This document shows positions 1-37,023 of a stretch of DNA of 37,023 nt, piece after piece. The notes below the pieces were generated by a model, which saw nothing but the letters and a program-made list of their open reading frames with translations, was not told where the DNA came from and did not search any database. The stretch comes from a virus. The DNA lies in the IMG/VR virus record IMGVR_UViG_3300020380_000186, positions 1-37,023 of that record. One strand, written 5' to 3'. The position numbers were made by a program, and so were the translations under genes. How positions within the stretch are numbered: the first letter of the stretch is position 1; each line of letters starts with the position of its first letter.

Positions 1-1689
1 TGCTTGTCTTAACTTATAGCCCTGTACTCTACTTCCAGCTGAAGGATACCATCTAGTTCCACTAGCACAGTCTTGTCCGTCATATCCCATACCACCACCA
101 TAGGTATAATCATAACTTCCGTTTTGCCACATATTACCACCGCCCATATATTCCCTCTGGGCTAAAAATCCATATTGCCTATAAAGACCACTAAACCCTC
201 CATAGCCTAATCCTCGACCAGCTTTCTTCAAGTACTCTGGTAAAGGCTTAATAGACTCTGTATATGTATTGGTAAACATACAGGGGTAATTATTGAACTG
301 AAGTATGTTAGATGTTCTTTCTCTATAGTTATCTTTAATCGAAGTTAAAACATTCTTTTCTGCAAAATCTCCACCTGTATATGTAGGTAAGAATGTTCTG
401 TCAATAATCTGTAAAGGTAGTCCATCTGTACCGCCACTAAAGTCTTCTATTACTAGACTTGTTGCTACTGTTTCTGGAACAGTAAAGGTAAAGAATCCAC
501 CAGCTGTAGTTGTGGTGTTTACTTGGCTTGGACTTACACCATCTGTAACTGCTCCTCCAATAGTGTATTGGTTATAAGCTGAATCATTTGTATCTTTGAC
601 AGCGTAGTTTCTTTGAGCAGCAGTAGGAGAAAACTGGAATGTATAGCTTTTACCTTTAACAAGTTTTCTAGCTGTTGGCCCACTATTAGTGATGTTAGTA
701 TAAATAGTTGGTAGATCGACATTACCTGAGTAATTTCCATATCCACTACTTCCACCATGCCCTGAGTCAATAGTACTACCCATAGCACTATGAGCAGTAC
801 AGTAATATCCAGTTACCATTTCTGCGTAAGGAGGCATCTTAAGAGTTACAGTTGCGTTAGCAGTTCCTACGTTTCCAGACCTTGTAACGTAACCACCATC
901 TTGGTCAGATAGTTTTACTGTGCCAGTATGTATGCTGACCGCAAAATCCAATTCATGTGTCTGGTTAGAAGCGTCAGATACGTCAAAGACATAAACAGAG
1001 TTAGCTCTTAAATATAGATAAGGTGCTTCAACACCATCTAAGTAAAATTTATTTCCACCTCCACTAGATGCAGCAGCCACAGTAACCACATAAGTTTTAG
1101 TTTCATATGGAGGAAAATCTGTACCATGCAAAAGAGTAGCAGTATGGCTATTGCTTACGACTAATCTGCTATAAAACAGAACTGTATCATTTGGAATATC
1201 GTGGTTTGGTGCTTCCGCAACTCTTAAAACTTGGCCTTTAGTTCCGACAGGTAATCTAGTATTTGTTGCGTTATCTTTATCTCTTACTACTAGATCTCCA
1301 GATGTAGTTAAAACATTGTTAGCTGGTGCTGGTGTTAACAACATCCAATCAGATGAGCCATCATATGGTGCTGGCTTCTGCTGTATTGTCTGGTTATAGT
1401 TCCCTCCCCCTGCTGTACATACAAATGTCTGGCTATTATATGTAATTACATCTCCTTTGTAATAAGTAACTGTCGCACTAAATCCACTCTTAAACGCTAG
1501 TCCTGTCTGCATATATTGAAAAGACGCTGTAGCATCTTTTGGAGTCGAAGTATTAGAAGCGTTTAAATCTGCAATACATATAAAAGTTGAGCCATCATAC
1601 TCAACAACGTCATCAACTTCGTATGCAGTTTGCGTAGTCCAAGTACCCTTCCAAGTAAACTTGAGTTTTCCTAAATCAATTTGTGCCAT
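1..1689 (-). CDS. Tail protein with carbohydrate-binding-like repeats and a cupredoxin-like domain (3' end outside window)
   Basis: The reading frame is open from an ATG at 1689 to the window edge, giving 563 residues without a stop; the C-terminus is missing. It starts 2 bp after the stop of the T7-type fibre gene, so it is probably part of the adsorption apparatus. Residues about 10-45 and 65-95 each carry a W/Y...YxxxDxVxYxxxxFxC pattern like family 5/12 carbohydrate-binding modules. A central segment (about 215-320) looks like a cupredoxin: an early His in SNQTHELDF (H245) and a late YYCTAHSAMG (C297, H300, M303) fit the His-Cys-His-Met copper ligand set. The C-terminal part is rich in Gly, Tyr and Asn. 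Similar plastocyanin-like segments occur, to my knowledge, in marine phage structural proteins. Copper binding is inferred, not shown. It could be a distal fibre or tip protein, since the neighbouring fibre is short. Confidence 0.8.
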   Translation of the reverse strand, partial: MAQIDLGKLKFTWKGTWTTQTAYEVDDVVEYDGSTFICIADLNASNTSTPKDATASFQYMQTGLAFKSGFSATVTYYKGDVITYNSQTFVCTAGGGNYNQTIQQKPAPYDGSSDWMLLTPAPANNVLTTSGDLVVRDKDNATNTRLPVGTKGQVLRVAEAPNHDIPNDTVLFYSRLVVSNSHTATLLHGTDFPPYETKTYVVTVAAASSGGGNKFYLDGVEAPYLYLRANSVYVFDVSDASNQTHELDFAVSIHTGTVKLSDQDGGYVTRSGNVGTANATVTLKMPPYAEMVTGYYCTAHSAMGSTIDSGHGGSSGYGNYSGNVDLPTIYTNITNSGPTARKLVKGKSYTFQFSPTAAQRNYAVKDTNDSAYNQYTIGGAVTDGVSPSQVNTTTTAGGFFTFTVPETVATSLVIEDFSGGTDGLPLQIIDRTFLPTYTGGDFAEKNVLTSIKDNYRERTSNILQFNNYPCMFTNTYTESIKPLPEYLKKAGRGLGYGGFSGLYRQYGFLAQREYMGGGNMWQNGSYDYTYGGGMGYDGQDCASGTRWYPSAGSRVQGYKLRQA

Positions 1690-1691
1690 AA

Positions 1692-2678
1692 TTAAATGTC
1701 AAGAACTAAATGTCCTCTAAGCATTTGATAATTTGAAATCGAAAACTTAGGGGCGTTTGGAGCAGTAGTAGATAATACATCTTCGCCTAAAAAGTAGGCA
1801 TGACTAGCCCCATTTTGCACGAAGTCTTCTGCTTTGTAAACAGTTGTATCGCTGGCCTCATTATATGTCATTTGCAATGTTCCGTCACTTAGCTTTTTAA
1901 AACCTACAAATACTGACCTACGAGCTAAATTAACTGCCGTAACAGCCGAAGCTGCTGCACTATCTTTAAAGGTTTCAGCTTCATCCCTAAAGACTTTAGT
2001 TTCATCCCTAAAATCTTCAGCCTCATCTGCTGATTGGGCTGCTGCATTTTGAGCCGTATTTGCTGTAGATATACCTTGATTAAGTTGTAATAAATTAACT
2101 GCGTCTGTATCTTGTGTCGCTGTTTGTACATTAGTTATTTTTTTACCACCAGCATTAAAGTCTCCGACCATAGGTACAGAGCCATCTGTCTTAAGAAAAC
2201 CAGCAATATTGTCATCTACATATTTTTTAGTTGTAGCGTCTTGTGGATTTGTAGGGTCTTGAACATTAATTATTGGGTTATTACTTGCATCTAGTCCTAC
2301 AGGTGTGAAGTTAATACCAGCGTCTGTATCGTCTTTTGCCTCTTGTAATCCATATAGCAACTGCAATACAGCTGTATCGAGGTCAGCAGCTGTAAGAGTA
2401 GAGCCGTCAACAAAATCAACCAACGCATTAAGCAATGGCGTTTCTCTACTAATAATTATTTCTACTCCTGTTTTTGGAGCTCCAGATGTTTCTTGCGTAG
2501 CTGTAGCTACTGAATTTAAAGGAGAAAAAACAATAGTCGTATCATTGATATAGGTAAAGTTTGTGTTGGCTACCTGATCGAGCGATACGATAATGTGGTC
2601 TTTTTTGACGTAAGGAAATGGTATCTGGAATTGTACTGTTGTACTGTCACCAGTACCTTTAAATTGAGCAAAAGGCAT
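1692..2678 (-). CDS. T7 gp17-like tail fibre protein (short)
   Basis: The first 150 residues match the N-terminal anchor domain of T7 tail fibre gp17, which attaches the fibre to the tail tube: it opens MPFAQFKGTGDSTTVQF and contains the typical run on strand-forming, T-rich residues, followed by a segment beginning VDFVDGSTLTAADLD. Residues about 190-250 are heptad-like and rich in Ala, Glu and Asp (AQNAAAQSADEAEDF), a likely trimeric coiled coil like the T7 fibre rod. The protein has 328 residues against 553 for T7 gp17, so the receptor-binding end appears reduced, with the following gene (1-1689) a candidate to supply it. It starts 2 bp after the gp16-position gene, and the two are clearly co-transcribed. 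Anchor assignment is firm; receptor is unknown. Confidence 0.9.
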   Translation of the reverse strand: MPFAQFKGTGDSTTVQFQIPFPYVKKDHIIVSLDQVANTNFTYINDTTIVFSPLNSVATATQETSGAPKTGVEIIISRETPLLNALVDFVDGSTLTAADLDTAVLQLLYGLQEAKDDTDAGINFTPVGLDASNNPIINVQDPTNPQDATTKKYVDDNIAGFLKTDGSVPMVGDFNAGGKKITNVQTATQDTDAVNLLQLNQGISTANTAQNAAAQSADEAEDFRDETKVFRDEAETFKDSAAASAVTAVNLARRSVFVGFKKLSDGTLQMTYNEASDTTVYKAEDFVQNGASHAYFLGEDVLSTTAPNAPKFSISNYQMLRGHLVLDI

Positions 2679-2680
2679 AG

Positions 2681-5600
2681 CTAGGAATTAATAATTTCCC
2701 TCCATTCATTAAGACTAACATCAACTCCGTAAGTTGGTAAGCTATCTCTGTTGGCTAATCTCTTCTCCTTATCTTCCATGTATTTAATTGAGTTACTAAT
2801 TTGCTTGCCGCTTCCTTGTGTATTTTGTGTATAAACCTTTATAGCATGTTCTTTATAAAATTTCGCTATTTCTTTTATTCTAGATAATTTAGTTAGCTCT
2901 CTTTCATTCGATATACGCTCTGGGAATTTTCTAGCTACTTGGCCAAATTCAGTAACATTTTGTGAAGTAGCGACTAAAGCAGGGTTAACGTCACGCATTA
3001 AAGAATACTTCTCATCTTGTGTAATTAAGTAATACAATGCTTCTTGGAATGTCATAGGCTGGCCAATACCAAAGAAGTCAAGTTTTTCAGATGTAAATAT
3101 TCGTTTGAAATTATTAAATTCTTTATCATCTAATGGGTCGCCAATATTACTTAATATATTTCTGGAGATAAATCGTGGATACGCACCTTTGCCATGTAGT
3201 CTATTTAATTCTTTATAAATAACACCAGCCATACCAGAATCTTTTTCTTGTGTTGGTGTAAATGCTTCCATTGGATTAAGCATAGATAATATACCTCTAT
3301 GCAATGGATTTGATACTCTATACCAATCATAAGAACTTGAATAAGTCATAGGCATACCAGTAATTTCATCTATTGCAGGGTCAAACAAGTAGCTTAAAAA
3401 TGGTAACTGTGTACCTATTTCCTTAAATGTATTATCTATAAAACCAAACATACTTGGTAAATCGCTGTCTTCGTAAACTCTTCTTTTATTATCAACACCT
3501 CGTCTAAATGCTTTTAAGAATTGCGGTATTAATAAGCCAGTACCAATTTGTCTGGCATAATCACTCTCAGGTCTTCTAGCTCCAGAATAATAGTTAGTCA
3601 TATCAGTATTACCCTTACTTAAATCCCTAAGTATTTTTAAAAGTTTATTTAAGTTTTGGAATAATGCTTTATCTAGCTGACCACCTACTACACTTGTTAC
3701 TGTCTTTTCAGCAGCTTTGTAGTATCTAAGAAAATGAGCAGCAGCTACGATTGATACGTCTTGCAATCTTTGTATTTCATTATCCAGTTTCTGACCAGAT
3801 AAACCTCTAGTCGAGTCATAATCTATTGGCATATAATCTTCTATTGGCATTTGCTCAAGCATATCTTTATAAGTTGCTGAGATAGAAAGCAAACTACCAA
3901 GTACGTCAAAAGCTTCAAGACTAAACCACTCACTATATGTGCCGTCACCCTTTCTAAACCTTATACTCCATGCTGGTCGTCTTTGCTCCATCATCATTTC
4001 TCTTCTTTGCCTGTTAAAACCATATCCACCAGTTACTTGTATTTGTCCAGATGCTATAAGAGATGCTCCAAGACCTGTTATGACTGTACCAGTAACCATT
4101 TCTCCAATAGCATTTTCTCTTACAAATAAATCTTCTGAATTTATATCTCTCCAAAAACTGTCAACTATAGGAGCAGTTATAGGTAACTGTCTAAGCAAAC
4201 CCTTAATAATGTTTGTTGGAGTTCTGTTTACAGGGAACATAAGCCCAGTTAAAGGAATGTATTGTTGTGTTTTCTGAATACCATAAGGTATGGCATTTAA
4301 AGCTTTAGAGGGAAAAGCATCTATACCACCCATTGAATTGTTACCAGTAAAAGGTAACATTCTTTCTCTGGCTACATCAGGTAATAATTCGTTAGCTGCT
4401 GTTGTATCTACACTTCCACTAGCTGGGTCGGCTAGTTGCATGTACTCTTCTACAAAACGATGCAGTTCCATAGGGTCAGTTATACCTTTTTCCCTAGCTC
4501 TTCTAATAGCGTATTCTCTTGTTCTCTTATCTTTTTTAACAACTATATCGTCAGTAAAAGCTATATAATCAGATGTTTTTTGCATGCTATCAGAATTAAA
4601 GAAGCCGCCTCTAACAATATCTCCATTGGCCATCTCAACGTCTAGCATAGATTTTCTAGTTAGCTCTTCTGCTCTTAATTCAATCTCTCTAAATACTTTG
4701 GGGTCAGTAATATCTATTCCTCTTTTTACATAATCAAACATAATCATTTCTATATGTCTTATTTCTTCTTGGGCTATAGCTGAACCAGAGGTGATGAGAG
4801 TATCAAGTGCTGAGAACATACGGCTACTTGCTGTTCCAAATGTATTTAAAACTCTTTTAGTAAATATTTGCAATGCACCACTATCTGGACTTAACCACCA
4901 TTCATCACCTTTTGCTTTCTCTATTATTTTTTGTCTTGGCTCTAACTCGACATTAGCTGGTAGGTCTGTTTGATTTTCGACCTCAAATAATTTCATTTTT
5001 CCTTCTGCCAAGCCTTTTTCATACTGACCTCTACCTATATTTCCAAAGTTAGTGTCATGCTTAAAAGCGTTCATCGCCAAATATAAAGACTGGAATAAAT
5101 GTTTTTGCGATCTTATGTAGCCATTTAAACCTTGCAATGCCTGTCTTTGTTGTGCCATAAATATATCGTCATTCATCTTGCCTCCCATTGCTGGTAAGGC
5201 TGAAATCCCTGCTCCAATCTGTTTATTAAAAGGAAGCATGACTGCTCGATAGTTACTACCAACTGCAACCTTAGTAAATGTTTTTATTCCTAAAAATATG
5301 AAATTTCTAAATGCAGCAACAATACTGCTAGCTTTCATTGGTTTTGGTGCTTCTTGTAAATATTTATTGATATGCCTCATTATTCTTGCCCCATTGTCAG
5401 GGTCTGTTAAATATGGATTTATTTCGGATAATGCTTGCAAAATTCTTCTTGCTTCATCATTAGGAGTTCCATTCAATATGCTGTCATAAGTTTCTTTATC
5501 TAAAGCTTCAGCTAATACGTTTTTGCCATCAGCTAAAGCTGCTTGGAATGTCTCTCTGTTATATGTAACTTTTTGCTCGGCTTCTGGTGCTGGTGCAACC

Positions 5601-8600
5601 TTTGAACCAATAATATCATTTGCTCTTTGTACATCTGGAATGTAAATAATATCGCCTTCGAGTCCAATCTCTTCACCTCTTATCCTTATTCCATCAGCTG
5701 CATTATTTCTGATAAAAGTTTCAATAGCTTTACGTTGTTTAGCATTTAAACCTTTTCCTCCAATTATTGTATTAACTTGCATATCGCTTAAAATTTGTCT
5801 GATATTTACTCCAGCTTCAGCTGCATCAATAATGTTAGTTCTTTCAGTAGTACCTATAAGTGTTTTCTCTATCGAAGGGTCGCCAGTAACTGGTACTTCG
5901 CTTGATGTAAAATATGCTCCTTCTCCTAAACCTTGATCTGTAGGCTTAATTCCATTTTCTAAAGCATCTTCTATAGATTTTATTTCACCAGTTAATCGAA
6001 CATTTCTTTGTTTCGACATAAACTCTATAGATACTTGAGCTTCATTTAGTCTTACATCTTTACCCATCAGAGATAATCTTTGACCTGATGCTCTACCCCA
6101 TTTTGCGTATGCTTGATTTAATTTTGTTGCATCTTCAAAAGTTGCTAGCAATAGTTGTGCATTTTGTGGGCTTTTATCTTGCATATAATTTAAAGCTGCC
6201 ACACTAAACATTTCATTATTGCCATCTCTCATCATCTTGACTGCCATAAATGTTGCTAAGTCTTGCTGTGCAAATTGATCTCCCTTAGTTACTTTTCTAA
6301 AGATTTTCATTACTTCATCTACATTTCCATCTATATCCTCTATCAAAGCCATACCTTCGTTAATAAGCTGCTGTGTATTTATTGCTGGTAGTTCTGGAAA
6401 CTCTTGGTTGGGCTGCATGATTGCATCGACCATGTTATCCATAGCTTGGTTAATGGTTTTATTTGCTGTTATAAAATTCTTGTTTGATGTAGGAATATAA
6501 AACTTAGCTCCCTTTGTTTGCCACTTTCTATTAATTAATGGTCGTCTTACATTACTCATTACTTCTTCTATAGATAACGAGCCGTCAGCTAATCCTTCTA
6601 AGTTGTCAGTAAATAAATTATTTAATTCATCTGCATCTATTTCAAACATTGTTTCATCTGTTCCTACAGTACCTAGCTTTGCTCCTTCTGGAGTCATACC
6701 TCTAGCGGCAATTTTGCCTGAGTAAGAATCGTCAAATAAATCTTGCCAAGTTCTAAATCCTTTGCCCTGTAAGAAGTTTTTAACTCTTACTACCATGTCA
6801 TACACTTTATCTAATACCTTGCCCCATTTACCAACTTTCTTGTCGTATACAGTTAATGCCTCTTTGTAACCAGATGCAGCTGTAGTAACAACTTCCTCGA
6901 AAGATAATGGCTTGTATCCATTAATTCCCATAATCTTATCGTGCATCTTAGGTTTAACTAAAGCAGCTAACTCTCTTAATTGTTTTTCAGCACCCTTAAG
7001 TAACGCATGTTCTTGCTTAGTAAAATATCTTTGGAATAATCTATGGAATGATTCGTGATATGCAGTCTGAGATATAGCACTAAAGTTAGCAAAATCCTGA
7101 CCATGTATCATAGATACAACTATTAAGTCTTTAAGTGGGTCTTGCCCTGCTCTATAGAAACCTCTAGCAGCTATTTTTGTACCTACTGGAACTCCATAGG
7201 CTGCGGCACTCTTAGCATTATGCTTAGTAATTATAGGGTCAGATACTAATTTAAAATCAATACCAGATATTTTTTCAACTTCTTGCATTAAGCCTTGTAT
7301 TTCTGCTCTGCTAGTACCAGCCAAACTTAAATATATTTCTTCCGTACCTAGCTCTCCCCCTTCATACTCTATTAATTCATAAAAATCATTATTCTCTCTT
7401 GGGCCTAATTCATCTGGTCGTTTAGGGTTAGTAACGTCTTTGTATTCTTTTAGTATTTTCTCGTCTAATTCTTTCTTAGCTTTGTTAACTCTGCCTGTAA
7501 TTATATCTTCTGGGTCAATATTGTAATCATAGCGGCCAGCTATATCTGTCATACCTTTGTCCATATCGCTAATTACTCTTAACAGTTTGCTTGAGTAATA
7601 GTTTTGTGAAGGTTCTATATCAAATATTCCAGATCTTAATTCTTCTACAATTTCCCTGTATCTTGTAAGTATTTGATTGTTGGTTAATCCTAGATCTGAT
7701 AATAATTCAACATATTTATAATGCGACTTACTAGCTCTTGATGTACCATTTGCTATTTGTTTTCCAACTGTATATATAGCTATATCTAAATCATTTACAA
7801 AATTAATAACTTCATTATTAAATCTAGGTGCTGGTTTGCCAAAATAAAATCTTCCATAAGCTTTACCTTGATTATCGACCTTACCTTCTAACTCTGCACC
7901 ATATTGGGCAAAAGTAAAATTATCTATTTTTTGTGCTTCATCAAGGTTATAGCCTTTTTTAGTTTTGTAGTCTCCTCTATTCTTTTTGAAATCAATAGCC
8001 TTTTTAAGATCTACTATCTCTTTGTTTTTCTCTCTTTCTGTTTTTCTAGCTAGTGATTCTTCTCTAGCATTAGATACTCTATTTAACTGTGGGTCTTTCT
8101 TTCTAGTCTCTAATTCTGACACTAACTTCATATGGTCAGAGTGCATTGAAAGTCTTTCATCTACAAACTTTGCACGTTCCTTATCAGCGGCTTCCCTTGC
8201 AGCCATTAACTTGTCTAGCTCTGTTTCAGCCTTGTCTGGGTCTAGCTCGATAAGATTACCTTGCTTGCCTTTGCCTTCAAGTAAATCCTGTATCTGTTTA
8301 TCTAATTCTTCATATACTGCATTTGCTTTTTCAAACTTTGCTTTCTTTGCCTGTATGTTTTTAATTTGTTTGCTTGTAAGCTTAAATCTTTTTGTTCTTT
8401 CGACTGCATCTTGTAATTCAAAATTACTAAATTTCTGTACATTCCCAGCCATGTCTATGGCATTTTTTAATAAGTTTTGGTCAGAACCTTCAAAATATTC
8501 TGGAAATACTCTTGCTTTGGGATTTGTAACTAAAGGAGATAAAGACCTACCTTCTATATTGCTAGGGTTATTTGTAACAACACCCTTAGTTTTTAGCTGA

Positions 8601-11600
8601 TTTTCTATACTATCTCTTTGACCATCTCCTAAGTTTTCTACTTGCTCTTTAAATGCTGGTTCATTTGATAATGCTTCGAGCTCTTCGTTGTTATATGTTT
8701 TCTGTTGAGTTTCAGATTGCATATTTTCTAAAGTCTCTAATCTGGTTTTATCAATCTCTTGTTGATGTCTAACAACTTCAGACCCTTTAAATAAAGGTTT
8801 GTTTTCTAATTGCAAAGCATCTTGTATTCTTTCTAAGTTGTCAGAGACTAAACGACTGGCATTTTTACCTTTAACTTGTGCTGCTAGTTCTTTTATTATT
8901 TCTGTAGTTCTACCTCCAGATGCAGCAACAGCATTAAATAAATCAACTGTTTTTTGTGCAATTAATAAAGCGTCTTGAGTGTTTTGTAAATTAATTTTAT
9001 TACCAGCAACTTGCTCAACACCAGCTTTTTTATCCTTAGTACCTACCGCTCTTAACCTTGTAAGTTTTTTCCTTAACTGACTTGCAATTTGTGTTCTAAT
9101 TTCTAATAATTCTTTTGCGTTAGTTGTTTTTAAATAATCTGCAAATGCTGGAATAACGCCTTGTGCATCGTCATTTACCTCTGTAGCTTCACTTGCCATT
9201 AATACGGCTTGTTTAATCTTATCTATAGAAGGATTGCTCTTTTCTATTGCTTTATATACATCTGTTATGGATTGCTGTGGTATTTCAGCAGAGCCATAAG
9301 CTAAACCTTTTGGCTGGCCAATCTCTCCTCTAAGTAATTTATTAAATAAAAAATCTGGTAATCTTGACAGCTGCAACCCTTCTAAAACAATTTTCTTTTT
9401 AGCTCCAAGACCTGACTCCATCAAAGGTCTTATACCTTGTATTCTTATAATTTTAGCCACATCAATAGCTGCGACTGCACCCTTTTGCTCGTAGTTATAT
9501 GAGTTAATATTAATAATTGCAGCTTCAACAATAGCGGCATCTTTATCAGGTGCTTGTATTATTTGTGCATTTATTTCTGGTACTTGAGATCGTTTAGCTA
9601 AATCTAATCTGTTGTGGCCATCAATTACATATAGCTTTCCAGCCTGTCCAATTTCACCAGTCTCATCTTTCCAAACACTAATTACACCAGCAAATCTAGA
9701 GTCAAATTCTTTTTGGTCAGCTAAAGACCCACTTACGCCTTTAGGGTTATACCTACCTGATTCTTTTATTTGAAATAGCTCTGGCCTAATATCAATTTCA
9801 TTAGGATTAATTCTTTGCACTTCTAGTGGAGTTTTTGGTCTAGCTCCAGACCCTACACCTAACTTCTCGTATGCAGAAATCTCTTGCGTAGTTCTAACTT
9901 GATTGTCAAGAATCATCGAAGTGATTAAATCTTTTTCTGATTTCTCAGCCTTATTAATACCTTTTACAAAATTATTTTTGCCATTTTCTAATTTCTTTTC
10001 TAATTCTAATAACCTTTCCTCTAGCTCTTTTATCCTAGCTTTTTCGCTAGCTAACTCTTCGTATAGTTTAGTTTTCTTTCTACCTTCTTTATTAGTCGCA
10101 CGAACTTCATCTCTTATTTTATTTTTTTCTAAGTTAAGTTGCGTATCTCTAGTAACTTGTTCTGTAGTAACTGTATTGTTTTTAACCTTAATATTGTCAA
10201 TTTCTCTTTGTACTTCATCTATTTCTCTATAAACAAAACCAAGACTTTCAGCTGCCTTTCTTACGATTGTACTGTCAACTATATAGTTTAAAGCTGGCTC
10301 AACAATCTTTTTTTCTCCTTCATCAAGTACTTGCTTAAGCATGTCTAACTTATATGCAACAGCTAAGTGATTTCTTCTTTCTCCTTTAAACTGGTTAGCT
10401 TTTTTATTAATGCCAGAAATATATTTCATAGCATCGTTTAATGCTTGTTTTTTATTTTGATGTCCTTTAAATGCTGTAAAAACTCTTCCTATAGGTTCTG
10501 TTATTGGTCTGGCTGCTACGCCTAATCCACCCATACCAATACCAAATAGTGGCCCTAAAAATACTTCAGATATAATCATTGACTTAATTTTTGCCTCTAT
10601 ATAAGTGTCGTCTACCCTGTTACCAACATCTAAAAAATCAGGCAAGATAGGGTCTAAACCTAAATCTTGATATGGATTACCTACAAATGCTTCAGCTATA
10701 GCACCAGCTGTAGAACCTTTTAAGCCTTCTTTAACAGTAAATTTTGTGACGTTTTTAATTGTTTGACCACCTATTCCTTTCATTCCTTTGCCAAGCAAAT
10801 CTCTTGACACCATATTGTAAAAAGTTTTAAATGCTGGACTTTTAGCTTTAAGCGTTGCCAAAGATTTTTTAGCAAAAACAATTTCACCAGCTGGCGTAGG
10901 TTCAGCCATTATCCCTGCTACTATTGCAAAAAATGGAATACCATCCCCTAAGAAGTTAGTTACACCATCTGCAAATGGTCTACCTGTATCTCGTACTGGA
11001 TAGCCACCACTTAATTCGGTTAAAGAAGGCATGCCGAATAAACCATAATCAATGCCTTTCATTCGATCTTCTGCTGATATTGCGTCAAACATTTGATAGT
11101 TTTTAACTTCTCCTCCAGAACTACCAAGAGCATCTAATAAGCTCATCTTGTTTGACCCTGCCCTGTAACCTAGTTCATCGAAAAAATCAACCCAACTTTT
11201 ATTTTGTATACCAGACTTAATTCCTTTAAAAAGCATCATTCCAGCTGATAATGGGTCGCCAGATAAAACTTCAGCCATAGATGCTGGCATATCCATTCTT
11301 AATAGATCTTGTGCTGTATTGGTTAAATTCTGTGCAGCAGCCATACCAGCCCTATCTGTCATTCTTAAAAAATCACCAAGACTATTTCTCCAATGCTTTT
11401 GTCCTTTTAAATGTTCTGGAGCGTATTCAATGTTGGTAAAAAAGAAATGTTTTTTAGTATCTACATTTCCTGTCTCTAGACCTTTTAGATATTGTTCTTT
11501 ATTTGTTTCTCTAGTTATAAGAGTGTCATCTGACTCATCATTAACGACCTCTGGACTAAATTCTTCTACATTATTGTCGTTATTAATTACTTCTTTCTTT

Positions 11601-11740
11601 TTTTCTTTTTCTACATTTGTATCAGTATTTTGTTTTTTATAGCTTGGGATATATCCACCAAAATCAAAGCCACCTTCTTCCTCTTCATCCTCATCCTCTT
11701 TGGAGATTACATTTGACTCGATAACTTGATTTTCTTCCAT
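2681..11740 (-). CDS. Giant polyvalent internal virion protein at the gp16 position (3019 aa)
   Basis: Its place between the gp15-like gene and the fibre gene is that of T7 gp16, the inner core protein ejected into the cell, but it is over twice as long (T7 gp16: 1318 aa). The N-terminal 90 residues are very acidic and probably disordered. Hydrophobic stretches lie near residues 260-280, 385-410 and 2548-2565. Coiled coil is likely near 500-600 and 1125-1200. A ParB/Srx-like segment (about 634-765) contains DGHNRLDLA near 706. A zinc-peptidase-like motif HESFH lies at 1562-1566. A segment at about 1900-2040 with GEGAYFTSS near 1942 and GDIIYIPD at its end looks like an ADP-ribosyltransferase of the kind found in phage polyvalent proteins. 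Residues about 2450-2620 (FPVNRTPTNIIKGLL) resemble a conserved tail region of such proteins. I see no lytic transglycosylase motif. An SD-like GGAGA precedes the ATG. Ejection with the DNA is inferred from position; enzymatic activities are unproven. Confidence 0.85.
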   Translation of the reverse strand: MEENQVIESNVISKEDEDEEEEGGFDFGGYIPSYKKQNTDTNVEKEKKKEVINNDNNVEEFSPEVVNDESDDTLITRETNKEQYLKGLETGNVDTKKHFFFTNIEYAPEHLKGQKHWRNSLGDFLRMTDRAGMAAAQNLTNTAQDLLRMDMPASMAEVLSGDPLSAGMMLFKGIKSGIQNKSWVDFFDELGYRAGSNKMSLLDALGSSGGEVKNYQMFDAISAEDRMKGIDYGLFGMPSLTELSGGYPVRDTGRPFADGVTNFLGDGIPFFAIVAGIMAEPTPAGEIVFAKKSLATLKAKSPAFKTFYNMVSRDLLGKGMKGIGGQTIKNVTKFTVKEGLKGSTAGAIAEAFVGNPYQDLGLDPILPDFLDVGNRVDDTYIEAKIKSMIISEVFLGPLFGIGMGGLGVAARPITEPIGRVFTAFKGHQNKKQALNDAMKYISGINKKANQFKGERRNHLAVAYKLDMLKQVLDEGEKKIVEPALNYIVDSTIVRKAAESLGFVYREIDEVQREIDNIKVKNNTVTTEQVTRDTQLNLEKNKIRDEVRATNKEGRKKTKLYEELASEKARIKELEERLLELEKKLENGKNNFVKGINKAEKSEKDLITSMILDNQVRTTQEISAYEKLGVGSGARPKTPLEVQRINPNEIDIRPELFQIKESGRYNPKGVSGSLADQKEFDSRFAGVISVWKDETGEIGQAGKLYVIDGHNRLDLAKRSQVPEINAQIIQAPDKDAAIVEAAIININSYNYEQKGAVAAIDVAKIIRIQGIRPLMESGLGAKKKIVLEGLQLSRLPDFLFNKLLRGEIGQPKGLAYGSAEIPQQSITDVYKAIEKSNPSIDKIKQAVLMASEATEVNDDAQGVIPAFADYLKTTNAKELLEIRTQIASQLRKKLTRLRAVGTKDKKAGVEQVAGNKINLQNTQDALLIAQKTVDLFNAVAASGGRTTEIIKELAAQVKGKNASRLVSDNLERIQDALQLENKPLFKGSEVVRHQQEIDKTRLETLENMQSETQQKTYNNEELEALSNEPAFKEQVENLGDGQRDSIENQLKTKGVVTNNPSNIEGRSLSPLVTNPKARVFPEYFEGSDQNLLKNAIDMAGNVQKFSNFELQDAVERTKRFKLTSKQIKNIQAKKAKFEKANAVYEELDKQIQDLLEGKGKQGNLIELDPDKAETELDKLMAAREAADKERAKFVDERLSMHSDHMKLVSELETRKKDPQLNRVSNAREESLARKTEREKNKEIVDLKKAIDFKKNRGDYKTKKGYNLDEAQKIDNFTFAQYGAELEGKVDNQGKAYGRFYFGKPAPRFNNEVINFVNDLDIAIYTVGKQIANGTSRASKSHYKYVELLSDLGLTNNQILTRYREIVEELRSGIFDIEPSQNYYSSKLLRVISDMDKGMTDIAGRYDYNIDPEDIITGRVNKAKKELDEKILKEYKDVTNPKRPDELGPRENNDFYELIEYEGGELGTEEIYLSLAGTSRAEIQGLMQEVEKISGIDFKLVSDPIITKHNAKSAAAYGVPVGTKIAARGFYRAGQDPLKDLIVVSMIHGQDFANFSAISQTAYHESFHRLFQRYFTKQEHALLKGAEKQLRELAALVKPKMHDKIMGINGYKPLSFEEVVTTAASGYKEALTVYDKKVGKWGKVLDKVYDMVVRVKNFLQGKGFRTWQDLFDDSYSGKIAARGMTPEGAKLGTVGTDETMFEIDADELNNLFTDNLEGLADGSLSIEEVMSNVRRPLINRKWQTKGAKFYIPTSNKNFITANKTINQAMDNMVDAIMQPNQEFPELPAINTQQLINEGMALIEDIDGNVDEVMKIFRKVTKGDQFAQQDLATFMAVKMMRDGNNEMFSVAALNYMQDKSPQNAQLLLATFEDATKLNQAYAKWGRASGQRLSLMGKDVRLNEAQVSIEFMSKQRNVRLTGEIKSIEDALENGIKPTDQGLGEGAYFTSSEVPVTGDPSIEKTLIGTTERTNIIDAAEAGVNIRQILSDMQVNTIIGGKGLNAKQRKAIETFIRNNAADGIRIRGEEIGLEGDIIYIPDVQRANDIIGSKVAPAPEAEQKVTYNRETFQAALADGKNVLAEALDKETYDSILNGTPNDEARRILQALSEINPYLTDPDNGARIMRHINKYLQEAPKPMKASSIVAAFRNFIFLGIKTFTKVAVGSNYRAVMLPFNKQIGAGISALPAMGGKMNDDIFMAQQRQALQGLNGYIRSQKHLFQSLYLAMNAFKHDTNFGNIGRGQYEKGLAEGKMKLFEVENQTDLPANVELEPRQKIIEKAKGDEWWLSPDSGALQIFTKRVLNTFGTASSRMFSALDTLITSGSAIAQEEIRHIEMIMFDYVKRGIDITDPKVFREIELRAEELTRKSMLDVEMANGDIVRGGFFNSDSMQKTSDYIAFTDDIVVKKDKRTREYAIRRAREKGITDPMELHRFVEEYMQLADPASGSVDTTAANELLPDVARERMLPFTGNNSMGGIDAFPSKALNAIPYGIQKTQQYIPLTGLMFPVNRTPTNIIKGLLRQLPITAPIVDSFWRDINSEDLFVRENAIGEMVTGTVITGLGASLIASGQIQVTGGYGFNRQRREMMMEQRRPAWSIRFRKGDGTYSEWFSLEAFDVLGSLLSISATYKDMLEQMPIEDYMPIDYDSTRGLSGQKLDNEIQRLQDVSIVAAAHFLRYYKAAEKTVTSVVGGQLDKALFQNLNKLLKILRDLSKGNTDMTNYYSGARRPESDYARQIGTGLLIPQFLKAFRRGVDNKRRVYEDSDLPSMFGFIDNTFKEIGTQLPFLSYLFDPAIDEITGMPMTYSSSYDWYRVSNPLHRGILSMLNPMEAFTPTQEKDSGMAGVIYKELNRLHGKGAYPRFISRNILSNIGDPLDDKEFNNFKRIFTSEKLDFFGIGQPMTFQEALYYLITQDEKYSLMRDVNPALVATSQNVTEFGQVARKFPERISNERELTKLSRIKEIAKFYKEHAIKVYTQNTQGSGKQISNSIKYMEDKEKRLANRDSLPTYGVDVSLNEWREIINS

Positions 11741-11756
11741 TTATAGTTTCTCCATA

Positions 11757-14417
11757 TTATATCGCACCCCAAAGATTGTACCATCCCATATTTTTATCAT
11801 TAAGTAACCTTTGCACCTCTTTCCCTGCTGTACCATATGGCCCTATATAAAATGTGTTGTTATTAGTTACAAATGCACCAGCTTCGTAATTCTTTTTATT
11901 AATAACACCAGTTATGTTTTCATCCTCTTTTAATTCAGTACCAGTAAGTTTAGCCCACGCCTCTCTTCTTTCTTGTTGATTTTTACCCTCTAAACTTTTT
12001 AATACTTCTAGCGGAAATACTTTAGGGTCAAGACCATTTTTAATTAACTGTTCTTCAAAAAACTTAGTCACACTCATGTTATCCATCTTCTCTAAATTTT
12101 TCTCAATAATATCCCAACCTTCTGGCATGTCTTCTCCAGACATCCACATCAACATCAAGCCTCCATTTGGCTGGAACTGGCCTCCTACTTTTTTATATTG
12201 ATACAATGCGTTTTTCGAGAACATAGGTTGATATTTATTTCGTACATGAGCCGTAAAAGTTTGTATGGAATTATCAGTAAAATAACCATTAGCATCTAAC
12301 ATTCCTTTTTTATTAAATCCATTACTATTCAAATAATCTTTACTTGCTTTAGTAGGATTTCCCATATTGTTAATCGGAGTAGTGTTAACTTCTCGACCAT
12401 CTATAAATCCTCCGTTATTCCATTCATTTGTAATAACTCTATTAATTTGCTCGTTTCTTGCTTGAATATCGTTTGGATGATCTTGTATTGCCTGTTGTAC
12501 TATTTCTTTTACTCTTGCATCTATCGCAGCTTTGTTCTTATTCCATACAGTATCTTTATCAAAATTTGAATCTTGACTGTTTGAATAAGTCGTAAACAAA
12601 TCATTAACAATATCTGTTCCAAACTTTAAACTCGTTTTATTACTGGCATCTGCATAGTTTTCTAGGTTATCAATAACTTGGCTTAAGTCATCATCGAGCT
12701 TTGGTAGGTCTTTATAGGTATCTCTAAACATAAACAAATCTGTTTTTAAATCTGCAATTTCAGTTTCGGTAGCCTCTCCTAAAGCAACCTTTAGACTTCT
12801 ATCATTAAGATCTTTTAGTTCTTCTTTAAAATCTGAAACTAAAAGATTATTTTTAATGTTAGATAATTTTTCAGTATACGATTTATTTATTGCAGCTATT
12901 TTTTTTGTATCTCCGTTTGCTTTTTCTATAAGTTCTAATCTTGTTGAATTTAATTCTGTAATAACAGCATTTACATGAACGTTACCTGTTATGTCATCAT
13001 TATCTCCTTTTATTAACAAAGATAGATACGATTCAGTTTTACCTTCTGGTTTACTTTCTAAAACATTATTGAATGACGTATCATAAGCAAGCTCAAGTCC
13101 ATTAGTTTTACTGTTATTTGCTTTAACATTTTTATTAGTTACCTCAGATATAATTTCATTTAATCTTGCTTCGCCTCCAATAGCATTAATTAAGAATAAT
13201 TTTTTATTAATTGTTCCATCCTTTAACACTCTATCGCTTACCTTGCCTGTCATTAATGGCAAAATTTGATCTTCTTTGCCAATGTTTTCTCCTAAAAATA
13301 TTCGATTTATTATTGCCTCTGCATCTATTTCTCCTCCTTTTTCGCCAATAAAATAAACCATCATACTTATTGACTGCTGTACAAAATTATCTATTTCTTT
13401 ATTAGTAAATAAATGTGTGCTTTTTAAAAATTCAACATCGTCTTGCAGATCTGAAATAAACGTAACTTCAGTTGTTGCATTGTTCTTCTGGACTAATAGT
13501 TCTAAGTTTGTTTCTATGCTTTGCAAGGATGAACTCATTATCCTATCTTTTTCTTTAGCGTTATAACTTTTTAATTGAGTTACTTTGGCTTGATACTGTG
13601 AGTTAGATACTATACCTTCTACGTTTTTTAACTCAAAGCCGCTTAAATCCATGTCTCCATAGACATAGTTATTAAATGCCGCTATCCATTGTTCAGAGTT
13701 AGGGTCAAGCTCGCTTATCTTTTTATCTTTTAGATCTCCATTTTTATCTGTGATTCCACCAGCTAAGTTTAAATCTGCAACTGTTGTATTCTCAGCATAA
13801 GATTGAAAACCTTGTGCTCTATTTTTTACAACTCTTTCTCTGTCTTTTGAAAGTAAAACTTCGCCTAAATTTCTTTTATTATTTATTTGCCCTATTAACT
13901 TTTCATAATCTCTTATTGTCTGTAAATCTTCTTGGGTTAAAGTTTCTTTAGCCTGTATCTTAGCTATAGATTTTTTTATAGATTGTATATATACATCTAA
14001 ATCTTTTACTGGTTGAGTAGGGTTTTGACCCCATGTAGTAATAATTTTGTTTGCTATTGCTTCATTTTCTTCTCTTAAATTTTTTCTTCTACTTGCTGTA
14101 GAAGAACCATAATCAGCTACTGACTGTGCAAAAGTAACCAAAGAATCTCCCATTCTGCCAGCATCTTTTGGCGTAGCAGGCTCAATAACACCAGCCATAC
14201 TTGGCAATTCAAGCTGGGGTATTTTTGTTAGTGAAGCTGGCTGAACAGCACTTTCGCCAAACCATCTAGCATTTTGTACTTTAGGTTCTGTAATTTGAGT
14301 TGAGCCAGTAACAGGAGCAACATTTATTCCATCTAAAGAAACTTGTTTTGCTTCGCCTCTTCTACTTTTTGGGTCTTCGTTTTTACCAAGACTTAACCCT
14401 TTAGTTGATGCTGCCAT
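11757..14417 (-). CDS. gp15-like internal virion protein (886 aa)
   Basis: This occupies the T7 gene 15 slot between gp14-like and gp16-like genes, and is of similar size (T7 gp15: 747 aa). In T7, gp15 and gp16 form the ejectosome that spans the periplasm during DNA entry. The sequence is mostly helical and charged, with abundant Lys, Asp, Glu and Asn and no signal peptide, consistent with that role. The N-terminus is Lys/Arg rich. Residues about 740-760 contain LMLMWMSGEDMPEGWD and the C-terminus ends in an aromatic stretch (GWYNLWGAI). The start is one base after the gp14-like stop. I recognise it by position and general composition rather than by a diagnostic motif. Confidence 0.8.
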   Translation of the reverse strand: MAASTKGLSLGKNEDPKSRRGEAKQVSLDGINVAPVTGSTQITEPKVQNARWFGESAVQPASLTKIPQLELPSMAGVIEPATPKDAGRMGDSLVTFAQSVADYGSSTASRRKNLREENEAIANKIITTWGQNPTQPVKDLDVYIQSIKKSIAKIQAKETLTQEDLQTIRDYEKLIGQINNKRNLGEVLLSKDRERVVKNRAQGFQSYAENTTVADLNLAGGITDKNGDLKDKKISELDPNSEQWIAAFNNYVYGDMDLSGFELKNVEGIVSNSQYQAKVTQLKSYNAKEKDRIMSSSLQSIETNLELLVQKNNATTEVTFISDLQDDVEFLKSTHLFTNKEIDNFVQQSISMMVYFIGEKGGEIDAEAIINRIFLGENIGKEDQILPLMTGKVSDRVLKDGTINKKLFLINAIGGEARLNEIISEVTNKNVKANNSKTNGLELAYDTSFNNVLESKPEGKTESYLSLLIKGDNDDITGNVHVNAVITELNSTRLELIEKANGDTKKIAAINKSYTEKLSNIKNNLLVSDFKEELKDLNDRSLKVALGEATETEIADLKTDLFMFRDTYKDLPKLDDDLSQVIDNLENYADASNKTSLKFGTDIVNDLFTTYSNSQDSNFDKDTVWNKNKAAIDARVKEIVQQAIQDHPNDIQARNEQINRVITNEWNNGGFIDGREVNTTPINNMGNPTKASKDYLNSNGFNKKGMLDANGYFTDNSIQTFTAHVRNKYQPMFSKNALYQYKKVGGQFQPNGGLMLMWMSGEDMPEGWDIIEKNLEKMDNMSVTKFFEEQLIKNGLDPKVFPLEVLKSLEGKNQQERREAWAKLTGTELKEDENITGVINKKNYEAGAFVTNNNTFYIGPYGTAGKEVQRLLNDKNMGWYNLWGAI

Positions 14418-15098
14418 TTAACCAAATCCCCAATTAGGCATCGGGTTGTCTCCACTTCTCAGTCCATGATAAGTAGTAAAGCCACCAACAACAGAACTGG
14501 CCATGCCAAGAGCATATGGCCCAAAGCTCGGCTTCGGTATTTCCAAAGGTTTAACAGGGTCAAGAAATGTTTTCTTAAGATACGTTGCAGTTTGGCCTCG
14601 CCTACTGGCTCGATTAGCTTGAGCATCCAGTCGCTGCGATTGAGTACCAGCCAAACTAAACGCAGTATTTCGATTCGTTATAAAGTCTGCTTGTGCTTGT
14701 GTGCGTTTTATATCCGCAATCAAAGTCCATGCGTTTGTTCCTAATCCTCTTATCGCTGCAACTTCTCCTCTCTTTTGTAAATATGTCCGACCAGTTGCTG
14801 TTTGCTCTTGTGCTGCTTGTTCTTGTTGCTGCATCTGATTCATAGTGATTCTGGTGCTATCTCTTTCATATTGCAAATCTGCTAAATAATTTGCATGCTG
14901 TATAGCATCTTCATTCATCTGTTTCTTTACATCCTCAGTCATCCGATTGGACTGAGCCTGTAACATGCTGCTCTGATATTGTAAATTTTGCTGGGCGTTC
15001 TGATATGCAACATTTGTCTTAGCTTGCTGGTATTGCATATAGCTACCAGCTACACCTAAGACTCCTGAGATAACAGCTATAGGAATTGCACCACACAT
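14418..15098 (-). CDS. gp14-like internal virion protein
   Basis: This 226-aa protein is at the T7 gene 14 position (T7 gp14: 196 aa). A hydrophobic N-terminal segment (residues 4-20, GAIPIAVISGVLGVAG) is followed by a Gln/Asn/Ala-rich helical region (22-120, e.g. YQNAQQNLQYQSSML) with heptad-like spacing, then a Gly/Pro-rich C-terminus. T7 gp14 is ejected and forms the outer-membrane pore of the ejectosome; the small size, hydrophobic start and Gln/Ala-rich helix fit this. It begins Met-Cys-Gly, as do two other small proteins in the window. It lies 2 bp downstream of the preceding gene and one base before the gp15-like gene. Confidence 0.85.
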   Translation of the reverse strand: MCGAIPIAVISGVLGVAGSYMQYQQAKTNVAYQNAQQNLQYQSSMLQAQSNRMTEDVKKQMNEDAIQHANYLADLQYERDSTRITMNQMQQQEQAAQEQTATGRTYLQKRGEVAAIRGLGTNAWTLIADIKRTQAQADFITNRNTAFSLAGTQSQRLDAQANRASRRGQTATYLKKTFLDPVKPLEIPKPSFGPYALGMASSVVGGFTTYHGLRSGDNPMPNWGFG

Positions 15099-15100
15099 AG

Positions 15101-15604
15101 TTAGTTCTTTACAAATTCGTAAAAAGTTCGACCCTCTGCACCAAATGTAGCGTGTTTCTTAATGATTGAGAAACCCATCCACTTAATCCATTTTATATGA
15201 GTTTCGTTTCTTGCATCAACATAGTTGTACAACAAAGGATAATTGCAATGAAATTTTTGTAATTCTATAGGTGAGTTACGCAAAAAAGCTCTTACATCTC
15301 TATAGTCAGATGTCATAGACTCATGCCCTAACATCCAGATTCTGCCTACTTTTGGTGAGCAGGGAACTACCCCATACATACCCATGATGTTACCTTTTCG
15401 GCCAACCATAGTCATACAAGGCTGACTTGCAAAGAAACAATAAAACAAGGCTTCTTGTGGTGATGAGCCAGAATAAGCTAATACTTCTTCTTTATCCTCT
15501 TGCCGCATATTTGCTGCGACTGTTACAACGTCAGACAATATTGACTTTCGCCAATGAAACTTGCCTATAGCCGTCTTGCTCTTGTGTGTAGCCATCCTTC
15601 CCAT
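15101..15604 (-). CDS. gp13-like internal protein, GNAT-fold-like
   Basis: A 167-aa protein between tail tube B and the gp14-like gene, the slot of T7 gp13. The pattern of an N-terminal helix, a central hydrophobic strand pair (KGNIMGMYGVVP, GRIWMLGHE) and a late DARNETHIKWIKWMGFSII followed by FYEF resembles the acetyltransferase-like fold predicted for this internal virion protein in T7-like phages; the last part corresponds to the region where GNAT proteins have the N-x-x-A-x-x-x-Y-x-x-x-GF pattern. Catalytic activity is not implied. The ATG at 15604 overlaps tail tube B by 40 bp; an in-frame ATG at 15595 is an alternative. Confidence 0.75.
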   Translation of the reverse strand: MGRMATHKSKTAIGKFHWRKSILSDVVTVAANMRQEDKEEVLAYSGSSPQEALFYCFFASQPCMTMVGRKGNIMGMYGVVPCSPKVGRIWMLGHESMTSDYRDVRAFLRNSPIELQKFHCNYPLLYNYVDARNETHIKWIKWMGFSIIKKHATFGAEGRTFYEFVKN

Positions 15605-18255
15605 TCTGATGATTGAATACGACAGGGTAGTGGACTATCGCTTAAGATTTCGACTTTAGTGTCGTTGTTATGTGCCATGACTGGCACTTTAAATTTTCCA
15701 GTTAAGAAAGGTGCTTGACCTAATGCTGGAGGATTTTGACCAACAATAAACCCATTATACGGATAAGTAAAAGCATTTCTACCTCTAGGTGTAACTCTTA
15801 TTTTAAATGCAGACGTATCATCAAACACAAATGTCCAAGTTCTAATTTGTAGTCTTGGACTAGCAACAACAGCAACACCACCGCCAGTTGGCTGCTCTTT
15901 TAAATATGGCGTACTAAACTCATAAGTCATGTCATATCTTTCGCCTACAAAGAATTTTGCGTTTGATAAATCACCTAATACAGTCATAGTTCCGTTACCA
16001 GTAAATCCTGATTGCGTAGCTCCAGATAAAGTTTCTGCACTTGGAACTTGTACTTGACCATGCTGCATAGTATTACCAGCAGCATCCTTACCAACAAGTA
16101 CTTGGATGCCAGCCGTAGCTGTTGGATAAGGCAAAGATATTATTGACTGAACACCAGCACCACCCTGATTAATTACATTAATATGACACTTAGTTTCATC
16201 TATTTTTCTATCTAATAATATTTCTAAGTTACTACCTTCATCTACTGATTCTGGTCGTAAGGAACATTTTTCTAGGTAAACGCCATCTGCATATTGCATA
16301 ACAAAGAAAACATCACTATCTATTATTGATGCACCAAGTACTGTCTTATCTCCTTTGACCTCCCAGAATGACCAAGATGACTGTAGCTTTTGATCTTCTT
16401 CGTAAAAGAATTTATAAAAGTAAATACGTTTAGGCTGATCTTTACTGATAGCTATAACAGTTTCTTCTGATGCTGAACTAATCAAACTAACTATGTTTTT
16501 AGGAATATATCTAGGAACAGCTGAAGATACTTCTTCTGATACTGGAACTGATGCAGTTACATCTGGAAGGTAAAAGTCACGCAAACCACTAAACTCTCCT
16601 TTAGGTATCGAGAAATAAACAGTACGACCTACAGCAATAGGGTCAACAGTTGGTTCAGTTTCATAAGTAGTGATAGCTGTTATTGTTGCGGTTTTTGGTG
16701 TCAAAGCACCACCAATCGTTGAAGCACCAGCATCTAATCTAAATTGACCATGCCGACTAAATAGCAACAAAGTATTTGCAAACGCCAAACTGGATGTTAA
16801 GAAGTGAATCTCCGTACCACCTGTAACCAAATCAATCGGGTCACTATCTACAATGGTTTGTACTGTCTCAGGGAAAAACCTATCGTAACTATCAGCTGCA
16901 CTCATTAAGACATTTTCATCAGCTAAGAATATAAGCCTGTTTCTAAAAGTATTAATATTGTTTATATTAGTTCCTACAAATGTAGGAGTAGGAGCAGTTA
17001 ACATGTCTCCAGCTATTCTTGGCGACCAATCAAACTCTTTAAATTCAAACACGCCAGTAGTAGCATCACGCACTAAAACATGTGGCATAGTTGATTTATT
17101 AAATTTATAAGGCTGTAGTGGGCCAACTGTTTCTCTCCAAATGCCAAAACCAAATGCTGTATTGTTGCTAGTTTCAAATTTAACGTAGTAATCGTCTAGT
17201 CCTGTTGTCTTAGTACCTTGCACTTTGACAATAAAATCTTTCTCGCATAAGGTTGGCAAATCGCTAATTGTATCTATAGCTCCTCGAATAGCTTTTGTGT
17301 AAGTGCCAGCTTTTGAGTCAGTACTTTCTATAACAAATTCTGTATCGTCATTTTTTTCTATTCTTATAATGTACTGGTCAACAGTAAAAGTCCAACCACT
17401 AGATAATTGACTTATTAACTGGTTAGTTAAATCAGATGCAATAGTATTTGAGTTAGGTACTGTACCTCCAGCTGAAGCAGTTTGGTGAGTTGCCGTAGCC
17501 AAAGTTGTAGTACCAGCAGCATCTTTTATCTTTACTTCATATCTTGTGTCATAGTCAGCAGCTTTTATAAAAATAATTCCCTTGCGTGATACATCTGGAG
17601 ACAGTTCATTAAACCTACAAGTTCCGCTAGTATCTAAACTTGTAGCTCCAACTAGCGTGAAGTTGTTATCATCTACTTTAGTTACGTTATAAGTTCCATC
17701 TGGAGTAGTACCAGTTTCAAAATCTATTTGTATTTTTACGCCTGTCTCTAAACCATGTTTTGGACAGTTAACAGCTATTATAGTTCCAGCTGCTGGCGGT
17801 GTTGCTCCATCGTTTTGCGTGTAAGTACCAGCAAAATCCATAGTAACTATTTTTTCTCTGTTAACTATAAAAGTGTAATCAGCAACTGAAGCAACCCTAA
17901 ACTTATCTGAAGGGTCAGCTGTATTAGATATATCTAAATAGTCAGTTCCGACAGGAGTATTAACTGTTTGTGCAGAGCCATCTATATTAAATACATCAAT
18001 AGCTCCATCTCTAATCATTATTAAGTATTGGATAGTTCCATCTCTATCTACAACTTCTACAAAGGGTCTACCTGTACCAGCAGAGCCTGATATTAATTTT
18101 GCTATGTGGTTAAAAGGTGGTCGCTTAGTTAAACCTTCAACTGGTGATGACAAGCAATTTATAACTGATTCGGCTTGAGAAGCTAGTCGCAATGCAGAGG
18201 GCTGCTGACTAACCCCATTAATCATATTGGGTATAGTGCTACTGATTAAACCCAT
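15565..18255 (-). CDS. Tail tubular protein B (T7 gp12-like nozzle)
   Basis: The 896-aa product (T7 gp12: 794 aa) begins with the diagnostic pattern of this family: MGLISSTIPNMINGVSQQPS, then a short spacer and EGLTKRPPF, matching T7 gp12 (ISQQP...EGLQKRPP). The protein forms the nozzle at the tail tip of T7-like phages. The remainder is beta-rich with many Thr, Val and Gly, and residues about 430-470 (FRNRLIFLADENVLMSAA) are typical of the family. The start codon overlaps the stop of the preceding tail tube A gene by one base. The 3' end overlaps the next gene by 40 bp. The assignment is firm. Confidence 0.96.
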   Translation of the reverse strand: MGLISSTIPNMINGVSQQPSALRLASQAESVINCLSSPVEGLTKRPPFNHIAKLISGSAGTGRPFVEVVDRDGTIQYLIMIRDGAIDVFNIDGSAQTVNTPVGTDYLDISNTADPSDKFRVASVADYTFIVNREKIVTMDFAGTYTQNDGATPPAAGTIIAVNCPKHGLETGVKIQIDFETGTTPDGTYNVTKVDDNNFTLVGATSLDTSGTCRFNELSPDVSRKGIIFIKAADYDTRYEVKIKDAAGTTTLATATHQTASAGGTVPNSNTIASDLTNQLISQLSSGWTFTVDQYIIRIEKNDDTEFVIESTDSKAGTYTKAIRGAIDTISDLPTLCEKDFIVKVQGTKTTGLDDYYVKFETSNNTAFGFGIWRETVGPLQPYKFNKSTMPHVLVRDATTGVFEFKEFDWSPRIAGDMLTAPTPTFVGTNINNINTFRNRLIFLADENVLMSAADSYDRFFPETVQTIVDSDPIDLVTGGTEIHFLTSSLAFANTLLLFSRHGQFRLDAGASTIGGALTPKTATITAITTYETEPTVDPIAVGRTVYFSIPKGEFSGLRDFYLPDVTASVPVSEEVSSAVPRYIPKNIVSLISSASEETVIAISKDQPKRIYFYKFFYEEDQKLQSSWSFWEVKGDKTVLGASIIDSDVFFVMQYADGVYLEKCSLRPESVDEGSNLEILLDRKIDETKCHINVINQGGAGVQSIISLPYPTATAGIQVLVGKDAAGNTMQHGQVQVPSAETLSGATQSGFTGNGTMTVLGDLSNAKFFVGERYDMTYEFSTPYLKEQPTGGGVAVVASPRLQIRTWTFVFDDTSAFKIRVTPRGRNAFTYPYNGFIVGQNPPALGQAPFLTGKFKVPVMAHNNDTKVEILSDSPLPCRIQSSEWEGWLHTRARRL

Positions 18256-18863
18256 TATCTTTCAAGCATATTTATTGGTTTATATGTTTTAACTGGATAC
18301 GATCTATTGGCATGACCTCTAATCATATTATGTTCGCTAAGAGTTGTTTCTTCTTCTAAAAATTGTGACCTACTTTCTTGTTCTAAAATTATATTTATCT
18401 CTGTTAAATCTTTACTACCTATCATATTTTCCTGTAGTTCCCTACCAGTTTTAACCATTATGTAGTTTCTTGCATGCTCTGGTAAGTCCTCCCAATCTAA
18501 TATGTAAGTTATATCTGCCTTTATGTTTTGTTCAAACTCATAGGTATTGTTTTTGCGATCATATAATTTTTTACCACGTTGAACTACATCTATATCTGGA
18601 TAGTCAAAGTGATCGACAACAATTCTGCTAACATTATCACCAACTGATATGTGGTTAGTTGTAGAGTCTCTAACTAAACTTTGTTGATAGTCTGTATTAA
18701 ATGACCACCCTTCTACTTGTATTTTTCGGCTAACGCTATTGATAGTTGTTTCAGCTAAGTTACCTAAACCAAACAAGCCTTGCAGAGAGTTAAGAGGTGC
18801 TTCCCCCATCATCTGTAAGGCTTTGTTTACTGCTTCAAGTTTTGTGGTTCTAGCGAGTACCAT
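18255..18863 (-). CDS. Tail tubular protein A (T7 gp11-like adaptor)
   Basis: This 202-aa protein (T7 gp11: 196 aa) sits between capsid protein and tail tube B as in T7, where it forms the ring joining portal and nozzle. The N-terminal pattern LEAVNKALQMMGEAPLNSL is typical of the family, followed by a strand-rich centre with EGWSFNTDY, and a C-terminal helix with QFLEEETTLSEHNM. The ATG directly follows the stop codon of the 20-aa basic protein gene (TAA then ATG), so the two are translationally coupled; AAGGAAAG lies just upstream. Confidence 0.95.
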   Translation of the reverse strand: MVLARTTKLEAVNKALQMMGEAPLNSLQGLFGLGNLAETTINSVSRKIQVEGWSFNTDYQQSLVRDSTTNHISVGDNVSRIVVDHFDYPDIDVVQRGKKLYDRKNNTYEFEQNIKADITYILDWEDLPEHARNYIMVKTGRELQENMIGSKDLTEINIILEQESRSQFLEEETTLSEHNMIRGHANRSYPVKTYKPINMLER

Positions 18864-18926
18864 TTACTTTCCTTTCTTTGGTGGTCTTCCTTTTTTGGTT
18901 CCGTAAGTTCCTTTACCTTTAGGCAT
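18864..18926 (-). CDS. Tiny conserved basic protein (20 aa)
   Basis: A 20-residue reading frame, MPKGKGTYGTKKGRPPKKGK, fills the gap between the hairpin after the capsid gene and tail tube A, and its TAA abuts the next ATG. To my knowledge, near-identical Gly/Lys-rich short proteins with GKGTYG and GRPPK occur between structural genes in many marine phages. The GRPPK end resembles an AT-hook core, so minor-groove DNA binding or a role as a packaged cationic peptide is possible. No function is established. The exact fit between neighbouring genes supports it being real. Confidence 0.7.
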   Translation of the reverse strand: MPKGKGTYGTKKGRPPKKGK

Positions 18927-18931
18927 AGTAG

Positions 18932-18954
18932 TAGGGGGGTAAGTTTCCCCCCTA
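18932..18954 (-). terminator. Strong hairpin directly after the capsid gene
   Basis: TAGGGGGG, a 7-nt loop, then CCCCCCTA form a perfect 8-bp stem 10 bp after the capsid stop codon. T7 has its only phage-RNA-polymerase terminator (T-phi) just after gene 10, so position suggests an attenuator that makes capsid mRNA more abundant than downstream tail mRNA. There is no T-run after the stem on the minus strand, so it may instead be an RNA-processing or 3'-end-protecting element. Confidence 0.6.
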
Positions 18955-18964
18955 TATTAGCTAC

Positions 18965-19951
18965 TTATGAGTTGCTTGCATATACCTCAATAGCACAGTC
19001 TGGTCTTAAAACACCAGTACCATGAGCCATTGAACCAACCATAAATGTACCTTGCCATAATGCAGAAACATCATTTCCTGTTTGCTGCATCTTCAAGTCC
19101 ATTAACTTAACAGTACCGACTGCATCTGGAGTAAATGCAAGACCGATATTGTCTGTATAGTTAGCGTGATATGTGTTGTTCTCACCAGTTACCGCAGTTC
19201 TATTTGTCTTAGGTAAGTGGTTAGATTTGATGATATTAATACCAGCAACCTTGAGAACTGTTCCTTCTGCATATGCTCCAGAACCGCCCCAATCTCTGTT
19301 AAGAACATCTGTTGTTTGAGCTAGCTTATAGTAATTTGCTGGGTCAAGAGCAAAATATCTATTGTCTTCTGGAATGTTGTTTGTATCAAATGTTTCTGCA
19401 ACTTTCCAAAGAGCAGTTACTAGATCAGCACCAGTTACAGCAGCGACAGCAGCAGCAGTATTAGCAGTACCAGACTTAAGAATCTTAACTCTTGTACCTC
19501 CAGCCAAATCGGTGTTGAAGTTTGTAGCTGTTCTTGCAGCTTGAGCAATTACAGCAGCTACGTTCTGGTCAAAGCGATATGCTAAAGCATTGCCCATCTC
19601 AGTTGTATAGCGGCTTCTCACATCGTAATGGTTCTTGGCCTCTTCTATGTCGGCCAAAAATACCTGACTGACGAGCTTGTCATCAATATTTATGGTAGCT
19701 TCAGCATGCTTAATTGCTGAACCTGTTAGTTGTGTACCCACTTGGTGGTAGCTAGTTGTAGCGAGTCCAATAATTGGAAATTGTGCTGATTTTCCAGATT
19801 GGATAGTACGAACTGTATGTAATGGTTCAAAGACAGTAGACTTTCTAAATGCAGAAAGTACCTCTCCGCTCCAAACTTTTAGAAAAAGAGCGTCATAGGC
19901 TGTACCAGTATTGTTAACTAAGCCGAGCCTAGACGGAGTGAAATTAGCCAT
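18965..19951 (-). CDS. Major capsid protein (T7 gp10-like)
   Basis: The 328-aa product (T7 gp10A: 345 aa) has the HK97-type capsid pattern of T7-like phages: an N-terminal segment with FLKVWSGEVLSAFRKST, a strand pair around SGKSAQFPIIG, a spine-like helical region (VFLADIEEAKNHYDVRSRY), and a C-terminal domain with DALFTPDAVGTV-like spacing and a final strand ending LRPDCAIEVYAS. It opens the structural block and lies behind its own leader of about 110 bp containing a candidate phage promoter. A strong hairpin follows. Unlike in T7, portal and scaffold genes are not upstream; they are on the other strand at the far end of the window. Confidence 0.95.
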   Translation of the reverse strand: MANFTPSRLGLVNNTGTAYDALFLKVWSGEVLSAFRKSTVFEPLHTVRTIQSGKSAQFPIIGLATTSYHQVGTQLTGSAIKHAEATINIDDKLVSQVFLADIEEAKNHYDVRSRYTTEMGNALAYRFDQNVAAVIAQAARTATNFNTDLAGGTRVKILKSGTANTAAAVAAVTGADLVTALWKVAETFDTNNIPEDNRYFALDPANYYKLAQTTDVLNRDWGGSGAYAEGTVLKVAGINIIKSNHLPKTNRTAVTGENNTYHANYTDNIGLAFTPDAVGTVKLMDLKMQQTGNDVSALWQGTFMVGSMAHGTGVLRPDCAIEVYASNS

Positions 19952-20028
19952 CTAAGGATGAAATAAGTTTACTTAACCGCCCCTCATCTTAGTTAGACTA
20001 ATACCTCGCAAGGATGCTATCTGAAAAG

Positions 20029-20046
20029 AATAAGTGTAAGGTTATA
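20029..20046 (-). promoter_or_regulatory. Candidate phage promoter upstream of the capsid gene
   Basis: On the minus strand the site reads TATAACCTTACACTTATT, ending about 78 bp before the capsid ATG. It shares TACACTTAT with the site at 21632-21646 and TACACT with those near 24353 and 25932. T7 has its strongest promoter at the same place. The assignment is by repetition and position only. Confidence 0.4.
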
Positions 20047-20062
20047 ACAATACTATCAAAAA

Positions 20063-20551
20063 ATGAACGAATATCTACCACAGCTACCAGAAATAAACGA
20101 ATTAATACCGCCTAGAACAATCTTTTATCCACCTGTGGCCGAGATTCCCTACCTAGATCCCGTATTGCTTCCGAGTTTGGAGCAAGTTGAGTCGGGTTTG
20201 GGAGGTCAGGAAGGCTCTTCAACTTCTGAAGATGATAAAGCATCGTCAACGGAGGGAGTGCAACAATTAAAACCAGAGACAATACAGAACAGCCTGCCAA
20301 CCACCACAGAAATTTTACCAAGTGAAGATACTATAGCTACGTTTAATATACCATTTTTTGGTGAAATGCCCATCCCTGCACCAGAGGTCATTGCCTCCTC
20401 TGTGATCGCTGCTGGAACTGCAAGCGTTGTGAGCGTGGCGGGCGGGATTGCCATGCAATCTGTATTAGCTTTTATCAAGAAAACATTTAAGAAAATATTT
20501 ACTAAGGTTCTGAAGAAGGAGGTGAAGGATTTACAAACAAAGAAGGATTAG
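20063..20551 (+). CDS. Proline-rich single-pass membrane protein with cationic tail
   Basis: A 162-aa protein on the strand opposite to the late arm. Residues 1-40 are rich in Pro and hydrophobics (LIPPRTIFYPPVAEIPYLD), 45-95 are polar and acidic, 109-137 form one likely membrane helix (VIASSVIAAGTASVVSVAGG within it), and 139-162 are strongly basic and amphipathic (FIKKTFKKIFTKVLKK). I recall Pro-rich proteins of this style in marine cyanophages. Its layout, with a membrane helix plus cationic tail and lysis-type neighbours, would fit a lysis or host-membrane role, but this is inference. The 3' end overlaps the secreted protein gene on the other strand by 50 bp. Confidence 0.65.
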   Translation: MNEYLPQLPEINELIPPRTIFYPPVAEIPYLDPVLLPSLEQVESGLGGQEGSSTSEDDKASSTEGVQQLKPETIQNSLPTTTEILPSEDTIATFNIPFFGEMPIPAPEVIASSVIAAGTASVVSVAGGIAMQSVLAFIKKTFKKIFTKVLKKEVKDLQTKKD

Positions 20552-21053
20552 CTTTTACATAAGTTCGTATATTGATGACATCTGCACAGATGTATGCGTA
20601 TTTAGAAGCAGGGTTAATCATGTATCCTGATGCGTGAAGCTGCTGGCATTTCAAAATACGAACTAGGTGTTTATCATGCACTTGTTTGTCTAACTCTTCT
20701 TTGGCTAGGTCTAGCTTTACTTTTGCTAAATCATTGCAAGTCTTATTATCTCCCAGCGGTATCATAAAGCTCATCTGGACTCCCCAGCCTTCATTTATAG
20801 AATATGTCTCTTCACCTTGAGCATCATTCCCTGTATAAAAAGGAGTTACAGCTAAAGTAGGTTGACTACAAACTAAATTGCCAAACTGCTGTTTGCCTGT
20901 CATTCCATTATTAATATTCATATTTTGATTAATTATTGATGAGTTCCCTATAGCATTTGGTTGAGCCTGTACGTTAGTATCGCCTTCGGCTCTTACTTTA
21001 CTGGCTAAAGACAGACAAAGAAGTAATAACGCTAGTGGTGTTAATCGTGTCAT
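20502..21053 (-). CDS. Secreted protein of unknown function (cyanophage-associated type)
   Basis: The ATG at 21053 gives 183 residues; a TTG six codons upstream is possible but less likely. Residues 1-22 form a clear signal peptide (LTPLALLLLCLSLASKVRA, then EG). The mature part has an Asn-rich stretch, a beta-like region ending WGVQMSFMIPLGD, a charged helix (LDLAKEELDKQVHDKHLVRI) and paired cysteines in LKCQQLHASG and YAYICADV. The pattern of a PLG turn, long helix, LxxC and CADV resembles small exported proteins I associate with marine Synechococcus, Prochlorococcus and their phages. It probably acts in the periplasm or outer membrane; its role is unknown. It overlaps the preceding secreted-protein gene by 56 bp in another frame. 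Confidence 0.75.
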   Translation of the reverse strand: MTRLTPLALLLLCLSLASKVRAEGDTNVQAQPNAIGNSSIINQNMNINNGMTGKQQFGNLVCSQPTLAVTPFYTGNDAQGEETYSINEGWGVQMSFMIPLGDNKTCNDLAKVKLDLAKEELDKQVHDKHLVRILKCQQLHASGYMINPASKYAYICADVINIRTYVKANPSLFVNPSPPSSEP

Positions 21054-21360
21054 TCTGAGTGATCTTTTCAATCATTAAACCTGATGATCTAGAGGTCACA
21101 TTTAATGACCAATCTTTTGAAGTATCTGCGACTGTAAATACTGCATCGCCTCCAGATATACCAGCGGAAGCAGCAACACTTATGTTGGAGCCTTCCCAAG
21201 TATTTATTGTAGACCCATATTTCTCAGTAACTACGGAGCGAGTAATTGTTTGAGTAGTATTTTCAGTTCTATTGCTAGAGCCAGTAGTCCAAGTGGGCAC
21301 TCCATTAGCAAAAACAGGGCTAGCAAAAGCTAATAAACTTAGTAAAATTAATTTTTTCAT
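20998..21360 (-). CDS. Secreted Thr/Ser/Asn-rich protein
   Basis: This 120-aa protein has a signal peptide at residues 1-18 (MKKLILLSLLAFASPVFA, cleavage before NG). The mature chain is a run of short beta-prone segments rich in Thr, Ser and Asn (NRTENTTQTITRSVV, GSNISVAASAGISGG) without cysteines, compatible with a small outer-membrane or periplasmic beta protein. Its ATG overlaps the stop of the holin-like gene by 4 bp (ATGA), a translational coupling, and its 3' end overlaps the next secreted-protein gene. The trio of holin-like protein plus two exported proteins looks like a lysis or envelope cassette; spanin function is possible but I see no lipobox or membrane anchor. Confidence 0.8.
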   Translation of the reverse strand: MKKLILLSLLAFASPVFANGVPTWTTGSSNRTENTTQTITRSVVTEKYGSTINTWEGSNISVAASAGISGGDAVFTVADTSKDWSLNVTSRSSGLMIEKITQNDTINTTSVITSLSVFSQ

Positions 21361-21620
21361 TGAACTCCGACTGTATTGTCTTTATTATCTACTATCTTAC
21401 TGTCTTTATTGTTGTTATTGCCACCCTTTTTCTTATTGACAGAAATGCCGTAGCTACCTAAAACGCCGCTGGTCAAGCCAGCTAAAAACGCTCCATCGTT
21501 CCTGATCTTATCCATGTATCCCAAAGTCATCATCGATAACGACCAGACCAAAATCATAAATCTGACACTATGGCCAAAAATTTCAGCCCAATCAATACCT
21601 TCCTTTTCTTGTTCTTCCAT
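21357..21620 (-). CDS. Holin-like small membrane protein
   Basis: From the ATG at 21620 the product is 87 aa (a TTG three codons upstream is an alternative). An acidic start (MEEQEKEGIDW) is followed by a hydrophobic helix at about 15-36 (SVRFMILVWSLSMMTLG), a short charged turn (DKIRNDG), a second weakly hydrophobic segment (46-63), and a Lys/Asn-rich hydrophilic tail. Size, two membrane segments and charged tail fit phage holins, and it is coupled to two exported proteins. No adjacent endolysin is found. I identify it by topology only. Confidence 0.65.
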   Translation of the reverse strand: MEEQEKEGIDWAEIFGHSVRFMILVWSLSMMTLGYMDKIRNDGAFLAGLTSGVLGSYGISVNKKKGGNNNNKDSKIVDNKDNTVGVQ

Positions 21621-21631
21621 AGAAATCAATC

Positions 21632-21646
21632 TATACTACACTTATA
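21632..21646 (+). promoter_or_regulatory. Candidate phage promoter upstream of the plus-strand island
   Basis: TATACTACACTTATA lies 20 bp before the ATG of the 53-aa gene at 21666. It is one of several intergenic copies of the motif around TACACTT. It would drive transcription opposite to the late arm. Confidence 0.4.
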
Positions 21647-21665
21647 TTAACCATAGATTCTCCAA

Positions 21666-21827
21666 ATGATTAGTCTAATTCGCCCAATTATCTTCGCTTT
21701 CTTAAAATCAAAATCTGTATCTATTTTAGTTTGCGATATTTTAGAAGCACTTGCAAAACTTAGTGAAAACAAGCTAGATGACGCTGCTGTTGCTAAGATA
21801 AGGGAAATGTTATTAGAAGAAAAGTAA
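21666..21827 (+). CDS. Small conserved phage protein (53 aa)
   Basis: The frame encodes MISLIRPIIFAFLKSKSVSI and continues with LEALAKLSENKLDDAAVAKI, ending EEK. The N-terminal 25 residues are hydrophobic and amphipathic, the C-terminal half is a charged helix. I recall short phage proteins with the same order (hydrophobic start, then LLEALAKxTxNxLDDAIV), of unknown role. Its stop overlaps the next start (TAATG), so the two are a unit. A minus-strand frame across the same bases is less protein-like. Confidence 0.65.
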   Translation: MISLIRPIIFAFLKSKSVSILVCDILEALAKLSENKLDDAAVAKIREMLLEEK

Positions 21828-22054
21828 TGTGCGGCATTAACAATCAAGGTGACGACACAGAAAAAATAAAAAAACAAATGGTTAACCAAAGAAACGCTAA
21901 TGGCGTTAGTAAAACCATGAACAGTTATGGCGAGTTTTTTAATAATGCGGCAAGAACACCAGTAAATATTTTAGAAATTAAGAAAAATAGAGACAATTAC
22001 AATAAAAGACTTGAAGCACTTATGAATGGTGAAGACGACCCTGCTCTTTATTAG
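21827..22054 (+). CDS. Small unknown protein starting Met-Cys-Gly
   Basis: A 75-aa, highly charged, Asn-rich protein without hydrophobic segments, e.g. NNQGDDTEKIKKQMVNQRNA and a C-terminal helix NRDNYNKRLEALMNGEDD. It is coupled to the preceding 53-aa gene by a TAATG overlap, and its 3' end overlaps the small gene on the minus strand by 4 bp. It shares the MCG start with the gp14-like protein and the small protein before the portal. I do not recognise the family. Confidence 0.6.
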   Translation: MCGINNQGDDTEKIKKQMVNQRNANGVSKTMNSYGEFFNNAARTPVNILEIKKNRDNYNKRLEALMNGEDDPALY

Positions 22055-22344
22055 ACAGGTTGAGTAGGAAATACAGCTACATACTCTACTGGAAAAGTTA
22101 ACATCTCCCAGTCTTGAGCACCCATAGCTGATTCCCAAGCGTTACGTTGGTCATAAGCAATTACGACTGTCTGAAATCCTCCAACATCTCGTAATGGAAG
22201 ATCACCACAATAGCTTCTTGGTATTCTTATGCACCAAGCTCTAGGTCTTAGCTTTATTGGATTAGTGGCCTGTGACACGATTCCACTTTCCCTGTGCTTG
22301 GCGATGTCCGATTTTTTCAAGCGGTATACCCAAGACTTGGGCAT
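22051..22344 (-). CDS. Unknown protein downstream of the large terminase
   Basis: The likely start is the ATG at 22344 (97 aa), preceded by a strong GAGGGGG and overlapping the terminase 3' end by 83 bp. An upstream ATG at 22431 and a GTG at 22278 are alternatives. The part after the terminase stop carries the protein-like sequence: RPRAWCIRIPRSYCGDL, then VGGFQTVVIAYDQRNAWE and a hydrophobic, Pro-ending tail (EYVAVFPTQPV). This looks like a compact beta-rich domain. T7 has small genes (18.5, 18.7, 19.2, 19.5) around its terminase, but I cannot match it to any of them. Confidence 0.6.
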   Translation of the reverse strand: MPKSWVYRLKKSDIAKHRESGIVSQATNPIKLRPRAWCIRIPRSYCGDLPLRDVGGFQTVVIAYDQRNAWESAMGAQDWEMLTFPVEYVAVFPTQPV

Positions 22345-23992
22345 CCAAAGCCCCCTCAATATCCCCCCTGTGAGCAGCCAATTCCAAATCCCATAGTTCC
22401 ATTTCACGATCTTTGATAGCTCTATCTTCATCTATTGCTAGCGATTCATTCCAATATTCCACCGCTCCAGCCAAAGAGTCAAGTCTATCATCGTTTTGTA
22501 AACAGTTTCGATCAACAGTTATGTGTGTCATCTGGTGAAACAGCTGATAACCTAACGCCTTATCTACTGAATCCTCTGTACGAGGCTTTGCGTCATTCTC
22601 AATAACCGACCTATTGATAATTAATCTATGTTGATTCATAACTGGCTCTAGTGCATTTATTATTCTTCTTTCTTTTTGTACATTGCTACGTTGACCTTCA
22701 ATAGTACAAGGGTAAATTTTTTGTAAATATGGCTTTAATAGACTTTCCATCATGCCTTGACCAAACTGATCTTCCAATAATATTAGATTTACCTTGTTTC
22801 TTTTACATGCTTCGGCAATACCAGTTAAAACTGGCTCGGTATAGCCTTCACAAAACGACCCGACCTCCAATACATAGAGATTTCCGTTTAAATGTCCGAC
22901 TATACTGTATGCAGTTTCATCGACACCCTTGCCTGATGGGTCAATATAAGCCACTACAGCAGTAAAAGGTAGCCAGTCACCATGCAAATAAGCTGGTCTA
23001 TGGTAATAATCAGCACTAAAACCCACAGCTGGCAAGTCTGTTAGCCGATATTCTGCTCCAGATGACCAAACAACCTTCTCAGGAGCGTGATCTTTAACCT
23101 CCATAACGACTAAATCAGCTAATCTTAGTGGGAATCGCTGTAAATCTGACAGGCTAGTGTCTAATTGGAACTGCAAAGTAAACTGTGAGCGACCATAACT
23201 AGCCTCTCTCTCCAATAAATCCATCTCAGAGAATCTATCAGGGTCGGTTGGTTGACCAGCTAACGTAGTTGATAGCTTAGAAATCATTGGAGCTAGGGCA
23301 TCTCCATACTTCTCTGGCTTCTTAGGGTATCTGCTAGTCCAGATGCGACAGTCATAACCTCTGTTTCTTAACTTGTTGTATATACTTTCCTCTGTTTGTG
23401 GCGTACCTAAGAACATAATCTCGCCGTCAGGCTTCAAAATAGCGTTAAATTCACCGCAGCATTGCAATAATTTCTCTCTCATACCTACAGTCCATGCTGT
23501 ATTCGGCACTTCGCAGTCATCGGCCAGTATTAAATCAGCACGACTACCAGTTAATTGTCCAAAGATACCTACACTTTTCACACTAGCTGACTGATCGGGT
23601 ATAGCTGGGCGTACATCAAATCTATTACTAGCTGATCTTTGCTGCTCTCGATCAGGTTCTAAGCATTTAAGTATAGGCATCTCTTGTATTATCCTTAAAC
23701 AAAACTGTGCAAAGTCATCAGCCCTCGTTTTCGAGGCCGACACAACCATAATCTTCTTCTGTGGGTCGTTTCTTAGTAGCCAAAGTACATAAGCAGCAGC
23801 CATCCATGACTTTCCTACTCCTCTAAACGCTTCAATTATTCTTCTCTTACTGCCGTTTTGCATATATTCGGCAATGTCTAGTTGTACTGTAGTAGGGTCT
23901 GGTAGTTGTAGATGTCGCCAGACTAAAACTAAGAAGTATCTAAAATCTTTATTGTATGGTTCTGGTAGTTGCTGCCAATCTTCCTTCTTCAT
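22262..23992 (-). CDS. Large terminase subunit (T7 gp19-like)
   Basis: The 576-aa product is nearly the length of T7 gp19 (586 aa), the ATPase and nuclease that packages DNA. Walker A is AFRGVGKS at residues 55-62, Walker B with its catalytic acid is LILADDCE at 154-161, and FLGTPQTEESIY (195-205) is the coupling motif. The nuclease domain follows with YIDPSGKGVDETAY (first Asp at 351), LILLEDQFGQG (404-413) and a late NDDRLDSLAGAVEYW, giving the acid triad. The ATG shares one base with the stop of the small terminase. In T7 this gene is at the end of the late region; here it leads the late arm. Confidence 0.97.
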   Translation of the reverse strand: MKKEDWQQLPEPYNKDFRYFLVLVWRHLQLPDPTTVQLDIAEYMQNGSKRRIIEAFRGVGKSWMAAAYVLWLLRNDPQKKIMVVSASKTRADDFAQFCLRIIQEMPILKCLEPDREQQRSASNRFDVRPAIPDQSASVKSVGIFGQLTGSRADLILADDCEVPNTAWTVGMREKLLQCCGEFNAILKPDGEIMFLGTPQTEESIYNKLRNRGYDCRIWTSRYPKKPEKYGDALAPMISKLSTTLAGQPTDPDRFSEMDLLEREASYGRSQFTLQFQLDTSLSDLQRFPLRLADLVVMEVKDHAPEKVVWSSGAEYRLTDLPAVGFSADYYHRPAYLHGDWLPFTAVVAYIDPSGKGVDETAYSIVGHLNGNLYVLEVGSFCEGYTEPVLTGIAEACKRNKVNLILLEDQFGQGMMESLLKPYLQKIYPCTIEGQRSNVQKERRIINALEPVMNQHRLIINRSVIENDAKPRTEDSVDKALGYQLFHQMTHITVDRNCLQNDDRLDSLAGAVEYWNESLAIDEDRAIKDREMELWDLELAAHRGDIEGALDAQVLGIPLEKIGHRQAQGKWNRVTGH

Positions 23993-24228
23993 TAGGCACT
24001 ACGCTTCTTTAATTCAATAACATTCTCTATATCTGGTAACGACCTAGCCAAATCACCAAAGGGTGTATCTTCAGCTGGCTGTGCAGTTATCTGATTATCC
24101 TTTAAAAACTGCCTTATAACATTTAAGTCACCAGTACTAGCTTCACCGCTATTCAATATGTCGCCTAATACACTCGCTAAGTTTGAGTGTAGGTCGCTTA
24201 GTACTTGTTCGGTGTCTTTTTTAGCCAT
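23992..24228 (-). CDS. Small terminase subunit (T7 gp18-like)
   Basis: A 78-aa protein (T7 gp18: 89 aa) immediately before and overlapping the large terminase by one base, in the T7 order. It has a helical N-terminus (DTEQVLSDLHSNLASVLGDI), a segment NVIRQFLKDNQITAQP typical of the family's oligomerising helix, and an acidic-to-basic C-terminus (IENVIELKKRSA). It recognises concatemer DNA for packaging. It is the first gene of the leftward arm and is fed directly by the control region. Confidence 0.85.
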   Translation of the reverse strand: MAKKDTEQVLSDLHSNLASVLGDILNSGEASTGDLNVIRQFLKDNQITAQPAEDTPFGDLARSLPDIENVIELKKRSA

Positions 24229-24276
24229 AATTTTTTAAAAATGAGGCTCAACCCACTACTGAAAAACCCCATTTAC

Positions 24277-24343
24277 AAGCCATTATATCGTGTGTGAGGA
24301 GTTTTGACCTGATGCTTTGCGGTTATCAGTCGTATAATGGCTT
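24277..24343. repeat. Inverted repeat of outward-facing TATAATGGCTT
   Basis: AAGCCATTATA at 24277-24287 and TATAATGGCTT at 24333-24343 are perfect reverse complements separated by 45 bp. Each arm reads outward as a consensus -10 box (TATAAT), one toward the small terminase and one toward the early genes. A matching -35 box at normal spacing is not evident (TTGACC on the plus side is 23 bp away). It may be a pair of host promoters, an operator, or both. Confidence 0.55.
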
Positions 24344-24350
24344 ATTCGTA

Positions 24351-24367
24351 ATATAACTACACTCGAA
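24351..24367 (+). promoter_or_regulatory. Candidate phage promoter in the control region
   Basis: ATATAACTACACTCGAA shares AACTACACT with the site at 25932-25948 and TACACT with the other copies. It lies just downstream of the right TATAATGGCTT arm and would transcribe the rightward genes. Confidence 0.35.
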
Positions 24368-24557
24368 ACTGCTGTCCACCACTAGCTCTCCACAATAGAA
24401 GAGAACAGGGGAGCTATCTATTAGTTACTATTAGTTATCTATCGGGATATATTTTGGTAGAAAAATCTGATCGGCTCTACGCTATATGGAATTTCGTAAA
24501 ATCCCCCTATTGAATAAGAAAAAAATTGCTGTAGGGTGGCCATCCGCTGTCCAAAAT

Positions 24558-24596
24558 AGGCTAATTAATAACAATAAATAATAATAATAAGGCTAT
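24558..24596. other. AT-rich tract, possible replication opening site
   Basis: A run of A and T only broken by isolated C or G, including AATAATAATAATAA, is bounded by AGGCTAA and AGGCTAT. T7's main origin is an AT-rich segment downstream of promoters near the start of the early region. I see no DnaA boxes or iterons, so the call is tentative. Confidence 0.25.
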
Positions 24597-24618
24597 AACT
24601 GGGCTCTGGCTGGGTTGA

Positions 24619-24641
24619 AGTGCTGTCTATTAGACAGTACT
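24619..24641 (+). other. Leader RNA hairpin
   Basis: AGTGCTGTCT, loop ATT, AGACAGTACT form a 10-bp stem with one G-T pair, flanked by GCTGG (24609-24613) and CCAGC (24643-24647) that can extend it. No T-run follows. It could be an RNase III site or attenuator in the early leader, as T7 early RNA is processed at hairpins. Confidence 0.45.
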
Positions 24642-24711
24642 ACCAGCTTTTAACTGCGATCTGGTCGCTTCTGGTGCTCAATTAGTTTTTATTTATGTAA
24701 TTTTTAGAGAT

Positions 24712-24777
24712 AAGCCGCCAAATATATTGCAAACCTCTAGTAATTGCTTTAATATCTAGAGAGAGTCCAGGCGGATT
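24712..24777 (+). other. Nested stem structure in the 5' leader of the first early gene
   Basis: CCGCC (24715-24719) pairs with GGCGG (24770-24774), with AA/TT pairs outside, and encloses CTCTAG/CTAGAG (24735-24740 with 24756-24761). It ends 27 bp before the ATG at 24805, which lacks a ribosome binding site. It may be a translation-control structure. Confidence 0.35.
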
Positions 24778-24804
24778 CTATTTGTACATTTATTTACTAA
24801 TCAA

Positions 24805-25188
24805 ATGACCACTACAACTCCTTACGACTGCATAATTGATAACAGCCTATTAAAAAAGGTTGGCTTATTAGATGCAACAGTAACCCAATTAATGGCATTA
24901 CACGGCCAACCAGCAACGGCATTTAATAACAAGATTTGTTTTGAATGGGATTGTGCAGCACTTGGCTTGATGATTCAAGCACCAGATTGTTTCAAAAGAT
25001 CATTAAAAGCTGCGGAGTTAAATCCTGATGCTGTTTATACATGGTCAGTTTTATCTGATTGTGCATCAGCTGTAACCAGATTAAACGCATACTATGAATT
25101 TATCGCTGGGCTTGAGTGCTGGGCTTTACATTCTGAGCTATGCCCAGCAGCTGGGTTAACTTGTGACTTTATTTATAAAGTACTTTGA
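24805..25188 (+). CDS. Unknown first early protein, Cys-rich
   Basis: This is the first gene of the rightward arm and encodes 127 aa with eight cysteines (e.g. NKICFEWDCAALG, QAPDCFKRS, GLECWALHSELCPAAG). No paired CxxC spacing typical of a zinc finger is present. Segments such as KKVGLLDATVTQLMALHG and SAVTRLNAYYEFIAG look helical. It is slightly acidic, has no signal peptide, and no clear Shine-Dalgarno sequence precedes the ATG. I do not recognise it. First position next to an antirestriction gene suggests a host-takeover or anti-defence role, which is inference only. Confidence 0.75.
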   Translation: MTTTTPYDCIIDNSLLKKVGLLDATVTQLMALHGQPATAFNNKICFEWDCAALGLMIQAPDCFKRSLKAAELNPDAVYTWSVLSDCASAVTRLNAYYEFIAGLECWALHSELCPAAGLTCDFIYKVL

Positions 25189-25201
25189 TTAAATCAAACT
25201 T

Positions 25202-25243
25202 AGAGCCAGCCGCTGGCTGGTTCTCTGGTTGACTTATCAACCA
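25202..25243 (+). other. Two tandem hairpins between the first early genes
   Basis: AGAGCCAG/CTGGTTCT (25202-25209 with 25217-25224, 7-nt loop) is followed at once by TGGTTGA/TCAACCA (25226-25232 with 25237-25243, loop CTTA). Neither has a T-run. They lie in the 81-bp gap before ardA and may be processing sites. Confidence 0.4.
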
Positions 25244-25269
25244 CTTAAAACAACTCACTACTTAAAACA

Positions 25270-25869
25270 ATGTCAACAACACTAGAAAACAAGCCAGCTT
25301 ATTTGAGTCAATCCGCAGATTTTGGGGAGTCCGACTGCTGGTTATGTGTTCAATGTTTAGCCGCTTACAATCAGGGACACCATCATTATTACTGGTTAGA
25401 TCTGGAGGAGCTCAACACCGACAGCCTCGAAGAGTTCGATAAAGAATTTAACGCCGCTATCAAATTTGTAATTGACACCAGCCCAGCAGAAGGGGCTGAA
25501 GAGTGGATATTTACAGACCACAGCGGGATTGATTCTATATATTCTGAATACATCGGAAGCGAAGAACTGTTCGAGTATCTCGAAGGATTGAAACAGGCTA
25601 AAGACAACGGCCATAGTCACGAACTCTGGGAAAATTATATAAATGAATTAGACCCAAGCGACAAAGACTATGACACATTCGAGGATATGTATTATGGGGG
25701 TTATGACAGCCCCGAAGAGTTCGCAGAATCTATCTGTCAGGACTGCGGTTATATTCCAAACGATCTCCCAAGCTGGATTGAAATAGACTGGGAGAGAACA
25801 TGGGAAAATTTAAGCCAAGACTACACAGAAGTAGACGCAGACGGCCAAACCTACATATTCAGAAATTAA
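25270..25869 (+). CDS. ardA: ArdA-type antirestriction protein
   Basis: The 199-aa product shows the ArdA landmarks in order: CLAAYNQGHHHYYWLD (29-44), EEWIFTDHSGID (77-88), the helical EELFEYLEGLKQA (98-110), FEDMYYGGYDSPEEFAE (137-153), and a C-terminal IDWERTWENLSQDY (172-185) with final YIFRN. ArdA proteins are elongated acidic dimers that mimic bent B-DNA and block type I restriction-modification enzymes. The strong excess of Asp and Glu here fits this. It is about 30 residues longer than the usual 165-170 aa. It is the second gene expressed, matching the position of T7 gene 0.3 (Ocr, an unrelated DNA mimic). An intrinsic terminator follows, so it forms an early unit with the preceding gene. 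Confidence 0.9.
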   Translation: MSTTLENKPAYLSQSADFGESDCWLCVQCLAAYNQGHHHYYWLDLEELNTDSLEEFDKEFNAAIKFVIDTSPAEGAEEWIFTDHSGIDSIYSEYIGSEELFEYLEGLKQAKDNGHSHELWENYINELDPSDKDYDTFEDMYYGGYDSPEEFAESICQDCGYIPNDLPSWIEIDWERTWENLSQDYTEVDADGQTYIFRN

Positions 25870-25892
25870 ACACGCTCCAGAAGGAGCCAGAA

Positions 25893-25923
25893 GGCCTCCG
25901 AAATTTTCTTCGGGGGTCTTTAT
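25893..25923 (+). terminator. Intrinsic terminator after ardA
   Basis: GGCCTCCGAA, loop ATTTTC, TTCGGGGGTC form a 10-bp stem with two G-T pairs, followed by TTTAT. It lies 24 bp after the ardA stop. It would end or attenuate the first early transcript made by host RNA polymerase. Confidence 0.8.
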
Positions 25924-25931
25924 ACCTTCCA

Positions 25932-25948
25932 AAAACTACACTTTTATA
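25932..25948 (+). promoter_or_regulatory. Candidate phage promoter after the early terminator
   Basis: AAAACTACACTTTTATA lies directly between the terminator and the run of small genes leading to RNA polymerase. It shares AACTACACT with the site near 24355 and ACTACACTT with that at 21635. Position after a terminator supports promoter function. Confidence 0.45.
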
Positions 25949-25963
25949 GGTCTTCTATGAATG

Positions 25964-25982
25964 AGTAGTTTTTTAAACTACT
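25964..25982 (+). other. Perfect 8-bp hairpin in the leader of the small-gene operon
   Basis: AGTAGTTT, loop TTT, AAACTACT form a perfect stem 30 bp before the likely ATG at 26012. It may be an operator or an RNA stabiliser. Confidence 0.4.
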
Positions 25983-26011
25983 TACTAAACCACTACAAAA
26001 GGTACTTATTT

Positions 26012-26185
26012 ATGCCAAGCATAGAATTTATTACTTTTGATGAGGATAACAACCCACAAAAGAAAGTTTACGAAGGTAAACACATTAACGACCTCCTTTT
26101 AAATGAGGATGAGATCGGCCAAATAATATCCGACTGCATGTTCGGTAAAGGCAAAGTAAACATAAACGAGGGTGGCGATGAGTAA
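26012..26185 (+). CDS. Small acidic unknown protein
   Basis: The ATG at 26012 gives 57 aa starting MPSIEFITFDEDN and has AAAAGG upstream; an in-frame ATG at 25961 would translate the hairpin and is less likely. The protein has a beta-like start, NPQKKVYEGKHINDLLL, and an acidic helical end. I do not recognise it. It is the first of a chain of small overlapping genes reaching to RNA polymerase, and its end overlaps the next start by 8 bp. Confidence 0.6.
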   Translation: MPSIEFITFDEDNNPQKKVYEGKHINDLLLNEDEIGQIISDCMFGKGKVNINEGGDE

Positions 26186-26528
26186 AAAGAAAATCAAATA
26201 CGAGCAACAGCCTCGTAGAATTATCGCCATCACAGCATGGAACTCTGGAACCTCTATTGCATGGTCATCAGGACACGACCCTAATATTATTCATGCAACT
26301 AAGGCCGTAAGAAAAGCCAAGAGGGATAACAAGTTACTAGGCTGGCAAATTATGACTGCTCACATATTCGACATCGAAGACTGTGAGCGGTGGGCATGGG
26401 ATGGCTACCAGTTAGTCAACCCAGATATAGTTGATAAAGAATCACGATCATATAAGGAGCAGTATTACAACCAGTACAAAGGATGTAAACCTTTTAAGTT
26501 AATCGAAAGTCTACAGGTGGTGACATGA
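26178..26528 (+). CDS. Unknown basic protein
   Basis: The ATG at 26178 (116 aa) is preferred over the GTG two codons earlier because GAGGG lies at good spacing. The N-terminus is basic (MSKKKIKYEQQPRR), followed by a beta-like stretch IIAITAWNSGTSIAWSS and a helix (ATKAVRKAKRDNKLLG), then a Trp-rich, acidic part (DIEDCERWAWDGYQLVN). No known motif is seen. The end overlaps the next gene by 4 bp (ATGA). Confidence 0.65.
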   Translation: MSKKKIKYEQQPRRIIAITAWNSGTSIAWSSGHDPNIIHATKAVRKAKRDNKLLGWQIMTAHIFDIEDCERWAWDGYQLVNPDIVDKESRSYKEQYYNQYKGCKPFKLIESLQVVT

Positions 26529-26713
26529 TTAAACACTACATCGAAGACAAGGATAATATCCCAGCCATATTAGATCATGGCTGGATAGTCCTTAAAAATA
26601 CATGGACTGATTGCCCACCAAGTATTCAAAAAAGAATTAACAACGATCTAATGTCACAATTTTTTGGCAACGACCCAAAACTAATGAAGCAACATCAGGA
26701 GGATTTAAACTAA
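26525..26713 (+). CDS. Small unknown protein (62 aa)
   Basis: The product MIKHYIEDKDNIPAILDHGW and onward is mixed in charge with a C-terminal helix (NNDLMSQFFGNDPKLMKQ). It is coupled at both ends (ATGA start overlap, TAATG end overlap). AGGTGG precedes the start. No family is recognised; position in the tightly packed operon supports it as a gene. Confidence 0.6.
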   Translation: MIKHYIEDKDNIPAILDHGWIVLKNTWTDCPPSIQKRINNDLMSQFFGNDPKLMKQHQEDLN

Positions 26714-26895
26714 TGCCTATTTATAAGGTCGCAATGGCCGAATCACATTCTCAGTTTTATAAAGTTAAAGCTAAGAATGAAGATGAAGCAATAGAGAGAG
26801 CCTACATGTATGACGAAGACCAAGACTGGGCTATCGATACATGGGATGAAGGCATCGAAACACAAGACTACGCATTTACAGAGGAGGAAAGCTAA
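26713..26895 (+). CDS. Small acidic protein, DpnD/PcfM-like pattern
   Basis: Sixty residues: PIYKVAMAESHSQFYKVKAK, then NEDEAIERAYMYDEDQDW and an acidic tail ending EEES. A short strand pair followed by a NEDEAIERA helix is the shape of small DpnD/PcfM-type proteins found on phages and plasmids, though the resemblance is general. GGAGG lies upstream and the start overlaps the previous stop (TAATG). Confidence 0.6.
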   Translation: MPIYKVAMAESHSQFYKVKAKNEDEAIERAYMYDEDQDWAIDTWDEGIETQDYAFTEEES

Positions 26896-27191
26896 TGCCA
26901 ATGAGCTTAAGTGATTATCCAGTTTGCACCGATCAGGTGCAACATGACTGGAAGTATCGAATAGTATTTACTATTGATTGTGATTATGAGGAGTTAGTGC
27001 AAGCTATCGACCTCGACTATGTGAGAAGAGGTAGCGACTTAAAGGTTAGTTGCTACACCGACTCTAAAGATGAGCTTGAAAGCTGGTTAGAACCAGAGTA
27101 TGACAAGTTCTGTGAAAACGTACTTAACCCAGAGCTAGCAGAGTCTTGCAGCTATGCGGTTGTTTATAGAAAAAGAGGTGCTAACAAATGA
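26895..27191 (+). CDS. Unknown acidic protein (98 aa)
   Basis: It begins MPMSLSDYPVCTDQVQHDW and contains four Cys, a strand-rich middle (YRIVFTIDCDYEELVQAIDL) and a final strand YAVVYRKRG. The alternating strand and helix order suggests a small alpha/beta domain. GAGGAGGAAAG precedes the start. No family is recognised. The 3' end overlaps the next ATG by 4 bp. Confidence 0.65.
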   Translation: MPMSLSDYPVCTDQVQHDWKYRIVFTIDCDYEELVQAIDLDYVRRGSDLKVSCYTDSKDELESWLEPEYDKFCENVLNPELAESCSYAVVYRKRGANK

Positions 27192-27517
27192 GCCAACAAA
27201 AAATAATAATCAACAGATCACTATATTGTGACTGGAGATTTAATGGCTGTGGTGATGACTGGGATGACTTCATAGACTCCTATGGCTTTAGTCCACAGTT
27301 CCTTATCGATGGTAAAACCATTAATGATGTATCTTTAGAGGATGTATTTTGGAGTTGTGGTTATATGTACAATGACCAAATACAAAATCTTAAAGAACTT
27401 GATACACCAGAGAATAGAAAAGAGTTCGGAGATGACTTCTTTGATTATGAAGGGGTTGAAATCGTACCAACAGAACTAATGAAGTTCGATTTAATCTGGG
27501 AAGGGGAGGAAAGCTAA
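27188..27517 (+). CDS. Unknown acidic protein (109 aa)
   Basis: A strongly acidic protein rich in Asp, Trp and Phe (CDWRFNGCGDDWDDFIDSYG; YEGVEIVPTELMKFDLIW), with a final EGEES. The high negative charge and aromatic content would suit a DNA mimic or a protein-binding inhibitor, but nothing specific supports either. AAGAGGTG lies upstream. The stop overlaps the next ATG (TAATG). Confidence 0.65.
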   Translation: MSQQKIIINRSLYCDWRFNGCGDDWDDFIDSYGFSPQFLIDGKTINDVSLEDVFWSCGYMYNDQIQNLKELDTPENRKEFGDDFFDYEGVEIVPTELMKFDLIWEGEES

Positions 27518-27855
27518 TGGGATTAGATGAACAGTTCAAACGTATTCATCTGGAGTACGGCATCATCAACGATAGATGGATGTTTAACGACCAACTTGAA
27601 TACAGCGATAGCGATTATCTTAGGGAGATCGGTGCTAATGACATCGAACTTCTTAAGTTATTAAAAGAAAATCCGTTATGGCATACTCAAGTACAGCGAC
27701 TAACTTATATCTTGGGAGTTATTAATAATCTCTCAGGCAATACGGATAAGTTAATAGTGTTACCAGATGATTCATGTAAGGCTAGAAATTTATTAATTAA
27801 GCATATTATTGAGGATTTAATTCCAGTAGTGGAGGCGATGAACTCATGCAGATAG
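27517..27855 (+). CDS. Unknown helical protein (112 aa)
   Basis: A mostly helical protein (IGANDIELLKLLKENPLWHT; VQRLTYILGVINNLSG; LLIKHIIEDLIPVVEAMNS) without membrane segments or recognisable motifs. It is preceded by GGGGAGGAAAG, the strongest ribosome binding site in this row. Its end overlaps the next gene by 10 bp. Confidence 0.65.
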   Translation: MGLDEQFKRIHLEYGIINDRWMFNDQLEYSDSDYLREIGANDIELLKLLKENPLWHTQVQRLTYILGVINNLSGNTDKLIVLPDDSCKARNLLIKHIIEDLIPVVEAMNSCR

Positions 27856-28037
27856 TTAATAAAGAAATGAAAACGTATGAAATTGTTTATAGTAGTGCTT
27901 CAACAAATTTTGTTGAGGCCTACTATATAAAAGCAGTTAATTTATACGAGGCATTGACTAGCTTTATGCGAAGCAAGATACCTTATAACGATATTTATGA
28001 GGTGAAGTTATGCAAAGCGAACAATAAGGTAGCTTAG
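27846..28037 (+). CDS. Small unknown protein (63 aa)
   Basis: The ATG at 27846 follows GGAGGCGATG at a good distance; an in-frame ATG at 27873 is also possible. The sequence TYEIVYSSASTNFVEAYYIK then a helix (AVNLYEALTSFMRSK) and strand (DIYEVKLCKAN) suggests a small alpha/beta fold similar in outline to the 60-aa protein at 26713. No function is known. Confidence 0.55.
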   Translation: MQIVNKEMKTYEIVYSSASTNFVEAYYIKAVNLYEALTSFMRSKIPYNDIYEVKLCKANNKVA

Positions 28038-28038
28038 T

Positions 28039-28182
28039 ATGAGTCTCATAAAATTAAATATTATTCTGTTGACATTTTTATTCATGTCATTAACAATCCA
28101 AATAGGATTTAACCCTGATTACAACCTACTACTTAAGGAGCATGGATTACCAGCTATACAAACTAGCGAAGAAAAAACCTAA
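28039..28182 (+). CDS. Tiny membrane protein (47 aa)
   Basis: MSLIKLNIILLTFLFMSLTI starts a product with one hydrophobic helix (residues 4-24) and a short polar tail ending in SEEKT. AAGGT lies upstream. The 3' end overlaps the next gene by 41 bp in another frame. A small inner-membrane protein could be a host-membrane effector; this is inference from composition alone. Confidence 0.5.
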   Translation: MSLIKLNIILLTFLFMSLTIQIGFNPDYNLLLKEHGLPAIQTSEEKT

Positions 28183-28477
28183 CAAAGCCCACTCTAATAA
28201 TGCTGGGCTTATTCTCTACTTCACTAAGGGTGATGACTTTACCCCTAACGGACAATGGATTAGTTATTCATACAATTACTATCCATCCAATGCTATCTAT
28301 TGGACTATGCTACCTGATAATCCAGAGAAGATAGAGACAGAAGATGAGGCTAGCGATAGGGCTATGAATGAACTACTTAAGCAAACCTTTACTAATGTCG
28401 AGCATAGGGTAGCTATGTATTCGACAGTTAAATTAGTATGGAATACAGCACGGAGGTTTTTTAATGGAAGAAAGTAA
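28142..28477 (+). CDS. Unknown basic protein (111 aa)
   Basis: Lys-rich at the start (LYKLAKKKPNKAHSNNAG), aromatic in the middle (ISYSYNYYPSNAIYWTM) and helical toward the end (EASDRAMNELLKQTF), finishing with RRFFNGRK. AAGGAG is immediately upstream. I do not recognise it. It overlaps the next gene by 14 bp. Confidence 0.6.
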   Translation: MDYQLYKLAKKKPNKAHSNNAGLILYFTKGDDFTPNGQWISYSYNYYPSNAIYWTMLPDNPEKIETEDEASDRAMNELLKQTFTNVEHRVAMYSTVKLVWNTARRFFNGRK

Positions 28478-28640
28478 AAAGTTACAAGCCTTTTTACCAC
28501 CCCAAGTATGCAATAGGCTAGATCATCTAGCTAAATACATGGGCATTACCAGAGCCGAGCTAGCTAAACGTATTATTACTGAATGGCTTGAAGGTAAATA
28601 CGCCAAAACTATAGAGTTTTGGAGTGATGCGAAGCCTTGA
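28464..28640 (+). CDS. Ribbon-helix-helix-like small protein next to RNA polymerase
   Basis: A 58-aa protein preceded by a good GGAGG (28452-28456). The sequence KLQAFLPPQVCNRLDHLAKY then MGITRAELAKRIITEWLEGK has the order of a beta strand and two helices seen in Arc/CopG-type ribbon-helix-helix DNA-binding proteins, with the typical GxTRAELxxxII between the helices. It overlaps the RNA polymerase start by 14 bp and is co-translated with it. It may repress or time transcription of the phage or host. Confidence 0.6.
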   Translation: MEESKKLQAFLPPQVCNRLDHLAKYMGITRAELAKRIITEWLEGKYAKTIEFWSDAKP

Positions 28641-30999
28641 CGATCAACTAGCTAATGAAGACCTGATGTTAAACATGGGTCAGAATAGAATAAGATCACA
28701 ACACAATCGAAAACAAGCAGCGAGCATGGAGTCTCTCACCATTTATGGCGAGGCTCTATGCTCTTTTAATGTGGATATAATTGTCAGTCACTTGCGAGCC
28801 ATCAGGAGGAAAATAGAGCAGGGAAAAGCTGGCACTAACTATGCAATGCTTACCCCCTTACTAGAATTACCACCCCAACAAATTGCAGCTGCATCCATTA
28901 GATCTGTAGTCGATACCTTATCTAGTACACCAAGTCTGCATCAGCTAGCAGCTGGTGTTATCGAAAAGATATGGATAGAGACAATGCTCGATAGAGCTAC
29001 AGATAGTGAGTTATCCAAGTACAAGAAAGGTAGGCATAAAAAAAGATACAGAATATTTTTAATAAATAATATGACCAATACAGAATACTGGAATCCAAGA
29101 CAACGGATGGCAAGTGGATTATTTATGGTCGAACTTATACAAAAATATACTGGATTAATAGAAATTTTTTTAGATAAATCTTGCAAGCCAGCAAGACGAA
29201 TGGTTCGAGCAACCGACAAGTGTATGGAGTGGGTAAAAAAAATTGATACTGAAGTTAGAATAACCAGCCCTAACTTCTTACCTATGCTTATTAAACCGAA
29301 GCGATGGAGTAACCCATATGATGGTGGATACTACAATGAGAATATAAAATTTAATTTATTTAAAAGTAATAACAAAGAGATAGCCTCTAGAATATACAAC
29401 GATACAGCCTTTTTAAAAGTAGCCAACATACAAGGGGAAGTTAGCTGGTGTATTAATAAATATATTTTAGATCAGGTGCTGCATGCTTACGATAACAACC
29501 TAGAGATAGGCTGCTTATTACCAAGAGATGGATATGCAGTACCGCCATACCCTAAACATTTAGATGAAGACGACCCACTTGTTATTAAATGGAGAATAAA
29601 CTGCAAGAGAATTATAGATAAGAATAACCAAACTAAAGGTAGTCGCATAGGTATTGCCAAGATGTTATGGATGGCTGAGAAATATAAAGATGAACCTAAC
29701 TTATACTTTCCAAAGCAACTAGATTTTAGAGGTCGAGTATATGATAGAGTTCCTTTTCTTAATTCTCAAGGCAATGATTTATCAAGAGCACTACTGCAAT
29801 TTACAAACGGCAAGCTAATCAAAACGGAAGATGATTTGTCGTGGTTAAAAATACATGGTGCAAATATGTATGGAATCAAACATGACTTTCAAACAAAGAT
29901 AGATTGGGTTAATAATAATTTAAAAACTATTTATGGAATTGGTAGAGATTGTTGGACAGCCCCTGACTTTTGGTTGCGAGCAGATAAGGCTTGGAGTTTT
30001 CTTGCTTTTTGCAGGGCAATCTATCTTTATCAACAAGAACCAAGTAGCTATTTATGTCAGCTTCCCTGCCACCTTGATTGCACTTGCAGTTCTATTCAGC
30101 ACTTCTCAGGTTTGCTCCGTGACAAAGTAATGGGAGAGAAAGTTAATTTAATTAATAGCGATAGACCACAAGATATATACAGCGAAGTTGCAAGCAAAGT
30201 AAACCAGAGATTAGTACAGGCTAAAGACCCAAGAGCTAGCAAGTGGTTGATGTTAAACGTGGATAGATCATTGACTAAGCCTTGCGTTATGACAGCACCA
30301 TACTCAGCAACTAATAGTGCTTTCTATCACCACGCCTACAGTTGGGCTATCGAGCGTGGGTCAATGCTAGGCAAGAATAACTGGACAAGAGGTAAAGGTG
30401 CTATGAGTACAGTAAGTTATATGGCTAACGTGCTGTATCAGGAGTCAGCAAAGGCTATCGAACCAGCATGCGTAGCAATGAAATGGTTTAGAGCTATAGG
30501 TAGAGAGCTAGGTAAAGTAAACAAAGCAGTACATTGGACTAGCCCTACTGGTTTGTATGTTGAACAGAAGTATTACGACCCAAAAAAAATAAGAATACAA
30601 TTACGTTATTTATCTGACGTATATCTAGATATAAGAACAAACGAGGATACCCCAGATTTTAATACAAAGAAGATGGGGCATGCGATCTCAGCAAATATAT
30701 TACATAGTTTTGATGCAAGTCATATGGCATTTTCTACGATTCATGCTTCAATAAGGGGAGTCGAAAATATCGCTGGCATCCACGATTGTTTCGTAACTAC
30801 GCCGTCTGAAATGAGTCTACTCCGTAACTCAGTTAGACAGTCATTCGCTGATATGTATTCAGTAGATCAACTGTCAAAACTAAAGGGAGAATTGAAAGCC
30901 CAATTAACAGACAAACAAATAGAAGCACTACCTCCAGAGCCTACTCATGGAGAGCTAGATGTTTTACTTACACGTTCATCAACCTATTTCATAACATGA
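28627..30999 (+). CDS. Single-subunit T7-family RNA polymerase
   Basis: From the ATG at 28627 (or a GTG one codon earlier) the protein has about 790 aa against 883 for T7, shortened mainly in the N-terminal domain. Counting from the GTG, the core motifs are DFRGRVYDRVPF (D367), motif A LDCTCSSIQHFSG with the catalytic Asp at 485, motif B with K552 in LTKPCVMTAPY and Tyr560, and motif C HDCFVTTP with the second catalytic Asp at 721. NILHSFDASHM just before motif C is also conserved. All key residues are present, so it should be active. It would transcribe middle and late genes from phage promoters. It overlaps the SSB start by 4 bp. Confidence 0.97.
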   Translation: MRSLDDQLANEDLMLNMGQNRIRSQHNRKQAASMESLTIYGEALCSFNVDIIVSHLRAIRRKIEQGKAGTNYAMLTPLLELPPQQIAAASIRSVVDTLSSTPSLHQLAAGVIEKIWIETMLDRATDSELSKYKKGRHKKRYRIFLINNMTNTEYWNPRQRMASGLFMVELIQKYTGLIEIFLDKSCKPARRMVRATDKCMEWVKKIDTEVRITSPNFLPMLIKPKRWSNPYDGGYYNENIKFNLFKSNNKEIASRIYNDTAFLKVANIQGEVSWCINKYILDQVLHAYDNNLEIGCLLPRDGYAVPPYPKHLDEDDPLVIKWRINCKRIIDKNNQTKGSRIGIAKMLWMAEKYKDEPNLYFPKQLDFRGRVYDRVPFLNSQGNDLSRALLQFTNGKLIKTEDDLSWLKIHGANMYGIKHDFQTKIDWVNNNLKTIYGIGRDCWTAPDFWLRADKAWSFLAFCRAIYLYQQEPSSYLCQLPCHLDCTCSSIQHFSGLLRDKVMGEKVNLINSDRPQDIYSEVASKVNQRLVQAKDPRASKWLMLNVDRSLTKPCVMTAPYSATNSAFYHHAYSWAIERGSMLGKNNWTRGKGAMSTVSYMANVLYQESAKAIEPACVAMKWFRAIGRELGKVNKAVHWTSPTGLYVEQKYYDPKKIRIQLRYLSDVYLDIRTNEDTPDFNTKKMGHAISANILHSFDASHMAFSTIHASIRGVENIAGIHDCFVTTPSEMSLLRNSVRQSFADMYSVDQLSKLKGELKAQLTDKQIEALPPEPTHGELDVLLTRSSTYFIT

Positions 31000-31631
31000 G
31001 CCAGATCAAAGCAAAACCTTTTTATATCTTCACCCCAGAGTGCGGTGTTGCATGGAGTCATCTAGTTAAACCAGATGATGCTTTTAATAAAGCACCAGAA
31101 TGGAGCGTAACTTTATTGCTAGATACAGACGATAAAGAAACAGCAATGGTGTTCCAACAATTCGAGGATGGACTAGACCAATGGAAAGGTCAGCTAAAAG
31201 CAGCCTTCCCAGATACAACTTTTAAATTAGGAGAACACTCAAGGTATGAGTTTACTGACTTCGAGGGCAAGAAAGTATTGTCAATCAAATGTAAAAAGCC
31301 TGTTGAAGCTGGGCAAGGTGCTAATAGATTTAAGAATACACCGCCAGTATTAGTCGATAAGTATGGCACTCCAATTACAGGAGAGGAAAGAGAGAAGTAC
31401 ATAGGACTAGGTAGAGGAACAACAGTACAAGCCAAGCTAAGAGTACAAGGCTACAACCATCCGCAGTATGGTGTTGGATTAACAGTCCAACCAGAAGCCA
31501 TAGTCATTATGAAATTCGTTCCATATGAAAAAACGACAGACCTCTCAGGGTTCAAGTTCCAAAGCAAAAACGAAACGCAAGACCTCACACCCTCAAACGT
31601 TGAAAACTCCTTCGGGGGTAGTACATTTTAG
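30996..31631 (+). CDS. ssDNA-binding protein (T7 gp2.5-like)
   Basis: A 211-aa protein (T7 gp2.5: 232 aa) directly after RNA polymerase with a 4-bp overlap. The pattern CGVAWSHLVKPDDAFNKAPE, followed by WSVTLLLD, fits the OB-fold of gp2.5, and a later GRGTTVQAKLRVQGYN and YGVGLTVQPEAIVIMKF are typical of the family. T7 gp2.5 ends in an acidic tail with terminal Phe that contacts DNA polymerase and helicase. Here the end is SNVENSFGGSTF: the terminal Phe is kept but the acidic run is nearly absent. The last 107 bp also encode the start of endonuclease I. Confidence 0.9.
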   Translation: MSQIKAKPFYIFTPECGVAWSHLVKPDDAFNKAPEWSVTLLLDTDDKETAMVFQQFEDGLDQWKGQLKAAFPDTTFKLGEHSRYEFTDFEGKKVLSIKCKKPVEAGQGANRFKNTPPVLVDKYGTPITGEEREKYIGLGRGTTVQAKLRVQGYNHPQYGVGLTVQPEAIVIMKFVPYEKTTDLSGFKFQSKNETQDLTPSNVENSFGGSTF

Positions 31632-31974
31632 ATCAAAGTTCGAGGCTCAAGTTGCCTCTGACTTAATCAAAAAGAATGTACAATTCAGCTATGAAACTGT
31701 CAGCTATGATTACATCATCAGCAGTAGCTACACTCCTGACATCATCCTTCCTTCATGTGTGGTTGAACTCAAAGGAACGCTACTTAAAGAAGAGAGAAAA
31801 AAATATATTGCAGTCAAGACGCAACATCCCACACTAAGCTTGCGGTTCTGTTTTCAAAACGCAAACAACAAACTTAGTAAAGCCAAGAGAAGCCTGACGT
31901 ATTGGCAATGGGCTGAACGTCACGGCTTTCTTTGGTGTAACAAAACTATCCCAAAAGAATGGTATGCCGAGTAA
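31525..31974 (+). CDS. Endonuclease I, Holliday-junction resolvase (T7 gp3-like)
   Basis: This 149-aa product has the same length as T7 gp3. Catalytic residues are visible: E40 in FRSKFEAQVA, D72 in YTPDIILP, and E81-x-K83 in VVELKG. Further family positions are the RKKYIAVKTQHP helix and CNKTIPKEWY near the C-terminus. It cleaves branched DNA and degrades host DNA to nucleotide precursors. The N-terminus is Lys/Ser rich. The ATG lies inside the SSB gene, and I found no later ATG that would preserve E40; the end overlaps primase/helicase by 11 bp. Confidence 0.95.
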   Translation: MKKRQTSQGSSSKAKTKRKTSHPQTLKTPSGVVHFRSKFEAQVASDLIKKNVQFSYETVSYDYIISSSYTPDIILPSCVVELKGTLLKEERKKYIAVKTQHPTLSLRFCFQNANNKLSKAKRSLTYWQWAERHGFLWCNKTIPKEWYAE

Positions 31975-33562
31975 ATACATAAGCAAAGAACCTTGCCCAG
32001 AATGTAACAGCAAAGATAATGTAGCTGTTTACGATGATGGACATAAGCATTGCTTTGGATGTGGTTGGCAATTTCAGCCCAAAAAAATTTTGAAGAAACC
32101 CACGTTTGTACCAATGAAAAAAGAATGGAATCCACTAACTCCAATCCCTTGTGCCCTACCAAAACGTGGCATAACAGAAGAGACTTGTAAGTTTTTTAAC
32201 TATGGAGTATCTAAATTAAACGGAACTGATTGTCAGGTGGCAACTTACAGAGATCAAAGTGGATTAGTTGCTGCTCAACATATAAGGTTTAAAGATAAAA
32301 GATTTATATGGAAGGGAGACTTGTCGGATATAAAGCTATGGGGTCAAGAGTTATGGAGACAGTTTAATACTGGTAGTTCTTTTGTAACAATTACAGAGGG
32401 CGAGATCGACTGTCTCAGCATAGCTCAATGTACAAGATCTAATACAGGCAATTACTTTCCAGTTGTAAGTTTGCCATCAGGTGCTCAATCTGCTACCAAG
32501 TATGTAGCTGCAAATTTAAAATGGTTATCTCAGTTTGTTCGTATCGTTATTTGTTTTGACTCCGACCCAGCTGGTGTTCATGCTGCCGAAAAGGTTGCAA
32601 AAATCTTACCTACTGGTAAAGCAGCTATCGCTCACCTACCAAGAAAGGATGCTAATGAAATGCTCCTCGCAGGGGAGGGCGAGCTACTCAGAGATCTCCT
32701 CTTCAAAGCAAGTCCTGTCAGACCCGACAACATATTCTCTGCCTACGATCTATGGGAAGATCTAGTTAAAGAAGATAACTCACAGATATGTAGCTATCCT
32801 TTTCCAGAGCTAAACAAGATGGTGCAAGGATATAGAAAGCAGTCGCTGACTACAATCTGTGCTGGTACTGGCGTGGGGAAGAGCCTACTTTGTAGGGAGA
32901 TGGCTTATCATTTCCTTAACCATAATCTTAAGGTGGGGTGGATTGGCCTCGAAGAGAGCAGTAAGAGAAGTATGCAAGGCATCCTATCCATTGCCTTAAA
33001 CAAACCATTGCATATAGATGAGAAGGCTGTTGATGAAAAAGAGTTACGACAAGCATTTGATTATTTATTTAGTGACAATAGGTTTGTATTGCTGCAACAC
33101 TTTGGTTCACTAGACCCTGATCGATTAATAGATCAGATAACATATATGGCTACTGGTGAAGAGTGCGATGTAATATTCCTAGATCACCTTAGTCTTGTGG
33201 TATCTGGACTAAGCGATGGAGATGAAAGAAAACAAATAGATGTATGCTGCACCAAGCTAAGACAGGTAGTAGAGAAGACAGGCGTAGGTTTAGTTATGGT
33301 CAGTCACTTGCGTAGAACAGATGGCAAACCAGCTGAAGAGGGAGGCGACATAAACTTGGCCGCCTTAAGAGGGTCGCAGTCCATAGCCCAGTTAAGTGAC
33401 CTTGTTATGTGTGGCATTAGATCGCAGCAATCAGAAGAAGGAAGCAATGAACTACAGCTAAAGGTACTAAAGAATAGACATAACGGATGCTTGGGCAAAG
33501 CAGATAAGTTGCAATACAACGAATCTACTGGCCGCCTTACACCTTCACTTACAAACTTCTAA
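31964..33562 (+). CDS. Primase/helicase (T7 gp4-like)
   Basis: The 532-aa bifunctional protein (T7 gp4: 566 aa) has an N-terminal zinc ribbon (C11-x2-C14, C30-x2-C33), a TOPRIM primase domain with E145 in ITEGEID and D199-x-D201 in FDSDPAG, and a RecA-like hexameric helicase with Walker A GTGVGKS (301-307), Walker B IFLDH (D407) and the later VMVSHLRR and LRGSQSIAQLSD. All catalytic motifs are intact. The C-terminus, YNESTGRLTPSLTNF, keeps a terminal Phe but not the acidic tail used by T7 gp4 to bind DNA polymerase. Its last base is the first base of the exonuclease gene, leaving no room for gene 5. Confidence 0.96.
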   Translation: MPSKYISKEPCPECNSKDNVAVYDDGHKHCFGCGWQFQPKKILKKPTFVPMKKEWNPLTPIPCALPKRGITEETCKFFNYGVSKLNGTDCQVATYRDQSGLVAAQHIRFKDKRFIWKGDLSDIKLWGQELWRQFNTGSSFVTITEGEIDCLSIAQCTRSNTGNYFPVVSLPSGAQSATKYVAANLKWLSQFVRIVICFDSDPAGVHAAEKVAKILPTGKAAIAHLPRKDANEMLLAGEGELLRDLLFKASPVRPDNIFSAYDLWEDLVKEDNSQICSYPFPELNKMVQGYRKQSLTTICAGTGVGKSLLCREMAYHFLNHNLKVGWIGLEESSKRSMQGILSIALNKPLHIDEKAVDEKELRQAFDYLFSDNRFVLLQHFGSLDPDRLIDQITYMATGEECDVIFLDHLSLVVSGLSDGDERKQIDVCCTKLRQVVEKTGVGLVMVSHLRRTDGKPAEEGGDINLAALRGSQSIAQLSDLVMCGIRSQQSEEGSNELQLKVLKNRHNGCLGKADKLQYNESTGRLTPSLTNF

Positions 33563-34293
33563 TGACTTTATTAATTGATGCCGACTGGCTTTGTTACCAT
33601 TGCTGCTATGCAGTAGAGAGCGATGACAAGTTCGATGACAACTTGCATGTATTGTACTCACGACCTAGTTGGGCGTTAGATCTTATCGAGACATACATCA
33701 AGGGATACAAAGAAGTATCCGAAGATGAAGGTGAAGTTATTATGTGCTTTACTTCCTACCCTACCTTTAGGCATGACTTGTATCAGGATTACAAAGCCAA
33801 CCGCAAGAGCAGAAGAAAACCATTAGCACTTAAAGGCGTGATGGATGCACTTACAAATAGATACAAGTGTGTTAGGTATGACAACCTCGAAGGCGATGAC
33901 GTACTTGGCATACTTGCTACAAGCAAAGAGTTAGATGACCCTATAATTGTTAGTCCAGATAAAGACATGCGAACCATACCCTGCAAGCTACTAGCTGGAG
34001 ATGACTTGGAACTTATAACAAGAAGGCAAGCGGATAGGAACTGGATGATTATGGCACTAACTGGAGATATGACTGACAACTATAAAGGTATAACTGGCGT
34101 GGGTACAGTAACAGCTAACAAGATACTAGGCGACAGTAAAACATTAGAAGAGATGTGGGATATAGTCGTTAAAGAATACGAGAAGAAATCAGGTGGACAT
34201 AAAGAAGCATTGCTTACAGCAAGGTTGGCTAGGATACTAAGAGCAGAAGACTATAACAATAAAACAGGTAAGGTTAAACTATGGAAACCTTAA
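33562..34293 (+). CDS. 5'-3' exonuclease, FEN-like (T7 gp6-like)
   Basis: A 243-aa flap-nuclease-family exonuclease (T7 gp6: 300 aa). Metal-binding and helical-arch residues are present: D6 and D8 in LIDADW, YKANRK (77-82), LEGDD (109-113), SPDKD (131-135), GDMTDNYKG (168-176), and the helix-hairpin-helix GITGVGTVTANKI (176-188). In T7 it removes RNA primers and degrades host DNA. The start shares one base with the helicase stop. The end overlaps a minus-strand small gene by 4 bp. Confidence 0.95.
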   Translation: MTLLIDADWLCYHCCYAVESDDKFDDNLHVLYSRPSWALDLIETYIKGYKEVSEDEGEVIMCFTSYPTFRHDLYQDYKANRKSRRKPLALKGVMDALTNRYKCVRYDNLEGDDVLGILATSKELDDPIIVSPDKDMRTIPCKLLAGDDLELITRRQADRNWMIMALTGDMTDNYKGITGVGTVTANKILGDSKTLEEMWDIVVKEYEKKSGGHKEALLTARLARILRAEDYNNKTGKVKLWKP

Positions 34294-34445
34294 GCAATAT
34301 CTAGTGGATTCTTTTTCTTTTTCTTAGGGAAACCAGCTTTCATATTAGCGTAAGCTTGTGGTGTTATAGTGCTATCTTTTTTACTTCTACTTGTACCAGC
34401 CTTCTTTCTTTTATTTATGTTGTAATACAATCCTTTTCTAGCCAT
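34290..34445 (-). CDS. Small Lys-rich conserved phage protein (51 aa), antisense
   Basis: From the ATG at 34445: MARKGLYYNINKRKKAGTSR, continuing with DSTITPQAYANMKAGFPKKK and a polar end. The KGLYxNINxRKKAGTSRSK pattern recurs, to my knowledge, in short proteins of many marine and other phages; role unknown. It is the only minus-strand gene in the rightward arm, convergent to the exonuclease gene and divergent from the next small gene. An upstream in-frame ATG at 34478 would add 11 residues without similarity. Confidence 0.75.
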   Translation of the reverse strand: MARKGLYYNINKRKKAGTSRSKKDSTITPQAYANMKAGFPKKKKKNPLDIA

Positions 34446-34463
34446 AGTAATTAAAGTATTATG

Positions 34464-34483
34464 TATATAACTTACCATTACTT
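34464..34483 (+). promoter_or_regulatory. Weak candidate phage promoter before the portal cluster
   Basis: TATATAACTTACCATTACTT shares ATATAACT with the site near 24353 but not the full TACACT core. It would start the small genes, portal and scaffold. Spacing to the ATG at 34484 is very short, so the call is weak. Confidence 0.2.
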
Positions 34484-34666
34484 ATGGCTATTGACGACCA
34501 GTTTCCACCAGTTGATGAAGCATTGATTAGACGTTTAAATGAAATGTATCCTGAGAAATGCCCAGACATTGACACAACTGATAGAAACATTTGGTTTTAT
34601 TCTGGTCAGCGAAGCGTGGTAAAAATGCTCGAATCAGTTTACAATGAGCAAAACACACAAAACTAA
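34484..34666 (+). CDS. Small conserved protein (60 aa)
   Basis: MAIDDQFPPVDEALIRRLNE, then MYPEKCPDIDTTDRNIWFYS and GQRSVVKMLESVYNEQN. The LIxRLxExxPxKCPD...R.IWFxxGQRSVV arrangement is one I associate with short proteins near the portal gene of marine T7-like phages. It is helical and cytosolic; its role is unknown but probably head assembly by position. Confidence 0.75.
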   Translation: MAIDDQFPPVDEALIRRLNEMYPEKCPDIDTTDRNIWFYSGQRSVVKMLESVYNEQNTQN

Positions 34667-34675
34667 GAGGTAACT

Positions 34676-34987
34676 ATGTGCGGCGGCAACCGAAGACCAC
34701 CAGATCGGACTGACGAAATGTTAGCCGTACAGCGTGAGCAGATAGCTGAACAGAAGAGACAGTACGAAGAGACAAGAGCAGATAACTTAGCTCGTCAAGA
34801 AGAGCAGAAGAAAATAGCTAACGCTCCATCCGCACCACCACCAGCTGCAACTGCTAAAGCACCAGCCGCAGCATTGGAAATACCAGCTGGAGATATTGGT
34901 TTAGGTACAGCCCAGAAGCAAAGAGGGTTTGGTAGAAAAAGATTAAGAACAGATTTACTGAAGGGTTCTGGCCTACAAATCCCATAA
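34676..34987 (+). CDS. Small protein upstream of the portal, Met-Cys-Gly start
   Basis: A 103-aa protein: MCGGNRRPPDRTDEMLAV, a Gln/Glu/Arg-rich helix (REQIAEQKRQYEETRADN), an Ala/Pro linker and a Gly/Lys/Arg-rich end (GFGRKRLRTDLLKGSG). The helix-linker-basic design resembles small proteins found between exonuclease and portal genes in other podoviruses. GAGGTAAC precedes the start. The role is unknown. Confidence 0.75.
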   Translation: MCGGNRRPPDRTDEMLAVQREQIAEQKRQYEETRADNLARQEEQKKIANAPSAPPPAATAKAPAAALEIPAGDIGLGTAQKQRGFGRKRLRTDLLKGSGLQIP

Positions 34988-34992
34988 ACTAA

Positions 34993-36747
34993 ATGAATAA
35001 TGAAGTAACCTTAACCAGTAGCGTAGATAAAACTAACGCTTATAAATCTGCTATGGAGCAGAAGAAAGGCGTTACTGTTGCATCTAAGTACAGTCAAGCG
35101 AAATCAAACAGACAACCATATAGTGAACGTGCAAGAAAAAATGCAAAGGTTACTATTCCGTTTGAATTTCCAGAGGATTATTATGGCGAGAAAGGTAAGG
35201 TAGATACACCGCACCAAAGTATGGGAGCAAGGGGAGTTTTAAATATTGCAAACAAGCTTGGCATAAATTTGTTCCCTATCAATACAGGCTTCTTCAAGCT
35301 TGAGATAGATGGGCTAGCAATGATAGTCGCAGAACAAGGCCCAGAAGCTAAGACGCAACTTGATACAGCCCTTGTAAAAGTAGAGCAACAGGTTAGCAAC
35401 ATGCTTGAGACTATGAGTTTCAGAGCTAGTATGCACGAAGCCTTCAAGCAATTAATTATTGCTGGCAATGTTTTACTTTATATAAACCCAACAGGTATAA
35501 GAGTCATACACTTAGAGAACTACACTATTCATCGTGACCCAATGGGCAATGTGAATGAAATTATTATTGAAGAAGAAGTAAGTCCAAGTGTATTGCCTAA
35601 AGATTTCTTGCCTAAAGATATGCAAGATAAAAACGATTACAACAATAAAGAGAAAGCTATCAAGATATATACATGCGTGAAGTATAAGGAAGGTAAGTGT
35701 ATGTGGTATCAGGAAGTAAAAGGTAAAGCAGTACCAAACACTTATGGTATGTCACCAGCAGATTGCTCTCCTTTTATTCCTCTTCGCTGGAGTCAGATTG
35801 AAGGAGAACATTATGGTCGTTCTTATATTGAGCAATGGTATGGCGACCTTACTGCATTAGAAAATTTGTATCAAAGCATCCTCGAAGCAAGTGCTATGCT
35901 CTCGAAGGTTTTGTTTATGGTGTCTCCATCTGGAACAACAAGACCACGCACTTTAGTACAGGCTGAAAATGGAGCAGTTATACAAGGGTCAGCAAATGAT
36001 GTAACAGTACTACAAGCTCAAGGTAAACTAAATGATTTATCTCTAGCTAACAATACTATTGATAGGATTGAGAATAGATTACAGTTTGCTTTCCTACTTA
36101 ATAGTGCAGTACAAAGACCAGCTGAAAGAGTTACAGCAGAAGAGATAAGATATTCAAGTCAAGAGTTAGAAGCCAGTCTTGGTGGCTTGTACTCACAGCT
36201 GACTCAAGAACTACAGCTACCTTTAGTTAAGAGACTTATATTTATATTACAAAAAACTAGAAAGATACCTGAGTTTCCAAAGGGTGAAGGCGGTGAAACA
36301 TTAATACATCCCAAGCCTATTACTGGTATGGAAGCTATAGGTAGAGGTGATGACAGGAACAAGTTATTAGAATTTATTGGTGCGGCCAAAGAAGCACTTG
36401 GCCCAGAAGTTATGACTCAATATATAAATATGGAAGAAGCATTAAGAAGGTTAGCAGCAAGTAGTTCTATTGATACAGCCAACCTAGTTAAGACTCCAGA
36501 GCAATTACAGAAGGAAGCAGAAGATCTAGCTAACAGTCAAAAGACTATGCAAGAACAAGAGATGATGGGTAAGATGATAGCAAGTCCAGCAGCTGCAAAG
36601 TTAGCGGACAATTTTACAAAACAAGGAGCACCTTATGGCCCCCAATTCAAAGAAGGAATCAACCCCGAAACAGGAGAACCCCTCCCCACAGATGGAACAA
36701 ACCAGCAGCTTCCAGCCATCGATGCAAGTGGACTCCCAGCCGCCTGA
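34993..36747 (+). CDS. Portal protein (T7 gp8-like head-tail connector)
   Basis: The 584-aa product (T7 gp8: 536 aa) carries family landmarks: the N-terminal helix with ARKNAKVTIPFEFP, the stretch GARGVLNIANKLGINLFPI, a stem region RVIHLENYTIHRDPMGN, the GRSYIEQWYGDLTALENL helix and the crown helix around ERVTAEEIRYSSQELEASLG. The C-terminal tail is rich in Gln, Ala, Pro and Gly. It forms the dodecameric ring at the DNA entry vertex. It lies on the plus strand, whereas the capsid and tail genes it works with are on the minus strand. Confidence 0.95.
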   Translation: MNNEVTLTSSVDKTNAYKSAMEQKKGVTVASKYSQAKSNRQPYSERARKNAKVTIPFEFPEDYYGEKGKVDTPHQSMGARGVLNIANKLGINLFPINTGFFKLEIDGLAMIVAEQGPEAKTQLDTALVKVEQQVSNMLETMSFRASMHEAFKQLIIAGNVLLYINPTGIRVIHLENYTIHRDPMGNVNEIIIEEEVSPSVLPKDFLPKDMQDKNDYNNKEKAIKIYTCVKYKEGKCMWYQEVKGKAVPNTYGMSPADCSPFIPLRWSQIEGEHYGRSYIEQWYGDLTALENLYQSILEASAMLSKVLFMVSPSGTTRPRTLVQAENGAVIQGSANDVTVLQAQGKLNDLSLANNTIDRIENRLQFAFLLNSAVQRPAERVTAEEIRYSSQELEASLGGLYSQLTQELQLPLVKRLIFILQKTRKIPEFPKGEGGETLIHPKPITGMEAIGRGDDRNKLLEFIGAAKEALGPEVMTQYINMEEALRRLAASSSIDTANLVKTPEQLQKEAEDLANSQKTMQEQEMMGKMIASPAAAKLADNFTKQGAPYGPQFKEGINPETGEPLPTDGTNQQLPAIDASGLPAA

Positions 36748-36826
36748 CCCTGAAGCAAAGGTTAAAGAGATTGTCATTACCCCACAAATGGTGGAAGAAC
36801 TTACTAATAGAAATGGAAGGAGGTAA
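36635..36826 (+). CDS. Possible small gene overlapping the portal 3' end
   Basis: A second frame, up to 63 aa, starts within the portal gene and ends 4 bp before the scaffold ATG, with the GGAGG for scaffold in its last codons. The part beyond the portal stop (PEAKVKEIVITPQMVEELTN, then RNGRR) looks protein-like and fills the 80-bp gap exactly. In-frame ATGs at 36692 and 36719 are alternative starts. The overlap part is Pro/Gln rich. I do not recognise it; it could also be leftover sequence from an extended portal tail. Confidence 0.45.
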   Translation: MAPNSKKESTPKQENPSPQMEQTSSFQPSMQVDSQPPDPEAKVKEIVITPQMVEELTNRNGRR

Positions 36827-36829
36827 CTT

Positions 36830-37023
36830 ATGCCAGACGAAATTACAATTAGCCAACAGCCTACTGGTTCAGTAGACGAACAGAATCAAGCAGCGGTTGA
36901 AAGCTTAGAGCAAGCCGCAGCTGAACTAGAGAAAGAAGGCAACTTACCACAAGAGCAAGAGCTTATAGGTGGAGAGTTCGAGACTCAAGAAGACTTGCTT
37001 AACGCTTACAACGAATTGAAAGC
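36830..37023 (+). CDS. Scaffold/capsid assembly protein (T7 gp9-like), 3' end outside window
   Basis: The ATG at 36830 follows a strong GGAGG. The visible 64 residues are acidic and Gln/Glu/Ala rich (EQNQAAVESLEQAAAELEKE) and reach GGEFETQEDLLNAYNELK, the conserved G-x-F-x-T-x-E-D-L-x-x-AY-x-E-L-E/K pattern of T7-type scaffold proteins. Position directly after the portal is as in T7. In T7 the capsid gene comes next; here it is elsewhere, so the sequence beyond the edge is of special interest. Confidence 0.85.
   Translation, partial: MPDEITISQQPTGSVDEQNQAAVESLEQAAAELEKEGNLPQEQELIGGEFETQEDLLNAYNELK

Follow-up and report, generated by a model that had tools for sequence, protein, structure and literature searches.

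A predicted ArdA antirestriction gene in a variable early slot of an uncultivated relative of Prochlorococcus podoviruses

Introduction

The mechanism of ArdA antirestriction proteins has been described previously (PMC3906837, PMC3969726, PMC3874165). The ArdA of Tn916 has 166 amino acids (PMC3874165), and ArdA proteins with N-terminal or C-terminal extensions are already on record (PMC3969726). Phage T7 encodes Ocr at gene 0.3, and the true gene 0.3 position is also the first to enter the cell (PMC3874165). Among the cyanopodoviruses, P-SCSP1 phages represent the MPP-C clade, which lacks a DNA polymerase gene (PMC9860041). Our literature search, with most subscription journals outside its reach, returned no description of ArdA in cyanopodoviruses.

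Here we describe a predicted ardA gene in a single IMG/VR virus record (IMGVR_UViG_3300020380_000186). All 37,023 bases of this record were analyzed and are referred to as the window. A first-pass annotation, made from the sequence alone, had read one early open reading frame as ArdA, placed it in the T7 gene 0.3 position and proposed that it had functionally replaced Ocr.

Results

The T7-like single-subunit RNA polymerase gene of this virus (28624..30999, +; PF00940, phrog_414) encodes a protein 52% identical to those of the P-SCSP1 Prochlorococcus phages, P-SCSP1u among them, and all other listed matches are at most 29% identical. The terminase block shares approximately 80% DNA identity with P-SCSP1 phages. 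These sequence comparisons place the virus, which is uncultivated, among the relatives of the MPP-C Prochlorococcus podoviruses. The most likely host is Prochlorococcus because of this kinship to P-SCSP1 (MPP-C) isolates, and kinship alone was used to assign it. In Pfam and PHROGs searches, no DNA polymerase family matched any of the larger ORFs of the virus, which is an MPP-C trait. The exonuclease gene comes directly after the primase/helicase gene (31964-33562), the same as in P-SCSP1u. Between 28624 and 36747 lie the primase/helicase, exonuclease and portal genes, with no DNA polymerase match between them.

The gene order of the MPP-C isolates is not matched throughout. The capsid-tail and terminase block (1692-24228, -) runs opposite to the early, replication and portal genes (24805-36747, +), so that the capsid-tail block is inverted relative to the portal gene when compared with P-SCSP1u. 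The capsid-tail block lies on the terminase strand, opposite the portal gene, in six related contigs that hold both genes. Misassembly was considered as the cause of the inversion and rejected, since these six portal-bearing contigs agree. Judged from the contigs, the inversion is a real arrangement that sets this sublineage apart from the MPP-C isolates. The virion block also contains an ORF of 3019 amino acids (2681-11740, -) in the place of a large internal virion protein, with no Pfam match. The contig showed no terminal repeats.

The early region begins at a divergent intergenic region of 576 bp (24229..24804), which shows 79% mean column identity with the related locus L008. The genes for the small (23992-24228, -) and large (22262-23992, -) terminase subunits (phrog_38 / phrog_891 for the two genes) lie on one side of it. 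On the other side, the first early gene is an ORF of 127 amino acids with unassigned function (24805..25188, +), followed by ardA, about 10 small ORFs and the RNA polymerase gene. The ardA gene is thus the second early ORF, divergent from the terminase genes and approximately 2.8 kb upstream of the RNA polymerase gene, which agrees with the early location given in the first-pass annotation. Divergent homologues of the 127-aa ORF (24-34%) stand at the head of the early region in most close relatives. A simple scan of the virus sequence found 13 promoters where 14.3 were expected by chance, and the equivalent scan for terminators gave no excess over chance. As no promoter signal rises above chance, early expression of ardA is predicted from its position. 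No Rfam family was detected in the early region.

The ardA ORF (25270..25869, +) is present and intact, and encodes 199 residues. Residues 26-182 match PF07275 (ArdA) with an E-value of 7.9e-14 and 53 bits against a cut-off of 27, and the protein also matches the anti-restriction protein family phrog_2059 (E 5.2e-14). It contains 47 Asp/Glu against 8 Lys/Arg, with a pI of about 4.05 and a net charge of about -39, in keeping with the acidic, DNA-mimicking character that had been ascribed to it. These values lie well outside chance expectation. We built a profile from this protein and 56 phage relatives, and all 57 sequences match PF07275. Against PDB sequences, this profile recovered Tn916 ArdA (2W82, 7BTO and 7BTR; E 1.3e-18) and nothing else below 0.01. 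Profiles alone recovered the ArdA structure; a single-sequence phmmer search of PDB chains found no ArdA.

We modeled the monomer with AlphaFold2 using the 57-sequence alignment, which gave a mean pLDDT of 93.7 and a pTM of 0.85. Foldseek against the PDB returned 2W82 as the sole match below 0.001 (E 1.4e-4). VIA-align matched 2W82 over 154 of 162 residues (model residues 22-198; Z 9.8, rmsd 3.2), with the next entry at Z 2.9; residues 1-21 fall outside the matched ArdA core. An earlier model from 7 sequences had a poor C-terminal half that was repaired by the 57-sequence alignment. That earlier model gave no significant Foldseek match, and VIA-align matched it to 2W82 with Z 6.3. Of the predicted viral proteins in BFVD that match the final model, most carry an antirestriction annotation, among them a protein of Prochlorococcus phage P-TIM68. 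The predicted fold is the ArdA fold. The profile search and structure prediction proposed in the first-pass annotation therefore both bear out its assignment, and we conclude from profile and model that the protein is an ArdA and very probably a type I antirestriction protein.

The protein was also said to be about 30 residues longer than usual, with extra sequence at the N-terminus and in the middle. The difference is real when plasmid or transposon ArdA is taken as the standard: it has approximately 33 residues more than Tn916 ArdA. Of its residues, 25 precede the Pfam match, and net insertions within the match add about 17 (157 residues over 140 profile positions). The N-terminal extra sequence is coding, because the relatives whose proteins are 70-71% identical share 24 of the first 26 residues with it. 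Among 78 ArdA proteins from phage contigs, lengths range from 167 to 260 aa with a median of 192, although start codons were set by rule and the upper lengths are inflated. We therefore rejected the extra length as a sign of an unusual ArdA; it is ordinary among these phage proteins.

An identical protein is encoded in a second IMG/VR contig, and two further contigs carry the 70-71% identical protein in the same gene context; the surroundings of ardA are conserved in independent contigs. Comparison of this virus with L008 gives dN/dS values of 0.12 (ardA), 0.11 (RNA polymerase gene) and 0.07 (terL), and closer ArdA pairs give 0.065-0.10. In the wider comparison synonymous sites are close to saturation, which makes that dN/dS value rough. 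The ardA gene is clearly under purifying selection for its protein.

We compared slot content across 79 loci with a related terminase. In the readable loci, the position at or following the first early ORF holds ArdA in 8 contigs, a 129-aa family in 11 and a 134-aa family in 8, and other slot genes include a relative of P-SCSP1u gp38. Alternative slot genes are found at L092:538-927 (-) and related loci, at L115, L112, L118, L124 and L125, and at L009:37420-37854. Those alternatives that were scanned with Pfam gave no meaningful assignment except one DUF7222. We consider the 129-aa, 134-aa and gp38 families to be candidates for other counter-defence genes.

Nucleotide comparisons revealed a mosaic at this slot. 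The 127-aa ORF (71% identical in L008, where it also directly precedes ardA), the gap and ardA have 66-72% nucleotide identity to L008, and no comparable match in L094 or L102. From position 25875 onward, identity is 78-93% to L102/L094, with no comparable L008 match over the next kilobase. This change from L008 type to L102/L094 type shows that the first ORF and ardA form one cassette, which arrived, or was retained, as a unit with its right edge at the end of ardA. In the ArdA tree, a single clade for the copies of this lineage has a support of 0.12, and these copies may stem from one acquisition or from several.

In the gap upstream of ardA, the RNA folds into two hairpins side by side (25202-25224 and 25226-25243, +; z -5.1). 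Related contigs of this lineage carry the tandem hairpins in front of ardA, and in L112 and L115 they stand in front of the 134-aa gene, which is unrelated to ArdA. The hairpin pair shows covariation in a 10-sequence alignment: standard pairs fill 95% of pair cells, two-sided changes occur at six pairs, and none of the slid versions of the structure approaches the observed pairing; the shuffle test is inflated by related sequences, and the structure was derived from the same sequences. A 13-bp hairpin follows ardA (25890..25921, +; z -4.7) and resembles a terminator or processing site. In L092/L094/L102, a near-identical copy of this segment lies downstream of another slot gene. T7 early mRNA carries RNase III sites. 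By analogy, our best guess is that the hairpins may serve in mRNA processing or stabilisation; termination or attenuation is possible.

For the host side, we searched 266 genomes from the genus to which Prochlorococcus marinus MIT 9201 belongs. The HsdR N-terminal domain was detected in 34 of them and an HsdS domain in 34, with both on the same contig in at least 26 (two lists compared by inspection). These counts are lower bounds because many of the genomes are partial single-cell assemblies. MIT 9201 itself has a complete hsdM-hsdS-hsdS-hsdR locus (L271:1333-8539), with the two hsdS genes side by side. Type I restriction pressure in the host population, which the first-pass annotation had suggested, is therefore plausible. 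Type I restriction is present but patchy in the host genus, in keeping with a phage gene that some viruses have and others lack.

Discussion

We consider it highly probable that the gene encodes a true ArdA, a DNA mimic acting against type I enzymes, and that it is an early-expressed gene of an exchangeable slot. Its negatively charged product would be elongated, imitating B-form DNA, and would occupy the DNA-binding groove of the type I restriction-modification enzymes of the host. With ardA transcribed second among the early genes, ahead of the phage RNA polymerase gene, ArdA would accumulate while most of the phage DNA is not yet open to cutting. A variable slot adjoining conserved RNA hairpins holds different, interchangeable accessory genes in this cyanopodovirus lineage, of which ardA is one; in the virus described here, ardA was exchanged along with the ORF that precedes it. 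Early expression, dimer formation and inhibition of type I enzymes are the parts of this mechanism that we infer.

A protein with the ArdA fold could also be aimed mainly at a target other than type I enzymes, such as BREX, methylation-dependent systems, a host repressor or RNA polymerase. There are precedents, as Ocr also blocks BREX (PMC7261183) and ArdA is able to affect E. coli gene regulation (PMC13300388). Moreover, no HsdR match was found in 232 of the 266 Prochlorococcus genomes (~87%), many of which are incomplete, and yet ardA is under purifying selection. However, the genomes that have HsdR and HsdS together, the agreement between a patchy host defence and a patchy phage gene, and the retention of the complete ArdA fold all argue for type I enzymes, and we regard a different main target as unlikely. 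The patchy distribution and cassette-like exchange would also be expected of an intact hitchhiking relic, transferred with its neighbor and without a role in this virus. This reading had already been weakened, and we give it hardly any credence: dN/dS is 0.07-0.12 across lineages, even if synonymous change is near saturation, and ardA is intact in all full-length copies seen.

The proposal that ArdA directly replaced an ancestral Ocr in the T7 gene 0.3 position has in its favor that ardA lies in the same general place, early and ahead of the RNA polymerase gene, and that both families share a known type of activity (PMC3874165). Nevertheless, Pfam detected no Ocr among the genes scanned in this virus or among the slot genes scanned from its relatives, and the ArdA ORF matches the ArdA family only. 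In sister viruses the slot is occupied by ArdA or by various unrelated small genes, and the cyanopodovirus P-SSP7 has other genes at that place. Direct replacement is thus very unlikely, and the functional replacement of Ocr put forward in the first-pass annotation is not supported in a lineage where no Ocr was seen.

The slot after the first early gene could be a hairpin-marked, modular counter-defence site in an ocean virus lineage that is widespread. ArdA would alternate there with unrelated, unannotated families such as the 129-aa, 134-aa and gp38 types, each inhibiting a different host defence, and the hairpins would process or regulate the mRNA of the resident gene. We offer this tentatively, as a possibility that we would not yet favor. 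The hairpin-marked slot with its alternative unassigned genes is a more interesting lead than ardA itself, and it provides a short list of unassigned genes as counter-defence candidates. With an antirestriction gene now well supported in relatives of abundant surface-ocean cyanophages, and type I restriction genes present in a minority of the genomes of the likely host genus, restriction becomes a testable part of the contest between Prochlorococcus and its phages.

ArdA in the early slot before the RNA polymerase gene is already visible in public records and is not new, contrary to the rarity implied by the first-pass annotation. Autographiviridae isolates with an annotated ArdA gene ahead of the RNA polymerase gene are Rhizobium phage Pasto, Desulfovibrio phage ProddE, Pseudomonas phage vB_PsyP_3MF5 and Pelagibacter phages Jormungand and Ran. 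Like the protein described here, their ArdA-like proteins are PF07275 members whose genes lie in the early region, ahead of a T7-like RNA polymerase gene; identity to the protein described here is about 28-30% where aligned. In Pasto, ProddE and Jormungand an integrase gene lies close to the RNA polymerase gene, whereas none was seen in this virus. The Synechococcus podoviruses WH11-B and S-B28 carry a 186-aa gene in the corresponding early position, annotated as 'antirestriction protein' in WH11-B and unannotated in S-B28. It has no Pfam match below 0.01 and matches an ArdA of this lineage with E-values of 5e-4 to 9e-4, which makes it a probable ArdA.

Ocr, the T7 gene 0.3 protein, is likewise an acidic DNA mimic that is encoded early, before the RNA polymerase gene (PMC3874165), but its fold and sequence are unrelated to this ArdA. 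The ArdA of Tn916 (ORF18; 2W82, 7BTO, 7BTR) belongs to the same profile family, PF07275, and has the fold predicted here over 154 residues. Its acidic excess is similar, with 38 acidic and 6 basic residues (PMC3969726) compared with 47 and 8. The two proteins are approximately 14% identical on the structural alignment, and the phage protein is longer by about 33 residues, with a 25-residue N-terminal addition. They also differ in their carrier, which is a conjugative element for Tn916 ArdA and a T7-like phage for the protein described here.
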